A DNA stretch of 64,000 nucleotides from Halobacterium sp. DL1 (GTDB lineage: Archaea > Halobacteriota > Halobacteria > Halobacteriales > Halobacteriaceae). The notes under the pieces were generated by a model. It had not been told where the DNA came from. It ran no database searches and saw only the letters and a list, made by a program, of their open reading frames with translations. Within the stretch, counting starts at the first letter, position 1. The number at the start of each line of letters is the position of its first letter. The stretch lies in the NCBI GenBank assembly GCA_000230955.3, contig CP007061.1:248001-312000 (forward strand), in the 5' to 3' direction. This document shows, one piece after another, positions 1-64,000 of the stretch. A program made the position numbers and the translations under genes.

Positions 1-292
1 ACGTATACGCGTCGACGTCATACCCTGCGGGTCCGAGTTTTGCGTTGAGTTTCTCACGCATCGAATCAGCGGCGTTGTTGGTGAAGGTCAACGCGAGAAT
101 CCGATCCGGAGAAACTCCGTGTTCGTCAATGAGGTTCTCGATTTTCCGGACCATCGTGAACGTCTTTCCGGTCCCCGCACCTGCGAGGACCCGCATGGGA
201 TACCGCTCCGACTCGATAATCGTCCGCTGCTGTGGCTTCGGATCCTCATCGTCCTCGATGGTTGGGAGCCAATCAGGCACGTCGTCGCTCAT
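1..292 (-). CDS. UvrD/PcrA-type DNA helicase, N-terminal fragment
   Basis: This is the first 97 codons of a superfamily 1A helicase; the rest lies beyond the left edge. The translation has a Q-motif-like PKPQQRTI, then Walker A AGAGTGKT at residues 37-44, then motif Ia LTFTNNAADSMREKL. These features are diagnostic of ATP-dependent 3'-5' helicases of the UvrD/Rep/AddA group. The ATG overlaps the stop of the upstream nuclease gene by ATGA, so the two are translationally coupled. It is the last gene of a leftward three-gene set (AddB-like, RecB-like nuclease, UvrD) that probably forms a helicase-nuclease complex. It could be AddA-like or a stand-alone UvrD; the missing C-terminus would decide. 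Confidence 0.9.
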   Translation of the reverse strand, partial: MSDDVPDWLPTIEDDEDPKPQQRTIIESERYPMRVLAGAGTGKTFTMVRKIENLIDEHGVSPDRILALTFTNNAADSMREKLNAKLGPAGYDVDAYT

Positions 293-1197
293 CGCTTCAC
301 CTCCTCTGCGAGAGATTCTGTGCACATCTCTCGGTACTTGCAGTCGGGACAGGCCTCATCGTGAATGAGTGGGAACGGATCTGGGTCGTGAGAGCCGCTC
401 GTGATCCCTTCGTGTGCACGTTGTAGGAGATCCCATATCGTGTCATGATACTCTTCGTAGATGTCCGTGGTATCGCGTGGATAGCCTCGTACAGAGATTT
501 CATATCCGTCTGGTGTACTTTCGAACGACGTGTGATTCAGGAGACCGTAGAAACTGAATCGAATATTCATCCCGTCCTCGTAGAGGTCAGATTGTTTGAT
601 GCCCTCGATGTATGTGGCCGCCTGGAATACGTTCTTGACTCTCTTCGGGTCGTGATCCGTTCCGTCTAGATGGTCCTCAAGGACGCTAGCAGTATTGGAC
701 GTAATTACGTCCCTGAGCTTCCGCTTGTAATCGATGACGTGGATCCCTTCGTCCGTCCGGAGAATATTATCGGCTCTCCCACGCAATCCGAGGCCGTTCT
801 CGACGCAATCGAGCCACTTCTCCGTCGCAACGGATTGACGAGCGTGATCGATGCCGTGGCCACCATCAGGGTCAAAGAAGGTCTTGATTGCCTCTAGATT
901 TTCGAGGCGCTGGTATTCCTGGTGAGCGTTTGACGCGTACTCGTCCGGAGAGATATGCTCTCTCCATTGCTCAGGGAATGCCTCTACTGCCCGATCGTAG
1001 ATGAGCTGGGCGTCATCTTCTGGGCTAGTTGCTTCGCAGACTACCTCGATCGTTCCGTGATAGGCCCGCCCCTGGTTCAGGTACAACCGTGTCTTCTCTG
1101 GGGCGTTGACCTTCTGAACGTACTCATAATCGAACTTCCGCTGGCAGTCTGCGTAGGTCGCGAGACGCGACGGCGAGAGGAAGGTAACGTCAGTCAC
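289..1197 (-). CDS. RecB/Cas4-like PD-(D/E)XK nuclease
   Basis: About 302 aa. The N-terminus reads LSPSRLATYADCQRKFDYEY, the usual opening of RecB/Cas4-family nucleases, with an early Cys. A central GLRGRADNI followed by HVIDYKR matches the D...(D/E)XK catalytic pattern. The C-terminus has C-x2-C-x5-C (CPDCKYREMC), which with the early Cys would bind a 4Fe-4S cluster as in AddB and Cas4. I chose the GTG at 1195-1197 because it overlaps the stop of the upstream gene (GTGACTGA) and gives the expected N-terminus; a longer frame reaches 1275. It probably trims DNA ends with the neighbouring AddB-like protein and UvrD helicase. Confidence 0.85.
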   Translation of the reverse strand: MTDVTFLSPSRLATYADCQRKFDYEYVQKVNAPEKTRLYLNQGRAYHGTIEVVCEATSPEDDAQLIYDRAVEAFPEQWREHISPDEYASNAHQEYQRLENLEAIKTFFDPDGGHGIDHARQSVATEKWLDCVENGLGLRGRADNILRTDEGIHVIDYKRKLRDVITSNTASVLEDHLDGTDHDPKRVKNVFQAATYIEGIKQSDLYEDGMNIRFSFYGLLNHTSFESTPDGYEISVRGYPRDTTDIYEEYHDTIWDLLQRAHEGITSGSHDPDPFPLIHDEACPDCKYREMCTESLAEEVKR

Positions 1198-3253
1198 GTC
1201 GAACCCCTCCAGCAGCAAATTCGATACGTGCTTGCAGTGCATCACGAAGCTGCTCGCCGCGGTCCCCGCTTTCACTGAGGAGGTGCTGAATCTCCGAAAG
1301 CTCGGCTTCGACCTCGTCGAGAGAGACCGTCACGTCTTGGCTGTGAGAGCGACGGACGTCTGCGAGAGCGTTGTCGACCCGAGAGAGCAGATATTCTTCC
1401 GCTCTTCGCTCGCTCCTGATCTCTGATTCTGTCGTCTCTTTCACCCACGGCAACTGCCGATACGCGTCCGTGAGAAACCTCGACGGCTGAGCACGTTCTT
1501 CCAGTGCGGTGTCTTTGTGATTGTACAGACAGAAGTACAGGCGATCGCCAGCAGCAGTTGCTCCGATGGCGAGCCGCCGCCGTGCATGCTCTGCATGGTA
1601 TCGTCGGAACGGGCGGCTTGACGCTGTCGAGGAGGTCGGGAAGGTGTTGGTGACATCTTCTGTGTCGACCTGTGTTACGCCCGGATAGTCCGGCATCTCT
1701 GAGAGGCGTTCTTGGGGGAATAACCGAGTCAGGGAAGGTGATCCAGGGTACTCTTCGTCGACGATGTCCAGCAAGAAGACTGCTCGGAAGGACCCGTTTT
1801 TGATCGCCTGTAAGTGATCGACTCGGACACCTCCGTCAAGTTCGGTCGAACTTGTTTGGTTCTGTTGAGGAGCATACTCGTGGGCGCGTTCAAGCATCGT
1901 CGCGAACGACTCCCAGGTCGTTTCGATGAACGGCGTGTCTTCTACGAACTCCGCCATCGCGAACGCCCGCTGAACGTTCCCAAATTGGGCACGAACGTTC
2001 AGTGGAGACGTCTCCTCAGCGATTCGAACCTTCATGTTCGACTCGGTCGCCCACCGTCGGAGCGGACTTGAGAGCCCCTTCATCTGCTCGATAGAGGCCA
2101 GAATCGATTCGTCTAAAACCGAGGCTTCCAGCAGCTCTGTTTGAGCATCGTCATCATCGGCTGCCAGATAACGAACAACCTGCAGTAGCTCTCGGATAGC
2201 GGGATCATCGCCGAACCCCGTGACAGTCGAGGACTCTGTCGGAACCCCTGTCTGCTGGAAGGCACGAAGCGTCTCGATTACTGCGGAACCGCTCTGCTTC
2301 AGTGCGACGGCGAAATCCTCGTACTCCCAGTTCTCTCTATCTCGAAGCCGCTCGATTTCATCAGCGACATTCTTGATCTGTTCGTCGGCGCTCTCTGTCG
2401 GGATGACGTTCACCTCCCCCGCTTCGGGATCTTCGTGAACGGTTTCAGTCGCCAAGTACGCACCCGTCGCAGCCGGTCGGGATGGGGGTACTGTCCTTGC
2501 AGTAGACTCTGTCCTCGAAAATGAGACGTAGTCAGTAATTGGTCCCGGCTCGATCCATGTCCGCCGAACACTCGCGTTCTCTTCTGCTACACATACGAGC
2601 TCCAACCCATCCGCCACGGTAGCAAGATAGCGACGGTCAAGCGGCAGGAACTCCTCAAACTCGACGGCGAGGACTGCCTCGACATCGACTACGTCATCTC
2701 GTTTCTCGGTCTCCGACAGCGCCGCATTCGCCTCAGTGATTAGCTGGCCCCGTTCTAGGTGGTTATGGCCGTCGAGCCATTCGTGGAACGCTTCGACGAG
2801 TTCCGCAACTTCAACTAGCTCTGGCGTCTTCTCGAAGGAAACATCCTGCCACGTGGCAGTTTCCATGAGCTGGGCGATATCACTCAGGAAGGAGGGTTGT
2901 TCGGCTGCACGCTGGAAATGCTCACTGTCCCACTCTTGCTCTTCGAGGAACCGATGGACGAGCTCGCGCCGCATCGCGTCTGAGAGAATCGCTCGGTTAT
3001 CGGTCTGGTTCACGACGTCGGTCGCTTGCACGACCAGGGACGTGACACGTGGAACAGCTGATCCGGGAGCTATGTTTTTGAGTTCCTCCCGAAACGTCTC
3101 CATGCTCGTCGGAGATCCAGTGATGACGAGGATGTCTTCTGGATTATATTCCTTGAGAAAGGCCTGATATTGCTCAGTTACTGTTGATCTAGGCTCACCA
3201 GTGCCGAATGGAACAGTAATGAGCGTCCCATCGAAATGCTGGACCTCAGACAC
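1190..3253 (-). CDS. AddB/RecC-like helicase-nuclease scaffold protein
   Basis: 687 aa, first gene of the leftward set. The N-terminal VPFGTGEPRSTV sits where an SF1 helicase P-loop would be but lacks the GKT/GKS end, so it looks like an inactivated helicase fold as in AddB/RecC. Later blocks, including RAVFLLDIVDEEYPG and RRRLAIGATAAGDRLYF, match helicase motifs IV-VI of AddB-type proteins. No nuclease motif is visible here; that activity is supplied by the next gene. The stop overlaps the nuclease start. The family call rests on motif order and context; a stand-alone PD-(D/E)XK-associated helicase-like protein is the alternative. Confidence 0.65.
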   Translation of the reverse strand: MSEVQHFDGTLITVPFGTGEPRSTVTEQYQAFLKEYNPEDILVITGSPTSMETFREELKNIAPGSAVPRVTSLVVQATDVVNQTDNRAILSDAMRRELVHRFLEEQEWDSEHFQRAAEQPSFLSDIAQLMETATWQDVSFEKTPELVEVAELVEAFHEWLDGHNHLERGQLITEANAALSETEKRDDVVDVEAVLAVEFEEFLPLDRRYLATVADGLELVCVAEENASVRRTWIEPGPITDYVSFSRTESTARTVPPSRPAATGAYLATETVHEDPEAGEVNVIPTESADEQIKNVADEIERLRDRENWEYEDFAVALKQSGSAVIETLRAFQQTGVPTESSTVTGFGDDPAIRELLQVVRYLAADDDDAQTELLEASVLDESILASIEQMKGLSSPLRRWATESNMKVRIAEETSPLNVRAQFGNVQRAFAMAEFVEDTPFIETTWESFATMLERAHEYAPQQNQTSSTELDGGVRVDHLQAIKNGSFRAVFLLDIVDEEYPGSPSLTRLFPQERLSEMPDYPGVTQVDTEDVTNTFPTSSTASSRPFRRYHAEHARRRLAIGATAAGDRLYFCLYNHKDTALEERAQPSRFLTDAYRQLPWVKETTESEIRSERRAEEYLLSRVDNALADVRRSHSQDVTVSLDEVEAELSEIQHLLSESGDRGEQLRDALQARIEFAAGGVRRD

Positions 3254-3464
3254 GCTTATCGTCCCCCGCAGCCACCAGTTGTTCCTCCGTGGATCGGAGG
3301 CTAGCCCAGAATCTCCTTGACTGAGAGCCTGCTGCTGATTTGCAGGGTAAGTCGAAAACGAATCTAGCCAAACGGGGACATATCATATTGAGGGTCCTCA
3401 CAGCCCATCTACAAGAACGTTGGTGCTACGCTAAAACTGAAATTTGCCTCATCAGGATGCTACA

Positions 3465-3473
3465 TATTTATAC
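3465..3473 (+). promoter_or_regulatory. TATA box for the ATPase gene
   Basis: TATTTATAC, centred about 27 nt before the ATG at 3496, which is the spacing expected for a leaderless haloarchaeal transcript. It supports 3496 as the start over in-frame upstream codons. It lies in the 242-bp divergent region between the AddB-like gene and the ATPase gene. Confidence 0.7.
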
Positions 3474-3495
3474 TATGCCGGGGTCAAGTTCCTCT

Positions 3496-5202
3496 ATGAC
3501 AGACCCATCTGACGGTTCTGATTTCATCGCAGACGCTGAATGGCATAACGAATGGTGGGATACAGGCAATGGTTCGCTATCTGAGTTAGAGCAAACCGCT
3601 TCTCTAGACCCCAGATCAGACTTACTCAAAGTACTGCAGTCCATTGATGACGAGCGAGAAGACGGTACTGAGTGTCTCGTGTATCCCATTTACGGACCGA
3701 CCGGAATCGGCAAAACAACGCTTCTTCAGCAATTCATCGCTGCAATCCTTGATTCAGACACCGTTGACTTCTCTCCCAGCCATCGTGATTTAGATATCGT
3801 CGGCTCCGTTGATTCACGCCAGATCCTCTATGTCCCTCTTGAGGATTCTCTCTACCATCTCGAACCTTCAAGCAGTGCTGTGGAAAAACTCGAAAACGTT
3901 ATCGACTATTTCCGCTCTCACGTCGCTCCACGTCGAGGTCGTAAGTACATCATCCTCGACAATATCGGGGCTCTGCGACTCGATGAAGATGAACAGAGTG
4001 CTCTTCTAGACTTGGTCGATGATGATACCTATCTACTGCTGACCGGAATTGTAGAATCCCAGGTCGACTTGAGTGGGATCTCGGCTTCGAGCGAGCCCAA
4101 AATCAAGTATCCTCGTGCGATGCTACCGATGAAGTTCATCGACACCATCAAGCAAGGGGCATATGATGACTCTGCGTTACTCGAGACAGACCCTGATTTT
4201 GCTCTTCGTGTGGAGTCCCATCAAACGAGGAGTATGGACGGTGAGGCCCTGATAAAGGATGTCCGGAGTAATTTGTCTGAATCGGAAAACTTGGATGACG
4301 CGGTCGCGTCGTTGAATCAGCTTTACTTTGAAGCCTTCTCCGACGTTGAGCGAGATGGCCTGTATGAGGCCGCTCGTGAGTACCTGCAGAAAGGTGGAAT
4401 CTTCCTACGTGCTACGGAAACCCCGGTCAAAAACGAACTCATCCGATCACATCTCCTCCTGTATCTCTATAAGGAACTCGCAGAGTATGAATCGATTCAA
4501 CGACCTGAGAACCTCCATCGAATCGCTTCATTAGCTGCGAGCCAAGCTGGGAATGAGCTTCGATATACGGACATCAGTGATCAGTTGGAAGTCGATCGAC
4601 GGACTGTCGATTCGTACCTGTCCGTCCTGGATGACGGACTCTCCGTTTCGGAATCTCACGATTTCTCACTTCAACGCCACCGCCGTACTCGGCTCTACCT
4701 TCGGAATCCGCGCCATGTTGTACTTCTGTCCCAACGCCAGGAACACCACGGATTCGAAACATACGAGAAGACCGGGTCTCTCAATCACGAGTTCGAATAC
4801 AAGCTAGCTCGAACCGTCGCCTTTGACCATGCGAAAAGACTGGCATGGAGGGTTGGTGGCTCAGGTGACGAGGACCCTCAGGTCGAATACTTCGAGACTG
4901 AATCAGGGACGGTCGACTACATCCTCCACAATGAGGATGGGGTAGTTGCCCCGTTCGTTCTCTCCTATCATCCACACGCAGGGAATGCTGATGAAATCGC
5001 AGTAGAGTTCGATCCGACTGTCGGAAAGCATCCGAGACCTGGTGGAGAGGAGCTTCTCGACATCGATTACGAAGCCCCCTACAGGTTCATCATTGCGGAT
5101 AGCCTGCCAAAAGAAGTGACGCAGTCGGGTTCACTCGTTGTGGAACGGGATGGCGTCAACCTTTGTTACATTCCCTACTGGCTGTTCCTCCTCGTCTGCT
5201 AA
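3496..5202 (+). CDS. P-loop ATPase of a helicase-methylase-ATPase defence locus
   Basis: 568 aa. Walker A GPTGIGKT lies at residues 67-74 and a Walker B-like KYIILDNIGAL near 149-159. The middle is helical, and the region around 355-380 (TDISDQLEVDRRTVDSYLSV) looks like a wHTH, so this is an AAA/STAND-like ATPase with a DNA-binding segment. It lies directly upstream of a DPPY methyltransferase and a Res-like helicase, so a regulatory or motor role in that system is likely. Base composition is more AT-rich than the neighbouring left operon. Start chosen from the TATA spacing; ATG 3475 is an in-frame alternative. Confidence 0.75.
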   Translation: MTDPSDGSDFIADAEWHNEWWDTGNGSLSELEQTASLDPRSDLLKVLQSIDDEREDGTECLVYPIYGPTGIGKTTLLQQFIAAILDSDTVDFSPSHRDLDIVGSVDSRQILYVPLEDSLYHLEPSSSAVEKLENVIDYFRSHVAPRRGRKYIILDNIGALRLDEDEQSALLDLVDDDTYLLLTGIVESQVDLSGISASSEPKIKYPRAMLPMKFIDTIKQGAYDDSALLETDPDFALRVESHQTRSMDGEALIKDVRSNLSESENLDDAVASLNQLYFEAFSDVERDGLYEAAREYLQKGGIFLRATETPVKNELIRSHLLLYLYKELAEYESIQRPENLHRIASLAASQAGNELRYTDISDQLEVDRRTVDSYLSVLDDGLSVSESHDFSLQRHRRTRLYLRNPRHVVLLSQRQEHHGFETYEKTGSLNHEFEYKLARTVAFDHAKRLAWRVGGSGDEDPQVEYFETESGTVDYILHNEDGVVAPFVLSYHPHAGNADEIAVEFDPTVGKHPRPGGEELLDIDYEAPYRFIIADSLPKEVTQSGSLVVERDGVNLCYIPYWLFLLVC

Positions 5203-5398
5203 CCATGAGATGCACCACTCCCAAACCGAACGGGAATTTTTACAACGGCTGGTCAGGAACACCGCAACATAGCCTCATACGGATGGCCAAATACGAGACG
5301 GGAAGCGGAGTTGAAGCACGACCATCCGACAGGAACATTGGAATTGCGGCCCTCGGTGCATGGCAGTCTGATCGCCCCCTCCAGTCACGAACCTAATC
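5203..5398 (+). other. Gap between ATPase and methyltransferase genes
   Basis: 196 bp. An open frame from ATG 5205 to the stop at 5396 (63 codons) fills the gap and ends 2 nt before the methyltransferase ATG. Its translation (MRCTTPKPNGNF...) resembles nothing I recognise and is not strongly acidic, so I do not call it a gene. No convincing TATA box is placed for the methyltransferase, which is probably read from the promoter at 3465. Confidence 0.4.
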
Positions 5399-8300
5399 AT
5401 GTCTACGCAAACCACACGAGACGGAAATCGAGAACAGCTTCAGGAACTGCTACGGGATCTCTTCCAGTTCGACGCTGCCGATCTCGACTTTGGTGTCTAC
5501 CGCATTCTGAACCAGCGTCGAGATCGAATTGAGCAGTTCATCGAGGACGATCTCCTCGACGCCGTCGACGAGAGTCTGGAATCTCTGGCTGATGCAAAGC
5601 GCGCCGAGATTGAGGAAGAACTCGAAGAGAAAGCCACAGAACTTCGTCAGGACTGGGACGACGATATCTTCAACCCCGATGGGTCACTGAAGGACCAGTA
5701 CGCGAATCTCGGACAGAAAGACCTCGAAGAGTACCAGGACCTCTGGGAGACTCAGGAAGACGTCGCCGTCGCTGAGGAGACGGAAGCCCGTATCTTCAAC
5801 GACCTGTACCGGTTCTTCTCTCGGTACTACGAGGACGGAGACTTCCACACCAAGCGCCGGATCTCTTCGAAGGATTCGAAGTACTACGTCCCGTACAACG
5901 GCGAGGAGACGTACTTCCACTGGGCGAACAACGACCAGTACTACGTCAAAACGGGCGAGCACTTCACCGATTACCGATTCGATGCTGACGAGTGGACCGT
6001 TGAGTTCCGCTTAGAGGAGGCGGATGTGCCGCAGGACAACGTCAAGGGAGACAGCCGGTACTTCGTACTCGGTCGTGGCGACCCGGTTTCGACGGACTCT
6101 GACGAGCAGACGGTGACGATTCGCTTCCAGTACCGACAGATCACCGAAGACGAGGCCGACGACTACGTCGAGGCGTACAACGAGGCGACAGGCGACGACA
6201 GAAGCTCCTTCGCGCACATGACGCCTGCGATGCGGTGTGACGCTCTCGAAGGACGCACCCTAGGCCACGTCGAAGACGCAGGAACCGAACGCATCCTCAC
6301 CGCAGAGAAAGACGACGACGCCACCTCTACGGTACTGAAAAGCCACCTCACTCGGTACGTCTCGGAGAACTCTATGGACTACTTCGTCCACAAGGATCTG
6401 GAAAAATTCCTTGAGGGCGAACTCGATTTCTTCCTCCAGAACGAGGTGCTCGACGTCGACGAACTGATCAAGGCCAACGACGGGTCATCACCGCCGGTGC
6501 TTCGAGCCCGGACAGTGCGCGATATCGCAGAACGCATCATCTCGTTCCTCGCACAGATAGAGGACTTCCAGAAGCGGCTCTTCGAGAAGAAGAAGTTCGT
6601 TGTCCAGACCGACTACATGGTCACGCTCGATCAGGTTCCTGACGATTTGTACGACGAGATTCTTGAAAACGACGAGCAGCTTGAACAGTGGCGTGAGATA
6701 TATAATACAGATCAGTGGGATACGACCCTGAAATGGCAGGGAAAATTCAACGAAGCCTTCCTAAAGAACCATACGTCGGTAATGGTCGACACAGGTCTGT
6801 TCGACGAAGAGTTCAAACTAAAGTTGCTGTCTTCGTTTGACGATCTCGAAGAAGCAACAAATGGTGTACTAGTCAATGGTGAAAACTTTCAGGCATTGAA
6901 TTTACTATCCGAAAAATTCAATGACAAGGTCAGTTGCAGCTATATTGACCCTCCATACAATACGGGGAATGATGGATTCCTGTATAAAGACAATTACCAG
7001 CATTCCAGCTGGCTTTCGATGATGAGTGACCGCCTGGAAAGAGTCCACTCAATTCTCCCAAAAGACAGTTCGATATTTATCAGTAATGATGACAGCGAAA
7101 ACAATCGGTTGAACCTTCTATTGAATCATGTGTTTGGTTCCCAGAATTTTGTCGCGGATGTGATCTGGGAGAAGGTCTATTCACCCAAAAACTCTGCCAA
7201 GTATTTCTCTGAAGATCATGACTATATTACAGTTTACTCTAAAGATAAAGAAACATGGCGGCCCAACTTGCTACCACGGAGTGATGACCAAAATAAGCGG
7301 TATAAGAATCCAGATGATGATCCACGAGGAGAATGGAAGCCTAGCGATCTGACTGCCCGTAATCCATACAGTGAAGGCCAGTATGAGGTTGAGAGTCCGT
7401 CGGGCAAAATATTCTCTCCACCAACGGGCCGTTACTGGTCTATCAGTAAGAAGAAGTTTGAGAAATTAGATGAAGACAATCGGATTTGGTGGGGCGAAAG
7501 TGGAGGTAATATGCCTCATCTGAAGCGGTTCCTTTCTGAAGTACAGGAAGGAATGGTGCCACAGACTCTGTGGAGCTATGGCGAAGTAGGACATACTCAG
7601 CGCGCTAAGAAAGAGCTTCTAGAATTCGTTGACTTTGAGAAAACAGAGGATGTTCTGAACTCAGTTAAGCCTACCTCACTTCTGAAGAGAGTTCTTAGGA
7701 TTGGAACCGACGATGATGCAACCGAATGGGTGATGGATTTCTTCGCAGGGTCCGGTCCTACTGCCCATGCCGCGATTGATCTGAATCGAGAGGAGAACAG
7801 TGACCGACGTTACGTGTTGGTGGAGATGGGAGAATACTTTGACACAATGATTCTCCCCCGTATTCAGCGTGCTGTCCTTTCGTCTGAATGGAAAGGGGGG
7901 ACGCCAGGTGCTCAGGATGGCGTCACACACCTGATAAAGTATCATCGGGCAGAGTCGTATGAAGATGCGCTCAACAATATAATGTTAAGTGAACCGAATA
8001 GCTCCCAACAAACTCTGGTTGATGATTCAATTGAAGACTACACTCAGGGATATATGCTGGAATTTGAGTCTCGCGAGAGTCCTTCACTCCTCCCGGAAGG
8101 AACCTTCGACAATCCATTCAATCATGAACTCTGGATCGAACAGAATGGTAAGAGCCGAGAGTTGACTAAAGTCGATCTCATAGAGACATTCCACTATCTG
8201 ATTGGAGCCGATGTCCGCCAGTATTGGCGTGAAACCCACCAGGATCGAAAGTACGTGGTCACCAATTGTGATGTTGATACAGAAACCGGTGGCGAAAAAA

Positions 8301-8485
8301 TCCTCACCGTGTGGAGGCAGACAGAAGATATCGATCTTGATAAAGAGAAGGAATGGTTCGACGACGGGTTCGATAGTGAATCGTACGACCGCGTCTACGT
8401 GAACGGCGAGAGCCAGATCGCGCAGGCAGAACCCCTCGAAATTACGTTCCGAGAGAAGATGGAGGAGAGTCCCAATGTCGCGTAG
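5399..8485 (+). CDS. Adenine-specific DNA methyltransferase, type III Mod-like
   Basis: 1028 aa. The catalytic motif DPPYNTGND starts at residue 517 and the AdoMet-binding motif DFFAGSGPT at about 780. This DPPY-before-FxGxG order is the beta class of N6-adenine (or N4-cytosine) methyltransferases, which includes type III Mod. About 500 residues precede the catalytic domain, a long N-terminal extension rich in charged helices that is unusual for classical Mod. The frame overlaps the Res-like gene by 11 nt, so the two are co-translated. Roughly 6690-8340, covering the catalytic and recognition part, is visibly more AT-rich than the rest, suggesting domain replacement. Confidence 0.88.
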   Translation: MSTQTTRDGNREQLQELLRDLFQFDAADLDFGVYRILNQRRDRIEQFIEDDLLDAVDESLESLADAKRAEIEEELEEKATELRQDWDDDIFNPDGSLKDQYANLGQKDLEEYQDLWETQEDVAVAEETEARIFNDLYRFFSRYYEDGDFHTKRRISSKDSKYYVPYNGEETYFHWANNDQYYVKTGEHFTDYRFDADEWTVEFRLEEADVPQDNVKGDSRYFVLGRGDPVSTDSDEQTVTIRFQYRQITEDEADDYVEAYNEATGDDRSSFAHMTPAMRCDALEGRTLGHVEDAGTERILTAEKDDDATSTVLKSHLTRYVSENSMDYFVHKDLEKFLEGELDFFLQNEVLDVDELIKANDGSSPPVLRARTVRDIAERIISFLAQIEDFQKRLFEKKKFVVQTDYMVTLDQVPDDLYDEILENDEQLEQWREIYNTDQWDTTLKWQGKFNEAFLKNHTSVMVDTGLFDEEFKLKLLSSFDDLEEATNGVLVNGENFQALNLLSEKFNDKVSCSYIDPPYNTGNDGFLYKDNYQHSSWLSMMSDRLERVHSILPKDSSIFISNDDSENNRLNLLLNHVFGSQNFVADVIWEKVYSPKNSAKYFSEDHDYITVYSKDKETWRPNLLPRSDDQNKRYKNPDDDPRGEWKPSDLTARNPYSEGQYEVESPSGKIFSPPTGRYWSISKKKFEKLDEDNRIWWGESGGNMPHLKRFLSEVQEGMVPQTLWSYGEVGHTQRAKKELLEFVDFEKTEDVLNSVKPTSLLKRVLRIGTDDDATEWVMDFFAGSGPTAHAAIDLNREENSDRRYVLVEMGEYFDTMILPRIQRAVLSSEWKGGTPGAQDGVTHLIKYHRAESYEDALNNIMLSEPNSSQQTLVDDSIEDYTQGYMLEFESRESPSLLPEGTFDNPFNHELWIEQNGKSRELTKVDLIETFHYLIGADVRQYWRETHQDRKYVVTNCDVDTETGGEKILTVWRQTEDIDLDKEKEWFDDGFDSESYDRVYVNGESQIAQAEPLEITFREKMEESPNVA

Positions 8486-11400
8486 TGCACTCGAGAAGCT
8501 CCGGAAGCGAATGGCACTAACTGCCTACTTCCGTGATTTCTTCGGCGTCGACGACCCGAACGACCCTGACTCAGTCCGTCAGTACTACGAGGAACTAGAC
8601 AACCAGGAAGAGGGATACGATGACGAGGGGCGTAGCGATGTCTATCGGTTCGTTTCGTTCAAATCCGATAGTGAGGTTCTGACGCCCGAACAGCTGCTTC
8701 AGTACGACGAGAACGTCAGAATGCACACTGAAGCACTCAACGAACGGCGATCAGACCCAATCACGCTGAAGCCGTTCCAGGTACTGGCGTGTCTGATGAC
8801 GGAAGCGTATCTCGATAGAGTGGTGAACAATCGAGAAGCGTTTCTAGCCAACCTCAACGAGTTTGTCAACGAGCAGAACGAGGAAAAGGGACGGATCAAG
8901 TTCCCCGAGTTCGACGACAGCGACCTCGACAAACTGGCATTCTGGATGGCAACGGGCAGTGGGAAGACACTGCTCATGCATATCAACTACTACCAGTATC
9001 TCGATTATGTCGAGGACTCGGACGCCCTTCCTGAGAACATTCTTCTCGTAACCCCTAACGAGGGCCTCTCAGAACAGCACATCGAGGACCTGCGCGAGAG
9101 CAGCATTCCGTGTCACCACTTCAACGCCGAAACCATCGAACTGCAGGGTGTTGGAGAAAACCCGGTCAAGGTCATTGAGATTCAGAAACTGGTCGAAGAG
9201 AAGAGTGGTGAGGGCCTCAGCGTCGAGGTAGAGTCGTTTGGTCACAACAACCTCGTCCTCGTCGACGAAGGTCACAAGGGCTCTAGAAAGGGCCAGACGT
9301 GGCGGATGCTTCGCGAGAGTCTTGCCGAGGATGGATTTACCTTTGAGTACAGTGCGACATTCGGGCAGGCACTCTCGAAGGCAAGCGTCGATGTTGAGGA
9401 GGAGTATGGGAAATCGATCCTTTTCGACTATTCGTATCCTCGATTCTACGATGACGGATACGGGAAGGACTACCACATCGTGAATCTGGAGAGCGAAGTT
9501 GACACCGACCTCCGTGATCGGTACCTACTCGCCAATCTTCTCACCTACTACGAGCAGATCTATGTGTTCAATCAGGACCCGGAGACGGTTCGGAACACGT
9601 ACAACATCAAATTCCCACTCCTCGTCTTCATCGGCCACACGGTAAACGCCACGACGAAGTCGCAAGTCAGTAAAAACGAAGACCGGACGCTTACTGACGT
9701 CGAGAAGTCGTTGAACTTCATGGCCAGAGTCCTTCGGAACGAGGATAATTGGGTGCCGAAGGCTATCGACCGTGTTCTGCAGAAGGATGCTGGGTTGGTC
9801 GACGACGATGAAATCGATCCGTTTGGAGACGCGCTTGAAGCACTCCGCGAGACCAATCTCGACGGCGAAGAGGTATACAACCAGCTGCTGGAGGAGATGT
9901 TCCACGTTCGTGCGTCATCTGGTCTAGACCTCGTCAACATCGAAAACGCAGACGGAGAGATTGGGCTTCGAGCGAGCGGGACAGATGACTACTTCGGCGT
10001 GATCAACATCGGTGGGGACCGGGTCTTCCTCGACCGAATCGAAGGTGCGTACGACCATATCTCCGTCGAATCGGACCAATTCAAGAAGTCGCTCTTCCGC
10101 TCGATCAACAAGCGTGACTCACCGATCAACGTCCTCATGGGGTCGCGCAAATTCATCGAGGGGTGGGACTCCTGGCGTGTTTCCACAATGGGCCTGATGA
10201 ACTTCGGGCGTGGAGAGGGGTCCCAGGTCATCCAGCTGTTCGGGAGAGGAGTTCGACTTCTGGGGAAAGACCGAACACTCAAGCGGTCTTCGGAACTTGA
10301 AGTCGACCCGCCGTCGAACCTTTCGCTTCTGGAGAGGCTGAACGTTTTCGGCGTTCGTGCCGACTACATGGCGCAGTTCCGGGACTACCTCTCTGATGAA
10401 GGAATCGACACGGATCCGCGTGATGTGGTGGAGATTGAGACACGGACTCAAGACCACTTCCAAAATCAGGGGTTGCTCGTCGTGCGTCCGCAGGTCGAGT
10501 CGGAGTACGTCGATGAGGTCAACCTCGAACTTGAAGGAACAGGCGATATCACTCCCGAAATCGACATCATGCCCCAAGTTGGGATATTGTCGTCCCGTGA
10601 TGAATCCGCTAATGAGTTCGACGAGAACGAGCCTCGGACAATCCCAGAGGAGTATCTCGACCTGCTAGACTGGCACGAAATCTATCGGAAGGTCTGGCAA
10701 TTCCGTAAGGAAAAGGGATACCGGAACCTCGTCTGTGAGAAGAAAACACTGCAAGAGATACTCTCCAACGAGTATTATACGCTGTACTGCCCGCAGTCGA
10801 TGCTGGAGGTTGAGCAATTCGACGACCTCGAGCAAGTACAGCAAATTGCCGTGATGATCCTCCGGAAGTACATCAAAGAGTTCTATTCAGACCGCCAGAG
10901 CAGCTGGGAACAGAGCCAGCTGTCCTATGTGCCGATGGACGAGGAACTGACTCGTGAGCAGGGGAACTTCTTCGAGAAGTACACCCTATCAGTCAAAACG
11001 AGCGCCGAGGGCTTCCTGAGCGAACTACAGGATGCAGTCGAGGATGACTCGCTGTATACAAACGCTGATGGGAAGCCGAATCGAGTCCATTTCGACCGCC
11101 ATCTGTATCTCCCGCTCATCGCCGAGGAGACGAACGTTGACGAGGAGGACATCGACTACTCGCCACCGCCGCTGAACAAAGGCGAGAAGCAGTTCGTGAC
11201 GAACTTAAAGAGCTATTTCGAATCCAACGATGGCCAGAAAGTTCTCGATTCATGGGAGGTGTACCTGCTCAGAAACCAATCCCGGGGGAAAGGTGTCGGG
11301 TTGCTCAGCGATGGGAACCGATTCTTCCCCGACTTCATTATGTGGCTGCAGAACGAAGACGCCCAGCATATCGTCTTCTTGGAACCGCACGGAATGGTTC

Positions 11401-11678
11401 GTGAGGGGGAGCCACTCGAAGACCATCGCGTCAAGTTCTACGAGGGGATTGATTCGTACGAGAATGAGCTGGCAGAGCGAACGGGTAAAGACCACGTCTC
11501 GCTCCACTCGTACGTCATCTCCCAGACGAGCCTAAACGACCTCCGAGCTCTGTCGCGGGTGGACACTCGCGAAGAGTTCCACGATGTGGGGCTCTTCTTC
11601 CAAAACGAGGTTAGCCAAATCGTTGAAGATGTACTTGAGAGTGCGTCTGCAGAAGCCCAAGAAACGGCCGCTGAATAA
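8475..11678 (+). CDS. Type III restriction Res-like SF2 helicase
   Basis: 1067 aa. Walker A ATGSGKT is at residues 159-165 and the DExH-type box VDEGH near 263-266. Helicase motif VI-like GEGSQVIQLFGRGVRLLGK follows near residue 575-595. Near the C-terminus, FFPDFIMWL (D953) followed by IVFLEPHG (E970-P-H972) sits where EcoP15I-type Res proteins have a PD...ExK endonuclease site, but the lysine position is His. It probably translocates on DNA and cuts or loads a nuclease at unmodified sites together with the methyltransferase and the ATPase. Confidence 0.85.
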   Translation: MSRSALEKLRKRMALTAYFRDFFGVDDPNDPDSVRQYYEELDNQEEGYDDEGRSDVYRFVSFKSDSEVLTPEQLLQYDENVRMHTEALNERRSDPITLKPFQVLACLMTEAYLDRVVNNREAFLANLNEFVNEQNEEKGRIKFPEFDDSDLDKLAFWMATGSGKTLLMHINYYQYLDYVEDSDALPENILLVTPNEGLSEQHIEDLRESSIPCHHFNAETIELQGVGENPVKVIEIQKLVEEKSGEGLSVEVESFGHNNLVLVDEGHKGSRKGQTWRMLRESLAEDGFTFEYSATFGQALSKASVDVEEEYGKSILFDYSYPRFYDDGYGKDYHIVNLESEVDTDLRDRYLLANLLTYYEQIYVFNQDPETVRNTYNIKFPLLVFIGHTVNATTKSQVSKNEDRTLTDVEKSLNFMARVLRNEDNWVPKAIDRVLQKDAGLVDDDEIDPFGDALEALRETNLDGEEVYNQLLEEMFHVRASSGLDLVNIENADGEIGLRASGTDDYFGVINIGGDRVFLDRIEGAYDHISVESDQFKKSLFRSINKRDSPINVLMGSRKFIEGWDSWRVSTMGLMNFGRGEGSQVIQLFGRGVRLLGKDRTLKRSSELEVDPPSNLSLLERLNVFGVRADYMAQFRDYLSDEGIDTDPRDVVEIETRTQDHFQNQGLLVVRPQVESEYVDEVNLELEGTGDITPEIDIMPQVGILSSRDESANEFDENEPRTIPEEYLDLLDWHEIYRKVWQFRKEKGYRNLVCEKKTLQEILSNEYYTLYCPQSMLEVEQFDDLEQVQQIAVMILRKYIKEFYSDRQSSWEQSQLSYVPMDEELTREQGNFFEKYTLSVKTSAEGFLSELQDAVEDDSLYTNADGKPNRVHFDRHLYLPLIAEETNVDEEDIDYSPPPLNKGEKQFVTNLKSYFESNDGQKVLDSWEVYLLRNQSRGKGVGLLSDGNRFFPDFIMWLQNEDAQHIVFLEPHGMVREGEPLEDHRVKFYEGIDSYENELAERTGKDHVSLHSYVISQTSLNDLRALSRVDTREEFHDVGLFFQNEVSQIVEDVLESASAEAQETAAE

Positions 11679-11698
11679 CGAGAACAGGGTTTATCTCA

Positions 11699-11950
11699 TT
11701 GGACGACATTCCACAACCCTCCCCTGAGCCGTATTCGGTGTCCGATGTAGTACGCATCTATATCGGTCCCGATGATCCGGATAGCCGATACCACGGAATG
11801 TGTTGCAAGGTCACTGAAGTATTGGTGGACAACTTGGATTCCCAAACTGGCCGACCCTTAGATGCGTACTCGTATACCCTCCAAGCAGCGGAGTCAGGAG
11901 ATGAACTCCCGATCTCGTTTCGCCATCAAGATTTGGTTCCGGAAAAGTAG
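11699..11950 (+). CDS. Small hypothetical protein after the Res-like gene
   Basis: Up to 83 aa if it starts at TTG 11699, or 70 aa from GTG 11738; neither start is well supported. The sequence has the look of a small beta-barrel, with alternating hydrophobic residues in VVRIYIG and YSYTLQA and a conserved-looking SFRHQDLVP end. It follows the Res-like gene by 20 nt in the same direction and may be the last gene of that operon. I do not recognise a family. Confidence 0.5.
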   Translation: MDDIPQPSPEPYSVSDVVRIYIGPDDPDSRYHGMCCKVTEVLVDNLDSQTGRPLDAYSYTLQAAESGDELPISFRHQDLVPEK

Positions 11951-12122
11951 TTCAGGTAACGCCTAACAGTAGACCCCTTTATCAAGCAACAGGAACCGGC
12001 AGCTTGTCGAAGTCGGCTGGAGCTGAATTTTCAAAGAACGTCTGTGAGGAGAGACGTATTCGGACGACCGGCGACAACTTGGGCAGTTATCAGAATTGAA
12101 CTGATGAACTTGCAACTATCTA

Positions 12123-12163
12123 TTAACCAACAACGGAAGAGGCACTGTCAGTTCGTTGGTTAA
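12123..12163. repeat. Inverted repeat element, copy A (TTAACCAAC-N23-GTTGGTTAA)
   Basis: Left arm 12123-12131, right arm 12155-12163, spacer 23 nt. It lies between the convergent ends of the 83-codon gene and the PhiH1-like gene. Three other copies occur at 49721, 54698 and 57943 with 23-24 nt spacers of unrelated sequence. Confidence 0.8.
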
Positions 12164-12177
12164 CATCCGAACACTGC

Positions 12178-12444
12178 TCATTCATTCGTCTCGTTGAGTT
12201 CTTCGTATTCTGCTTCACCGTTGAGGATTTGCTCGCCGAACTCAGTGAGGCGGTATGCGGGCTCCTCTTCGTGGCGCTCAGCGAGTTCATGATCAACAAA
12301 TACTGGACAGCGTTGAGAGATCCATTGGCGACTAAAGTCCGTATTGATCTCGAGATTTTTTGCCGTGTGCCAGCCATCGTACTCGCCTAGTTCTTCGAGA
12401 ATGTATGGGTCGGCAGGTACTGCCCAATTAACTTCCCGATACAT
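12178..12444 (-). CDS. PhiH1-repressor-like winged-helix regulator
   Basis: 88 aa. The sequence MYREVNWAVPADPYILEELG, then an HTH segment around NTDFSRQWISQRCPVFVDHEL and a wing ending in YRLTEFGEQIL, is the common haloarchaeal PhiH1/MarR-like wHTH pattern. An in-frame extension to 12501 exists, but the TATA-like TATATAC (minus strand, about 12475-12480) fits ATG 12444. It is divergent from the transfer genes that begin at 12666, so a repressor or switch controlling transfer is a reasonable inference. The shared 220-bp region contains an ATACG-TT-CGTAT palindrome. Confidence 0.75.
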   Translation of the reverse strand: MYREVNWAVPADPYILEELGEYDGWHTAKNLEINTDFSRQWISQRCPVFVDHELAERHEEEPAYRLTEFGEQILNGEAEYEELNETNE

Positions 12445-12543
12445 GTGGATACCTGCACTGTCGTCCGAAAAGATGTATATATCCCCCGATGCGTTTCTCA
12501 CCTATCCTATCAGATGCTAGAAGATACAAAGCGTTTCTTAAGA

Positions 12544-12555
12544 ATACGTTCGTAT
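12544..12555. promoter_or_regulatory. Candidate operator upstream of the transfer operon
   Basis: ATACG-TT-CGTAT, a palindrome with 5-bp arms, flanked by an AT-rich TTTCTTAAGAAT on the left. It lies in the divergent region between the PhiH1-like regulator and the first transfer gene. A short palindrome can occur by chance; position is the main argument. Confidence 0.35.
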
Positions 12556-12665
12556 GTTCAGATTCATATACCCGGTCTGTTTCTGATAGAACTGAACGCT
12601 GATTCCACGCATCCGCTACGAGCTCGTGATCTATCGGACGATGGAACAGCTAACCATAGACACGT

Positions 12666-13085
12666 ATGCAAGGATCAGATACCGACTCCTCACAAGAAAA
12701 GCCGAAAACCACTGCACGGAATACTGTTGGAATGAAGCTCCCTCTCACCATCGCAGCCCTCTCCCTCATCGCAGTTGAACCAGCGCTCGCTCAACAAACG
12801 TCACAGAGCGCGGTATGCAGCGCTGACAATCTCCCTGGAATGATTGAGGGCTTCTTTCAGCTAACCACTGGGCTGGGCATTGTCGGTCTCGCGGTCGTCT
12901 GGCAAGCTGACTCCCTCATCGAGATGTTCACGCTCAATCCAGACCAGAAGAAGGGACTCAAGCGCCACAAGCGCTCGGCAATGAAGTCCGCTGTGGTTCT
13001 CGTTATCCTCGGCCCGCTGTACACCGTCGCCGGATCGATGATGGGCCTCCCACTGGCGCAGTGTGTTGACCTCGTCCCCTGGTAA
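12666..13085 (+). CDS. Small exported membrane protein, pilin-like (VirB2-like position)
   Basis: 139 aa from ATG 12666, or 117 aa from ATG 12732. From MKLPLTIAALSLIAVEPALAQQ it has a signal peptide with a likely AxA-type cleavage site. Two hydrophobic segments follow (LTTGLGIVGLAVVWQ and SAVVLVILGPLYTVAGSMMG) separated by a basic loop KKGLKRHKR. Small size, signal peptide and two TM helices match VirB2/TrbC-type pilins, and it opens the transfer gene set. The assignment rests on topology and context only. Two cysteines, CSADN and AQCVD, could form a disulfide. Confidence 0.6.
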   Translation: MQGSDTDSSQEKPKTTARNTVGMKLPLTIAALSLIAVEPALAQQTSQSAVCSADNLPGMIEGFFQLTTGLGIVGLAVVWQADSLIEMFTLNPDQKKGLKRHKRSAMKSAVVLVILGPLYTVAGSMMGLPLAQCVDLVPW

Positions 13086-13106
13086 GCAGTTTACTCCCCT
13101 CTCATC

Positions 13107-14852
13107 GTGAGACCCCTACAACAACGCGAACTAACCGTACTCATCGCAGCCCTCTGCGTGACTAGCCTAGTCACGGGTATCGTCTCGGCGAATCCGCCGC
13201 GACCAGGTACGGAAGATAACGGACTCACTGAGAACGAGTCAGCGACACTCTGGTCTCGCGATGCGGACAATTACATCAGTCAAGAGGAGTACCGCCAGCG
13301 CTACGGTGACGAGCGGACGTCAATCCACCAGCTTGCGAACGGGACGGATATTACGTTCAAACGCCCGCCCGAGACAGCCGCGACGTGGACTCGAAACGAT
13401 TTCACGGACCTCGAAGTCGGTGGGTCGGATACGTCCGTCCATCCACCCCACGCGTCCCTTGAGGACGGTGTATTCATCGAGGACGCTCACGCAACAGTGT
13501 TCGCAGTTCAGCCGTCAACTCGGGGCCACCTCGAATCCGGTGAAACGCCACTGTACATCGCCCCGAATGGCACGATGCGTGGGTTCGTCGATTACCGCGT
13601 TCGTATCCCAAACGGGAGCTCTTCGGGGAACAGGACTATCCAGTGGTCGCTCACGGATCACGAGATCGAGGAAATTCGGTTGCAAAAGGACGGGGAGACC
13701 ATCGCGAGGACCGATGGGTCGCACACGCCGGCTATCGACTACCAGATCGACGACGATTGGAGCGCAACCCTCTCCCTCGAAGCAGAGATTCACGTCCGGC
13801 TGAAGAAGACGATCAGGACCGACGTTGTCAACGGGACCAATGTTGATGTCGTCTACCGTGAGGAGACGCGAAACGTCTCGGACTCAATTGACGTTGAGGT
13901 CTACGACCTCTCCGCGTACCCCTATTACGCCGAATATCCGAACGAGGATTCCGGCGTTGCCATCTTCCAGTCCCGTCCCTGGCAGGGGTACACGCTTACT
14001 GAGGACGGTGACGCGAGAGTTCGTGGTGTCTGGCGATTCTACACTGCCCGAGACACCAATTGGGACGCGCTTGTGCGGTCCAACCGTACCGCTAGTACCG
14101 AAGTAGAGTCCGACGCGATCCCCGTGTTCGTCCACGCGTATCCCTCCCGGATTGGACCGCGGGCAGAACCTGTTCGGGACGGCCCGGAGATTGTCGACAC
14201 GTGGGGGACTGACCGACCCTCTCCGGTGGGAACCATCGGCAAGAACGTCAACATCGAGGTCATAAATCAGTCCTACACGACGACGTATGGTGTCGCCGTT
14301 CGAGCTGAGGCTATCGATCGGGAAGCCCTCCACGTTGCAGGTATCGTTCGAGGAGTCAACGCGTCGATCGTCGAGCCTGCCGCGGGTTCTGAACGACAGC
14401 TCCGTCGTAGTAACCTTACGGCGGAGGTTCTTCGACAGAATCAGTCACAGGCCACGCTCCGAATTGAGCTCCGTGATAACGAAACTGGCGCACCTATCAT
14501 CCTCGACGACAGCAGTCGCTGGTATCCGATTGGGGGAACCGCCCGCAATGGATACATCACCATCGCCGACCAGCAAGTCGAGACCAATGCGTCCGGGGTA
14601 GCCATTGTAACCGTCGACGATCCTGGGATCTACACAGCTCGATATCACCCAGGCTCGTGGCTTGGGCATAACCCAGCCTACGTGAGTGATACGGCGACTG
14701 CCCGTTGGCATCCACTCGGAACCATCGACGGCTGGTTCGCGTTCCTATTCGAGATTTTCTGGCAGTTCATCCCCTTCTTCGTGATGTTCTACGCTGGACA
14801 TCGTCTCCTCCGAATGCTCGGTCCAGAAGACCTCTTCCAACGAGATCCATGA
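13107..14852 (+). CDS. Large exported surface protein with C-terminal membrane anchor
   Basis: 581 aa, GTG start. An N-terminal signal (TVLIAALCVTSLVTGIVSA) is followed by about 510 residues with many N-x-S/T sequons and beta-rich patterns. A C-terminal TM helix, WFAFLFEIFWQFIPFFVMFYAG, ends in a short basic cytoplasmic tail. It is likely displayed on the cell surface or forms part of the mating-channel exterior. The ectodomain resembles haloarchaeal Ig-like or beta-sandwich surface proteins, without a family I can name. The stop overlaps the next gene by ATGA. Confidence 0.7.
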   Translation: MRPLQQRELTVLIAALCVTSLVTGIVSANPPRPGTEDNGLTENESATLWSRDADNYISQEEYRQRYGDERTSIHQLANGTDITFKRPPETAATWTRNDFTDLEVGGSDTSVHPPHASLEDGVFIEDAHATVFAVQPSTRGHLESGETPLYIAPNGTMRGFVDYRVRIPNGSSSGNRTIQWSLTDHEIEEIRLQKDGETIARTDGSHTPAIDYQIDDDWSATLSLEAEIHVRLKKTIRTDVVNGTNVDVVYREETRNVSDSIDVEVYDLSAYPYYAEYPNEDSGVAIFQSRPWQGYTLTEDGDARVRGVWRFYTARDTNWDALVRSNRTASTEVESDAIPVFVHAYPSRIGPRAEPVRDGPEIVDTWGTDRPSPVGTIGKNVNIEVINQSYTTTYGVAVRAEAIDREALHVAGIVRGVNASIVEPAAGSERQLRRSNLTAEVLRQNQSQATLRIELRDNETGAPIILDDSSRWYPIGGTARNGYITIADQQVETNASGVAIVTVDDPGIYTARYHPGSWLGHNPAYVSDTATARWHPLGTIDGWFAFLFEIFWQFIPFFVMFYAGHRLLRMLGPEDLFQRDP

Positions 14853-15688
14853 TACGAAACAACCCAACCATCAGCAGACGAAACGTCCTCCGAACAGCCG
14901 CAGGTGCAGCGCTTGTAAGCGTTGCAGGCTGTCTGAACACCGATGGAGACTCTGGCACGCCCGGTGACGGAACTGGCTCTCCAGACGGGCAAGGCCAACT
15001 GCAACGAGTCGCTGTCGAAGGGACCACACTTGTTGTCGAACTCTCCGCTGAAGCTGATGTCGATCAGGTCAACCTCATCCAGCCGAACGGAGAGCTTTTC
15101 GGAACCCGTGACGTGGCCGCAGGGGCCCAACGGGTCTCGTTCGAGATTGGAACCGCATACGAGCCTGGTGAGTATCGGGTAGTCGCACTGAAAGGCGAGG
15201 AGACGGTCACAGAGAGTACGACGGATATCGTACCGGAGATTCAGATTCAGGACGTTGGACTCTACCGAAATAATCCTGACAAGCCGTGGGACGAGGTCTA
15301 CGGTGAGAGCAAAACTGATTCGAAGAAGAACGGAGAGGCATTTGTTACCGTTCAGAACTCCGGAAGTGGACCGGATACGGTCGTCGAGATGCGATTTTCT
15401 GGAGACGTCCCTAACCCTGTCGAAGACCCCCGTGGAAGTGGAATCTACGAGAAAGAGAGCGTCGTAGTTTCGGCAGGTGAGACAGCCGACCTCTTCAGCG
15501 ACTCGTTCCCGTTTGGTTCAGAAATCGGGGGCGAGGGAATGGGCTGTTCGACTGACGGCAATAGTGGACAGTTCACCATCATACTAGAGACTCGAGTTGC
15601 AGGTCAGCAAGTCACGAAGACGTACAACGTAGAATACACCGGCGCTGACGAGATGCAAAACTGCGAAATCACGATCAGTGAGGCTTGA
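14849..15688 (+). CDS. Tat-secreted lipoprotein of the transfer region
   Basis: 279 aa. The N-terminus ISRRNVLRTAAGAALVSVAGC carries a twin-arginine motif and a lipobox ending in Cys, so it is exported folded and lipid-anchored outside. A Gly/Asp/Ser-rich linker and a beta-rich domain follow. The ATG overlaps the previous stop (ATGA); an open frame extends upstream to 14705, but that would bury the Tat signal. It is probably an extracytoplasmic part of the transfer apparatus. No VirB7/VirB9 similarity is claimed. Confidence 0.75.
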   Translation: MIRNNPTISRRNVLRTAAGAALVSVAGCLNTDGDSGTPGDGTGSPDGQGQLQRVAVEGTTLVVELSAEADVDQVNLIQPNGELFGTRDVAAGAQRVSFEIGTAYEPGEYRVVALKGEETVTESTTDIVPEIQIQDVGLYRNNPDKPWDEVYGESKTDSKKNGEAFVTVQNSGSGPDTVVEMRFSGDVPNPVEDPRGSGIYEKESVVVSAGETADLFSDSFPFGSEIGGEGMGCSTDGNSGQFTIILETRVAGQQVTKTYNVEYTGADEMQNCEITISEA

Positions 15689-15690
15689 CC

Positions 15691-16803
15691 ATGGTTGACC
15701 TCATCGACGTTGTGTTGGAGGGGTTCAAAGACGTCGTTGACTGGGTTGTCGGCCTTTTCATGGATGGTCTAACAACAGGATACAATACTCTCACCGAGGA
15801 GATGTTCGGGACTCCTACCCCTCAGACAAACGGACCATTCGTTTTCGGGGAGCCGACGAATGCGCCCTGGTCAGCGATTCAAGATGCACTCGTCGGTGGC
15901 GAGATAATGCTCATCGCGTTGCTTCTACTCGTAATGAGCGTACAAGGACGTCACACCATTCAAATATTCAACATCGGCAGCGCATACGAGGCGAGGAAGA
16001 CCAAGAAAACCGCGTGGGTTGGTGCGTTTCTGATAATCGTCTGGTATTGGGTCGGTGTCCTTTCGCTCTACATTGTCGATGGTTTCTCAATTGCTCTGAT
16101 GCCCGGTATGGCTTCGCTTCGAAATGCTATGTTGGGGTTCCTCAGTGTAACACTGACCAACCCGGGGTTATCGCTGTTATTTGCGCTAATCGGAGGTATC
16201 TCGATGTGGGCATTGGAGGCTCTGTTTTACATCCGTGAGATTCTCCTCTACGTATATCTCTACGGAATGCCGATTGCGATTGCTATCGGATATGGAAATA
16301 TCCCCGTTGTGTCTGATATTGCGATGGGATTCTGTAGGCGGTTTGTCCCCCTTGCCGTCCTTCCGCTGCCAGCCGCGATAGTGTTCAAAGGATATGATCT
16401 GATATACAGCGGCGGAACCCTCACACCACAGACTGCATTCCTCAAGTTCCTGGTCGCTGCCTCACTCCCTCTGGTTGCGCTATACATCACTTGGAAGACG
16501 TTCAAGTACGCGACTCCGCTGACAGCCAGGGTTGTCGGAGGTGCAACGAAAAGTGCTGCTCTCATCGGCGGTGTCGCGGCTGGCGCCTACGTTGGCGGCG
16601 CGGGTGTGGCGACGACAGCAGCACGGTGGGGACCGAAAGCAGCAGCTGGCCAAGCCATCGCACAGAAAGCTGCTGCTCGAGGCGGACACGGAACTGAGGA
16701 TGGAGCCCCATCGTACCGTCGAACCGAGAATGACCCCGGTGGGGCCACTGCAGACGCATCGAGTGACAAACGCGGAATGGAGTACGATCGAGGTATTCAC
16801 TAA
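15691..16803 (+). CDS. Polytopic membrane protein, VirB6/TrbL-like
   Basis: 370 aa. About six or seven hydrophobic segments between residues 70 and 270 (for example IMLIALLLLVMSVQG, AFLIIVWYWVGVLSLYIV, LPLVALYITWKTF), then a soluble Gly/Ala-rich and charged C-terminal tail. This topology and position just before VirB4 components match VirB6/TrbL channel subunits. I took ATG 15691, 2 nt after the lipoprotein stop, rather than a TTG at 15685. The last stop base is shared with the next ATG. Membrane location is certain; the VirB6 label is inferred. Confidence 0.65.
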   Translation: MVDLIDVVLEGFKDVVDWVVGLFMDGLTTGYNTLTEEMFGTPTPQTNGPFVFGEPTNAPWSAIQDALVGGEIMLIALLLLVMSVQGRHTIQIFNIGSAYEARKTKKTAWVGAFLIIVWYWVGVLSLYIVDGFSIALMPGMASLRNAMLGFLSVTLTNPGLSLLFALIGGISMWALEALFYIREILLYVYLYGMPIAIAIGYGNIPVVSDIAMGFCRRFVPLAVLPLPAAIVFKGYDLIYSGGTLTPQTAFLKFLVAASLPLVALYITWKTFKYATPLTARVVGGATKSAALIGGVAAGAYVGGAGVATTAARWGPKAAAGQAIAQKAAARGGHGTEDGAPSYRRTENDPGGATADASSDKRGMEYDRGIH

Positions 16804-17924
16804 TGTCTACAGATCCAGACGCGGCAGCACGGCGTATCATGAACCAGTTTGGCGAGGAGAGTCGCATCCCTTACCTCAACATCGAAGAAGGGGACGTCGG
16901 CGTGCTCATCGCCTTCCCGATCATCGGGCTCTTCATCGCGAGTCTCACCGGAGTCGAATCGCTTGCCCTCCCGTTCGTGGCTGGCGGGCTCGGGTTCGGT
17001 GTTGCGGTCATCTACGTCTCTCCCGACCACCTGAACGCGTGGACATGGACGAAGGACGTCTATCGATACGCCAAGCGTCCGCGAGTCACATTCAGTGCCC
17101 CAGAAGCAGCCAACAGTACCACGAACGAGACAGAGCGAAACAAGGGCGGGCTCGCAAACTACACGCCATTCAAACCGGACGAGCGAACGCAGGATCTGAC
17201 GAACATCAAGCGGGCGTGGCCCGGTGCTGGCGCGATCCAACGGACGGACGGCACGATGGAGGCTTTCATCGAGATCGACCCGGGGAACATGGACTTCGGG
17301 ATGTCCAACGACTGGGCCCAGCTTCAGAACGCGGGTGAAGACTTCGCCAACAAGGAACTCGACTCGAAGCTCAAATTCCACGCAACGACCCGTTCATTCC
17401 CGGTCGAGCAAATCACAGAGACTATCGAAGAACGGCTTACCGACGAAGACGTCACGGAGAATCCGATTTTCCGGGAACTCCTCGAGGAATATCGAGAAAC
17501 ACGCCCCAGAGAGATGCGTGACCGAGGCATCCAACAGATGCGGTACTACCTTGGCGTCGAGGTTACTCCGCTCGAAGTCTACGACAGATACCGAGACGAA
17601 GGCACACCTGCGGAGAAACTGACCAAGTTCCCCGTCATCGGGTTCCTGTTCAATCCCTTCGTGACGCGACGTGAGGACCTCACCGATGTCGAACGTCGCG
17701 CTCAGATGTTCGAGAAGCTCGACAGCCGCGTCAACGACGTTCGCGCTGAGTTCATCCAGCAGGCGTCTGGCTGGTCTGCTCGCCGGCTCAGTACGGTCGA
17801 ACTGTTCGTTCTGAATATGGACTTCTGGAATGGACGAGAGCACGACTACGACGAAGCAGACCGCGTCATTCGCGAGCAACCGATCATCGGCCACTCACGC
17901 CGGGAGGATGAGACCAATGCGTAA
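16803..17924 (+). CDS. VirB3/VirB4 N-terminal-like protein
   Basis: 373 aa. Two closely spaced TM helices near residues 30-75 (VGVLIAFPIIGLFIASLTG and LPFVAGGLGFGVAVIYV) resemble PrgI/VirB3. A soluble region follows that matches the N-terminal half of VirB4/TraC-type ATPases (AWPGAGAIQRTDGTMEAFIE, DWAQLQNAGEDF). Gram-positive and archaeal systems often carry such PrgI-VirB4 pieces. It overlaps the ATPase gene by 8 nt (ATGCGTAA), so the two polypeptides are probably made together and act as one VirB4 unit at the membrane. No P-loop is present in this piece. Confidence 0.72.
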   Translation: MSTDPDAAARRIMNQFGEESRIPYLNIEEGDVGVLIAFPIIGLFIASLTGVESLALPFVAGGLGFGVAVIYVSPDHLNAWTWTKDVYRYAKRPRVTFSAPEAANSTTNETERNKGGLANYTPFKPDERTQDLTNIKRAWPGAGAIQRTDGTMEAFIEIDPGNMDFGMSNDWAQLQNAGEDFANKELDSKLKFHATTRSFPVEQITETIEERLTDEDVTENPIFRELLEEYRETRPREMRDRGIQQMRYYLGVEVTPLEVYDRYRDEGTPAEKLTKFPVIGFLFNPFVTRREDLTDVERRAQMFEKLDSRVNDVRAEFIQQASGWSARRLSTVELFVLNMDFWNGREHDYDEADRVIREQPIIGHSRREDETNA

Positions 17925-20124
17925 CGTCGCTCTCCAAGCGAGCGGCGGGCCTCTCGCCCAGCTTACAGAGTGGCTACTGAATCCAACGTCACCCGAAGGC
18001 GTAGCGGTTTACTTCCTGTTGGTTGTGGCCCTCGGAATCGTCGGTAAACTCCTCTGGACCCGTCACACTGCCGACGACGAACCAGAAGTCGATTTCTCAG
18101 ACGTCCTCGACGAGGAGACACTCGAAGAGGGTCACGCAGAAGGCCAGCTCCTCGACGACATTTCCGAGTCTCACAAGACGGTGACTGCGCCAGCAGCCAT
18201 CGAGTGGGAGACACGAGCCGCACGCGTTGGCGAGCAGTGGACGACGACGCTCTACATCGCTGACTACGCCGACTACCCGAACGATGGCTATCTGAGCGAC
18301 CTTTTCGAGCTGACCGACGTCGAATTCGACCTCACAGCGCACATCACGCCGAAGAATCAGCAGCGAGCGCGGAACGAACTGCAAGACATCGCTGACGACC
18401 TTCAGGTCGACGCCGATCTAGAACAGAGTGTCCGCAGTGCGTACCTCCAGGAGCGAGCAAACGAGGCCGCTGCGACGTACAAGGCTGTCGAGAGCGGCGC
18501 AAACGTCTTCGACCAGGGGATGTTCGTCACGGTTCGTGCCGACAACAAGGACGACCTCAGGGACTCGGTTCAGAAGGTCAAGAGCGCCCTTCGCGACGAC
18601 CCGGCAAACCTCACGCCAAAGACCGCTATCTGTCGGCAGGACCTCGCGCTGCAGTCGGCCGCTCCCATCGGAGACAACGTGTTCGGCCGCGAATCTATCT
18701 CTCTCGGAGGAGCCGTTGGCGCACTGCTCTCGTCACCCCATAACGCGACTATCCTCGAAGAGGGCGGGGTCGAGTTCGGTATCCACAAGGACAACCAGAG
18801 CCCGGTCGTCATCGACCCGTTCGCCCGTGACAACGGATATGCGATGTTCACCGTCGGCGATACTGGGTCTGGGAAATCGTTCGGCTCGAAACAGAACTTC
18901 ATCCGCTCGATCGAGCAGAGCAAGGACCGCATCGGCATCATCCTCGAACCACTCAACAACTGGGCAGGCGTCTCTGAAGCACTCGGTGCGAAACGTATCA
19001 CCGTCGGTGGGACCCTCGGTCTGAATCCCTTGGAGATTCGCCAGACACCCGAGCACGTCCAGCGGGCAATGGGTGAGGACGCGAGCCCGTTCAACGAGAA
19101 GCTCGACGACGCGATGAGCTTCCTGACGAACTTCTTCGCACTGCGGGGTATCTCGCTTGGCGACCGGAGGACGACACTCGAGCTCGGCCTCAAGCGCGCC
19201 TACAAGCGCAACGACATCACCGACGATATCTCGACGCACAGTAACCCCAGCCCGACCATCCGGGATATGATGGACGTCTTCGAGGACATGGTCGACGACC
19301 CCGAGGAGTTCGTCGTTCGTTCCGACGAAGAATCCGGGAAGATTCGCGAGGACGCGACGTGGCTTCTGGACCAGCTTCGCCCCTTCGAGGAGGAGGGTCG
19401 CCACGCCAATCTTGGGAAGTCCTCAGAATTCGATATTCGCAACGAGAAGGTCATCTACCTCGATCTTGCACAACAGGAGGGCAGTGTCGACAGCAGTACA
19501 GCGCTGACGATGCAGTTGCTCATCTCACTCGTGTACGAGCGGGCGAAAGAGACGGACAAGGAGGTCGTGTTCGTCATCGACGAAGCGCGCTATATCATGC
19601 AGGACGCTGCGAGTCTGGCGTTCCTCGAAACGGTGTTTCGCCATCACCGCCACCATGACCTCTCGATCCGGCTCGTCACCCAGACCGTCGACGAGTTCTT
19701 CGAGCACGCCGAGTCCGAAGCCATCCTCGACCAGTGTGCCGTCAAGCAGTTCCATCGGCTGGACGGGATGGACGACCAATGGGCCAACGAGTTCGGTCTG
19801 AACTACGCCCAGATGCGTTACGTGCAGGACGCGGTTCCCGGCAACGAGGACGCTGGGTTCTCCGAGGCGCTCGTCGGCGTCGACGGTGAGTGGCGCGGCA
19901 TCAAGGTTGAGGCGATGCCCAAGGAGAAGCAAGTCATCGACTTCGACCCCACCGAGCGGCGGCGTTCCTCGCTCCCCGGCGCTGGCGAGCAGGCTGTCGA
20001 TACCGACATACAGGAGTTCCGTGAGGAGCTGGAACAGCAAGCGTCGAACGAAGAGTCGAAAGAGACGGAAGCCGTCTCTGCAAAACCTGACGGCGGTTCG
20101 ATGGAGGGGGCAGACAATGCGTGA
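17917..20124 (+). CDS. VirB4/TraC-like conjugation ATPase
   Basis: 735 aa from ATG 17917, which overlaps the upstream stop. One TM helix lies near residues 25-45 (VAVYFLLVVALGIVGKLLW). The ATPase core has Walker A GDTGSGKSFGSKQ near 313-325 and Walker B VVFVIDEARYIM near 550-561, followed by a HHRHHDLSIRLVTQTVDEFF segment typical of VirB4/HerA families. It powers pilus or channel assembly at the membrane. The C-terminal 70 residues are polar and acidic. This is the most secure family call in the transfer region. Confidence 0.9.
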   Translation: MRNVALQASGGPLAQLTEWLLNPTSPEGVAVYFLLVVALGIVGKLLWTRHTADDEPEVDFSDVLDEETLEEGHAEGQLLDDISESHKTVTAPAAIEWETRAARVGEQWTTTLYIADYADYPNDGYLSDLFELTDVEFDLTAHITPKNQQRARNELQDIADDLQVDADLEQSVRSAYLQERANEAAATYKAVESGANVFDQGMFVTVRADNKDDLRDSVQKVKSALRDDPANLTPKTAICRQDLALQSAAPIGDNVFGRESISLGGAVGALLSSPHNATILEEGGVEFGIHKDNQSPVVIDPFARDNGYAMFTVGDTGSGKSFGSKQNFIRSIEQSKDRIGIILEPLNNWAGVSEALGAKRITVGGTLGLNPLEIRQTPEHVQRAMGEDASPFNEKLDDAMSFLTNFFALRGISLGDRRTTLELGLKRAYKRNDITDDISTHSNPSPTIRDMMDVFEDMVDDPEEFVVRSDEESGKIREDATWLLDQLRPFEEEGRHANLGKSSEFDIRNEKVIYLDLAQQEGSVDSSTALTMQLLISLVYERAKETDKEVVFVIDEARYIMQDAASLAFLETVFRHHRHHDLSIRLVTQTVDEFFEHAESEAILDQCAVKQFHRLDGMDDQWANEFGLNYAQMRYVQDAVPGNEDAGFSEALVGVDGEWRGIKVEAMPKEKQVIDFDPTERRRSSLPGAGEQAVDTDIQEFREELEQQASNEESKETEAVSAKPDGGSMEGADNA

Positions 20125-23100
20125 GTATCTCCGAGTCACGCCAACATCAGAAGGCCTCGATCCCGAGGGAATCCCTCGAGTCCTTGAAAGCCTGCACAAA
20201 CTGACGACGGCGGAGTCAACTGGACTCGCGCAGAAGCTGAACCCACTCCACAGTAAGACACCGCTCCGGTTCGAGTTTCTTGCACTATCTGAGGGAGCGG
20301 ACGATCCTGTCGAATTCTTCTACGGCGCCGACGAGCATCTCGACACACTCGAAAAACGCCTTCGTTCGATCTATCCCGAGACGTTCGACATCGAACGCGT
20401 CGACGTCGACGTCGCTTCACGGCTCATTCAGCCAGTCGAATTCACACCAGCAGAGTTCATTGAATACTACGAAGCAGGGCAGCTACAGTACGAATTTAGT
20501 ACCGACGAGCAGCACGAGCTTGGCAGCGAGGAGCGTGACCAAGACCAGACACCAACGACCGAAGCATCCTCCCTTGCAGATGGTGGCGCCACAGTCGACT
20601 CGTCCCATGGCCACTTCGTCGAGATTGGGGAGACGGCGCTTGAGCTTGGATCTCCAAATGCAGTTCCGGACGAGGAGCCACTGACGACACTCGAAAAGCC
20701 AACCGAGATGGCCGAGGGAACGATACTCGCTCGGCCCACCGTCGACGCCGTCTCGCCAGTCGGCGTCCGCTGGTCTGGTTCAGCCACCAGAAAGAAAGAC
20801 TGGATGACGTCGTTGACGCCCTTCGCATTCGGGGACGAAGACGACGGATTGGCTGCTATCGACCAGCCCGGTGCGACTCTCGCGTCACTCGTCGACCACC
20901 TGATGGAGGCGGCGTCACCAGTAGCGTTTCAGGTTGTGTTCCAGCGACGGACAAGCTGGCAGTCCGACGCCGAGATCAGAAAAGAAGATCTTGTCGACGG
21001 ACGGGACACCTTCTTCCAGGAGATCGTTGGCTCCTTCCTCGAGGTCGAAGATCAGCGGGCCAATCACGACGAGAAACAGCTCAGCGAGTCAGTCGCCAAG
21101 CGTATCGAGTATATCGACGCGAAGAATCCCAAGCGGTCATTCACTGCCAACATCAGAGCAGTCGGCGTTCCGACCTGTGACGAAGCCCGCGACGACCTCG
21201 CGGCCCAGATGAACTCGCTTCGTCCCGTGTTCGACCCGATCGACGGCCCCTATTACGAAGTCGAGGGAGAACGACTCCGTGCTGGCGGCTTTCGAGAAAA
21301 GACGAAGGAGAAGAATGCTCAGACAGCCCTCCAGCAGTTACTTGACCGAGAGATTACGGCGGGCCGAGGCAAGACCCGACCGGATTTCGTCCTCAGCGGG
21401 GCGGAACTCGCGAACTTTGTGCTCGTCCCATCCTCCGAGCAACTCACAGTAGAGGGAACACGCGGCACCCGCGCTGAACAGCAAAGCCGGAACCCACTTC
21501 CGTGGCCCAATCCAGACCTGGTTCAACAGTTCCAAGAGGGAATGGCGATCGGGTATGCACTCGATGAGAACGGATCTCCCCAACCGGACCCGATTCGGAT
21601 TCCACCGAATCTCCTAACGACGCACTACGGCCGGTTCGCCTCGACCGGCGGCGGGAAATCGAAGGCGATCATCAACGACGCGCTATCCCTCCGGGAAACG
21701 ACCGGCGGACCCGTCGTGATCGTCGATCCGAAAGGCGACGGCATGTGCGCGAATTACCTTCGCTGCCACTACGAGCGCTTCAACGGGGTGGACGACGTCT
21801 ACCAGTTCCGCGTCCCAGAGACAGTTCCTGCGTTCTCCTTCTTCGACATCCGGCCTGCGCTCAAGGCCGGACGGAACCGTGAAGACGCGATTCAGGACAA
21901 GGTCGACCACTTCCACGACATCATGCGGATGGTCATGGGCCGCGAACAGTACGGACAGGCATTCGTCGCGAACGAGATCCTCAGCTACCTAATCAAGGCG
22001 CTCTTCGACGAGGAATACGGTAGTGACGCCTTCGGCCTCGATGAGCTCTTTGCGGCTGCACTCCAGATGCAACGCGAGCGGACAGTCCCTCCGGTCGCTG
22101 CTGAGAACCAAAATGTCGAGGAGTCGCTGACGCGCCACTTCGAGAAGGATGACCGTCGATTCCAGGTGTCGATGGACGCCGTCGGAAACCGTCTCGACAA
22201 ACTCAGAGAAGACGCGCACCTGCGGCGTATCTTTAGCCACGTTCCGGAACAGGGCGATGACGGCGAATACACCGACAACCGATTCGACTTCCGCGAGTTC
22301 CTCGACGAAGATGCCACGATCCTGTTCGACCTGGGTGATCTCCGTCCGGAGGCACAGCGAGCAATCACACTTCTCCTGTTGAGTAACCTCTGGGACGCGG
22401 TGCAGGTGCGTCGACGTGATGGGAAGACAGACTACGAGAACCTCACCAACCTCATCATCGAGGAGGCAGCTCCCGTCGCCTCAACGAAACTCGTTTCCGA
22501 GCAGCTGCTTCCCCAAGGTCGGTCCTTTGGCCTGAGCATGGGACTGGTGATGCAGTTTCCCGAGCAAGTCAGGAATCGAAGCGAGCGCGCCTACAACGAG
22601 GTCCTCAACAACATCAAGACGAAGCTCATCGGGAACATCTCCATCGAGCGCGACCTCGCCGAGTCACTGGCCCACGAAGACTTGAGTCCGACTGACCTTC
22701 GGAATCGGATCAACACGCTCCCCAGCGGGGAATGGATCGCACAACTCCCGAGCCCGTCATTCGGGGAGACGGGTCCAGCCCCGTTCTCGGTGAAGCCCCT
22801 CCCGATAGCGTCGGGGCATCCAGAAAGCGACGAGCCGCTCTCTGTCGAACAGGAGGACCACTTCGAGACCGTGGCCCTCCCCCGACTGTCCGAGCGTACA
22901 CAGACCCAGTACGGGCTTGCTGAGACCACTAGCGAATCAGCGGCCGGAGAGAACGAGGGATGGGGAAGCAGACCGACGGATGAACAGTCGACATCCACAG
23001 AATCGGCTAGCTCTGTGGACACGACACAGTCGTCGTTCATCGGACAGGCAACCAGTGATTCAGCAGCCGACGAAGAAAACGAAGGAAACGAAGGGGAAGA

Positions 23101-23935
23101 CAGGGACACCACCAACCCGCTCTTTGGAGATCCTGAGTCAGAAGAGCTAGTCGGTGAAGAAGAGGAGACAGCTGTCAACGAGAACGGATTGTCACCAGTA
23201 CAGGCTGGTGGAGTAACCGTCCCAGATGACGAGCTTCGACGGCGCGGGCTTACTCACGACGACATCCGCTTCCTGACCCGCATCCTCGACGTAATGAATC
23301 GTGACGCACCGAATCATGGACTCTTGGATTCAATGAGTGCGTTCAAGAACGACTTTGACGACCTGGACGTGCACCGGCTCGTCGAGCAAGACCTGCTGGA
23401 GGAAGGACGAGCGTGCGGTCGGAAGTACTACACCGTACTCCCGGCAGGGCGAGAACTCCTCGGTCAGAAGCTCAAGGTCGGCCCTGGTCAGGGAGATGTC
23501 GGCGAGAAGACGCCGCACAAGGTTGGTGTGAAGCTGCTCGAACTGTGGTTAGACTCCCGCGACGACGTCGCAAAGGTCGAATCCTACTATGAGTACGATC
23601 AGGAGACGGTGTTCGATGTTGTCGGTCTCGATGCTGACGGGGATCTCGTGTGGGTCGGTGAAGCTGAACTCGCGAGTAATAACAAACACGCGCCGGTCGA
23701 CGACTACGACAAGCAGAGTGCGGTGGATGCGAACGCTGTCTGGGCGTTCAACAGACGCGAGACAGCCGTCGAAGTGCTGGACTGTCTCTCTGAGGCTGAT
23801 CGAATTGAGAGCAGTGTGAATGGGCGTGCAGCCCGGTCGTTCTCGGACATTCGAGAGGCCGTTGAATCGTTCGATGCAGCTGGGCTGACGACGATTCGGA
23901 GCTTCAATAAACTCGACCAGGAGTTCAATTCATGA
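20117..23935 (+). CDS. VirD4/HerA-like coupling ATPase with C-terminal wHTH and nuclease-like domain
   Basis: 1272 aa. The ATPase has Walker A FASTGGGKSKAI near residue 510 and VVIVDPKGDGM shortly after. A Walker B-like LTNLIIEEAAP lies near 778 and LSMGLVMQFPEQV follows. It should pull DNA to the channel. Residues 930-1040 are a low-complexity acidic/Ser linker. A wHTH-like segment (HDDIRFLTRILDVM to YYTVLPAGRELL) and a last domain around 1140-1230 follow, with VFDVVGLDADGDLVWVGEAE resembling the D...ExK core of restriction-like nucleases, though Lys is replaced. ATG 20117 overlaps the VirB4 stop. Confidence 0.8.
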   Translation: MREYLRVTPTSEGLDPEGIPRVLESLHKLTTAESTGLAQKLNPLHSKTPLRFEFLALSEGADDPVEFFYGADEHLDTLEKRLRSIYPETFDIERVDVDVASRLIQPVEFTPAEFIEYYEAGQLQYEFSTDEQHELGSEERDQDQTPTTEASSLADGGATVDSSHGHFVEIGETALELGSPNAVPDEEPLTTLEKPTEMAEGTILARPTVDAVSPVGVRWSGSATRKKDWMTSLTPFAFGDEDDGLAAIDQPGATLASLVDHLMEAASPVAFQVVFQRRTSWQSDAEIRKEDLVDGRDTFFQEIVGSFLEVEDQRANHDEKQLSESVAKRIEYIDAKNPKRSFTANIRAVGVPTCDEARDDLAAQMNSLRPVFDPIDGPYYEVEGERLRAGGFREKTKEKNAQTALQQLLDREITAGRGKTRPDFVLSGAELANFVLVPSSEQLTVEGTRGTRAEQQSRNPLPWPNPDLVQQFQEGMAIGYALDENGSPQPDPIRIPPNLLTTHYGRFASTGGGKSKAIINDALSLRETTGGPVVIVDPKGDGMCANYLRCHYERFNGVDDVYQFRVPETVPAFSFFDIRPALKAGRNREDAIQDKVDHFHDIMRMVMGREQYGQAFVANEILSYLIKALFDEEYGSDAFGLDELFAAALQMQRERTVPPVAAENQNVEESLTRHFEKDDRRFQVSMDAVGNRLDKLREDAHLRRIFSHVPEQGDDGEYTDNRFDFREFLDEDATILFDLGDLRPEAQRAITLLLLSNLWDAVQVRRRDGKTDYENLTNLIIEEAAPVASTKLVSEQLLPQGRSFGLSMGLVMQFPEQVRNRSERAYNEVLNNIKTKLIGNISIERDLAESLAHEDLSPTDLRNRINTLPSGEWIAQLPSPSFGETGPAPFSVKPLPIASGHPESDEPLSVEQEDHFETVALPRLSERTQTQYGLAETTSESAAGENEGWGSRPTDEQSTSTESASSVDTTQSSFIGQATSDSAADEENEGNEGEDRDTTNPLFGDPESEELVGEEEETAVNENGLSPVQAGGVTVPDDELRRRGLTHDDIRFLTRILDVMNRDAPNHGLLDSMSAFKNDFDDLDVHRLVEQDLLEEGRACGRKYYTVLPAGRELLGQKLKVGPGQGDVGEKTPHKVGVKLLELWLDSRDDVAKVESYYEYDQETVFDVVGLDADGDLVWVGEAELASNNKHAPVDDYDKQSAVDANAVWAFNRRETAVEVLDCLSEADRIESSVNGRAARSFSDIREAVESFDAAGLTTIRSFNKLDQEFNS

Positions 23936-24816
23936 GTTGGCGACAAGCGACTCGCGAAGAGATCTACCGGTACTACACCGAGGAGTTTCCCTCATACCGT
24001 GACGAACTTCCGTCGTTCATCACAGCGAAGGGGCCGAAACAGTACGCACTCGCGTTTCGGGAACCCCACCCGGTACGGAAAGACGGAATCCCAGACAAGG
24101 ACTTCATTCGGCGAGATACGTGGCAGACGAACACCGCTGGTGAGCAGACCACTGCAGCGTTTCAGGAGTTCGACGACATCCTCGAGTTCATCCGGCATCC
24201 AGCACGGAATGATCCACTCGGTCGGAGTAACTTTGCGCTCGCAGATCCCGACCTGCTTGACAAACCAGACCCGTGTCCTGATGCAGTCTATTACGCCCTT
24301 GATCACTGGGAACGGCCGTGGGTCCTCCTCGTCGACATCGACGCGAAAGATATCGCCAGGAACCGAGCAGCGGAAACGGTCTTGGAGGGCGTCGCCGACC
24401 GGGACGACGATGCGCTCCTCAACGCCGCAGGAATCCTCGACGCCGCTCCCGAGGGGTATCCGTATGCCTTTGAGGATATCGAACGGGCCATCGAGTACGG
24501 CTTCGAGGTGCGAGATATTTTCGAGGACGACTTCAACGCCGAAGAGACGATGGTGGTGTACAGCGGTCAGGGCGTTCACGTCTACCTCCTCGATACAGAC
24601 CCCGATCATCGGTACGATGCCAAGAGTCGAGAAGTGCTGAACGACCTTCTGCAGGATACCTACGAGATCCCCATCGACCCAGTGGTTACCGCCGACCGTC
24701 GTCGAGTCGCCCGACTCCCGTACTCGTTGCACGCTGATGTCTGTAGCATCGTCACGCCAATTGAGAGTCCGACCTTCGACGTTCAGTCTGCGACACCGGA
24801 GGTGCTCAAGCGATGA
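23932..24816 (+). CDS. PriS-like archaeal primase catalytic subunit
   Basis: 294 aa. VLLVDIDAKD near residue 132-141 carries the DxD catalytic pair. VVYSGQGVHVYLLD near 206-219 matches the SGxGxHV motif of archaeo-eukaryotic primases. RRRVARLPYSLHADVCSIV near 255-273 matches the C-terminal R-LP-SLH motif of PriS. It would synthesise primers, probably for complementary-strand synthesis after DNA transfer. It is linked by ATGA overlaps to the coupling ATPase before it and the PriL-like gene after it. It is shorter than chromosomal PriS (about 380 aa in haloarchaea) and has a divergent N-terminus. Confidence 0.85.
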   Translation: MSWRQATREEIYRYYTEEFPSYRDELPSFITAKGPKQYALAFREPHPVRKDGIPDKDFIRRDTWQTNTAGEQTTAAFQEFDDILEFIRHPARNDPLGRSNFALADPDLLDKPDPCPDAVYYALDHWERPWVLLVDIDAKDIARNRAAETVLEGVADRDDDALLNAAGILDAAPEGYPYAFEDIERAIEYGFEVRDIFEDDFNAEETMVVYSGQGVHVYLLDTDPDHRYDAKSREVLNDLLQDTYEIPIDPVVTADRRRVARLPYSLHADVCSIVTPIESPTFDVQSATPEVLKR

Positions 24817-26324
24817 CCCGGTCGACGCCTGTCGAGGACGAGAGTACCGCCTATCGCGTTGCGACGCTCCCACTCGAATACGGCACGGCACGCATCAATC
24901 AGCTGTTCACGCGCGGCTACAACCGCTATATCGTCGACGATGAAGACCAACCGGAAGATTTGTTGAACGATCTCGAGCGATTCGGGACGGCGGCGTTCAA
25001 AGAAGACGTCAGGGCCAACGCCGCAGAGGAACCCTTCGTCGACGAACCTGGAACACTCGCCGTTCTCGCGACGTTGAGCGCAGTCTGCGTCAAGGCGCAC
25101 CCGAAGTTCGAGCACGCCCCACCGCGAACGGTGCAGGTCCTCTACGATATTCGCGAGCTCTACGTCAACAATCTCGCCTCTCTCCTTCGAGAATTCGGTG
25201 ACGGGAGTCTCCAACAGGATATCGCAGAGGTGCTGTACGCGAAAGACCCTGGAGAGGACGGACCACACCCCGGTCGCGTTTGTACGGGGATCAAAGAGAT
25301 GCCCGAGTTCGGTGACGGATTGTATCTCGAAATCCCGATGGCCGCAGCATCGAGGAAGTGCCTCGTTCACGCCGATACTGAGACCGGAGAAGCCGGGGAA
25401 CTGCTCACTCGCGTCAAGAACAACTGCCTCTATGTGCCCGTCGGTGATTTCGACACGAAGTATCGCGAGTACGCCAGACGTGCGTTCAAGAAGCTCCTGC
25501 GGGTCCAGGAGGAGAACCTCTCTGAAGACCAGCTGACGTGGCTAACGACGAATGAGTCGGCCATCACAGAGCGTATCGATCGCTTCATCGAGACGGGACA
25601 CCACGAACGAATCTGGAGAGATTGGAACCCCGGTGAACGGACCATCCGTGTGCTCCGGGACGCGATTCGAGACGCTCCAGACGAGGTCGTCTCACTAGGG
25701 GAGTTCCACTCGGCGAAGGAGCTGTTTGAAGCAGTGGAGGCGTACGATCCAGAAGCGGGCTGGAAGCGAGACGTGTGTAATCGCATCTCAAGTCCTCGAA
25801 GTCTCGGGAATCTCCTTGCATCTCAACGCGATCACCGGAATCTCACTATCCGACAGCACGGAAATACGAACCACTACCGGATTCAGGAGTCTTCGCGTGG
25901 CGTCCAGCCCCTCGACGTCGAGGCAATCGAAGACCTATTCGAACTCCCCTGTATGGCGAATATGGCCGAACGCCTCCACGAGAAAAAGCCAGTCCGAAAG
26001 GACCTGTACAACTTCGCCCGGATGGTGATGTGGCTTCCCCAGTACCAGGATAGTGAACTCGAAACGATTGTCACAGACCTCAAGGACGTCTTCTCGCGAT
26101 GGCCTTGGTACGACGAGCAGGTCACCGATTACCAGATTCGCTACGAGTTCTCGAATACGATTTGGGGCGACACCCCGCTTCCGATGAACTGCGACAACGA
26201 CGATATACAGCGGTACTGCATCGGTCAGGAGCAGTGCCCCTACTCGATCTGGGGGAGCCTTCCATTCCCGGATGAGATGTATGACCAATTGGATAAAGAC
26301 GGCTCTACGGGGGAAGAATTCTAA
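24813..26324 (+). CDS. PriL-like primase large subunit
   Basis: 503 aa. The C-terminal third has the PriL-CTD pattern: a Cys in LFELPCMANMAERL (about 379), helical VRKDLYNFARMVMWLP, then YDEQVTDYQIRYEF, and three further Cys in PMNCDNDD and RYCIGQEQC. These four cysteines are placed as in the 4Fe-4S cluster of archaeal and eukaryotic primase large subunits. The N-terminal half, with LPLEYGTARINQL and long helices, is consistent with PriL-NTD. It pairs with the PriS-like protein, and the middle (about 240-340) contains an inserted helical region. The stop is followed by a 123-bp gap with a TATA box for the next gene. Confidence 0.78.
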   Translation: MTRSTPVEDESTAYRVATLPLEYGTARINQLFTRGYNRYIVDDEDQPEDLLNDLERFGTAAFKEDVRANAAEEPFVDEPGTLAVLATLSAVCVKAHPKFEHAPPRTVQVLYDIRELYVNNLASLLREFGDGSLQQDIAEVLYAKDPGEDGPHPGRVCTGIKEMPEFGDGLYLEIPMAAASRKCLVHADTETGEAGELLTRVKNNCLYVPVGDFDTKYREYARRAFKKLLRVQEENLSEDQLTWLTTNESAITERIDRFIETGHHERIWRDWNPGERTIRVLRDAIRDAPDEVVSLGEFHSAKELFEAVEAYDPEAGWKRDVCNRISSPRSLGNLLASQRDHRNLTIRQHGNTNHYRIQESSRGVQPLDVEAIEDLFELPCMANMAERLHEKKPVRKDLYNFARMVMWLPQYQDSELETIVTDLKDVFSRWPWYDEQVTDYQIRYEFSNTIWGDTPLPMNCDNDDIQRYCIGQEQCPYSIWGSLPFPDEMYDQLDKDGSTGEEF

Positions 26325-26383
26325 TCCTTCTGGGGGAATCATCAGGAGTTAGGACTGACGAAGCCTGTATTGAAGTTCTCAGT

Positions 26384-26391
26384 GTATAAAA
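26384..26391 (+). promoter_or_regulatory. TATA box upstream of the beta-repeat protein
   Basis: GTATAAAA lies 57-64 nt before the GTG at 26448. Transcription should start near 26412, giving a leader of about 36 nt. It marks a new transcription unit after the transfer operon. Confidence 0.5.
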
Positions 26392-26447
26392 TCAGGGGAC
26401 GAAATTGATCATGCAGTCCTTCCCGCAAGGCGCTGGCTAGTCTCTCC

Positions 26448-28142
26448 GTGACACACGAGGTGCCAATATTTCGTCGGGGCGACTCTTTTTACACTGTGAC
26501 GAGTTGGAGTGAGCAGGGTATGACAGGATCTGAATTCCTCGATGTCGGCAATCTATTTCTAGCAGAACCCATTCAGATTTCGAAAGGGCAAGTCAAAGTG
26601 AATGCGTCACGTTGGCCTGAAGCTAAAACCATTTCTGTAACGCATCACGAGGACGGCGCTCTCACTAATTCTTTCATCGCGGAGGTCACGACCATATCGA
26701 ACGGGAAAATCCGAGCAGAGAAAGTTTCACCCCAGGGACAGCGTTTGGTTCTCCCTGGCGATGAACTCTCTGTAACAATCGACACCATCACATCAAGGGA
26801 TACGCTTGTTGCAGACGTCTCTGCAGCAGCCAATATCAACTGCGTTTACCCCATATCTCATCGCAATCTAGGTGCTGCCTTACAGGTTCAGATTTTTCAG
26901 ATTTCTAACTCAACTGCCTATGCAGATGTGGTATCAATACTTGACCCAGGTGTTAATGTCAACGACCGCGTTGATGTTCAACTTACACGTGGATCTTCGA
27001 TTGCTGAGTTTATTGACGATAATCTTGCACCATTTGGGTGCAGGCTGGACAGGGAACCTACAGCGGGTGGCCCTGGAGTCGCTCGTGTGACTGGATATTC
27101 AACCCAAGGTACCGAATGTGATCTGGAGGAAACGGTGTGCCAGCTTCAAATCGGTGATCGATACGAAATGATGGTCAACCGAGGGATAAGTGAGGCCATT
27201 CCTTCATGGGATGAGGCTATCGGAGTAGAATCCGTAGCTTTGAATGAACCGTCAGCTGCTTCCACAACAGCGACGGTTGAGCTTACGGAAGTAGAAGATT
27301 CTGTTACTGGAAAAGTTACCGAGTACCAGAATGTGCCGGAGGTAGGCACTTACCATCGGCTTCCGGTAGAACGTAGCCAAAAGACTGTATTTCTCGATGG
27401 AATCCCAATCCAATTAGTGTCTAAATCGGAGGTCACGGGAGAAGCAACAATCGAAGTGACTGGCGGTGAGGTGCCGCGTGCTGGCCGAATCACCGAATAC
27501 CACGGTCTTCCTGACGTAGGGACCTCCAAAATGGTAACAATGCGTCAGGGACAGGATTTCGTGATTATTGACGGCGTTCCAATTGAACTGGAATCACAAT
27601 CTGAAATCAATGGGAAAGTATCTCTAGAAATCGTTGAAGGAGGCCTTCCGTTCATCGGACAGATTACTGAGTATCACGGACTACCAGATGTCGGAGAGAT
27701 AATTGACTGTCGTGTCGATCGTGGGACATCGCAAGTTACTATCGATGGTGTCCCGGTCCAGTTCTCACCACCAAGCTTAGTTGGAGAATTAAAATCTCGA
27801 CTTAGAGTCCTTGATGTAGGTCCCCCAGTACGGGCAGAGCTAATCGATTACCCCACCCTTCAGGAAGGAGAAACTGTTAGGGCAAAAGTAGATAGTAATA
27901 ATTTCACCGTTGCTCATGCCGACAAAGGAAATTACAGAATAGACCTAGTTGAACAGGCAAAGAAAGCGGCCGATGTAAGAGTGAGGCTAGTTTCCGTGAC
28001 CGCGAAACAAATCCTCGGCAAAGTGAATGGATACCTGAGTCTGGGTTCAACTGGTCAAAACATCGGTCGAAGTCACACTGGCAATTCACCGTTCACATCA
28101 GGAGATTCGAAGAACAAAGAGATCACCGGAAAGAAACTATAG
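26448..28142 (+). CDS. Beta-barrel repeat protein (TRAM/OB-like repeats)
   Basis: 564 aa from GTG 26448; ATG 26520 is an alternative. It consists of repeated beta-rich units. The three clearest, at codons near 27307, 27487 and 27661, are about 58-60 residues apart and share G-x-ITEYHGLPDVG, then (V/L)-x(8-12)-IDGVPI. Units with GVARVTGY resemble TRAM domains, small nucleic-acid-binding barrels common in haloarchaea. No catalytic motif, signal peptide or TM segment is visible. It stands alone with its own TATA box. A nucleic-acid-binding or scaffold role is a guess. Composition is more AT-rich than the transfer operon. Confidence 0.6.
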   Translation: MTHEVPIFRRGDSFYTVTSWSEQGMTGSEFLDVGNLFLAEPIQISKGQVKVNASRWPEAKTISVTHHEDGALTNSFIAEVTTISNGKIRAEKVSPQGQRLVLPGDELSVTIDTITSRDTLVADVSAAANINCVYPISHRNLGAALQVQIFQISNSTAYADVVSILDPGVNVNDRVDVQLTRGSSIAEFIDDNLAPFGCRLDREPTAGGPGVARVTGYSTQGTECDLEETVCQLQIGDRYEMMVNRGISEAIPSWDEAIGVESVALNEPSAASTTATVELTEVEDSVTGKVTEYQNVPEVGTYHRLPVERSQKTVFLDGIPIQLVSKSEVTGEATIEVTGGEVPRAGRITEYHGLPDVGTSKMVTMRQGQDFVIIDGVPIELESQSEINGKVSLEIVEGGLPFIGQITEYHGLPDVGEIIDCRVDRGTSQVTIDGVPVQFSPPSLVGELKSRLRVLDVGPPVRAELIDYPTLQEGETVRAKVDSNNFTVAHADKGNYRIDLVEQAKKAADVRVRLVSVTAKQILGKVNGYLSLGSTGQNIGRSHTGNSPFTSGDSKNKEITGKKL

Positions 28143-28696
28143 GTCGCGAACATGGATTTCTTCTCTTGGAGATATACTTACGGACGGTATCTATATCGGA
28201 CTGTGTCCGAATTCCCACATTAAATTAGAGTCAATCCAGATAGCTCAACTGGTGACATTAGAGACCTCCGTCGCGCAGTTTTTAGACCCTGAACTACTGA
28301 TTTTGGTTAAAATCGGAGGAGAATACACGAATATCGACACTGTTTCGAACGCTCATTGTCAGCAACGGTTTATCAATATCAACTACCACGTTACCCTCAG
28401 ACAGTGGATTTCGAGGTTTTCACTACCCCGTCGAACACAATTCTATCCAATTACCGATCTTTGAACTCGTCGAGGACATTAGTAACGACTGAGAACAGCC
28501 CGACGGAACTCTTACCAAATCTAAGCCTGTTTCAGTTCACTCTGCACCTCCAAAACCATCCAAAGGAAGGCTAGGGTACACAGGTGCAAACGCCGCTGGC
28601 TCTCTCCGGCAGAGGGGCCATCAAACGACGAGTGTCTTTAACCGATATATCAGGATTCACTCATTGGCTGACGATGCGATCCGCGGTGGAGTTTGT
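28143..28696. other. Non-coding gap after the beta-repeat gene
   Basis: About 550 bp, AT-rich in its first half and GC-rich towards 28600. Open frames exist, but none has a believable start or acidic haloarchaeal composition. TTTAACCGATATATC near 28637-28651 could be a TATA-like promoter reading right. I see no repeat family or RNA gene here. Confidence 0.4.
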
Positions 28697-28713
28697 CGCC
28701 CCCGAGAGGGGCG
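28697..28713. promoter_or_regulatory. Upstream G/C palindrome, copy 1
   Basis: CGCCCCC-GAGA-GGGGCG preceded by GTTTGT, 32 nt before the ATG at 28746. It has the same layout as six others in this window: a T-rich tract, a C-run, a 3-7 nt loop and a G-run. This copy has a weaker T-tract. Confidence 0.6.
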
Positions 28714-28745
28714 AGGCAGCTATCATAGGCACCCACTCAACAACC

Positions 28746-29105
28746 ATGTCTTCCGAACACGAGCAACACCGATCACGATTCAATGGCGAGTATACTGAGC
28801 ACCCGAGCGAAGAACCGTGGGCAGCTCTCGAACTGACGCTCCCTCACGGCAGAAGTCCAACTGGGGTCGTCTCATTTGTCGAGTGCGCACTCGTCGAACT
28901 CACTCACGAAGAGGTCGGTGCCGAGTTCGTCTCGACGAGTGTGGCGGGCGTGAAGCGGACACAGTTCATCGTCGTCACTCCCATCCCCAACGAACGCGTT
29001 CTCGTCCACGAGCCAAGCGACGAAGCATTCGACTCGATTCTCCAACTGGCGGTCTTCCATCGAGGCTGGACCGCCGCTCGCGACGCCGGCGAAGGAGGAC
29101 AGTGA
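28746..29105 (+). CDS. Conserved small acidic protein, plasmid type
   Basis: 119 aa, MSSEHEQHRSRFNGEYTEHP... I chose ATG 28746, just after the palindrome element, because the upstream extension to 28584 reads through that element. The C-terminal half alternates strand and helix (TQFIVVTPIPNERVLVHEP, SILQLAVFHRGWTAA). No catalytic motif is seen. It overlaps the following zinc protein by one base (TGATG), so the two form a unit. I recognise the pair as a recurring type in haloarchaeal plasmid regions but cannot give a function. Confidence 0.65.
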   Translation: MSSEHEQHRSRFNGEYTEHPSEEPWAALELTLPHGRSPTGVVSFVECALVELTHEEVGAEFVSTSVAGVKRTQFIVVTPIPNERVLVHEPSDEAFDSILQLAVFHRGWTAARDAGEGGQ

Positions 29106-29434
29106 TGCAACAGACGCTTGCTGGCTGTGCCTTCTGCGACGCCCCGCCCGGCGCCGAGGTCGGCGAGGCGCACACCTGGGGAAAAGACGAACGAGTCACA
29201 CACCCGATCTGCGTCGACTGCGCGATCCAGTCGAATCCCGATCCCGACGATCGTGACCACCACGCCTGCGATAGCTGTGGCCTCGTCGTCGATGCGCTTG
29301 CAGCCCTCACACGGCTCCGTATCGAACTCGGCCACCTGGAAGGCCCACTACAGCTGTGTGCGAGATGTAGCCCCGGGGGGCCCGCGACGTACTGGACGCG
29401 GGACCTAGGCGACCATCTCGTTAGTGAGCCTTGA
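29105..29434 (+). CDS. Small zinc-binding protein with four CxxC motifs
   Basis: 109 aa. Four CxxC pairs, CAFC, CVDC, CDSC and CARC, fit two zinc sites. The first half resembles a treble-clef or ribbon, as in haloarchaeal HNH-like or DUF zinc proteins, and the remainder is a short helix-rich stretch. ATG 29105 overlaps the stop of the upstream gene. It may bind nucleic acid or protein; there is no catalytic signature. Confidence 0.7.
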   Translation: MQQTLAGCAFCDAPPGAEVGEAHTWGKDERVTHPICVDCAIQSNPDPDDRDHHACDSCGLVVDALAALTRLRIELGHLEGPLQLCARCSPGGPATYWTRDLGDHLVSEP

Positions 29435-29469
29435 TACAGAGTCGTAGTCGGTCGGAAAGGGATGAAGAG

Positions 29470-29483
29470 GGCTCTGTTGAAAT
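29470..29483. repeat. IS-type terminal repeat, left side of the PIN cassette
   Basis: GGCTCTGTTGAAAT, followed by ACTCAG. It is nearly the same as the terminal repeat of the 460-bp element at 42168 (GGCTCTGTTGAAATCCTCAG), and an inverted partner lies at 31562-31573. Confidence 0.55.
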
Positions 29484-29733
29484 ACTCAGTCGCGGATAAT
29501 TTGTTGGGCCGTTCTGAATCAGGGCGCGAAGCGGTCAACGACGAAGGTCGTGATAGGGCTGTTCAAATCGGTAGAGACAAAAGATGCCTGTCGAACTTCA
29601 CTTTCAGTCCGAGGCCACCATCTTTGACCATCCCTGTGGAATACGATAGTGAGAACAGCACTCACCGGCAGGTGTCAAACTGCCGAAGCAGTATCACAAA
29701 ACCTATCGGCACCATAGCGGGAATATCCTAATC

Positions 29734-30756
29734 ATGACTCCTCCCACACCAGGCACGAACAACCCCTATAGTGAGGAGGAACCCTATGCAGACGCGCTTC
29801 TACGCGGTATTGAGCTCGCAGTAGAGGACGTGTTCGACGATCCTGGTCGAAACATTACGCGAACGGAGCAAGAGAAGCTGTGCTACTTCGCGATTAAGGA
29901 GTTCGACCTCCCGGTCACCTATAGCTGGTACCTTGCTGGCGCCTACACGAAGGTTGCCGGCGAGCCCGACAACGCCCCGGGACGGATGACCACCAACACA
30001 GGTGGGGTTCGACGCGATCACGGTGAAACCGAGGAAGTGCAACAGTATCGGGACTACTTCGCATCCGAGGTTTTTTTCGACGATTACGACCTGCGGGAAG
30101 TTTGGTATACCGGGAAATTCGACTTTCTCCGCGACTTCTACCAGGAATGCGCTCCCGAGGAGTACACCGATCTCTATCTCACGTCTACGGACATCCGGGA
30201 GTACCTCGAAACCCTGGATGAGACGATTGAACAGGAAACAACGAACCATTCGCTGTCGGATTTCGGCGGAGGCTCACAGGGAGGGTTGCTGTCTGAATCA
30301 GACGAGCAAGAGTTCCGATTGCTCATCTCTGACCTCCATCTCGAGCTTGCGGAAATCGACGATCTGTCCGAGATAGTGGACTTAGTCACTCGTGGAACAG
30401 ATGTTATTGAGCAGGTGTTTGCGCAGCTCACGACCCTCGAGTCAATATCAAGCGAGCAAGAAACTGTGTTACAGGATCTCGCTCCGTACTTCTACTATGA
30501 TGTCTGGCGGTATCCGGCGTTGTACATCTCGACGCAAACTGCAGAGGGTCCGAATCGACACCACTTGGTTGAGGAGCACGCAGACCGGTTTACGAGTTTC
30601 CACGAAGACCTACTCTCGCGACGGAATCGACTGAGTGAGCGATGTGCTGATGCGGATTTGTACCCGCGAGCTGGCCATCACTCCCAGCGAGTTGACGGAG
30701 AACAGATGGCGCATCTGCACGAGATGGCACGAGAGGTTCTGGAGGGTTCTGAATGA
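29734..30756 (+). CDS. Hypothetical protein paired with a PIN-domain protein
   Basis: 340 aa, acidic and mostly helical. An N-terminal segment, ITRTEQEKLCYFAIKEFDLP followed by VTYSWYLAGAYTKV, is loosely like the opening of Panacea (DUF4065) antitoxin domains. A Gly/Ser linker near 185 separates a helical C-terminal half. The stop overlaps the PIN gene start by ATGA. As the upstream partner of a PIN toxin-like gene it may be the antitoxin, although 340 aa is large for that. The Panacea resemblance is weak and based on pattern only. Confidence 0.6.
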   Translation: MTPPTPGTNNPYSEEEPYADALLRGIELAVEDVFDDPGRNITRTEQEKLCYFAIKEFDLPVTYSWYLAGAYTKVAGEPDNAPGRMTTNTGGVRRDHGETEEVQQYRDYFASEVFFDDYDLREVWYTGKFDFLRDFYQECAPEEYTDLYLTSTDIREYLETLDETIEQETTNHSLSDFGGGSQGGLLSESDEQEFRLLISDLHLELAEIDDLSEIVDLVTRGTDVIEQVFAQLTTLESISSEQETVLQDLAPYFYYDVWRYPALYISTQTAEGPNRHHLVEEHADRFTSFHEDLLSRRNRLSERCADADLYPRAGHHSQRVDGEQMAHLHEMAREVLEGSE

Positions 30757-31430
30757 GCGAAGCTGCCCGACTCAACCTGGATACATCGGTGATGGTGAAT
30801 TACGTCTATTCACAACTTCCGAGCGACCTCGAGGAGGATCGCGGCTGTCAGCGACTCATTGATGGTGAGTCGTTCTATACCGTGATTGGTGGGAAGGCCA
30901 ACGGCGAATTCGATGCGCTCTGTGACCGTCGGTACAACCTCTACGATGACGTGGTCGCCTACCTCCGAGATTCTGATAACGAGATTTTCGATTACGATCC
31001 ACGTGACCGGGATATTCACGTCAGTCCGAACGACCGGAGTCATTTCCGGGAGGATATCCAGATGAGTTGGTACAATATGGATAAGCGGGAGCAGTTGGCT
31101 ACCCTGCGTCGCTGCCTTCAGGATATTGAGCTGTATCAGGTTCAGTTACCAGATGAATTGATTGACCGGTGTTTCCCGCAGCAGAGCAACGACCAGTTGT
31201 TACGTCGGTTCCGGAGAGACCTCGACATTGGCCATGATTGCGAGATACTCGTCGATGCTGTCGAGATATCTCGCCAGCACTCTGTCTCTACTCTCGTTGC
31301 TGTGGATTCGGATCTTAGCAACAGAGAGCACATCGATATTGTGTATGAAATTATTGAGGATGTACTCGGTGTATCGGGGCTACTCCGTATTTCGGAGCCT
31401 GACGGTGTAAGCGCTGCTAGCAGCGATTGA
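30753..31430 (+). CDS. PIN-domain-like ribonuclease (toxin candidate)
   Basis: 225 aa. LNLDTSVMVNYVYS at the N-terminus supplies the first PIN Asp. CEILVDAVEISRQHSVSTLVAVDSDL near 158-183 matches the D/E-x-x-I-L-x-x-A ... V-x-x-D-x-D end of PIN domains, giving a plausible acidic metal site. PIN proteins cut RNA and are often toxins. The 130-residue middle is longer than in VapC (about 130 aa total). The gene pair is bracketed by IS-like terminal repeats. Confidence 0.65.
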   Translation: MSEAARLNLDTSVMVNYVYSQLPSDLEEDRGCQRLIDGESFYTVIGGKANGEFDALCDRRYNLYDDVVAYLRDSDNEIFDYDPRDRDIHVSPNDRSHFREDIQMSWYNMDKREQLATLRRCLQDIELYQVQLPDELIDRCFPQQSNDQLLRRFRRDLDIGHDCEILVDAVEISRQHSVSTLVAVDSDLSNREHIDIVYEIIEDVLGVSGLLRISEPDGVSAASSD

Positions 31431-31561
31431 GCTTCTGTAGACGGTGCAAGGGAAACAAAATTCGACCGGATTATTTAGTGATATTCGCATGAATAGAACG
31501 CACTCACGGTGCTGAACTCATGCCCTGTATGTGTCACGCCCTTCCTGCCAAGGTCTGAAGG

Positions 31562-31573
31562 TTTCAACAGAGC
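31562..31573. repeat. IS-type terminal repeat, right side of the PIN cassette
   Basis: TTTCAACAGAGC, the inverse of GCTCTGTTGAAA at 29471. With the left copy it brackets a 2.1-kb segment holding the PIN pair and no transposase. I found no clear target duplication. Confidence 0.5.
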
Positions 31574-31625
31574 TGTGTAGACTTGCTCACAGCGTAGTCA
31601 CAGCCTCACTTCCTCCCCCTTATGG

Positions 31626-32438
31626 TCAGATCGTCGTTGAGCGACGTTCTACACGCCCATCTGTTACCGCGACGGCGTCCTTCTGTTCCAGACGTCGCAG
31701 AATCTCCTGTACGTCCGCTACAGACCAGTCAAGTTCCTGGTGCAGGTCAGTCACCGATTTCGGTTCGTCAAGCGCGTGCAACACCTCCAGTTCCTCGTAG
31801 ACCCGCTCGGTGATCTCCGCGACAGGGTCGTGCAACGGTGTCGTCACGTTGTGTTGCTCGGTGAGATCGGTCAACGCTTCGTTGACGTACGTCACGAACA
31901 ATTCTTGATCCAATAGTTCGACCTGCGTGTCGAGTTCGGCTTCGACGACGTCGAACTCGAGGCCGGTCTGCATCAGCGAGAACATATCCTCGATGTCGCC
32001 CACCCGACCGGCAACCGCTTTGAACAGGAAGATATCTTCTGGACTCACGAGTTCGACCACGAGATTCCCAGGATCGAGATAGCGTTCGCTCCGCTTACGG
32101 ATTCCTGGAGACAGAATCAGCTTGCCGATCACCTGCTGGTTGAAAACGTCGATGCGACACCCATCATCGTTCTCGAGGATTCGCTGGGCACCGAGCTCTT
32201 CGTACTCTTCGTCCGGTTCCCGGACGATATCGTACCCCAACTCGAGGAGCACTGCCTGGAGCTGACTCAGATCGTCGCCGGAGGAGACGATGAGGTCGAT
32301 ATCTTTGGTCGTTTCCTTGAGTCCGCGAAACGCCATCGACCCACCGCCAATCAAGAAGACGGTGAGTGGATTGTCCAGCTGCTGGCCGATGCGTTCGAGT
32401 TCTGAGCGAATGTATGCCCTGTCGAATCGCGCCCTCAT
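31626..32438 (-). CDS. Nucleotidyltransferase, AbiEii/MNT-like toxin candidate
   Basis: 270 aa. FLIGGGSMAFRGLKETTKDIDLIV near residues 28-51 is the GG-x-S/A ... D-x-D signature of the nucleotidyltransferase fold. The C-terminal part has a wHTH-like segment (TDLHQELDWSVADVQEILRRLEQ). The ATG overlaps the upstream regulator stop by ATGA, which is the AbiEi/AbiEii arrangement of type IV toxin-antitoxin systems. It probably modifies tRNA or nucleotides when not held by its partner. It is distinct from the second nucleotidyltransferase at 56341. Confidence 0.8.
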   Translation of the reverse strand: MRARFDRAYIRSELERIGQQLDNPLTVFLIGGGSMAFRGLKETTKDIDLIVSSGDDLSQLQAVLLELGYDIVREPDEEYEELGAQRILENDDGCRIDVFNQQVIGKLILSPGIRKRSERYLDPGNLVVELVSPEDIFLFKAVAGRVGDIEDMFSLMQTGLEFDVVEAELDTQVELLDQELFVTYVNEALTDLTEQHNVTTPLHDPVAEITERVYEELEVLHALDEPKSVTDLHQELDWSVADVQEILRRLEQKDAVAVTDGRVERRSTTI

Positions 32439-33358
32439 AGCGTCACCTCGTACTCGTCAGCCAGTTCCTGGAAGTCCTCCCACTCGGGGAGTTGCGACGT
32501 CCGCTGGTCACCGCTGGTGTCGAGATACGTGTAGAGGTCGTCGACGACGTCGTCGACGCCGTACTTGGTGGCTTGGGCTCGGAGCTCGTCCCGGTCGATG
32601 TCGGCGTGACTGAGCAGGAGCAGGCAGTATGACTGCGTTCGTGCACCCGAATCGATCACGAGCATGTGGCAGCACAACATCTCTGGGGAGAGGTCGCCCG
32701 CCGTCTCCGAATAGAGGTAGTGTCTGCGGTCACGTGCCAACAGCGGGAGGCCGTATCGCTGAAACTGGTCTGGCCCTGTCGGAATGAAGTGTTCCTCAGT
32801 GGGTTCAGTCGGCGTCTGGACAAGGAACTCGTCGAGGGACTCCCACAGAATGGTGTACGTGTCGGTCTGTGCTTCAACAGTCTGGCGGTGGAGGTGATGG
32901 GCAAGCTCGCGGGCGAATACGCTCAGCGGCTCGAAGCCGCCATTCAGTGCGTACGCCCCGTCGTCAGTTTGGTAGACGATTCCGCGATGTTGAAGCGGGG
33001 CAAGCATACGGTGGACGGTACTTCGGTGGACGTCAGCGCAGCCTGCGAGTTCGGTCGCGGTCCGCGGGGTATCGAGGAAGTAGCAGACACGGAGGGCAGC
33101 CCCTGACAACAGCTCCGGCCAGTCGATGTGTGAATACTGCTGGGTGAGGTCCGTGAGTAACTCGAGTGCCTTTGCGTCCGACAGTCGAATCCGCTTTGTT
33201 TTCCCCTGTCGACGTGTCTCGACGAGGCCAGCCGTTTCGAGCCGCTCGACGAGTTCGGAAGTGTAGCTGAGACTCCGATCGAGATTCGTTGCAAGTTCAG
33301 AGACCGTCTGCTCACCGTGGAGGGCTGTAAGGGCGCGAACCTCGCCTTCTGTGAGCAT
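32435..33358 (-). CDS. Double winged-helix regulator, AbiEi-like antitoxin partner
   Basis: 307 aa. An N-terminal wHTH (ELATNLDRSLSYTSELVERLETAGLVETRR) is followed by a second (LAGCADVHRSTVHRMLAPLQHRGIV). A 180-residue domain containing LARELAHHLHRQ and SYCLLLLSHADID follows. It precedes and overlaps the nucleotidyltransferase, so antitoxin and autorepressor are the expected roles. The start is fixed by a TATA box 28 nt upstream. A homologue at 50912 keeps the second wHTH and C-terminal domain but not the first. Confidence 0.8.
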   Translation of the reverse strand: MLTEGEVRALTALHGEQTVSELATNLDRSLSYTSELVERLETAGLVETRRQGKTKRIRLSDAKALELLTDLTQQYSHIDWPELLSGAALRVCYFLDTPRTATELAGCADVHRSTVHRMLAPLQHRGIVYQTDDGAYALNGGFEPLSVFARELAHHLHRQTVEAQTDTYTILWESLDEFLVQTPTEPTEEHFIPTGPDQFQRYGLPLLARDRRHYLYSETAGDLSPEMLCCHMLVIDSGARTQSYCLLLLSHADIDRDELRAQATKYGVDDVVDDLYTYLDTSGDQRTSQLPEWEDFQELADEYEVTL

Positions 33359-33380
33359 GCTGTTGCATACGAGCGAACTG

Positions 33381-33390
33381 ATATATAAAT
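33381..33390 (-). promoter_or_regulatory. TATA box for the AbiE-like operon
   Basis: ATTTATATAT on the minus strand, centred about 28 nt before ATG 33358. This gives a leaderless transcript and supports that start. Confidence 0.7.
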
Positions 33391-33412
33391 GACTTCGGTA
33401 TTTTGCAACACT

Positions 33413-34130
33413 CGGCTGACTCAGTCGAGACGGGAACGTACAGAGTGAAAGCCCTCGGCCGCTCGGCATCCCGCGACCCACGCTGCGCTCCTCGTGCCTG
33501 TGGTGCTTGCGGGGTCGGGGGACGTTCACGGCGCTTCGCGCCGTGTGCTCGGGAGACGGAGTCTCCCGGTGACCGAGACGACCTCGCCCTTTCTGAGTCC
33601 ACCAGGAGAGCGGCTGTGTCACTGAGCGTCGAGCCCGGTTGAACAGGTTCTTTGTTACGGCACGCCCCGCTCGCCGCTTCCGCCCTCCGCATCGCTCGCG
33701 ACCGACCATTCCGGGCGTGCGGGCGCTCTCCGCACCGCGAGCGCCCGTTCCGGGCTAAAATGAATCTGGTCTCGACGCCAGCGGGTATCCCCGTCGGTTG
33801 CGCCCCTTGCGGGCTTTCGCGTTCCAGCGCTTTGTGCCGCCTGCGCTGTCGCGCGCCACACGGCGGCGCGCGTTCTCGACGACAGTCGCCCTGGACACGG
33901 TCCCGCGCATCGGGCCGGACACGAGCGGGCATATCCCGCTGGACGCTTGCTCCGGGCGGGTCGGCGCGCGGTGCTGGTTGGGTGACCTTCCTTTGGCGCT
34001 CTCGCTCGCGCCCCAGGGGGCGCTCACGAAGGCGCGAGCGAGAGCGCGCAGATGGTTGAGTTGGTCGTTGTGGACAGCCACGGCTGGAGAGTCGTGGTGT
34101 CGGAAGAAGACGCCGAGTGAGCGCCTTCGG
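33413..34130. other. GC-rich, palindrome-rich non-coding block upstream of the ssDNA-binding gene
   Basis: About 720 bp, clearly richer in G+C than its surroundings. Open frames occur on both strands, as expected at high GC, but their Arg/Pro-rich translations are not haloarchaeal protein-like. It contains many palindromes, such as GGCGCTTCGCGCC near 33531 and GGGAGACGGAGTCTCCC near 33551. GGGCGCTC...GAGCGCCC lies near 33730-33756, and the 17-bp arms at 33996/34031 are the longest. It could be a structured RNA, a replication or transfer origin, or a long leader. Confidence 0.5.
33996..34047. repeat. 17-bp perfect inverted repeat
   Basis: GCGCTCTCGCTCGCGCC at 33996-34012 and its exact complement at 34031-34047, with an 18-nt spacer. 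It is the longest perfect palindrome in the GC-rich block and lies 100 bp before the ssDNA-binding gene. Confidence 0.8.
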
Positions 34131-34147
34131 AATTGTGGAGAATTCCA

Positions 34148-35047
34148 ATGTCAAGTAAGAACGTTCCCAGTGAAGTAGTTTCGGTCGATGAACAGGCATT
34201 CGAAAAATCAGACGAAGCGGCAGTCGATGAAGACGGCTTCGAGGTCGTCGATGAGACGCCGGAGTTCCAGGCAACGGTGCAGATGGAGGTACAGGCAAAG
34301 GTCGATGCAAATCACCCGGACGGGATGGTCGACACCAGTGAAGAGCGGATCTACGGTGCGACTCTCGAACAAGAAGAGCGCATTCGGGCGCGAGAGGCTG
34401 AACTGGAGCGCATCAGTGCCCAGGCGGAGCTGGGGACGCAAGAAGGTCGGGAGAAGCGGACGCGAGATATCGCAGCGAAGCGGAGCGCTGAGCGGCGTGC
34501 AGAGTTCCAGAAGCGGGCGGCGAGCGTGAATCCGATGGCTGACCCGGAGCGAGGCGATCCTCGTGCAGAACTCACGCAGGAGCAGTTAGCGGCGGTGAAC
34601 AAGCAGTCGATGCGGCTGGCCGAAAAGCTGGATGGCTGGTCGCGAGCAGCGATTGGTCGGCGGCTGGGTGAAGCCGTAGTCGGTGGGAAAGACATGATGA
34701 GTGCAGTCATTGGGGTGTTCGAGGAGTTGCAGACGGCGCCGGGACAGGTGGTCCCCATCGGGATGCTCGAGGACGTCAATCGCAAAGAGGTGAGCATCGA
34801 GGGCCGAGTCGAGGTGCTCTGGGATGCGGACTCGCCGGCCATCGCGCAAGTCGGGCTAATCGCGGACGACAGTGGGAAAACGAAGGTGACGTCATGGGTT
34901 GCGAGTGACCAACCCTGGATCGAAGAGGGCGAGCGCGTGCGGATTCACGGAGCGGCGAAGAACTGGTACAATGGGCGCGTCTCGGTGGCTCTAACCGGCT
35001 GGACCACGGTCCACTTCCCCGAGCGCGGTCGGTGGTGGGAAGCGTAG
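34148..35047 (+). CDS. OB-fold single-stranded DNA-binding protein, RPA/SSB-like
   Basis: 299 aa. Residues 1-190 are charged and helical with a long Glu/Arg coiled-coil-like region (EERIRAREAELERISAQAEL). The last 100 residues form an OB-fold pattern: VSIEGRVEVLWDADSPAIAQ, KVTSWVASDQPWIEEGERVR, then WYNGRVSVALTGWTTVHF. This layout occurs in haloarchaeal plasmid-borne RPA-like proteins. It may protect ssDNA during plasmid replication or transfer. I chose ATG 34148; 34133 is also in frame. A GGAATT...AATTCC palindrome lies just before the start. Confidence 0.75.
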   Translation: MSSKNVPSEVVSVDEQAFEKSDEAAVDEDGFEVVDETPEFQATVQMEVQAKVDANHPDGMVDTSEERIYGATLEQEERIRAREAELERISAQAELGTQEGREKRTRDIAAKRSAERRAEFQKRAASVNPMADPERGDPRAELTQEQLAAVNKQSMRLAEKLDGWSRAAIGRRLGEAVVGGKDMMSAVIGVFEELQTAPGQVVPIGMLEDVNRKEVSIEGRVEVLWDADSPAIAQVGLIADDSGKTKVTSWVASDQPWIEEGERVRIHGAAKNWYNGRVSVALTGWTTVHFPERGRWWEA

Positions 35048-35065
35048 CCAGCGTGCGCGGCCTTC

Positions 35066-35071
35066 TTTTTT
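35066..35071 (+). terminator. T-run terminator after the ssDNA-binding gene
   Basis: Six T residues in CTTCTTTTTTGC, 18 nt after the stop. Archaeal transcription commonly ends at such T-runs. Confidence 0.5.
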
Positions 35072-35442
35072 GCTACGTGCCGGACCGACCCAGACCCCAC
35101 CTCCCCACCCTCCGCTCCGTGCTCGCTACGCTGCGCGCGCAGCCACAACCTTTGCTACGCAGAAATTCTCAACAACCTCGTTAGGCACTCTCATCGTATA
35201 TACCTATTATCAGGAGAAAATGGCTCCATTAAAATCCTCAGCCGGTGATCGTTCTGGGCGTCCGTGCTGAATATAGAGCGCATGTCTCCCAGCGGGTGGC
35301 TAGTGCACGAAAGACTACTCGTCTTCCCCGGAATCTATGACACTCGACTTATGAATTGGAACACTTGTTCCTCCCTTCGCCCCCTGTTCGGCCCCGTCGA
35401 ACCAGTTGTTTCTATGCTGGAAGATTAGTGAAGTCGTCGTAC
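35072..35442. other. Non-coding gap
   Basis: About 370 bp with a GC-rich left part and AT-rich right part. CGTATATACC near 35206 could be a TATA box, but no believable gene follows. No repeat family recognised. Confidence 0.4.
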
Positions 35443-36114
35443 TCACCGCTCCTCTTGACCTATCGAGTCACCAATCCATTCAACGACACGTAGGAGTTCC
35501 ACCATCGGCGATGGATCGGACACTTGTTCGATCGTGTGACGGGCGGTCCCGAACCCTGGTGGAAGGAGGTCTGCTGAGACAGTGAGCGGACGCTCGCCAT
35601 CTGAGGCCCACTGAACTTCCCGGTACATAATGTGATTTGGTGCAATGTCACTGTACTCTGTGGACCGATCATATACAGTCGGACCCTCAACCACGCACGG
35701 AGCGATTCCACTAGGGAGATTCACTAAGAGAACATCACCGGGGTCAACTCCTTCAACGAACGTTCGGATGCTCCCAATAGCTTTTCCTGCCTTAATTTTC
35801 GTGTCTTCATCGGGATATATCTCCTCATGCATGATGTCCCGAATTATATCCCACTGGATTTGCCCCTTGAGCGTATTTCCATAAGGCTCGTGTACGGTTT
35901 CGGGGGTCAGGACACTACCGTCTGTAGCGAGCTCAACACCACCGTTAGTGGCAAGCGCCCAATCCGAGATCGTGACGACACCGTCCTCGAACAGTCGGTC
36001 AGCGTAGGCTTCTCGGTCAACGTCATGGTATGCGATATTGAATTTGAATAGTCGGTTGGATGAGACGATATCCCTAATTCGCCGCCATAGGGGCGTCTCC
36101 TCGGAAGTGCTCAT
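35443..36114 (-). CDS. Hypothetical protein with a C-terminal small beta-barrel pattern
   Basis: 223 aa from ATG 36114. The N-terminal half is helical (WRRIRDIVSSNRLFKF, GQIQWDIIRDIMHEEI). The second half reads GVDPGDVLLVNLPSGIAPCV, then a hydrophobic strand, MYREVQWASD, then TARHTIEQV. This is like the small barrels (EVE- or SH3-like) that accompany Mrr/McrB-type restriction proteins. No nuclease motif is visible. It is divergent from the gene at 36242, with a 127-bp shared promoter region. Function unknown; a defence link is speculation. Confidence 0.6.
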   Translation of the reverse strand: MSTSEETPLWRRIRDIVSSNRLFKFNIAYHDVDREAYADRLFEDGVVTISDWALATNGGVELATDGSVLTPETVHEPYGNTLKGQIQWDIIRDIMHEEIYPDEDTKIKAGKAIGSIRTFVEGVDPGDVLLVNLPSGIAPCVVEGPTVYDRSTEYSDIAPNHIMYREVQWASDGERPLTVSADLLPPGFGTARHTIEQVSDPSPMVELLRVVEWIGDSIGQEER

Positions 36115-36241
36115 ACAGATACCAAGCGTCCATTGGCCAAATATCCAGCGAACATTAGCCAAGGTCCGAATAGAATCTAGACATAGGCCAAAACCAATTT
36201 TACCCTTGGGTTTTTTCTACTTGGCCCCTCACATAGCAGAT

Positions 36242-36736
36242 ATGGGACCTACTCCCCACTCCGAGGCGGTTGCAATTGCCTGCGAGAACAAGGCGGTACC
36301 CAGCGAATCCCAGGGGCGGTACAACGCAACCGGGCTTTTGGTTGTCGACTACAGCACAGGCCACTCCTTCAACAAAGACGACCACGACGGTAGCGCCTCA
36401 ACCACAGCGTTCAACGCCGTAAGAGATGCCTCCCGCTACGGTGGAATCGGAACGATCCGAAGCCCTGATTCGGAACTGATCACCGTAGGTCGGTACGGAA
36501 CTGACGGCATCCGGCTGCTGGACTCTGTTGGAACCAAGGACTACGACCTAAAGGGGCTGCAGTTCGAGGAGTACGCAGTACTCGGACCGGGCGACGACCG
36601 GTACGGACGTGTGAAGGACATCTCAGGGACGCTAGGGTCAACCGTTCGTCATCTTCCCGATGACAAAGCGGCTGACCTGCGGGAACTGCTCGCTGAACTT
36701 GAAGCTGAAGGGAGAATGCGGCGGCCTGTTCGATAA
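36242..36736 (+). CDS. Hypothetical acidic protein
   Basis: 164 aa, MGPTPHSEAVAIACENKAVP... ATG 36242 gives an acidic, ordered-looking protein with GLLVVDYSTGHSFNKDDHD and YGGIGTIRSPDSELITVGRY. The frame extends upstream to 36038, but that part is basic and overlaps the divergent promoter. I do not recognise a family and see no catalytic motif. It is divergently paired with the barrel-containing gene at 35443. Confidence 0.6.
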   Translation: MGPTPHSEAVAIACENKAVPSESQGRYNATGLLVVDYSTGHSFNKDDHDGSASTTAFNAVRDASRYGGIGTIRSPDSELITVGRYGTDGIRLLDSVGTKDYDLKGLQFEEYAVLGPGDDRYGRVKDISGTLGSTVRHLPDDKAADLRELLAELEAEGRMRRPVR

Positions 36737-36987
36737 GCAAGCTACCCCATTACCAACGTATCACCCGGGTCGAAGTCCATCTCGGGACCGAACAACAATT
36801 ATCTGAGCTCCCACGCCGAGAGCTTGTACTCATATTAGCTGCAACCGCTTCAGTCGTGTACCTGTTCACCGACTACGTGGGCAATGTCCAGTGACCCGCT
36901 GGAAAACTCCTGTCTGACCCCGTCCTCTATATCCAGCACGCGATTTCTGTCCACTAGTGACGATTTCAGCAGAGCCGAAAAGTAAGA

Positions 36988-37899
36988 TTAGTGCGTTTCT
37001 ACCCACATACGCCCCATTGTCGATAGTTCCGTCTCGTGTCTATTTCCGCTATCCCTTCGGGTGACGTACCCCTTTGTATCTAGGTTAGACACATTGTACT
37101 GAACTCGACTTCTGAATGATTCGCCATATTCTTCGCCATTCTCCTCGGCCATCGCCTCCGCAAGTTCTGAGGTCGATTCGAACGTACCCTTCCCCTTGAG
37201 AAATCGAAGAACATGCTCCTCGAACTCTTTCACGTTGCTACCAGGGGATGACGGAAACTCAACGAACATATGCCCGTCACCATCTAAATCTTCCCGCGTA
37301 CCCTCTGTCACGCCACTTTCATCGACCCGATCTAGTATGTCGGTAATCGCCTCATAGTGCTGATGTACCCGAAGGTCTTCGTACTCCTTCAGTTCATCAA
37401 AGGCCTCGGCCGCATCTTCCAACACATCAAGCATTTCCAAGACCAGATACTCCTTGGGGGCCACGTAGTACGTGTGTACGCGATCTCGGATGTCCTCGAA
37501 CTCCTCTTGTTTCTCAGCTATCAGTGAGTCAGCAGCTGTCGCAAACGCGAACGACACCGTCCGCGGCATGGAGGAGATATTGACGTAGACTTCGTTCCCC
37601 CTCTTGATTTCCTCCAGAATGTAGTCATGCGCTTTGGGATAGAGCGTCTCGTACTCGTACATCTCTTCAAGATTGACTGCCTCAATTTGGACCTCGATGT
37701 CGATCAGCTCGAATGTACGCTCCAGTTTCCCGGTCATATTCTTTGCAAGCTGCGCTGCCCGGTCTGTCGGGTCATCGTCGGGCTCGCCTTTGTGGGTGAG
37801 GAGGACGACACGGTCAGCCTCCATCTCACCCTTTGATATTGGACGAATAAGGCGGTCAAAATCGAATCCGACTGGTATGAAATGAACCCTATCACTCAT
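36988..37899 (-). CDS. CARF/DUF6293-like ligand-sensing wHTH regulator
   Basis: 303 aa. The N-terminus VHFIPVGFDFDRLIRPIS, then DRVVLLTHKGEPDDDPTDRA and a nucleotide-fold motif EVYVNISSMPRTVSFAFATA, resembles CARF-type Rossmann domains. Haloarchaeal HFX_2341/DUF6293 regulators have this layout. The C-terminal 90 residues hold a wHTH (VLRFLKGKGTFESTSELAEAM ... RVQYNVSNLDTKGYVTRR). CARF domains bind cyclic oligoadenylates or related nucleotides and control accessory nucleases or transcription. It is divergent from the gene at 38068 and probably regulates that operon. No CRISPR array is in the window. Confidence 0.7.
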   Translation of the reverse strand: MSDRVHFIPVGFDFDRLIRPISKGEMEADRVVLLTHKGEPDDDPTDRAAQLAKNMTGKLERTFELIDIEVQIEAVNLEEMYEYETLYPKAHDYILEEIKRGNEVYVNISSMPRTVSFAFATAADSLIAEKQEEFEDIRDRVHTYYVAPKEYLVLEMLDVLEDAAEAFDELKEYEDLRVHQHYEAITDILDRVDESGVTEGTREDLDGDGHMFVEFPSSPGSNVKEFEEHVLRFLKGKGTFESTSELAEAMAEENGEEYGESFRSRVQYNVSNLDTKGYVTRRDSGNRHETELSTMGRMWVETH

Positions 37900-38035
37900 A
37901 GTTCATAGTCAGCCACCTCCGTGTTAAATCTCTCCGATATTGACCGCCTATCGCCACCATATAGTTTCGGCCCGCCTAGAACATAGACGATTTGTGTCCT
38001 ATCTGGCCCACCTGTTTGAAAATTCTCCAACAAAG

Positions 38036-38045
38036 TTTTATATAC
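38036..38045 (+). promoter_or_regulatory. TATA box for the barrel-protein operon
   Basis: TTTTATATAC, centred about 27 nt before GTG 38068. The spacing suits a leaderless GTG start. It lies within the 168-bp divergent region shared with the CARF-like regulator. Confidence 0.65.
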
Positions 38046-38067
38046 AGAATTCGTAGAATGGCGGTAG

Positions 38068-38964
38068 GTGCCAAGTGAACGACCCGCACCATCGCCAATG
38101 AATTCGCACTCCATACAGAGAGATTCGCATAGAGGTCAGCAAACCCTGTTAGCCTCCTTGATTGCGCAGTACTCCCAACTTCAGGCGATTCTCCGCCTCG
38201 AGCCCAGCGGGAAGTTTCTCGATCTACTGGAGGCGGATCCAACGATTGAACACGTGATGGTGACACTCAGCGAAGCCGAGAGCGTTCTGAGAAATCACGG
38301 AGGATTCGATAACATCCTCCAGCCCCACCACAAACTCACAATCGTGGGCACGGAACCCGACCCAACAGTCACGGACAGAGGGCGATGGGCGGAAATAGAC
38401 CTCTATGCCGAAATCACGCGTGAGGCGCGAATCATCCCGGACTGGTTATGGGTCTACCATCAGATGGAGCCAGAACATCAGTTAGAGAACGTGAGAAAGT
38501 ACCTCGATCGATTCGAATGGCTCTACCAGACGGCCGAGGAGATGGGACTATCCCACGAACTCATACCTTTGGCTAAAGGGCTTTCTCAACCCCATTTCAA
38601 GGAGGCTCGTGAGACCTTCGCCCGACTGGGTATCGATCGGTTCGCCATGTACGGCGTCCAGACACCCAGCAACTACGAATTCCGAGATCGGATACATCAG
38701 GCGGCTACCACCCTGAACCCTGAGGGAGTTTTGGTCATCGGTCGAGGGTCACCGAGACAGGTCGAAGTGCTGCCGGAGGTTGTTGATGAGGCTGCTGGGT
38801 GGTACTGGAAGCAGGATTGCGGTCTGACGACGGACGGGTATTCACAACAGAGGTTAGCCATGTGGATTTACGAAATCAAACAAGCGCTAGAGACGGAGCG
38901 CACCGACGAGCAGTCGCGAATTGGAGACTACCTTCCGGACTCTGAGGTGGTTATCAATGGGTGA
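38068..38964 (+). CDS. Possible TIM-barrel protein, TGT/DpdA-like pattern
   Basis: 298 aa, GTG start supported by the TATA spacing; ATG 38098 is the alternative. Repeating strand-helix units run through it: HVMVTLSEAESVL, IPDWLWVYHQ, HELIPLAKGLSQ, RFAMYGVQTP, GVLVIGRGSPRQVEVLPEV. The GxGSPxQ turn after a strand resembles the LLGxGxPxxL element of tRNA-guanine transglycosylase-type barrels. No zinc site is visible, so base-exchange activity is unproven. It overlaps the next gene by 8 nt. The fold is inferred from pattern alone. Confidence 0.5.
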   Translation: MPSERPAPSPMNSHSIQRDSHRGQQTLLASLIAQYSQLQAILRLEPSGKFLDLLEADPTIEHVMVTLSEAESVLRNHGGFDNILQPHHKLTIVGTEPDPTVTDRGRWAEIDLYAEITREARIIPDWLWVYHQMEPEHQLENVRKYLDRFEWLYQTAEEMGLSHELIPLAKGLSQPHFKEARETFARLGIDRFAMYGVQTPSNYEFRDRIHQAATTLNPEGVLVIGRGSPRQVEVLPEVVDEAAGWYWKQDCGLTTDGYSQQRLAMWIYEIKQALETERTDEQSRIGDYLPDSEVVING

Positions 38965-40117
38965 CGGGACGACAGACGACCTGTACATTGACCCCGAGGA
39001 CGATGACAGTGGTAGTGCCTCCGGTGACGAAGCGCCAGACGTCGATCCCGACCAGACAGGGGTTGACGAGTACACCGATGAATCGCCGTCAGAGGAAGCA
39101 CCCTCTGAAGATTCTGCCCCCCAGCCAACGGAGACCACACCGTCCGGAACAGACGGTAATGGAAGCAGTGGGGGTGGAGGTGGAGGCGGTGGCATCATCG
39201 GAATCCCCGAAGGTGTGGAGGTAGGTGGCGACTCCCCCGATGAGGCAGGAGAGGACCCCGATTCTTCAGAGCCCGAGAAGTCACAGGATCCCGAGACTCC
39301 GGACGAAGAACTGGAACAAGAGGAGTCGGAAGACGAGGATGATGACGACGATGAAGAAGAACAAGAACCGAAGGTTGTGCAATACTCAGACCCATGGGAC
39401 AACGTGGGGTGGGGGCTGTATCCCATAATACTCAAAATCAAAGAGCGGTACGGACACGAAGTCGATACCGACTATCATCTTGTCCCCGTCCGCGAATTCG
39501 TCGACCCCAAAGAGATGGCATCGAAGTGGGAAAGAGACCGTCTTCGTCACAAGATGCCTATAGATACCTCCGTGTGGGAGGAGAATCCCCCGGAATCAAC
39601 CGAACTCGCAAACCGCGCTTACCTGGCAGCGATGCACCAAGGGCCAAACGCCGCCCAACGATACCTTCGACGGCTTCGGACGGCCACCATGGTCGAAGGG
39701 ACAAACATCGAGGATAAGGAGATCCTTTTCGAATTAGCGGAGAACGCGGGGCTCGATACCAACCAATTGGAGGAAGCTTGGGACAAAGTAGAGCCTCGTC
39801 AGACTAAACGTGATCTCAATCCGCCCTTCACCAAATTCCACGTCGACGGAGAGGAAGTCACTCAATCGGGCTATCTGCATTACGACGACATCGTCGATAT
39901 TTTCGACCAATCAGGAATCGATAGTGAGGAGCCGCAACCCCTCTCCGGATTCGTTACCGAGCACGGCCCTGTTGCGACTCAAGAAGTCATGACGGTTTAC
40001 GAGTGGCCGCAGGACCGAGCAGAGGAAGAACTCCAACAGCGGGACGATATTGTGCCTGTTGAGATCGGAGTTGGAACATTTTGGACGCGACACAAACAGG
40101 CAAATGAGAGGATCTGA
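38957..40117 (+). CDS. Acidic low-complexity protein with globular C-terminus
   Basis: 386 aa. Residues 1-150 are almost all Asp, Glu, Ser, Pro and Gly, with a run of eight Gly (GNGSSGGGGGGGGIIGIP) and a poly-Asp/Glu stretch. Residues 150-386 look folded: WGLYPIILKIKERYGHEVD, YLAAMHQGPNAAQRYLRRLR and LAENAGLDTNQLEEAWDKV suggest helical domains, and the last part is beta-rich. The start overlaps the upstream barrel gene, so the two are coupled. The N-terminal tail may be a flexible spacer. I do not recognise the family. Confidence 0.6.
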   Translation: MGDGTTDDLYIDPEDDDSGSASGDEAPDVDPDQTGVDEYTDESPSEEAPSEDSAPQPTETTPSGTDGNGSSGGGGGGGGIIGIPEGVEVGGDSPDEAGEDPDSSEPEKSQDPETPDEELEQEESEDEDDDDDEEEQEPKVVQYSDPWDNVGWGLYPIILKIKERYGHEVDTDYHLVPVREFVDPKEMASKWERDRLRHKMPIDTSVWEENPPESTELANRAYLAAMHQGPNAAQRYLRRLRTATMVEGTNIEDKEILFELAENAGLDTNQLEEAWDKVEPRQTKRDLNPPFTKFHVDGEEVTQSGYLHYDDIVDIFDQSGIDSEEPQPLSGFVTEHGPVATQEVMTVYEWPQDRAEEELQQRDDIVPVEIGVGTFWTRHKQANERI

Positions 40118-40195
40118 GCCAACCCTGCTCGGTAATTTATCGAGTACTGAAAACCACGTCGTCGGCTCCTGCCGGGAAAATGACTTAGTGAGTGA

Positions 40196-41086
40196 ATGAA
40201 ACGAAGGACATTCCTTAAAGCGACGGCAGCTACGCCGATTGCGGCTTCAGGGGATGTAACCGCCCTGAAAGAGAGGAGTACAGTAGACGATGTCGCCGAC
40301 AGCTATTTCGACGCACTCCCGGAGACGAAAACCGAGCGGAACGACACCGTCATTCAATGTGCCAACGAACTGTGCTCCGCACGCAAGGCCATCTCTGGAG
40401 AGACCCTCAATGCAGTGGTCGATAGTAGCGAGTCTGTGTCTGACGTCGTCCGTCGTCTCCAGTTTGGAGTTCGCATCCTCAACGAGTACAACATCACCGA
40501 CAAGATAGACGAGTCTATGATTGAATCGGGACGACGGGATCTCAGCGAATATACCCGTTATCTCCCTCTCATTGGGAGTTTCAACAACCTCTGCAATGCT
40601 GCGTGTGTCGTCGAAACTCCTGATCCAAACCCAGAAGCTGTCAAGGAGTTCCTCTTCGCGTCGGCGGCGTTCGGTCTGGAGGTTGTCCTATGGACCATCG
40701 GTACTCCGTACAAGATGGCATGGAGAGGAACACGCTTCATCGCCAACCGCACATTCCTTCGGTTCGCCCGGCACGGCTGCCGAGGGTGTATCGCTCTACT
40801 GATGAGCGAACTCCATTGGGCGATTCGAGGTTCAGTCTACGGTGAGGCTGTCACAGACAGCAACGTCGAGTTCGTATGGGATCAAATTCAGAACCTCAAG
40901 ACCGACGCGGAGGAGTGGAACTACGACGTCAACCTGGATTTCACCTACGATGAGATACAGAACTTGATCGCCCCTGAAGGCGGCTCGGCTGTTGGGATGT
41001 TCCCGCAGGAAAAGGAGGGGCTAATCGAACGATACATCCCTGATTTCGATTTGGAGCTTCCAAACCTTTCCGAACTGCTCTGTTGA
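40196..41086 (+). CDS. Tat-exported hypothetical protein, C-terminus altered by IS insertion
   Basis: 296 aa. MKRRTFLKATAATPIAASG is a twin-arginine signal without a lipobox Cys. The mature part has a hydrophobic stretch, FLFASAAFGLEVVLWTIGTP, and several Cys. An IS5-type element is inserted at the last codons: the stop TGA at 41084 lies inside the IS end. Across the IS, the target duplication continues as CTACTCTCATAG, so the original protein ended SELLS and now ends SELLC. The damage is minimal. It is the last gene of the 38068-41086 set. Confidence 0.65.
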   Translation: MKRRTFLKATAATPIAASGDVTALKERSTVDDVADSYFDALPETKTERNDTVIQCANELCSARKAISGETLNAVVDSSESVSDVVRRLQFGVRILNEYNITDKIDESMIESGRRDLSEYTRYLPLIGSFNNLCNAACVVETPDPNPEAVKEFLFASAAFGLEVVLWTIGTPYKMAWRGTRFIANRTFLRFARHGCRGCIALLMSELHWAIRGSVYGEAVTDSNVEFVWDQIQNLKTDAEEWNYDVNLDFTYDEIQNLIAPEGGSAVGMFPQEKEGLIERYIPDFDLELPNLSELLC

Positions 41087-42004
41087 ATAGCAGTCTAATC
41101 AGCCAATATCACCGGTTTAGAAGGATGAAGCCGAGGAATTCGATCTTGGTATGGAAATCGATCTCCTCGACTTCGTAAAGCAGTGTCGGCACCTAGCCAA
41201 ACAAGCGTTGGGGAAGTACGCGGGCGAGCCCGCCAGCGGCGGGTTCGCCCGCTGGAAGCACGTCGTACTACACTGCTTCCGGCTCGAAGAGGGCCACAGC
41301 TACCGTGAAACGCCGAATCGGCTGAAGTATCTGACCGAGATTCGTGACGCACTCGGCTTAGATCGGGACGATCTCCCGGACTACAGCACGATCTACAAGT
41401 CGTTCGACCGGCTGAAAATGTGGGTGTGGCGGGTGTTGCTGCGCGTTTCAGCGCAGCAACACCCGCAGTCTGGCCACGCAGCACTCGACAGCACCTTCTT
41501 CGACCGGCGTTCAGCTTCGTCGTACTACCGCCAGCGATCCGGCAGTACCGTTCAGACGCTGAAAGTGACGACATTAACCGATGTAGAGTCTCTTGCCGTC
41601 CTTGACGTTCATGTCTCTGCCCGGTGGAAACACGACACGAAGACCGGGCCGCAGGTCGTCCGCCGGAACGCGGACGACCTGCTGTCCGTCGCGGCGGACA
41701 AAGCCTTCCACAACTGGCTGACCAAATACGAGTTCTACGCGCTGGGTGTCGACCCGCTCATCTTACAACGCGGGTCAAAACCACTAACCGTTGGACACAA
41801 CGCGCTTATCCGGGCAAAAGGCTACTCTCAGCGCTGGATGGCCGAGACGTCGTACTCGACAACGAAGCGCTCGCTCGGCGACGCCGTGCGAGCGCTCGGC
41901 TGGTATCGACAGTTCCGTGAAATCGTCCTCATGTTCGCCATCGCCAACATAGAACCGCTCTGTGAGCCACTCTAACTGTGACTCAGCATCTATTCAACAC
42001 GGCA
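41077..42004 (+). mobile_element. IS5-type insertion sequence with 9-bp target duplication
   Basis: 928 bp. Ends GCTCTGTTGAATAG (41077-41090) and CTATTCAACACGGC (41990-42003) are inverted copies with two mismatches. TTCCGAACT directly before the left end (41068-41076) is repeated directly after the right end (42005-42013). The element carries one transposase gene. Confidence 0.85.
41151..41975 (+). CDS. IS5-family (haloarchaeal) DDE transposase
   Basis: 274 aa, apparently full length. Catalytic positions fit DDE: LDSTFFDRR (first Asp), a middle VAADKAFHNWL (second Asp) and YSQRWMAETSYSTTKRSLGD (Glu), the usual haloarchaeal IS5-group order. The N-terminal part (HSYRETPNRLKYLTEIRDAL) is the DNA-binding helix region. 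ATG 41151 is 61 nt after the left terminal repeat. It should act on its own ends, whose GCTCTGTTGAA core also borders the 460-bp element at 42168. Confidence 0.9.
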   Translation: MEIDLLDFVKQCRHLAKQALGKYAGEPASGGFARWKHVVLHCFRLEEGHSYRETPNRLKYLTEIRDALGLDRDDLPDYSTIYKSFDRLKMWVWRVLLRVSAQQHPQSGHAALDSTFFDRRSASSYYRQRSGSTVQTLKVTTLTDVESLAVLDVHVSARWKHDTKTGPQVVRRNADDLLSVAADKAFHNWLTKYEFYALGVDPLILQRGSKPLTVGHNALIRAKGYSQRWMAETSYSTTKRSLGDAVRALGWYRQFREIVLMFAIANIEPLCEPL

Positions 42005-42074
42005 TTCCGAACTACTCTCATAGACGCACTGAAGTGATCAAGGATTCAAAACCAAATGCAGCAAAGAGATTATT

Positions 42075-42194
42075 ATGGGCGAGGATAGCGAAGATTCAGA
42101 CGCAGAGTCCGGGGAGGATCCAAATCCCACTATCTCTACAGGCCTTACTGTCGATATAGACGTTAGCGGCTCTGTTGAAATCCTCAGCAAGTGA
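42075..42194 (+). CDS. Possible 39-residue acidic ORF ending in a terminal repeat
   Basis: MGEDSEDSDAESGEDPNP... is very acidic, which suits a haloarchaeal coding start. Its last residues (GSVEIL) are encoded by the left terminal repeat of the 460-bp element, so it may be the truncated start of an older gene. No TATA box is evident. Low confidence. Confidence 0.3.
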   Translation: MGEDSEDSDAESGEDPNPTISTGLTVDIDVSGSVEILSK

Positions 42195-42257
42195 TATATT
42201 TTGACCCGGTTGCAGTCAATACAGAGAACAAGGATATTGGGGTCTGATAGCTCGCCA

Positions 42258-42265
42258 TTATTTTA
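42258..42265 (+). promoter_or_regulatory. TATA box inside the 460-bp element
   Basis: TTATTTTA, centred about 27 nt before ATG 42289. The spacing fits a leaderless transcript for the membrane ORF. Confidence 0.6.
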
Positions 42266-42288
42266 CCGCTCAATAAGAGACTGTACGT

Positions 42289-42543
42289 ATGGATAGCAAT
42301 TCAGACGAGACTAATATCGCCCTTGCGAGGCCGACGTGGGTCAAGAAATTACATCCTCGAACTGTCGGTTCGCGCTGTTGGAGCTGGTTCCGTCTAGACG
42401 CTGGTAGCCACGGTCAACTCTTGAGCGTCTTGAGTTATCTCCCTGCGATGCTCATCACACCGATTGTAACGGGTATTGCTCTTTTGTTGTATGCCATGGG
42501 ATACTCACTTACCCGTCCGGATGCAATGGTCGGCGGCGAGTGA
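42289..42543 (+). CDS. Small membrane protein carried by the MITE-like element
   Basis: 84 aa. A polar N-terminal half (MDSNSDETNIALARPTW) precedes one TM segment, LSYLPAMLITPIVTGIALLLYAMG. ATG is placed about 27 nt after a TATA box. It has no similarity that I recognise. It lies wholly between the terminal repeats, so it moves with the element; it may be a passenger gene or the remnant of a transposase-free IS derivative. Confidence 0.55.
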   Translation: MDSNSDETNIALARPTWVKKLHPRTVGSRCWSWFRLDAGSHGQLLSVLSYLPAMLITPIVTGIALLLYAMGYSLTRPDAMVGGE

Positions 42544-42627
42544 GCACACGACTATTAGATACGTAGCTTTCATCGACCGGCTGTTTCAGGCGAGAATATA
42601 TCTGAAGAAGAGGATTTCAACAGAGCC

Positions 42628-43100
42628 GTTGAACAGTAAACCGGGCCTTGTAATGTGTTACCGACTCTCCCGCTGCTCCACTTTGTTCAGGTAGCTGAAA
42701 TCCACCATGGATTCTTGTGGAAAATAGGGATATTATGGATTCAAGGGAGCCGTTATCAGTCGTTACAGACTTTGAAACGCAACTGTATATAAAGAAACGA
42801 CGATAGTGAATATGAGGCCCTTGTTGAATCCATCAATTGGTGATGGGTTTCAACAGCCGTGCTGCATACGCTGCGTATATCTTGGACAGTGTCAGATCAA
42901 TACAATCGGCTCTCTCACAGGACGGATGACAGAACAAACATTGGAGATGGGTGCTAACTCGCGTTCGTCGCATAGAATAGCGGCCAGCCGAAGTCCCATT
43001 CGAGGGTACCTCAGTTAGTAGTCGTCGCAGACCACTGCAAGCATTTGCATATACCATGCCATTCGCAGTAGTGTGTCCCGGTGGGAATCCGATCGTCGTC
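42628..43100. other. Insertion debris with an orphan promoter
   Basis: About 470 bp with no convincing gene. TATATAAAG at 42786-42794 is ideally spaced from ATG 42812. The frame from there (to 43018) is Arg/Ser-rich and soon crosses TTGTTGAATCC and GGTTTCAACAGCC, which resemble IS ends. It therefore looks like a gene start cut off by insertion. Confidence 0.5.
42786..42794 (+). promoter_or_regulatory. Orphan TATA box
   Basis: TATATAAAG, 18 nt before ATG 42812, the spacing of a leaderless promoter. The downstream frame does not look like a real protein. Confidence 0.5.
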
Positions 43101-45326
43101 TCAATTCGAGATATCGGCCCGACGCAGGAGCTGGGCGTTGACCGCGACGACTATCGTGCTCGCGGACATCAAAACAGCCCCGACGGCGGGCGAAAGCAGG
43201 ACACCGATGGGTGCGAGTAGGCCAGCGGCGAGCGGGAGTGCGATGACGTTGTACCCGGCTGCCCAGACGATGTTCTCCTGCATCTTCCGGTAGCTCTTCC
43301 GACTGAGGCGGACGAGGCTGGCCACGTCCCGCGGGTCGTTCTCCACGAGGACAACGTCAGCCGACTCAACAGCCACGTCGGTACCCGACCCGATGGCAAT
43401 GCCGACGTCCGCACGGGTTAACGCGGGCGCGTCGTTCACGCCGTCCCCGACCATCGCGACGAGGGTTCCGCCCTCCTGTAACTCAACAATCTTCTCGTCC
43501 TTATCCGCGGGCAACACCTCGGCGAAGTACGTGTCGATGCCGAGTTCTTCCGAGACGGCCCGGGCGACGTCTTCGGAGTCACCGGTTAACATCGCCACCT
43601 CGACACCCATCTGATGGAGTGCCTCGATAGCCTCAAAGCTCTCCTCTCGAACCACGTCCGCGAGTGCCACCGCAGCTACCGCCTCCTCTTCGCGGAGGAG
43701 GTAGACGACACCCTGTCCCCGAGAGCCAGCGCGCTCCGCGAACGCGTCGATTTCTCCCGGTATCTCGACGCCCAGGTGCCGGATCAGGTTCGGGCCACCG
43801 ACGTGAACCGACTCTCGTTTGGTCTCACCCGTTCCCGAGGTGACGGCGGTCGTGTCGACTGTCGCCCGGACGCCACGGCCCTCAAGCGCCTCGAACCCAG
43901 TTGCGTCCGGGACGGTGAGGCCACGTTCTTCGACCTCGGACAGAATCGCCTCGCCAATCATATGCTCGGAGTCGGTCTCGACGGCGGCCATCAGCGTCAG
44001 CGCCTCGTTCTCGGTCAGCGTCCCGGTCGTAGTTACATCGACGATCCCCTGCTCGCCCTTCGTCAGCGTCCCGGTCTTGTCGAAGACGACCACGTCGAGG
44101 TTACGGGCCTCCTCCATCGCTATGCGATCGCGGATAAGCATCCCGTTGCTGGCCGCCATCGATGTGTTGATGGCGACGACGAGCGGCACAGCGAGTCCGA
44201 GCGCGTGCGGACAGGCGATAACCAGCACTGTCACGACGCGTTCAACCACCGGGAATCCGAACCCGACCGCAGCCGTCCACGCGACGGCGGTGACAGTCGC
44301 CACCGTGAGCGCCGCGTAGAACAGCCAGCCGGCGGCCCGATCGGCGAGCACCTGCGTCCGGGACTTACTCCGCTGGGCCTCATCGACCAGCCGCATGATG
44401 CCCGAGAGAGCAGTCGCGTCGCCGGTTGCGGTCACCCGGACGCGAAGGCTTCCGTCTCGGTTTGTCGTCCCGCCGATGACCTCGTCACCGGGCTCCTTCG
44501 AGACGGGTTTGGACTCGCCGGTGAGCATCGACTCGTTGACGTTCGACTCCCCTTCCTCGACGACGCCGTCGGCTGGCACGTTCGCCCCGGGGCGAACAAG
44601 TACGAGGTCATCCTGCTGAAGTTCGGCGACCGGAACCGTCTCCGGCTCACCACCGTCTGTGAGCCGTTCGGCGGTGTCTGGCATCAGGTCGGCGAGGTGG
44701 TCGAGTGCTCCCGATGCACGGCGGACGCTCCGCATCTCGACCCAGTGGCCGAGCAGGAAGATGACGATGAGTGTGACGAGTTCCCAGAAGAACGGCTCGC
44801 CGACCCCGAACGCCACGGCCCCGATGCTGTAGACGAACGCGACAGTAATCGCCAGCGAGATCAGTAGCATCATCCCTGGCTCCCGGTTGTGAGCCTCGAC
44901 GGCCCCCATCCGGAGGAACGGTACGCCCCCGTACCCGAATACGAGGAGCCCGAAGGCGGGCGCGATGAATTCGCTCCCAGTGAAGCCTATTGCGGCGAAG
45001 CCGAGCCACGACTGTAACGTAGTGCTGTAGTAGAGGACGGGCACTGCAAGGGCGAGACACACGAAGAACCGTCGTCTGAACATCGCCTCGTGCCCCGAGT
45101 GGTCGACCATTGAACCGTGGTCGTGGTCTGCGCTGCCGTGGTCGTTCTGACTGTGGCCGGCGTGATGGTTGTAATCGGGGGATTCGGCGCGATCATCGGT
45201 TTCGTCCGTCGCGCGGCGGTCGCTTTCGGTCTCGTAGCACGCGCAGACCCGACACCCAGGGCACGCTCGATCGGTGGGGCGCTCGGCGGGGGCGTGCTGA
45301 TGATGCGCCGCGTGGTCGTCGTCCAT
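43101..45326 (-). CDS. copB: CopB-type copper-exporting P1B ATPase
   Basis: 741 aa from ATG 45326. The N-terminus is a His/Asp-rich metal-binding tail with CPGCRVCAC instead of a standard HMA domain. The membrane metal motif is CPHALGLA near residue 371, the CPH signature of the P1B-3 (CopB) group. DKTGTLT lies near 415, followed by TGDS and [10 protein letters not shown] hinge motifs. It exports copper across the cytoplasmic membrane. It follows the SHOCT protein gene by 5 nt, and the cupredoxin and wHTH genes nearby suggest a copper-response region. An in-frame GTG at 45335 would overlap the upstream stop. Confidence 0.9.
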
Positions 45327-45331
45327 CGGCC

Positions 45332-45688
45332 TCACTCCGAACGATCGAGGCGTTCTCGCCGTTGTTCGAATTCCTCCTCGGAGAGGTCTCCCCGTGCATA
45401 GGTGAGGCGCAGTTCTTCGAGTGCGGCGTCCGTATCATTGCTATTGGGAGGGTTAAACACTCTATACAGGAGGTATCCTCCACCAAGAAATATCACAAGC
45501 GGAACGATCCACATCACAAGCCACATCCACGATGCGCCTGCCCCATTCCACATCCCGCCGTCCCACATGTGTCCACTACCCCACATCGTCATCATCGGCC
45601 ATGCGAACACCATCATCAAAACTGGAAGGAGTATCACGATGGCGACAACGAGCACGAGGAGTCGGTCAAATCCGTCACTCTGGGCCAT
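45332..45688 (-). CDS. SHOCT-domain membrane protein
   Basis: 118 aa from ATG 45688. Two TM helices ([21 protein letters not shown] and [21 protein letters not shown]) flank a Met/His/Trp-rich loop ([16 protein letters not shown]) that could bind copper. The last 35 residues, [20 protein letters not shown], are a SHOCT motif. It is transcribed with the CopB ATPase 5 nt downstream and may deliver or sense copper at the membrane. A TATA box 26 nt upstream supports the start. Confidence 0.8.
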
Positions 45689-45710
45689 GCATAGCGTTGG
45701 CGGACTGGAG

Positions 45711-45717
45711 TGATAAG
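45711..45717 (-). promoter_or_regulatory. Promoter of the SHOCT-CopB operon
   Basis: CTTATCA (minus strand) about 26 nt before ATG 45688, fitting a leaderless start. It sits within a GGACT...AGTCC palindrome (45702-45720), a possible operator. Confidence 0.55.
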
Positions 45718-45727
45718 TCCAGCACAT

Positions 45728-46134
45728 GATGGCAGTGAATTGGGAAGTGTACGCTCTGTATTCAGCAAACCTCGTCTGACAGAAAGTAAGTAGTTCTCAG
45801 AGGCTGTACTGAATACAGGGCGCGAATACAGCACGGATGGTTCTCCGAATCGGGCTAACTCAGTTCGGTGGTTACAGGGTATGAGGAACTATGGTGGTGT
45901 AGTGAGGTTTGATCGGGTCGTCTTAAGCTGTTGTGCCATAAATTCACTAACAATTAACAGTCAGTTCCCTCAGCACCCAACTGCTGTAGATGATAAATAC
46001 GGAATAAACGCAGGCTGTCTCTAGTTACTCATTTTTTTGTGTTTCATTCCCGTGGCCACTGATATCACGGAAAGCGGAGAAATATAAACTACTATACCAT
46101 TCCCGCTGTCTCGAAAAATGGTGCCGTCTTCGGA
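45728..46134. other. Non-coding gap in the copper region
   Basis: About 400 bp. CTGTATTCAG (45756-45765) and CTGAATACAG (45809-45818) form a perfect 10-bp inverted repeat, possibly a decayed IS end. The rest is AT-rich with a T7 run at 46032-46038. No gene seen. Confidence 0.4.
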
Positions 46135-46734
46135 TTAGTGTCCGTGGCCGAGCGCTTCGTTACACATCGTGTTGAGTTCCGAGATCTTCTTCGTGACGCT
46201 CTCGGGCTTGTCCTGTGGCGGCTCCTCGAGCGCAGGTTGGCCGTGAGCGTCCGGTTCTCCGACGATGATGCTACCAATCATTCCGACCGTTTCGTGGGGC
46301 GTGCAGTAGTAGTGGTAGACCCCTTCAGTCTCGAAGGTGTGTTCGAACGTTGCGCCTGCCTCCGAGAGGAGGCTGCTGTCCCACGACGCGGCTCCGTCGG
46401 GGACGAGCTGTGGTTGATCGTTGTCTGGGTGGTAGGCCGTGGCAGAGTGGCTCCCACTTTCGTTGTGGAAGGTCACCGTGCCGCCGACCTCGACTCGGGC
46501 CACGTGAGGGTCGAAGTGGTACGTCCCGTCCGTCGTGATCATGTTCACCTGTGCTGTTTCCGTCGGGGCACCAATCTCCTCATCAGGATGGCTGTCTTCG
46601 CCGTGACCCTCTTCTTCGTCGTCGTGGCTCTCTTCTTCTGCCTGGCCACCCGAACAGCCAGCGAGACCAATGGCCGCCGCGGTACCAGATAGGCTGAGCA
46701 TCCGTCGCCGGGTGTACAGAGATTCGTTTGTCAT
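46135..46734 (-). CDS. Tat-lipoprotein cupredoxin (halocyanin/plastocyanin-like)
   Basis: 199 aa. TRRRMLSLSGTAAAIGLAGC is a Tat signal with lipobox. An acidic, His-rich linker follows (about residues 30-60). The blue-copper fold has SHSATAYH with the first His ligand and YHYYCTPHETVGM with Cys, His and Met ligands. It is anchored outside the membrane and binds copper, for electron transfer or copper sequestration. A C-terminal extension ends ALGHGH. It is divergent from the wHTH gene at 46865, with a shared palindromic operator between them. ATG 46734 was preferred to GTG 46746. Confidence 0.88.
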   Translation of the reverse strand: MTNESLYTRRRMLSLSGTAAAIGLAGCSGGQAEEESHDDEEEGHGEDSHPDEEIGAPTETAQVNMITTDGTYHFDPHVARVEVGGTVTFHNESGSHSATAYHPDNDQPQLVPDGAASWDSSLLSEAGATFEHTFETEGVYHYYCTPHETVGMIGSIIVGEPDAHGQPALEEPPQDKPESVTKKISELNTMCNEALGHGH

Positions 46735-46790
46735 GGGATCAGTCACCTTGCACTTGAGGATACGCTTGCTGGGATAATGGGCGGGTCGCT

Positions 46791-46811
46791 GTTTTGCGCG
46801 CGACGCAAAAC
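46791..46811. promoter_or_regulatory. Palindromic operator between cupredoxin and wHTH genes
   Basis: GTTTTGCG-N5-CGCAAAAC, perfect 8-bp arms. It lies in the divergent region and is followed on the plus strand by a TATA-like TTTAAGTATC at 46821-46830. It is the likely binding site of the adjacent wHTH regulator. Confidence 0.65.
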
Positions 46812-46864
46812 GATTCCCTCTTTAAGTATCTTGGAGTATTCATGAACTATTGCGAGGAACATCC

Positions 46865-47215
46865 GTGTCCACACAGGAACGCTCTGACGAACTCTTGGAG
46901 CTCCTCGGCCAAGAACGAGTCCGGCAGATTCTGGCCGCGACGAGTCAGGAATCTAGGTCTGCGAAGGAACTCAGCACAGAGTGTGATGTCGCGCTCTCAA
47001 CCATCTATCGCCGAGTTGAGGACATGATTACCAACGACTTGCTCGTCGAGCAGACACGGATCGAATCAGATGGGAGCCACCACAGCGTCTACGAGGCGAA
47101 GGTCGACCATCTCGACGTCGATATCGACGATGGAACCATCGACGTGAGCGTCCATGTGCGGGAGAACGCTTCCGAGCGGTTCTCGCGCATCTGGAGCGAA
47201 ATCAGGGAGAGTTGA
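46865..47215 (+). CDS. ArsR-like wHTH transcription regulator
   Basis: 116 aa from GTG 46865 (MSTQERSDELLELLGQ...); TTG 46850 is in frame and closer to the TATA-type spacing. The wHTH is ILAATSQESRSAKELSTECDVALSTIYRRVEDMITNDLL, typical of haloarchaeal ArsR-type regulators. It is divergent from the cupredoxin gene across a GTTTTGCG palindrome and is followed by two small membrane-protein genes. No Cys metal site is obvious, so a direct metal sensor is uncertain. Confidence 0.78.
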   Translation: MSTQERSDELLELLGQERVRQILAATSQESRSAKELSTECDVALSTIYRRVEDMITNDLLVEQTRIESDGSHHSVYEAKVDHLDVDIDDGTIDVSVHVRENASERFSRIWSEIRES

Positions 47216-47222
47216 CATAACC

Positions 47223-47522
47223 ATGCACATCGAACTCGTCATCGCGAAACTCATCACGGTTGGACTGGGGCTGTTGATAACGTACAAGGCCTACAAGGGG
47301 TATCGAACGTACGGCAGCGAGCCGATGCTGTACGTCGCTATCGGGTTCCTCTTTATTAGTATCGGCTCTGTCATTGAGGGTGTCCTGTTCGATGTGGTGG
47401 GCTTGTCGATATTCCTCTCTGGAACCATCCAGACTGCTATCGTCGCATTCGGGATGCTCGTCATTCTGTACTCGCTGTACGGTCAACTGCCACAACAAGC
47501 GAACGAAGGGGAGTCTCCATGA
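47223..47522 (+). CDS. Small three-helix membrane protein (first of a tandem pair)
   Basis: 99 aa. Three TM helices: VIAKLITVGLGLLITYKAYKG, LYVAIGFLFISIGSVIEGVL and SGTIQTAIVAFGMLVILYSLY. It resembles the small haloarchaeal membrane proteins that follow ArsR-like regulators (possibly the DUF7521 group; not verified). The stop overlaps the next gene by ATGA. It is a distant paralogue of that neighbour, sharing the YKAYKGYR/SFRAYRQQ turn and the GFLFISIGSVIEG/GFGFITLGVLIEG helix. Confidence 0.7.
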   Translation: MHIELVIAKLITVGLGLLITYKAYKGYRTYGSEPMLYVAIGFLFISIGSVIEGVLFDVVGLSIFLSGTIQTAIVAFGMLVILYSLYGQLPQQANEGESP

Positions 47523-47794
47523 CTGGCCACTGGGAACTTGCATTGATCGCTGTTCGCGTCCTGCTCCTTGGCGTCGGTCTCGCGACCACCGCAATCAGTT
47601 TCCGGGCCTACAGGCAGCAACAGACCCGATACCTCCGCGACGCAACGCTCGGGTTTGGGTTTATTACACTCGGCGTACTCATCGAGGGATTCCTCTACCA
47701 GTTCACTGGGTTGACGCTCACTCAAGTCCACGTCGCCGAATCCGTGTGTCTCGTCTTCGGTCTCGGTATCCTTCTTCGATCGTTCCTCGATTAA
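47519..47794 (+). CDS. Small three-helix membrane protein (second of a tandem pair)
   Basis: 91 aa with the same three-helix plan as the preceding gene (IAVRVLLLGVGLATTAISF, ATLGFGFITLGVLIEGFLYQ, VAESVCLVFGLGILLRSFL). ATGA overlap suggests the two form a heteromeric membrane unit regulated by the upstream wHTH. Function unknown. Confidence 0.7.
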   Translation: MTGHWELALIAVRVLLLGVGLATTAISFRAYRQQQTRYLRDATLGFGFITLGVLIEGFLYQFTGLTLTQVHVAESVCLVFGLGILLRSFLD

Positions 47795-48146
47795 CTAGAC
47801 AAGCGGCGGTTACGATGGGCAGGTACCGTTGATGCCAACGCACGATGAATGATTCCAACGTACTAACTACAGCTTTCGAATGAAGCACGCGATTCGTGTT
47901 CTCTACTGGACTACTGAACGCCGATCATCGATAGGCATCGATCGAGTATCAAATTCCAGCAGTACACTGCCTTGTGGACGAAATAATCGAGGATGCCCCA
48001 CTCGTCGGACGGTTCCGTTTGAATTAGTGTTCGTGGCACCGACGCGTCTATACTCTCGTTCACCGATCCGGGAACGAAAGAGCAACTGCCGGAAGAAGAT
48101 TTTGTAATTCGAACCGCAGTAGAGGCCCTGAAACGCCCGAATTCGG
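47795..48146. other. Non-coding gap
   Basis: About 350 bp between the membrane pair and the chorismate mutase gene, moderately AT-rich. No gene, palindrome family or RNA recognised. It is a plausible junction between the copper region and the aromatic-biosynthesis fragment. Confidence 0.4.
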
Positions 48147-48440
48147 CTACCGGCTCTCTCGTTGTTCAACTTTGTTCAGTTCGATCAACAGCCGGAAGAT
48201 GGCTTTCACGAGGTTGGCGTCGACGTCGAAACGCTCGGCGTTCGCGCCGGCGCGCTCCATGACGCGCTCCTCCTGTCCCTCGTCGGTCGTCGGGAGATCC
48301 TGCTCGTCCTTTACGGCCGCCACCGTGTCGGCGACGTAGGTTCGGCGGGCGATCAGTTCGACGATCTCCTGATCGATATCTTCGATCTCGTGGCGCAGTT
48401 CGTCCAGACTCATCTCTTCGGGATTCGGTGTTTCGCTCAT
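48147..48440 (-). CDS. Chorismate mutase (AroQ type)
   Basis: 97 aa from ATG 48440. SLDELRHEIEDIDQEIVELIARRTYVADTVAAVK is the long first helix of AroQ chorismate mutases, with conserved Arg, Lys and Glu positions. It ends FRLLIELNKVEQRE. It converts chorismate to prephenate for Phe/Tyr synthesis. The order shikimate kinase then chorismate mutase, 5 nt apart, is normal in haloarchaeal chromosomes, so this looks like a chromosomal fragment inside an accessory region. Confidence 0.85.
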   Translation of the reverse strand: MSETPNPEEMSLDELRHEIEDIDQEIVELIARRTYVADTVAAVKDEQDLPTTDEGQEERVMERAGANAERFDVDANLVKAIFRLLIELNKVEQRESR

Positions 48441-48445
48441 TGGGT

Positions 48446-49354
48446 TCACTCTCGTCCGACGGCCGCGCCGTCGTTTCTGGTGGTCGTTCGTCGCAGCGTT
48501 CCGGGTCGGTCGCCCCACGCGTCGGCGACCGCGTCGAGGTCGGTCTCGGGGTCGGTCGGGTCCGCGACGGCGACGACGCTCGGACCGGTGCCCGACAACG
48601 ATACTCCGGTGGCGTGGGCCATCGCCTCCACCGCGGGGTCGGCGTCGAAGCCGAGTGCGGCCGAGAAGGCGAGTCCGTTGACCGTCATCGCCTCGGCGTA
48701 CCGGCCCTCAAGCGCGAGGTCGCACACGAGGTCCGCCATCGACGCGACGGCCTCACAGCGAGCCACGTCCGCGTCCGCGCTGTACGCGCGCTCTGGCGGG
48801 GTCCACACGAGGACGTTCCAGTCGACGGTCTCGCGCGAACGCAACTCGTCAGCGCCGTTGTCGGTGACGGTGACTCCGCCGAGCATCGAGGCGGTCGCGT
48901 CGTCGAACGCGCCCGTGACGGTCACACCCGCGTCGCGAGCGGCTTGCACGCCGAGTCGGCAGGCCTCCAGCCGAGTGACGTCGACGGCCGAGTCCGTGTC
49001 GTCGTCTCCCACGGTCAGCCCGAGCGCGTCGCACGTCGCGAGCACGGTCGCGTTGGCGGCCGCGCTGGAGCTTTTCAGTCCGGCCGCGAGGGGTACGTCG
49101 CTGTCGGTCCGGACGGTGCCGCCCTCGCCGTCGCCCCACCGGTCGGTCGCGAGCGCGACGCAGCGCTCGATCAGGGCGGTGTCAGCGTCGGGAGCCTCGC
49201 TAATCGTCCCGTCGACGCCCTCGGCGGCCGGGTCGAGCGCGACGCTCGAACGCGTCTCGACGTCGATGCCGAAGGCCGAACCGGTGCCTGTCGCGAGCGC
49301 CGTGAGGTCCACTACCTGTGGTCGGAAGGCCATCCGGTGGAGGAAGTGCTCCAC
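48446..49354 (-). CDS. Archaeal shikimate kinase (GHMP family) with replaced N-terminus
   Basis: 302 aa from ATG 49354; 295 aa from ATG 49333. From residue 17 (LTALATGTGSAFGID) onwards it matches archaeal shikimate kinase closely. The GHMP ATP loop is VPLAAGLKSSSAAANATVLA and the C-terminal SGTGPSVVAVA motif is intact. The usual start, containing a GRAVAPAAGTVLN-type strand, is missing and replaced by MEHFLHRMAFRPQVVD. The break is near 49310. The lost strand belongs to the core sheet, so activity may be impaired. The gene is GC-rich like chromosomal genes. Confidence 0.75.
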   Translation of the reverse strand: MEHFLHRMAFRPQVVDLTALATGTGSAFGIDVETRSSVALDPAAEGVDGTISEAPDADTALIERCVALATDRWGDGEGGTVRTDSDVPLAAGLKSSSAAANATVLATCDALGLTVGDDDTDSAVDVTRLEACRLGVQAARDAGVTVTGAFDDATASMLGGVTVTDNGADELRSRETVDWNVLVWTPPERAYSADADVARCEAVASMADLVCDLALEGRYAEAMTVNGLAFSAALGFDADPAVEAMAHATGVSLSGTGPSVVAVADPTDPETDLDAVADAWGDRPGTLRRTTTRNDGAAVGRE

Positions 49355-49714
49355 GAGCGGCTCAGTGGCCCTGCGGAAGCCGTCGCTCCAGACGGTGGTC
49401 GGACTGGCGACGTCCGCGACCGTCTGGTCGTCGACGATGATCCACAGCCACAGGATGACCTCGAGCCACGCACGAAGCGTGCCATCGACGAAGCGATGGA
49501 CGTCTCGCTCCTCTCGAAAGGTGGTCGCTACGAGGTCCAGTCCGCGTCCGGTAATCGGTACGAAGTCGACGTCGTCGACGAGTCGTGTACCTGTCCCGAC
49601 TGGCAGCAGCGCTCACCAGAGGGTGGCTGCAAGCATCTACGTCGCGTCGACCACGAGATCAAACGACGCCGTGTGCCCCGCCCAGATGGCCGACTCCCGG
49701 CTGACGTGAACTGA
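49346..49714 (+). CDS. SWIM zinc-finger protein, possibly a fragment
   Basis: Up to 122 aa from GTG 49346; the start is uncertain and could lie further in. SCTCPDWQQRSPEGGCKHL is a SWIM zinc site (CxCx(n)CxH). It is preceded by LEPRTKRAIDEAMDVSLLSKG and a strand-rich segment typical of haloarchaeal SWIM proteins, which bind DNA or proteins. The first 45 residues may belong to another gene joined at the same breakpoint that clipped shikimate kinase on the other strand. The 3' end is 6 nt before the inverted repeat copy B. Confidence 0.6.
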   Translation: MLHERLSGPAEAVAPDGGRTGDVRDRLVVDDDPQPQDDLEPRTKRAIDEAMDVSLLSKGGRYEVQSASGNRYEVDVVDESCTCPDWQQRSPEGGCKHLRRVDHEIKRRRVPRPDGRLPADVN

Positions 49715-49720
49715 TTTCGG

Positions 49721-49761
49721 TTGACCAACAGACCATCCGTTTCATCGCTGGCGTTGGTTAA
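49721..49761. repeat. Inverted repeat element, copy B
   Basis: TTGACCAAC (49721-49729, one mismatch to the consensus arm) and GTTGGTTAA (49753-49761), spacer 23 nt. It lies between the convergent ends of the SWIM gene and the gene at 49788. Confidence 0.7.
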
Positions 49762-49787
49762 CGCAGATAGCCACAATCCCACCGCTG

Positions 49788-50336
49788 TCACGGGAGTTCT
49801 TCCGTCACGTCGGCGAGCTCCTCCTCGTTCTGCCAGCGATACAGCCGCCCCTCCCGCTCGAATAGCTCGAAGACGCCGTCCTGCATCCAGCCGAAGGGGT
49901 GCTCCTCGTCCTCGTACTCCCGTTTGAGGACGTGGCTCTTCGCGAAGAACTCGGTCGTGCCGACGAGCAGCCCTTGTTCGACGAGGAAGTCGCTCGGTTC
50001 CTTCTCGGCGACACCGACGAGGTAGGTCACGATATCACCGATCAGGCAGAACTTCTGAATGCTATTGTCCCACTCGCCGCGGATGTCGACCATCCGGAAG
50101 GCGTAGGCGTCCTGCCGGCGGTTGAGTCGGTCGATCACGAGGTTCAACCGGCGGATCGGCTCCCGGTCGTAGTTCCCCAGCACGAAGTACGAGCGGTCGT
50201 TCTCGTAGACGGGAGTCAGTTCGCTCAGGGCGTGGAGGATCTCCTCGTTGTCCGCCAGCGAGATCTCTTCCTCGTTGAGTTGGTCCTTCGCACTAGTAAG
50301 GACCTCCTCGGGGACGGGCGGCTCTTCGTCGGACAT
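49788..50336 (-). CDS. Conserved plasmid-type hypothetical protein
   Basis: 182 aa from ATG 50336, acidic. The core reads YFVLGNYDREPIRRLNLVIDRLNRRQDAYAFRMVDI, then FCLIGDIVTYLVGVAEKEPSDFLVEQGLL. This alternating strand-helix pattern (a possible Rossmann-like or toxin-like fold) is common in haloarchaeal plasmid proteins. No catalytic motif is assigned. It is divergent from the wHTH regulator at 50465 with a palindromic operator between, so the two are probably co-regulated. Confidence 0.65.
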   Translation of the reverse strand: MSDEEPPVPEEVLTSAKDQLNEEEISLADNEEILHALSELTPVYENDRSYFVLGNYDREPIRRLNLVIDRLNRRQDAYAFRMVDIRGEWDNSIQKFCLIGDIVTYLVGVAEKEPSDFLVEQGLLVGTTEFFAKSHVLKREYEDEEHPFGWMQDGVFELFEREGRLYRWQNEEELADVTEELP

Positions 50337-50373
50337 ATACAGGCTCTCTCGGCGCCGTGCGATATGATTTATG

Positions 50374-50424
50374 GAGTAAATCACCGGGTTAATTCGGTGT
50401 GAATTACTATAGAGTGATTTACTC
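50374..50424. promoter_or_regulatory. Divergent operator with perfect 11-bp inverted repeat
   Basis: GAGTAAATCAC at 50374-50384 and GTGATTTACTC at 50414-50424, spacer 29 nt, between the divergent genes at 49788 and 50465. The spacer has TATA-like and GGTTAATTC elements. Half-sites three turns or so apart suggest two dimers or a loop. Confidence 0.7.
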
Positions 50425-50464
50425 AAGGGTAAACTACTTGCCGCCAGGGTGTGTACTGTGTCGT

Positions 50465-50878
50465 ATGAGCACCGACCTGGGGACTGCTGGGGAGATGGAA
50501 TCCCGCGAACTTGTCCACTTCGTGACTCAGCAGACGCGGTTCGCGCTGATCAACAACATCCTCCAGCACCCCGAACAGCTCCCCTCGATGTACGAGCTCG
50601 AGGAGCTCAACCCCAGCGTGAGCGAGGCCACCGTCTACAAGCACATTCAGAAGCTCATCGACGCCGGTATCGTCAAGGAGGTCGCTCTAGACGATGACCA
50701 GCGCCGGCAGGGGTATCCCTGGAAGTTCTACGGCCTCACAGAGGAGGGCCGGACCTTCCTCGACGAACACAATCTCCTCGCCGCGGAGGAAACCCTCCAA
50801 CAGATCTACGAGACCATCTCTGACAAGCCCGAGAAGATGGTCAAGTACGAGAATTCCCCTCGCCCGGACGACGCGTAA
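50465..50878 (+). CDS. PadR/ArsR-like wHTH regulator
   Basis: 137 aa from ATG 50465. The HTH region is MYELEELNPSVSEATVYKHIQKLIDAGIVKEV with a wing QGYPWKFYGLTEEGRTFLDEH, then a C-terminal dimer helix (LLAAEETLQQIYETI). It is a typical haloarchaeal plasmid-borne regulator, divergent from the gene at 49788. It probably binds the GAGTAAATCAC inverted repeat in the shared region and represses both genes. Confidence 0.8.
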   Translation: MSTDLGTAGEMESRELVHFVTQQTRFALINNILQHPEQLPSMYELEELNPSVSEATVYKHIQKLIDAGIVKEVALDDDQRRQGYPWKFYGLTEEGRTFLDEHNLLAAEETLQQIYETISDKPEKMVKYENSPRPDDA

Positions 50879-50911
50879 CCCTTACAGAACTAGCTTCGTC
50901 TCAGTACTCGA

Positions 50912-51814
50912 TCACCGTTCGATTTCGTACTCACCCGCCAGCTTCTGGAACTCCGACCACGCGAGAAGCCGGTCGTCCTCGACCTCGCCCTGCGTCTCGA
51001 GGTACTGGAGCAGCGCGTCGATCACGTCTTCGAGTCCATACTTCACCGCCTGCTCTCGGAGATCCTCTTCGTCGATGTCGACGTGGCTGAGCAGGAGGAG
51101 ACAGTACGAGCGGTGACGGCTGCCGTCGTCGATCAACAGCGTGTGACAGCAGAGCTCCGCCGGCGAGACTGCGTCGGGTTCCTCGGAGTAGACGTAGTAG
51201 CGATGATCGGTGAGCAGGAACTGGAGGTCGAAGGCCGCGAATCGAGCGAGCCCGGTTTCGTGGGACCCTTCTACGTCGATCTCCGTCTCGACCTGGGCGA
51301 GGAATTCGTCGTAGTCCTCCCAGAGAATCGTTCCCTTCGAGGCGACGGCTTCGAGGCGTTGGCGATGGAGATGATGGACGAGTTCACGGGCGAACGCGTG
51401 GAGGCGGTCGAAGTCACCGTTGAAGTCATAGCAGCCGTCGTCCGTCCCGACGAGACCACGGTCACGAAACCGCTTGAGAACCCGGTTGACCGTATTGCGG
51501 TAGTTGTCGCTCCGGTCGGCGATCTCGGCGACAGTTTGGGGCTGGTCGAGATAGTAGAGCACCTCGAGGGCCTTGCCGGCCAACAGCTCGGGGAAATCGA
51601 TGTGGGAGTGCTGGCGGACGAGGTCCTGATAGCGTTCGACGGCGCGAGCATCCGACGGGGCGACTCGTTTTCGGCGGCCATCGCGTTCCGTGTAGACGAG
51701 CCCCAGCTGGACGAACGTGATATTGTAGTAGTACCCGGCGACCATCAACGCGACGAAGAGCCCGTCTGCTATCGTCGTCCACCGGCGTTCCCGAACGTGC
51801 GTGCTGAACTCCAT
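50912..51814 (-). CDS. AbiEi-like regulator with abnormal N-terminus, no toxin partner
   Basis: 300 aa, homologous over most of its length to the regulator at 32435: HSHIDFPELLAGKALEVLYYL, RDRGLVGTDDGCYDFNG, LVHHLHRQRLEAV and SYCLLLLSHVDID align. The first wHTH of the homologue is replaced by a hydrophobic segment, TIADGLFVALMVAGYYYNITF, joining at LVYTERDGRRKRV. No nucleotidyltransferase gene follows. It is therefore likely a remnant of a toxin-antitoxin locus with its start rewritten by recombination. Confidence 0.65.
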   Translation of the reverse strand: MEFSTHVRERRWTTIADGLFVALMVAGYYYNITFVQLGLVYTERDGRRKRVAPSDARAVERYQDLVRQHSHIDFPELLAGKALEVLYYLDQPQTVAEIADRSDNYRNTVNRVLKRFRDRGLVGTDDGCYDFNGDFDRLHAFARELVHHLHRQRLEAVASKGTILWEDYDEFLAQVETEIDVEGSHETGLARFAAFDLQFLLTDHRYYVYSEEPDAVSPAELCCHTLLIDDGSRHRSYCLLLLSHVDIDEEDLREQAVKYGLEDVIDALLQYLETQGEVEDDRLLAWSEFQKLAGEYEIER

Positions 51815-51913
51815 TTAAGCAGTCTTGACCAGTTGTACACACTGATCGTCATAAAGTACGGTACCGTCGCTAGTCGAACACCCGTTGTCGGGGTCCCTCA
51901 ATCCACGCACCCA

Positions 51914-53421
51914 TCATCGTGATGGTCCGTCGTACCTCCCCATTCCAGCGTGGAGATGGCCATCGAGATGCGTCCATCCCTGGCGGCCGTCCACGTAGCC
52001 CGCGGGAGCCGTCGTCGCTTCGAACGTGTTGAAACTGTTCGAGAGCCAGAACCCCCACCCGTTCCAGCCTTCGAACCGGATCTCGTCGATAGTAACAATC
52101 GCTTGGTTCAGTGACTCGTACGCGGCTGCAGCGACGGTAGCGAAATCCCAGCACGTGTCCGAGCTGTCCCACGCGCACGGACACCCGGCGGAGGTCACGT
52201 CAGTGATTGGTGCGAGAAACGACGTGTTCTCAATCGGGTGCCGCGTTTCGATATCGTAGTCGACCGAGTGCTGCCATACAATCGAGTACCGAGTGGGATC
52301 GGGTTGGTTGTGTCGAAAATTTTAGACTCTAGGGCATCCACGTCGAGGTCGCGTCGATCGAATTCCAGATGACCTTGGATGCGGAAGTCAATAACTGGGG
52401 CACGCGGGGTTCCGTCGCTCGTCGCGTACTCCTCGGCTGAGCAGAAGTCCACCACGTCAGATTGTTCATCGGCGACCGCTTCGTCGAACGCCTCGGCGAG
52501 ATTGGCCCAGGACTCATAGCCGTCCACATCCCAGTCGTACGAGTAGAACGGTCGTCGCTTGCTAGTGTGGTGGTGTGGCTCGATACTGTCCCGCTCGATG
52601 TCGGTCACGTAGTACCCGAGGTTCCAGCGTGCCTCCTGCGTGTCGTGAGCTTCGAGCGAGCCGGGATTGAAGAACCACGGTTCGTCGGCAGGCCCCTCGT
52701 ACGGCTTGTGGATGTGCCCGAGCGCGAGGTAATCCACCAATCCCTCGAACTGCTGGAGCGTGGTGTATCGAACGGACGCACCGAGATCCGGGACCTCGTC
52801 GACGACACCAAGGTGCGCCATCAGCACAGTGTGTGCCGGCTCGCCGGCCCGGTTGTTCACCGCCTCAATGGCGGTGCGTGCCTGATCGAGTGCCGTATCG
52901 ATGTACCCGCCCCGATACTCCAATCCGAACACCCGGACAGGAGCATCAAAGGCCGGGACATCGAGATCGACGTATCCGGGAACCGTTCCGTCGACCCCAG
53001 TCCCCACATTTTCCTCTGCAGATGCCAGGGAAGGGAAGAGGTCTTCGACGGGCCGTTCGCCGCCACTAACGCCTTCGAAGTCCGGTTGGAGGAGTGTGAT
53101 CACGTCGCGCTGGTGGAGGTACTCGAGCCACGTCATCGCTCGCCGATTGAGGTTCTGGTCGTGGTTCCCGGGCGAGACCAACACGGGGATATCGTCAGGG
53201 ACGACCCCGAAGGCCTTCTCAGCGCTTTCGAGGATACTCGGGCGCAGGTCTCGCGAGTGGAACAGGTCACCTGGGATGAGGATGGCGTCGACCTCGTGTT
53301 TATTGACGCCCTCTTGCAGTGTCTTCCGGAACGTGAGGAACATGTCGCCCTGTCGTTTTTTGACGTTGTACTGCCGGTGACCGAGGTGTACGTCGGCCGC
53401 GTGGAGTAAACGGTAATTCAT
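51914..53421 (-). pseudogene. Mre11/SbcD-like DNA exonuclease gene with a frameshift
   Basis: Begins at ATG 53421 with LLHAADVHLGHRQYN and continues through DAILIPGDLFHSRDL, LVSPGNHDQNLNRR, TVLMAHLGVVDE and LALGHIHKP, the five phosphoesterase motifs of Mre11/SbcD. Near 52295-52297 (a C3 run on the minus strand) the frame shifts. The first frame ends at 52195 in nonsense, and the next frame continues smoothly with TRYSIVWQHSVDYDIETR to a stop at 51914. Restored length is about 502 aa. The catalytic domain precedes the shift. No Rad50 neighbour is present. Confidence 0.75.
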
Positions 53422-53721
53422 GATTGGATAATAGAGGCAGCGACTGGATCAGTCGGATCGTGCGAAACTATCGAACTGCAACATAGGCTACCAGTTACAA
53501 GAGAGATACTTAATCCTCCTGTAACCAAAGTGAAAGTGAACGTTGTCAATTGGTATATAGTCTAAAATTCGAATCTTGAATTGGTGTCAGAATAAACACT
53601 GGAGAATCAGATGTGTTTGCAGTCAACTTCGAAGCGGACTACGAGGCTAGGGACCTGATCATGACTGTTGAAAGAGCAGCCGAGTCCTGAAAATCGACTG
53701 CCGCGAGAAGAGGTTTTTCGA
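53422..53721. other. Non-coding gap
   Basis: About 300 bp. GTATATAG near 53552 is TATA-like. ACTGTTGAAAGAGC at 53662 weakly resembles the GCTCTGTTGAA IS-end core. No gene recognised. Confidence 0.35.
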
Positions 53722-53744
53722 GCGCCGGCGATGGGTGCCGGCGC
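53722..53744. promoter_or_regulatory. Upstream G/C palindrome, copy 2
   Basis: GCGCCGGC-GATGGGT-GCCGGCGC preceded by GTTTTTC, 56 nt before ATG 53801. The arms differ in sequence from the CCCC/GGGG copies, but the layout is the same. Confidence 0.55.
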
Positions 53745-53800
53745 ATCACGTAGTGACGCAGTGTGCAGTCGCGTGCGTCGGCAGACGAAGGTGAAAACCG

Positions 53801-54292
53801 ATGCATATGGTCATTTACACTCTGGTAGAGGCATCGACGCGAGACGACGCAGTGGCCACTGGTAAAGCAGTGTTCGATCGGCTGGTTGGAGCCGACCCAC
53901 ACACTGGCGCCGTGTTTGACTACTACGTCACATTCGATCAAGAAGGCACGACAGTGGCAGGGAAAGCTCGCTGGGGCGACCTCCCAGTTGCAGCGCGCGT
54001 AGACTCTGACGAAGGCCAGGAACTCCTGGAGCGCGGTTGGGACGCGACGAAGAGCGAGTTCCAGCGGAACCTCAATCGAGTACAGAAGGCGCTCGACGAG
54101 CTTAGCGATGATGAGATAATGCGTGATGAGAACCTCACCCGGCATGCCTTCCATCAAGTCGGTGCCTACGACGGTCCCTCGATTTTGCTGTACGACGAAC
54201 ACGGTTGCGGGATTCGCCACCGAGGCCAGCTGGATCGCATCGTCGAGGAGAGTGACGACCTCTGGGTCGTCCCGGCGGATGTCCATTTCTAA
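53801..54292 (+). CDS. Conserved plasmid-type hypothetical protein
   Basis: 163 aa. MHMVIYTLVEASTRDDAVATGKAVFDRLVG followed by DYYVTFDQEGTTVAGKARWG suggests a small alpha-beta domain. A helical middle (NLNRVQKALDELSDDEIM) and PSILLYDEHGCGIRHRGQLD follow. No motif is assigned. It is the first of a pair with the zinc protein 3 nt downstream, under a T-tract/palindrome element. It looks like a recurring haloarchaeal plasmid gene. Confidence 0.7.
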   Translation: MHMVIYTLVEASTRDDAVATGKAVFDRLVGADPHTGAVFDYYVTFDQEGTTVAGKARWGDLPVAARVDSDEGQELLERGWDATKSEFQRNLNRVQKALDELSDDEIMRDENLTRHAFHQVGAYDGPSILLYDEHGCGIRHRGQLDRIVEESDDLWVVPADVHF

Positions 54293-54295
54293 ACA

Positions 54296-54661
54296 ATGCC
54301 CAGAATCACAAACTGGCGACGCGAGAGCCGCTCGCCAACGTTGGCGTATCGGAACACTGAGACTGGCGCTCGAGCTGTCCTGCACAGAGCGCCGGACTCC
54401 TACCGCTACAAGTGGCGTGGCGCAATCCTCGTCGACGGCTACCCAGTATGGTCGCGGGGGTACGAGACGAAAGACGCAAAATCGTTCCGTGACGAGCTCC
54501 AGAAGCGGCTAGCGCCCGAATTGAGTTGTCCCGAATGCCCGAACGAGGACATCCTCGTCGGTGAGAAGTCAGCAGACGGGGCGAAAGTTCAGCGCTGGTT
54601 CAAGTGCCGAGACTGCGACTACGAAAGCCGCTCGGCAATCGTCTACGGCGCCGAGCGCTGA
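54296..54661 (+). CDS. Small zinc-ribbon protein
   Basis: 121 aa. The first half is basic and beta-rich (AVLHRAPDSYRYKWRGAILVDG). The C-terminal half has CPECPNEDI and FKCRDCDYES, a two-CxxC zinc ribbon. It follows the previous gene by 3 nt, so the two are an operon. A nucleic-acid-binding role is plausible; the family is not named with confidence. Confidence 0.7.
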   Translation: MPRITNWRRESRSPTLAYRNTETGARAVLHRAPDSYRYKWRGAILVDGYPVWSRGYETKDAKSFRDELQKRLAPELSCPECPNEDILVGEKSADGAKVQRWFKCRDCDYESRSAIVYGAER

Positions 54662-54697
54662 AATCATTCCCCGAGTGCAGCGTACCCCGAGTACGGA

Positions 54698-54739
54698 TTA
54701 ACCAACAACTAGTCGGTCTTAGTCGGTTGTGTTGGTTAA
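54698..54739. repeat. Inverted repeat element, copy C
   Basis: TTAACCAAC (54698-54706) and GTTGGTTAA (54731-54739), spacer 24 nt, 45 nt before the T-tract/palindrome element of the next gene. Confidence 0.8.
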
Positions 54740-54783
54740 CGCGTTCAAGCACATCTGCAACCCAGAGACTGCAGCAAGTTTTT

Positions 54784-54799
54784 CACCCCCTGAGGGGTG
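54784..54799. promoter_or_regulatory. Upstream G/C palindrome, copy 3
   Basis: CACCCC-CTGA-GGGGTG preceded by a T5 tract and followed by CGGGGG, 35 nt before ATG 54835. Together with copy C of the inverted repeat it forms a two-part upstream region. Confidence 0.7.
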
Positions 54800-54834
54800 C
54801 GGGGGTGCTCAAACGAGTACCTTCGAACAGACCC

Positions 54835-55242
54835 ATGAGTAGAACTATCGACTCACAGTCGCTCCAACAAATAAGCCAGAGAAGTGACCGCGACATCGTC
54901 TACGTCGGCTACCGACAGCGAGGGCGTGCCGTCGTGGAGAAGCTACCTGAACAAGAACGCCTCACTCCAGACCGAAGCCTCAAGCTGGTAAACCACAGTC
55001 CCTCGGGGTTCGAATGGGGATACAGTGGGAGTGGGCCAGCGCAGCTCGCACTCGCTCTCCTGCTCGACTACACCGAGGACGAACAATTTGCGCTAACGCA
55101 TTACACCCAGTTCAAGAACGAGGTTGTGAGTCAACTGGAGTGCGCCGGTCCCACAGAGCATTGGCGACTCACCAGTAGCGAGATTGAGTCCGCCCTTGGT
55201 GTGAACGCCCCAGAGGTTCTCGCAGCGTCTGCAGGACAGTGA
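54835..55242 (+). CDS. DUF6166-like protein
   Basis: 135 aa from ATG 54835. GFEWGYSGSGPAQLALALLLDYT near residues 60-82 is the signature I associate with DUF6166, which occurs widely on plasmids and phages; function unknown. A short N-terminal strand segment (IVYVGYRQRGRAVVEKL) precedes it, and a helical end carries a possible HTH (TSSEIESALG). It is the first gene after the inverted-repeat copy C and the CACCCC palindrome. Confidence 0.75.
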   Translation: MSRTIDSQSLQQISQRSDRDIVYVGYRQRGRAVVEKLPEQERLTPDRSLKLVNHSPSGFEWGYSGSGPAQLALALLLDYTEDEQFALTHYTQFKNEVVSQLECAGPTEHWRLTSSEIESALGVNAPEVLAASAGQ

Positions 55243-55305
55243 GATTGCCTGTTACAGGCTGCACGGATAACCCAAGGACGGCATCTGATAGAATCGTGTT
55301 TTTTG

Positions 55306-55318
55306 CCCTCGGGAGGGG
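55306..55318. promoter_or_regulatory. Upstream G/C palindrome, copy 4
   Basis: TTTTTTG then CCCTCGGGAGGGG and TGCGAGG, 36 nt before ATG 55354. The stem is weaker than in the other copies, but the layout is the same. Confidence 0.5.
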
Positions 55319-55353
55319 TGCGAGGACCTTCCAATAGTCCTCGTGGGAATAAA

Positions 55354-55635
55354 ATGTCTGACTCGAAGCAACCAGCCACCGACTCGGCAGAATCGGCAAT
55401 GAACGGAGATCAAACGGAGCAAACAGAGCGCGTCGAGCGCACTGATGTTGGTGTCTCGCTGACCGTGAAACTCAAACGCGGAACCGGGACGCGAGATGAA
55501 GACCAGATCAAAGCCAAGGTGAAGGCGAAAACGCTGGAAGACGCCCGCAAGGATATGGAGACGCTTCGCGAGTACATCCACGACCTCGCCGAAGACGCTC
55601 GCCAAATCCAGCCAGTAGACCCACACGAAGAGTAA
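55354..55635 (+). CDS. Small conserved charged protein
   Basis: 93 aa from ATG 55354. An acidic N-terminal tail (MSDSKQPATDSAESAMNGDQ) leads to a compact domain: GVSLTVKLKRGTGTRDEDQIKAKVKAKTLEDARKDMETLREY. The strand-strand-helix pattern is common in haloarchaeal plasmid genes. Function unknown. It sits just after the fourth upstream palindrome. Confidence 0.7.
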   Translation: MSDSKQPATDSAESAMNGDQTEQTERVERTDVGVSLTVKLKRGTGTRDEDQIKAKVKAKTLEDARKDMETLREYIHDLAEDARQIQPVDPHEE

Positions 55636-55672
55636 TTCTTTTGTCTGTTGCACAGAATTGTGTAACCATAGG

Positions 55673-56338
55673 ATGTACGAAGTGTGCGGTGAGAAGGAAC
55701 TCAAGGTCATTCTCGCGCTTGACCCAGGGGATTCCATCTCCGGCGTCGCGCGGAAGATCGACGAGAACCGGGAAACGATTCGGCGCGTCGTAAATCGCCT
55801 CGAAGAGGCGGGATACGTCGTGTACGATGATGGCCTCCAGCTCGTCGACCAGACAATCCGAGACGCCGGTCTCGAGTTCCTGACGGCGGCAACAGACATC
55901 TCGCCGCCGTCGATCTCGGAGGCGTACGTCCTCCCGCAGTTCGCGGGTATGGAGTATGCATTCACTGCCATTGATGCGGTCTACGTCTGGACCCGCGGTG
56001 GCTACCAGGTCGCTCGCGACCCAGAGGACTATCCGCTGTTCATCGCCGTCCACAAATCCGAACTCGACGCCTGGACGGAGTTCTTCGATCGGTTCGGAAT
56101 CCCGACTTCGGAAGAGCGCCAGCCCACAAAAGATCTCGACGGAACCATCCAGATCGTTCTGGAGCCACGGTCACAAATCGATGCCCAGATGGTCGACGGA
56201 CGGTCCGTCATCCCACTCCAAGAAACCGTGGCGTTCGCAAATGAGTACTACGCAACCTTCGAGTCGGCACTCGATATGCTTGGACGGATGTACGACGACG
56301 TCGACACCGACGCGAGCTACCGCATGGAGCCAGCCTGA
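55673..56338 (+). CDS. wHTH antitoxin-like regulator, AbiEi-like (second pair)
   Basis: 221 aa from ATG 55673. The wHTH is LKVILALDPGDSISGVARKIDENRETIRRVVNRLEEAGYVVYDD. An alpha-beta domain follows, with YAFTAIDAVYVWTRGGYQVARD and LFIAVHKSELDAWTEFFDRF. It lies 2 nt before a nucleotidyltransferase gene, the order of AbiE type IV toxin-antitoxin systems, so it likely represses the locus and neutralises its partner. The sequence is unrelated to the regulator at 32435. Confidence 0.75.
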   Translation: MYEVCGEKELKVILALDPGDSISGVARKIDENRETIRRVVNRLEEAGYVVYDDGLQLVDQTIRDAGLEFLTAATDISPPSISEAYVLPQFAGMEYAFTAIDAVYVWTRGGYQVARDPEDYPLFIAVHKSELDAWTEFFDRFGIPTSEERQPTKDLDGTIQIVLEPRSQIDAQMVDGRSVIPLQETVAFANEYYATFESALDMLGRMYDDVDTDASYRMEPA

Positions 56339-56340
56339 AC

Positions 56341-57036
56341 ATGAGTCAAGAAGACCGAAGCGAGGCACTCATCGAAGTGCTCGAAGAACTGGAACAGTCA
56401 GATATTGGGTTCGTCCTCGTTGGTGGGTACGCGATCAGCCAGTTCGAGACGCGGTTCTCGACCGACCTCGACCTCGTCATCGCTCCGGACGACTACGACG
56501 AAGTCGTTGCGTTCCTTGAAGCGCACGGCTTCGAACGACAGGCCGATCTCGAAGTTCCCCCAGAAGAGACCATCTATAATCGGGAAATCGAACTCTTCGA
56601 GCGTACTGAAGGGCTTCCTCACCCGGTCGGAGTAGACATCCTTGTGAACGGCCTCGGCTGCCGACAGACCGAAGCAGAGTGGTCGTTCGACTATCTGCGC
56701 AAGCACAGTTCTCCGACGACGATTTCAGGCGGTACTCGGTCGACGACCGCACGGGCAGCTGACGGCGAAGTACTTGTTGCAGCCAAGCTTCATAGTGGTC
56801 GAAAAACGGATCTCGCTGACGTCCTCGCTGCGGTTCCGTCGATCGACCTCGGAATGGTCGAGACGCATCTGCATCGCGGCGATACTGAAGCCCTTCGTCA
56901 ACAGCTCAGTGAGGCACAAGCGTTCATCGAAGAGGGCGGACTCGATCACCGATTCAAGAGTATGTTCGGTCAATCATCGGCCTCGGCCGAGGACATCGAG
57001 ACGCTCCTCAAGTTCCTCAAGCAGCAACAGAAGTAA
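56341..57036 (+). CDS. Nucleotidyltransferase, AbiEii/MNT-like (second pair)
   Basis: 231 aa. FVLVGGYAISQFETRFSTDLDLVI near residues 24-47 is the GG...DxD core of the nucleotidyltransferase fold. A later VLVAAKLHSGRKTDLADVLAAV matches the helical part of AbiEii/DUF6036-like proteins, including a Lys and an Asp in the usual positions. It probably acts as a toxin with the upstream wHTH protein. It differs from the nucleotidyltransferase at 31626 in length and motif spacing. Confidence 0.8.
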   Translation: MSQEDRSEALIEVLEELEQSDIGFVLVGGYAISQFETRFSTDLDLVIAPDDYDEVVAFLEAHGFERQADLEVPPEETIYNREIELFERTEGLPHPVGVDILVNGLGCRQTEAEWSFDYLRKHSSPTTISGGTRSTTARAADGEVLVAAKLHSGRKTDLADVLAAVPSIDLGMVETHLHRGDTEALRQQLSEAQAFIEEGGLDHRFKSMFGQSSASAEDIETLLKFLKQQQK

Positions 57037-57158
57037 ACTGCACCCACTGCGACAGCAATAGCGACGGTATCTGTGGGTGGCCGTCTCCGAATTTGAGCTA
57101 GAAAGGGAGTGAGCAGGTGCTGTTTGTCGTCGCCTTGAGAGCGCGGAGGCAGACACCA

Positions 57159-57380
57159 GTGAGTGACTCTTCAGGTCAATTTGTAGAATCGGGTGGCCTA
57201 ACACCGGAACAGCGTCTCGAACCACCGAACACGCGCCTCATTAACGCCGGTATCGTGACGATCAACGACATGGAGACACTACGGGCTTGTGTCGCATACG
57301 AGAATGCGAATCAGGGACGTGTGCAGATTCTGCGGCGTCTCGAACGTCAGGCACAAGAAATCCGCTCACAAGAGGGGTGA
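57159..57380 (+). CDS. Small hypothetical protein
   Basis: 73 aa from GTG 57159; the frame opens at 57117. An acidic N-terminus (MSDSSGQFVESGGLTPEQRL) is followed by a helical end containing NDMETLRACVAYENANQGRVQILRRLERQA. It may be a small helical-bundle protein. It lies between the AbiE-like pair and the zinc-ribbon gene and has no palindrome element of its own. Confidence 0.55.
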   Translation: MSDSSGQFVESGGLTPEQRLEPPNTRLINAGIVTINDMETLRACVAYENANQGRVQILRRLERQAQEIRSQEG

Positions 57381-57406
57381 GTCAGCTCGTAGTCGAAGAT
57401 CTTTTT

Positions 57407-57422
57407 CACCCCCGAAGGGGTG
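57407..57422. promoter_or_regulatory. Upstream G/C palindrome, copy 5
   Basis: CACCCC-CGAA-GGGGTG with a T5 tract before and CGGGGG after, 34 nt before ATG 57457. It is almost identical to copy 3. Confidence 0.7.
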
Positions 57423-57456
57423 CGGGGGAATCAAACGTCCCTCAGAGGTGAACTAA

Positions 57457-57876
57457 ATGAAAGACTCCAACGAGACGACAGCGTATCGAGTAACGATTAC
57501 CCTTGATAGCGCGAAACTCCCCGTCGACGAGCAAGCCCGCAACGCGCTTCTCACCGAGTTCCGTTCACGAGTCGGCCATCTCGTCGATGGGCTTCGTGGC
57601 ATCGACGTTGAGCAAGATGACATCGACATCAGTACGGGCTACCGATATGCGCAAGTTCCGGCGACGTGCCCACTTTGTAGCGAGCGGCTCGATCTCCAGA
57701 GCGTCCATCTAGATACAGAGAACGGGGCCCTGGCTAGCGCGGAGTGTTCGAGCGATGAGTGTGACTGGAGCGGTGATGCAGTTTATCGAATCATCGACCT
57801 CGAGGGCAGCGAAAGCGACGCCTTCGAGAGTAGTGTACTGACCGGGGATATCGCTCCGAGCTACCACCCGTACTGA
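57457..57876 (+). CDS. Small zinc-ribbon hypothetical protein
   Basis: 139 aa. The N-terminal half is alpha-beta (AYRVTITLDSAKLP, FRSRVGHLVDGLRGIDVEQDDIDIS). The C-terminal half has CPLCSERLDL and ECSSDECDWSGDA, a zinc ribbon. It may be DNA- or RNA-binding. It stands between the fifth palindrome element and copy D of the inverted repeat. Confidence 0.7.
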   Translation: MKDSNETTAYRVTITLDSAKLPVDEQARNALLTEFRSRVGHLVDGLRGIDVEQDDIDISTGYRYAQVPATCPLCSERLDLQSVHLDTENGALASAECSSDECDWSGDAVYRIIDLEGSESDAFESSVLTGDIAPSYHPY

Positions 57877-57942
57877 ACTGAGATCTGCGAGGTATCTCTG
57901 CTGAGCCGACAACGTAGCAGCCCCCACAGGGAACCAGCTCGA

Positions 57943-57984
57943 TTAACCAACATGACTTATCCAGTAGCAACCGATGTTGGTTAA
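57943..57984. repeat. Inverted repeat element, copy D
   Basis: TTAACCAAC (57943-57951) and GTTGGTTAA (57976-57984), spacer 24 nt, 28 nt before the sixth palindrome element. Confidence 0.8.
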
Positions 57985-58011
57985 CGGCTAGCCGCCGGGA
58001 GCAGTTTTTCT

Positions 58012-58025
58012 CCCCCAGGAGGGGG
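58012..58025. promoter_or_regulatory. Upstream G/C palindrome, copy 6
   Basis: CCCCC-AGGA-GGGGG with a T5 tract before and CGCGGGG after, 29 nt before ATG 58055. As at copy 3, an inverted repeat element lies just upstream. Confidence 0.65.
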
Positions 58026-58054
58026 CGCGGGGCGAGTTCCCGCGTTGATTCATT

Positions 58055-59056
58055 ATGGCACTCACAGCGAGGACGACCAGCAACGCAGCCAGCGAAGTTG
58101 CGGCTGCTCGGCAAGCAGACCACGTGGCGTTTCTTCATCGCGTTCCGTTTGCATATGACGCGCACCGACTCGGTTTTCTCACCGGATTTCGGGAGGACTG
58201 TACCTACCAACAGCAGCATTTCAAAGCGTTAGAGTTGCCAGTCGGGATGCTCGATAACGATTTTCGAAATCCAGACCTTGATCGGTACGTCGAGCGCTTT
58301 TTCGAGCACGAACCTCAGGTCGGGGTGATTGGTGATGCCTACGGAATTGAGGAGGTGGACCGATACGTCGCTGCTGCTCGCGAGATCAAAGGAAGCTACC
58401 CGGAGCCGGACCTCGTCATCGTCCCCAAATGCCGTGGCGCGATTCACGCAATCCCTGATGACCTCGTCGTCGGGTACTCCCGGGGATACGCCGACCGACT
58501 TGCTCACGAGTTCTCAGAGCCGAGCGATTGGCGTGGTCGTCGCGTCCACATACTTGGAGGAAGTCCGCCGAAACAACTGGACGTCATTAAGCAGCTTACC
58601 CGTCCCACGCTGACAGGAGACCCTCCCGCAGATATTGTCGGCCTCGACTGGAATGGGCTTCACCGTGGCGCACAGTTTGGCGAGTTCTGGACGGCCGACG
58701 GCTGGGACGACAGCGGTCGCGACGCCGACCACGTCACCGTACGAAAGACGGTGCGCCATAGTCTCGCTCGAATCCGTGAGTTCTGGCAGTCCCATGGGAT
58801 CTGGCCCGAGACGACACCCCAGAACGAGGGGATACACATCGAGTACGAGGGGCCGACTCCAGCCGATCTCGAAAAGGCCGCTTGCACCGAATGTGGAGCG
58901 AACGTCTGGCGAACGCGTCGCGGCCCCTACGTCGCCGAATACGATACCGGTGTAGTCTGCGGGTACTGCAGATACGAGTGCTACTTCACCCATCGCCATC
59001 GGAACAACCTCGAGGAGATCGCCGGCGAGCAGAGTGTCTACATCCCACCAGGGTGA
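58055..59056 (+). CDS. DUF6610-like haloarchaeal protein, possible TGT-like barrel
   Basis: 333 aa. It has the strand-helix rhythm of a TIM barrel: HVAFLHRVPFAYDAHRLG, VGVIGDAYGIEEVDRYVAAA, DLVIVPKCRGAIHAIPDDL, VHILGGSPPKQLDVI and VGLDWNGLHRGAQFG. HILGGSPPKQL resembles the loop after the seventh strand of TGT-type enzymes. Near the C-terminus, CTECGANVW and CGYCRYECY form a zinc site. I believe this corresponds to DUF6610, of unknown function. Involvement in base modification or binding is inference only. Confidence 0.65.
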   Translation: MALTARTTSNAASEVAAARQADHVAFLHRVPFAYDAHRLGFLTGFREDCTYQQQHFKALELPVGMLDNDFRNPDLDRYVERFFEHEPQVGVIGDAYGIEEVDRYVAAAREIKGSYPEPDLVIVPKCRGAIHAIPDDLVVGYSRGYADRLAHEFSEPSDWRGRRVHILGGSPPKQLDVIKQLTRPTLTGDPPADIVGLDWNGLHRGAQFGEFWTADGWDDSGRDADHVTVRKTVRHSLARIREFWQSHGIWPETTPQNEGIHIEYEGPTPADLEKAACTECGANVWRTRRGPYVAEYDTGVVCGYCRYECYFTHRHRNNLEEIAGEQSVYIPPG

Positions 59057-59102
59057 TACTGTTCCTCCGACCTGCCAGACGAGAGTAGCTCGACCGAGCT
59101 GG

Positions 59103-61664
59103 TCACTCGAACCTGTCGGGTTTGAATCTCGCCAGACGGAGTGCATTCGTCGTCACGCCGAGGCTCATCCCCATATCGCCGACGATGACTGCGACCGCGA
59201 CATTCACCAGTCCAAACGGAACCCCGATGGCCAGTAGCGCCTTCACACCGATGCTCGCCCAGATGTTCTCCCGGATGACCCCGTTAGCCTTCCCCGAGAG
59301 CGCGTAGAGATACGGAAGCTTCGACAACTCGTCGCCCATCAGCGCGACATCTGCCGATTCGACCGCCGTGTCGGTCCCCGCCGCGCCCATCGCAACCCCG
59401 ACCGTCGCCGTCGCAAGCGCTGGCGCGTCATTGACCCCGTCGCCGACCATCATCACGCCGCCGAACTCCTCGTCGAGTGCGGCCACTGTCTCGGCTTTCT
59501 CCTCGGGGAGCAACTCGGCCCGAACCTCGTCGACGCCTGCCATCTCGCCGACCGCCCGAGCCGTCACCTCGTTGTCCCCGGTCAGCATCACGATCCGCTT
59601 GACACCGAGCTCGTGGAGCCGTTCGACCGTCTGCTTCGCTTCCGGCCGAATCTCATCGGCCACCGCAACGACACCCAATATCCGCTCCCTGGTGCCGACA
59701 AGAATGACCGTCTTCCCAGCAGCCTGTAGCGCTTCAATCGTCTCAGCGCTAGCGGCAGCGAGATCGTCACCGCCAGCGTCCTCGACAGCGACACCGCCAT
59801 CGGACACGGTACGGTCGGAATCGAAGGCGAGCCCCAGCTCTTCGAACAGCGCGGGCTTTCCGGCGAAGTACGTCTCGCCGTTCAGGTCGGCCCGGACGCC
59901 CTTCCCGGTCAAACTCTCGAACGCCGAGACATCGTCCGTGTCGACCGCCGATTCGTCACCAGCCTCGACGATGGCTTCTGCAATCGGGTGTTCGCTGCGG
60001 GCCTCGAGGCTCGCCGCGACGGACAACACCGACTCTCGGGACTCGCCACTGGCGGGGACGACATCAGTGACGGTGAGCTGACCGTGCGTGAGCGTTCCTG
60101 TCTTGTCGAACGCCACGGCCCCGACCGTCCCAACCGATTCGAGATGCGTTCCGCCCTTGATCAGCACACCGTTCTTCGCGGCGCTCGTGATCCCAGAGAC
60201 GACGCTGACGGGCGTGCTGATCACCAGCGCACACGGACAAGAGAGCACGAGGAGTGCCAGCCCGCGCTTGAACCACGTTGCCCAATCGCCGGCGAACACG
60301 AGCGTCTGGCCACCGACACCGAGCGAGATGCTCTCGCTGATGAGCAGCGGTGGTACTGCAGCGATGAGGACTGCCAGCGTAACGACTACCGGCGTGTACT
60401 GACTGGCAAAGCGATCGACGAACTGTTCGTGGTCGGTCTTGTCCCGCTGCGCGTCCTCAACGAGTTCGATGATGCGGGCGAGTGTGCTGTCCTCGGCTTC
60501 CGCCGTTACGTCGGCTTCTAGGTAGCCCTCTTCGTTGATGGTGCCGGCGTACACCTCGTCTCCGCCCGTCTTATCCACAGGGACGCTCTCGCCCGTGATG
60601 GGGGCCTGGTTGACCGCACTCTCGCCCTCGACGACCGTGCCGTCGGCGGGGACCCGATCGCCGGGGCGCACGATGACGCGGTCACCGACGCGCAACTGCT
60701 CGACTGGGACGGTCGTTTCCTCACCACCGCGGCGGACGGTTGCGGTCGTCGGCGAGAGATCCATCAACTCGCGGAGTGAGGAGCGCGCGCGATCCATCGC
60801 GTACTCCTCCATCAACTCGGCAACGCTGAACAGCACGGCGAGCATGCCGGCTTCGAGGTACAGTGCCTCACCGAAGACGACACTCGCAATGATGGCGCCG
60901 AGGATGCCGAGGCTCATCAGCAGATCAATGTCTAGCGAGCGCGTCCGGGCGGAGTAGTAGCCGTTCCGGAGGATTTCCTCGCCGCTGATCACCGCGCCGG
61001 CGAAGTAGAACAGCTCAGCAGTACCGAACTCTCGTCCGACGAGGCTAACGAGCGTCACATTGAGTCCCGACAGCAGAAACTCCAACACAAGGCCGACGAG
61101 CAGCAGTCCGCCACCGATCCACGTCTTGAGAGCGCGTGGACTCAGCCACACGTCGCGCGACCGACTCTCCTCGACGAGATCCTCCTCGGCGGTGTCTAGA
61201 CCACTATCCGCAACGGCGTAGCCCGCGCTCTCGATGGTGGCGACAAGGTCGGCACGCGAGGTCTGCGCCGGGTCATACGTGACGATGACGGTGCCCGTCG
61301 TCGGGAGCGTCTCGCGGTCCTGGATACCCGCGACAGTGTCGAGGGCGTTCTCGATCTTCCCGGCGCAGGACGCACAGTCCATCGTGGGCACGTCGAACCG
61401 CTCGGTCTGGAGGTCATCGCGTGACTCGACATCGTAGCCGGCGGCCTGGACGCGTTCGACGACGTCGTCTACACCGACGTTCTCGGGACGATATTCGACG
61501 TGGACAGTTCCGGTCATTACCTGCGGCTCGACGGAGACGACCCCGTCGAGTTTCGAGACGCTGTTGACGATCTTCTCCGCGCAGGAGGGACAATCCATCC
61601 CGGGTACGTCGAGTGTCACGGTTCGGGCCTCCGGGCCCCCCGAACCAGCCGCATCTGTAGTCAT
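59103..61664 (-). CDS. zntA: ZntA-type heavy-metal exporting P1B ATPase
   Basis: 853 aa from ATG 61664. Two N-terminal HMA domains have MDCPSC (Cys 25 and 28) and MDCASC (Cys 97 and 100). The transmembrane motif is SCPCALV near residue 475, and DKTGTLT follows near 521. The last segment, GDMGMSLGVTTNALRL, is typical of the P1B-2 (Zn/Cd/Pb) group. It exports divalent metal ions at the cytoplasmic membrane. The Bat-type regulator lies 58 nt upstream in the same direction. An open frame extends past 61664 but is Arg/Pro-rich and not believable. Confidence 0.9.
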   Translation of the reverse strand: MTTDAAGSGGPEARTVTLDVPGMDCPSCAEKIVNSVSKLDGVVSVEPQVMTGTVHVEYRPENVGVDDVVERVQAAGYDVESRDDLQTERFDVPTMDCASCAGKIENALDTVAGIQDRETLPTTGTVIVTYDPAQTSRADLVATIESAGYAVADSGLDTAEEDLVEESRSRDVWLSPRALKTWIGGGLLLVGLVLEFLLSGLNVTLVSLVGREFGTAELFYFAGAVISGEEILRNGYYSARTRSLDIDLLMSLGILGAIIASVVFGEALYLEAGMLAVLFSVAELMEEYAMDRARSSLRELMDLSPTTATVRRGGEETTVPVEQLRVGDRVIVRPGDRVPADGTVVEGESAVNQAPITGESVPVDKTGGDEVYAGTINEEGYLEADVTAEAEDSTLARIIELVEDAQRDKTDHEQFVDRFASQYTPVVVTLAVLIAAVPPLLISESISLGVGGQTLVFAGDWATWFKRGLALLVLSCPCALVISTPVSVVSGITSAAKNGVLIKGGTHLESVGTVGAVAFDKTGTLTHGQLTVTDVVPASGESRESVLSVAASLEARSEHPIAEAIVEAGDESAVDTDDVSAFESLTGKGVRADLNGETYFAGKPALFEELGLAFDSDRTVSDGGVAVEDAGGDDLAAASAETIEALQAAGKTVILVGTRERILGVVAVADEIRPEAKQTVERLHELGVKRIVMLTGDNEVTARAVGEMAGVDEVRAELLPEEKAETVAALDEEFGGVMMVGDGVNDAPALATATVGVAMGAAGTDTAVESADVALMGDELSKLPYLYALSGKANGVIRENIWASIGVKALLAIGVPFGLVNVAVAVIVGDMGMSLGVTTNALRLARFKPDRFE

Positions 61665-61722
61665 TACCTCTAGTGACGAGGCTGGACGACAAGCGCCTTC
61701 GGTTGGTGTGTACCAACTCTCG

Positions 61723-62469
61723 TTAGGTGTCGGGCGAAGAAAGGTGGGGAGACGTGGAGCGATCGGCGACGTAGGCCTCGGCCAAGTGGGCTTCAGCGCG
61801 GCGGAGCCGATAGGAGAGCGTCGAGCCGGGGATATCGAGTTTCTCGGCGAGTTCGTAGGTTTCGATCTCGCGCGGTGTCTTGTAGTACCCGTGGTCGACG
61901 GCAGCCCGTACCGCTGCATCCTGTTCGGCCGTCAATGTGGGGGAACCGTCGTCCGGGGCGGCGTCATCCGCGTCGCCGACACGGACAAATGTAACGCCGG
62001 TCGTGTCGTCGATCTCGCTCTCGATTGCGTTGCGGAATGCGTGGTAGGTGGTGTCGTCGGGGGCGATGATGCGCCATTCGTAGCGACGACCGACCCACGT
62101 CGTCTTGAAAATGAGACCATCGCCGAAGTGATCGAGTGCGAGGTGTGGGATGGAGGTACACGAGGGAGTGCGTGACCAGTAGGAGTAGAGGACGAGTGCG
62201 TCGTCAGTGCGGTCGAGGACCTGTGTTTCCCAGTCCGCTTCGCAGTCACGGCGGGCCAAACAATCGGTGTAATACTCGGCGTCAGTGACAGTCTCAGCGA
62301 TATTATCGAGTGCAGTTTCTCTACCCGACACGTAATCGACCCGCCAGAGGTTCTTGGGAGAAACGTGACAAGAGAGCGACCGGATTTTCGTCTCCGGATT
62401 GTCGGCGAGGATATCGGCGACAGCGTTAGTGCCCGGAGCGTATTCCAAGGCGAAGACGAGCTCGCGCAT
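61723..62469 (-). CDS. Bat-type HTH (HTH_10) transcription regulator
   Basis: 248 aa. A 180-residue sensor-like N-terminal domain (MRELVFALEYAPGTNAVADI, LVLYSYWSRTPSCTSIPHLAL) precedes TAEQDAAVRAAVDHGYYKTP and then ETYELAEKLDIPGSTLSYRLRRAEAHL, the haloarchaeal Bat/HTH_10 signature. The Cys in CLARRDCEADW and SCTS could bind metal. It precedes the ZntA ATPase in the same direction and is likely its regulator. Confidence 0.85.
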   Translation of the reverse strand: MRELVFALEYAPGTNAVADILADNPETKIRSLSCHVSPKNLWRVDYVSGRETALDNIAETVTDAEYYTDCLARRDCEADWETQVLDRTDDALVLYSYWSRTPSCTSIPHLALDHFGDGLIFKTTWVGRRYEWRIIAPDDTTYHAFRNAIESEIDDTTGVTFVRVGDADDAAPDDGSPTLTAEQDAAVRAAVDHGYYKTPREIETYELAEKLDIPGSTLSYRLRRAEAHLAEAYVADRSTSPHLSSPDT

Positions 62470-62611
62470 ACTGATTCATAGCATGGAGAGAGGTATGAAC
62501 GCGTTGACGGAGACTCAGGGGTTGAGTAGTCGAGTTGATGCCCTACGTCCCTCTCCCCAGCGAGCGCCGACCAAATGGCGGTGCGAGCTGGACTGCAGTA
62601 TCGAGCCTGCT

Positions 62612-63619
62612 TCAATCACCACGTCCGACATCGAGATCAAGGAAGTGATCGGGTGACTCCGGAACCAGCCATGCCGGCACGACTCGTGTGAGGACAACCA
62701 TCCCCGTCAGCTCAACGAGCGTCTGGGTGACGACGACTGCTGGGGCGAGCGCGTAGCCCGACGGGAGCGCGAGCGCCAGTGGGAGGATGACCAACGAGTT
62801 CCGGGTTACGGACGTGAACACGAGCGCCCGGCTCTCGCCGGCCTCCATCCCCAAGAGGCCGGCCACCAACCGACCGAGCAGCGGCATAATGGCCAGGAAC
62901 GCTACATAGACAGGCACAACCGATGCGATCTGTCCGATCGAATCCTGTACGCGCGGCAGTTGGGAGGCGATCACGACGAACAGTGTTGCGCCCATCATCG
63001 GGACCGGCAACCAGCCCATCGTCGCCTGCCACTGGTCGCCGCGAGTGGACCGCTCCGCCCAGTATTCGGTCGCCCACGCGAGCGTCAGCGGGAGCGCAAT
63101 GATGATGACGAACGCCTCGATGAACGGCCCGGCCTCGATGAACTCGGCCACCTGCTCGCCCATGAACAGCCAGAGGTACACCGGGAGCAACAGCAACTGG
63201 GTAAGCATCAACGCCGGCGTCGCCGCAGTTATCTGCTCGGCGTCACCGCCGGCGAGTTCGGTGAACGTGATAACGTAGTCGATACACGGCGTCAACAACA
63301 CCATAAACGCTCCCACGAGAATCACCGGCTCCTGCGGAAGGAACCGCGTGAGCCCGAACACGACGACCGGCACGACCACGAAGTTCATTCCGAGCGCGGC
63401 CGCCATGAACCGGCCGTTCCGGAACGCTCGACGAATCCTGACGAACGGAATCTCGAGGAACGTGACGTACAACAGCACCGCCAAGACAGGATTGATGAGC
63501 GGTTCCAGCACCGAGCTCGTACTTGGTTGGCCGAGACCGACGCCGATCGCGAGTAAGACGGCAACGGCGTAGATGCCGACTTGATTGTGCTGAATCCACC
63601 GCTTCGAGAGCGAGGTCAT
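62612..63619 (-). CDS. Arsenic resistance transporter, Acr3/bile-acid-symporter family
   Basis: 335 aa with about ten TM helices. GAFMVLLTPCIDYVITFTELAGGD carries the conserved Cys-x-Asp segment of Acr3-type arsenite exporters, and later VFTSVTRNSLVILPLALALP is the second conserved broken-helix motif. It likely exports arsenite. I used ATG 63619; an in-frame TTG at 63637 is less likely. It shares its direction with the Bat-type regulator and the ZntA ATPase, so the block looks like a metal-resistance island. Confidence 0.8.
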   Translation of the reverse strand: MTSLSKRWIQHNQVGIYAVAVLLAIGVGLGQPSTSSVLEPLINPVLAVLLYVTFLEIPFVRIRRAFRNGRFMAAALGMNFVVVPVVVFGLTRFLPQEPVILVGAFMVLLTPCIDYVITFTELAGGDAEQITAATPALMLTQLLLLPVYLWLFMGEQVAEFIEAGPFIEAFVIIIALPLTLAWATEYWAERSTRGDQWQATMGWLPVPMMGATLFVVIASQLPRVQDSIGQIASVVPVYVAFLAIMPLLGRLVAGLLGMEAGESRALVFTSVTRNSLVILPLALALPSGYALAPAVVVTQTLVELTGMVVLTRVVPAWLVPESPDHFLDLDVGRGD

Positions 63620-63796
63620 AGATTTACGGAGAGGCAACCGGTGCCGCCATCCGTCAACCCAGATCCTCTCATTTCGTAGAAGTGGTGGTAGCAGGCGTAA
63701 GTTCCCATCGGTGAATGGTGGATAGCAGCAGTACTTCGAGTCGTCCTATCAGAGAGTAGCCAAGGTCGTCAATTGCAGTGCAGAGATGTGTTTTTT

Positions 63797-63811
63797 CGCC
63801 CCTGAGGGGTG
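63797..63811. promoter_or_regulatory. Upstream G/C palindrome, copy 7
   Basis: CGCCCC-TGA-GGGGTG (one G-T pair) preceded by a T6 tract and followed by CGGCGCG, 51 nt before ATG 63863. It places the last gene in the same group as those between 53801 and 59056. Confidence 0.65.
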
Positions 63812-63862
63812 CGGCGCGTCCTGAACTGACGCAGTTGCCGTGAACGCGATTTACTGAAAACC

Positions 63863-64000
63863 ATGGCTACGACCAGTGACTCGTCGGTCTCGTTCGAGAA
63901 GACCGACACCCGACACGACGAGATGCACAGTACCATCGAAGAGTGGATCGACGACCTCGTCGACCGCGTCGACGATGCACAAGCGAGTGAGGAGTTCCAA
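63863..64000 (+). CDS. ArdC/DUF955-like plasmid protein, N-terminal fragment
   Basis: 46 codons up to the window edge: MATTSDSSVSFEKTDTRHDE, then MHSTIEEWIDDLVDRVDDAQ. This matches the opening of haloarchaeal ArdC-N/ImmA-IrrE-like proteins, which I recall as plasmid-borne and about 300 aa. ArdC proteins bind ssDNA and can block restriction during transfer. The catalytic HExxH, if present, lies outside the window. The identification rests on a short sequence, so it is tentative. Confidence 0.55.
   Translation, partial: MATTSDSSVSFEKTDTRHDEMHSTIEEWIDDLVDRVDDAQASEEFQ

Follow-up and report, generated by a model that had tools for sequence, protein, structure and literature searches.

A PriS-PriL-type primase pair in a haloarchaeal conjugation operon and its association with the coupling protein VirD4

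Why should an operon for DNA transfer end in two genes that resemble those of an archaeal chromosomal primase? The question is raised by a window of 64,000 nucleotides from Halobacterium sp. DL1 (the whole stretch of DNA that was analysed), in which a VirB2-VirB6-VirB4-VirD4 operon of a haloarchaeal megaplasmid carries a PriS-like and a PriL-like gene at its end; all features described here lie on the + strand. The first conserved gene encodes a VirB2/TrbC-like pilin candidate (12666..13085; weak PF04956 match, E=0.008; syntenic in ~45 loci). It is followed by two genes recognised by synteny, one for a 581-aa membrane protein (13107..14852) and one for a predicted lipoprotein (14705..15688; lipobox seen by eye), and by the VirB6/TrbL-like channel protein (15685..16803; PF19590 TrbL_3, E=4e-138). 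A syntenic 373-aa T4SS protein in a VirB3-like position (16803..17924) matches no Pfam family. The VirB4 ATPase (17830..20124; NF045975 E=8e-39, TIGR00929 E=6e-12) precedes a syntenic VirD4/TraG-like coupling ATPase of 1270 aa with DUF87/HerA and CedD-like matches (20123..23935). Genes for VirB4, VirB6 and VirD4 lie together, as in a conjugative T4SS. Both ORFs that the earlier note had placed at the end of this operon are present, at 23932..24816 (PriS-like) and 24813..26324 (PriL-like), and they are indeed its final genes: the next one, at 26448, is not conserved in position among homologous loci. The coupling to the ATPase gene named there is seen as an overlap of start and stop codons. Specifically, the PriS ATG (23932) overlaps the VirD4 stop codon (23933-23935) as ATGA, and the PriL ATG (24813) overlaps the PriS stop codon (24814-24816) in the same way. 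Across 67 homologous loci such 4-nt overlaps are found in 50/67 cases for VirD4/PriS and 43/67 for PriS/PriL, and many of the loci without them are explained by mechanical start choices.

To our knowledge, no relaxase has been described for archaeal conjugation. No relaxase domain was found among the window proteins scanned, and all of the related plasmids carrying the pair (90/90) were typed as non-mobilizable. A PD-(D/E)XK nuclease in the VirD4 C-terminal domains was considered as a relaxase substitute and rejected: its motifs were spotted by eye only, PDB profile searches were negative, and comparing both C-terminal types gave nothing either.

Is the first of the two genes a primase gene? 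Its 294-aa product matches PF01896 (E=3.7e-5; 24.6 bits, slightly under the cut-off of 26.8) and TIGR00335 (E=1.2e-8). In the latter family it scores 34.8 bits against an equivalog cut-off of 143.5, below the level set for orthology with chromosomal PriS. The profile of the plasmid family finds the archaeal PriS chains of the PDB, including 1g71, at E=2e-8, and in hhalign comparison with chromosomal PriS P=1e-6 was obtained, the best decoy reaching 0.04. By these comparisons the homology to PriS exceeds chance. The DxD, SGxGxHV and R-LP-SLH motifs that had been read from the sequence could all be located. Motif I is DID (D135 and D137; 24334..24342) and aligns with DIDAKD of Pyrococcus furiosus PriS. 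Motif II is SGQGVH (residues 211-216; 24562..24579), in which G212, G214 and H216 are invariant. The same alignment with P. furiosus PriS gives the third catalytic Asp as D249 within 'PID' (motif III; 24676..24678), followed by RVARLPYSLH with R-x-P-x-SLH at residues 261-267. D135, D137, D249 and the SGxGxH histidine are unchanged across 26 homologues. Failure of the catalytic Asp or of the Cys residues to align with PriS and PriL had been named beforehand as the refuting outcome; in profile comparison both sets align. With respect to the RRM-like AEP fold, the AF2 model of PriS, built from a shallow alignment, is of poor quality (pLDDT 44). Judged from its sequence, 23932-24816 is a divergent PriS gene with intact active-site residues. 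PriS-like proteins of a similar length (~280 aa) were also seen in other archaeal classes.

How firmly does this gene belong to conjugation operons? The pair is present in ~104/392 haloarchaeal genomes, across many genera and mostly on plasmids or small contigs, and the family was also detected in Haloferax volcanii. When PriS copies were retrieved independently (n=67), 65 stood directly behind VirD4, 65 directly before PriL, and 60 had VirB4 in reach. The survey of VirB4/VirD4 operons proposed in the earlier note therefore places the pair in them. Purifying selection is evident (dN/dS 0.04-0.17), and the divergence of PriS and PriL is correlated (r=0.97).

Paralogous operons, on this replicon as on many others, have a different primase in the slot behind VirD4, namely a PrimPol of the NrS-1 type (PF22763 E=8e-32; NrS-1 primase structures E=5e-36). 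The type of the VirD4 C-terminal domain agrees with the type of primase in 68/68 loci (47/0 versus 0/21). Type A (23180..23935 in the window) is found only in VirD4 proteins followed by PriS-PriL and in the fusion proteins L073-L076, which join it to a PriL N-terminal domain; the PrimPol-linked VirD4 carries a Pox_D5 winged helix. For the 419-457-aa partner of these fusions an AEP identity was considered, and profile comparison spoke against it. Among 56 operons chosen via VirB6 alone, an AEP primase is present in 27/29 operons with VirD4 versus 10/27 without; PrimPol occurs without VirD4 in ten T4SS loci. Once relatedness is corrected for, the joint presence of VirD4 and primase can be judged from only 5 independent pairs (3.3 agree and 0.2 disagree; p=0.25), and the C-terminal-type match holds in 5/5 (p=0.06). 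In the VirD4 tree every primase type forms a single clade (support 100), while the VirB4 tree requires at least 5 exchanges of VirD4 plus primase between related pore operons. The loci L173 and L176 illustrate such an exchange: their DNA is 92% identical until the start of VirD4, then 73%, then shows no similarity, and the proteins are 97% identical for VirB4 and 60% for VirD4. On the evidence of these trees and alignments, VirD4 and the primase have been exchanged as one cassette at least five times. The pair is thus tied to the coupling protein.

Our results indicate that the PriS-PriL-type primase probably belongs to the haloarchaeal conjugation machine and restores the double strand on transferred ssDNA. 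The profile alignment, the operon survey and the cassette swaps with VirD4 all support the transfer-linked reading proposed in the earlier note; going by its context, the pair would be dedicated to transfer. It is rather unlikely that it is instead the vegetative replication primase of the plasmid, expressed from the transfer operon and linked to VirD4 as a relic of an ancestral replication-transfer unit. AEPs on mobile elements are mostly replication proteins (PMC5862659), and for PolpTN2 a role in priming the replication of its plasmid has been proposed (PMC3973330). Moreover, among the orphan PriL-like genes without a detected PriS (L068, L069 and L071), L068 lies close to Orc1/Cdc6. However, the pair is exchanged together with VirD4 and with no replication gene, and its overlap with the VirD4 gene is conserved. 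The window's own replicon encodes several Orc1/Cdc6 initiators, and the cell has a chromosomal PriS and PriL.

What does the second gene encode? Its 503-aa product is a member of NF038197, 'primase-associated protein' (E=1e-256; AF2 pLDDT 80), a family name that carries no function, PriL kinship, Fe-S cysteines or T4SS link. It is improbable that it is an unrelated Fe-S/winged-helix adaptor of the PriS-like enzyme, with PriL likeness confined to a short Cys-rich stretch. Several observations would fit such an adaptor: in the Pfam scan the window protein does not match PF04104, the PDB profile search matched nothing, and secondary structure in the model together with winged-helix matches in the fold search place a winged-helix-like insertion (25680..25883) after the N-terminal domain of PriL and ahead of its Fe-S domain. 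The fold search (350,542 chains) likewise gave no match at E<0.1, but PriL N-terminal domains stand at ranks 3 (2dla_C; probability 0.85, TM 0.46) and 5 (1zt2_B; probability 0.95, TM to target 0.53), with E of 0.2-0.3. Against the adaptor, hhalign with 11 targets matched only chromosomal PriL (P=4.8e-5; best decoy 0.056) with the cysteines in register, a 33%-identical family member reaches PF04104 at E=3.6e-4, below the cut-off, and the protein partners a PriS. The four cysteines attributed to this subunit were recovered as well. Among nine Cys residues only C380, C460, C469 and C475 (codons at 25950, 26190, 26217 and 26235) are invariant in 24 divergent members, down to 30% identity, and the helical C-terminal domain (25950..26237) aligns with the PriL Fe-S domain with the four Cys in PriL spacing. 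The assignment of the second gene to a PriL-type subunit with a predicted Fe-S cluster domain is supported. No relative of it was found among phage records.

Least probable of all is a Ced-like system, in which the T4SS, its VirD4 and the primase would serve DNA uptake or repair instead of plasmid export, the primase working on DNA that is incoming or damaged. In its favour, archaeal T4SS relatives take up DNA (PMC9905601), an archaeal replicative primase is reported to function in double-strand break repair (PMC12019639), and a relaxase was not recognised; against it, the copies, from many genera, sit mostly on plasmids or small contigs, and pore and cassette recombine like mobile elements.

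The transfer primase proposed here resembles several known enzymes. With chromosomal archaeal PriS-PriL (PF01896/PF04104, TIGR00335) it shares the catalytic triad, SGxGxH, R-x-P-x-SLH, the PriL-type four-Cys domain and the division into two genes; it differs in its short PriS, in the winged-helix-like insert of PriL and in overlapping plasmid genes, whereas PriS and PriL lie apart on the host chromosome. PolpTN2 of the Thermococcus plasmid pTN2 is also plasmid-borne and combines PriS-like and PriL-like parts with four Cys; its paper does not mention conjugation (PMC3973330). Unlike our pair, it is a single polypeptide, and its motif II His is replaced by Gln (PMC5862659). TraC (RP4) and Sog (ColIb-P9) may be functional analogues through their proposed priming of the transferred strand, and SogL itself moves to the recipient (PMC8406263); the haloarchaeal pair is archaeal, a predicted heterodimer and of unrelated fold, and gave no Toprim/DnaG match in the Pfam scan. 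The earlier note's statement that bacterial conjugative plasmids use unrelated primases is too sweeping, because RSF1010-type RepB'/MobA proteins contain an AEP (PMC5862659); in haloarchaea, moreover, an AEP of the NrS-1 type serves the sister T4SS operons. NrS-1 phage PrimPol, the relative of the enzyme in that VirD4-adjoining slot, belongs to another AEP family, has a single subunit and shows no profile similarity to the window PriS. We found no earlier description of the pair in the open-access literature searched.

How could the primase act? One plasmid strand would leave the donor single-stranded, and the predicted heterodimer may dock onto the VirD4 C-terminal domain. It would lay primers on the transferred strand once this has reached the recipient, or else on the strand that the donor keeps, and a host polymerase would then rebuild the double-stranded plasmid. 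In the paralogous operons the NrS-1-type PrimPol fills the same slot. More tentatively, coupling protein and primase could form one exchangeable DNA-processing module of relaxase-less conjugation, with VirD4 as motor, its C-terminal domain as dock, and translocation and priming performed by one machine that either PriS-PriL or the PrimPol can serve. If this is true, the fusions of the PriL N-terminal domain with the VirD4 C-terminal domain and the Pox_D5 winged helix on PrimPol-linked VirD4 are traces of docking.

PriL-type subunits have been described as nearly restricted to chromosomal primases (PMC5862659); in contrast, the one found here is widespread on plasmids. Whether archaeal conjugation moves one strand or two has been answered differently: a suggestion of dsDNA transfer is cited in PMC6563490, and ssDNA transfer has been argued from the width of the pilus lumen (PMC9905601). 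The finding that either of two distinct primases, each linked to the coupling protein, occupies one operon slot argues on independent genetic grounds for a single-stranded stage. Our results suggest that such haloarchaea transfer ssDNA with their own enzyme for the second strand, and the gene pair is a concrete, deletable target in culturable haloarchaea for the question of single- versus double-strand transfer.

The replicon carrying the window is the 316-kb second replicon (C2) of this haloarchaeon. Its rightward T4SS operon (12666-26324) encodes, in order, a VirB2-like pilin, a 581-aa membrane protein, a lipoprotein, VirB6 (matching TrbL_3, E=4e-138), a 373-aa protein, VirB4, VirD4, PriS and PriL. 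The PriS gene (23932-24816) starts within the VirD4 stop codon and the PriL gene (24813-26324) within that of PriS, both through an ATGA overlap. In the region directly upstream of the operon (289-11678), an AAA/DUF4143 ATPase and a PD-(D/E)XK protein on the opposite strand come first, followed by a Type III restriction-modification pair whose MTase occupies 5399-8485 and whose REase occupies 8475-11678. Immediately after the operon comes a gene for 564 aa (26448-28142) whose product matches TRAM weakly; in another genome (L078) a near-identical copy adjoins a PriL gene that is truncated. Public records label the two primase genes "DNA primase" and "primase-associated protein", or hypothetical. 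Our searches of the open-access literature turned up no description of the pair, of the second protein as a PriL, of the T4SS link or of the exchange of primases.

The earlier note read the first gene as a PriS-like catalytic subunit, and the profile searches bear this out. PF01896 scores 24.6 bits, slightly below the family cut-off, while TIGR00335 matches at E=1.2e-8. D135, D137, H216 and D249 do not vary among 26 homologues, and a profile built from these retrieves archaeal PriS structures (E=2e-8) in an alignment that keeps motifs I, II and III collinear. In hhalign the family aligns with 30 haloarchaeal chromosomal PriS at P=1e-6, compared with 0.04 for the best of ten decoy targets. The genome also has a chromosomal PriS; judged by sequence, the first gene is a divergent PriS and no orthologue of the chromosomal one. 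Outside Halobacteria there are PriS-like proteins of ~280 aa (e.g. G544:C1:223511-223990) that are nearer to the plasmid family than to chromosomal PriS.

The second gene belongs to NF038197 ("primase-associated protein"), and its product is very probably PriL-like, as had been proposed from four cysteines. Of its nine cysteines, exactly four are retained in all of 24 members, the most distant at 30% identity. In hhalign the predicted Fe-S domain aligns with that of chromosomal PriL at P=4.8e-5 (best decoy 0.056), the first Cys residues of both falling at matching positions, and PF04104 matches one divergent member below its cut-off (E=3.6e-4). In the AF2 model (pLDDT 80) the N-terminal domain is helical and an insert resembles a winged helix; the Cys domain is modelled with less confidence. 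When this model was compared with all PDB chains, the third and fifth best were N-terminal domains of PriL, and several eukaryotic PriL fall within the top 25, none of the matches being significant. PriL-like relatives at L068, L069, L070 and L071 (33-35% identity where measured) have no detected PriS partner or T4SS; the one at L068 adjoins an Orc1/Cdc6 gene.

NF038197 occurs in 104 of 392 haloarchaeal genomes (48 of 86 genera) and on 90 plasmid records, and was absent from the phage records searched. In the suggested survey of VirB4/VirD4 operons, among 67 loci retrieved separately by PriS, VirD4 is directly upstream in 65, PriL directly downstream in 65 and VirB4 within reach in 60.

When T4SS operons were sampled by VirB6 alone (n=56), VirD4 was present in 29, and 27 of these have an AEP primase (the superfamily of PriS) right after it, as compared to an AEP primase in 10 of 27 operons lacking VirD4 (Fisher p=1e-5 without correction, and 0.002 once the set was thinned at 80% VirB4 identity). 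With correction for the tree there are five independent pairs only and the trend is not significant. In the two VirD4 operons without AEP primase, the slot is taken by a transposase in one and by a weakly matched 673-aa protein in the other. Some operons lacking VirD4 carry a PrimPol, an NrS-1-type AEP, directly behind VirB4 (L170, L186-L189, L191, L193, L195-L197; mostly chromosome-size contigs); the remaining ones have no primase.

In 21 VirD4-bearing operons the gene after VirD4 encodes a 367-473-aa PrimPol instead of PriS-PriL. One of them, L152 (C2:147000-166999), is a second complete T4SS operon of the window's replicon, and its PrimPol hits structures of the phage NrS-1 primase (E=5e-36) as well as PF22763 (E=8e-32). 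PrimPol-linked VirD4s lack the type-A C-terminal domain (23180-23935 in the window) of PriS-PriL-linked VirD4s; where checked, L152 included, they end in a Pox_D5 winged helix.

Several observations show VirD4 and primase to travel as a unit. VirD4 C-terminal type agrees with primase type in 68 of 68 loci (47 PriS-PriL, 21 PrimPol). The VirD4 tree has one fully supported clade per primase type, whereas supported branches of the VirB4 tree force at least five exchanges. Loci L173 and L176 have VirB4 97% identical and other pore genes 90-99%, but VirD4 60% and primases differing in kind; DNA identity is 92% as far as the VirD4 start and then breaks. Finally, a very divergent second T4SS backbone (L056-L065) also carries the pair. 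No other evidence speaks more strongly for a role of the primase in transfer than this co-travel.

Four genomes encode 758-768-aa proteins (L073 8268-11944, L076 6236-9764, L074, L075) in which an N-terminal domain of PriL type (E as low as 1e-49) is joined to the type-A C-terminal domain of VirD4 (E as low as 1e-63). Such a fusion hints at joint action of the two domains, possibly in contact. No T4SS gene was found around the fusion genes. In two loci the fusion gene overlaps another gene, whose Cys-rich (zinc-ribbon-like) product of 419-457 aa was ruled out as an AEP by profile comparison.

In bacteria, TraC/Sog have an established role in priming the transferred strand within the recipient, or in replacement synthesis on the donor side. 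The SogL protein is itself transferred (PMC8406263). The nearest PriS-PriL precedent borne by a mobile element is PolpTN2 (PMC3973330). No relaxase was recognised on the NF038197-bearing plasmids (90 records); other archaeal conjugation systems likewise have no recognised one, and the pili of archaeal relatives lack the width to pass dsDNA (PMC9905601). Direction, docking and a transfer of the primase protein itself are inferred. The link between primase and coupling protein is what one would expect if a single strand is transferred: that strand would then be primed de novo in the recipient, or the primase would support replacement synthesis on the donor side.
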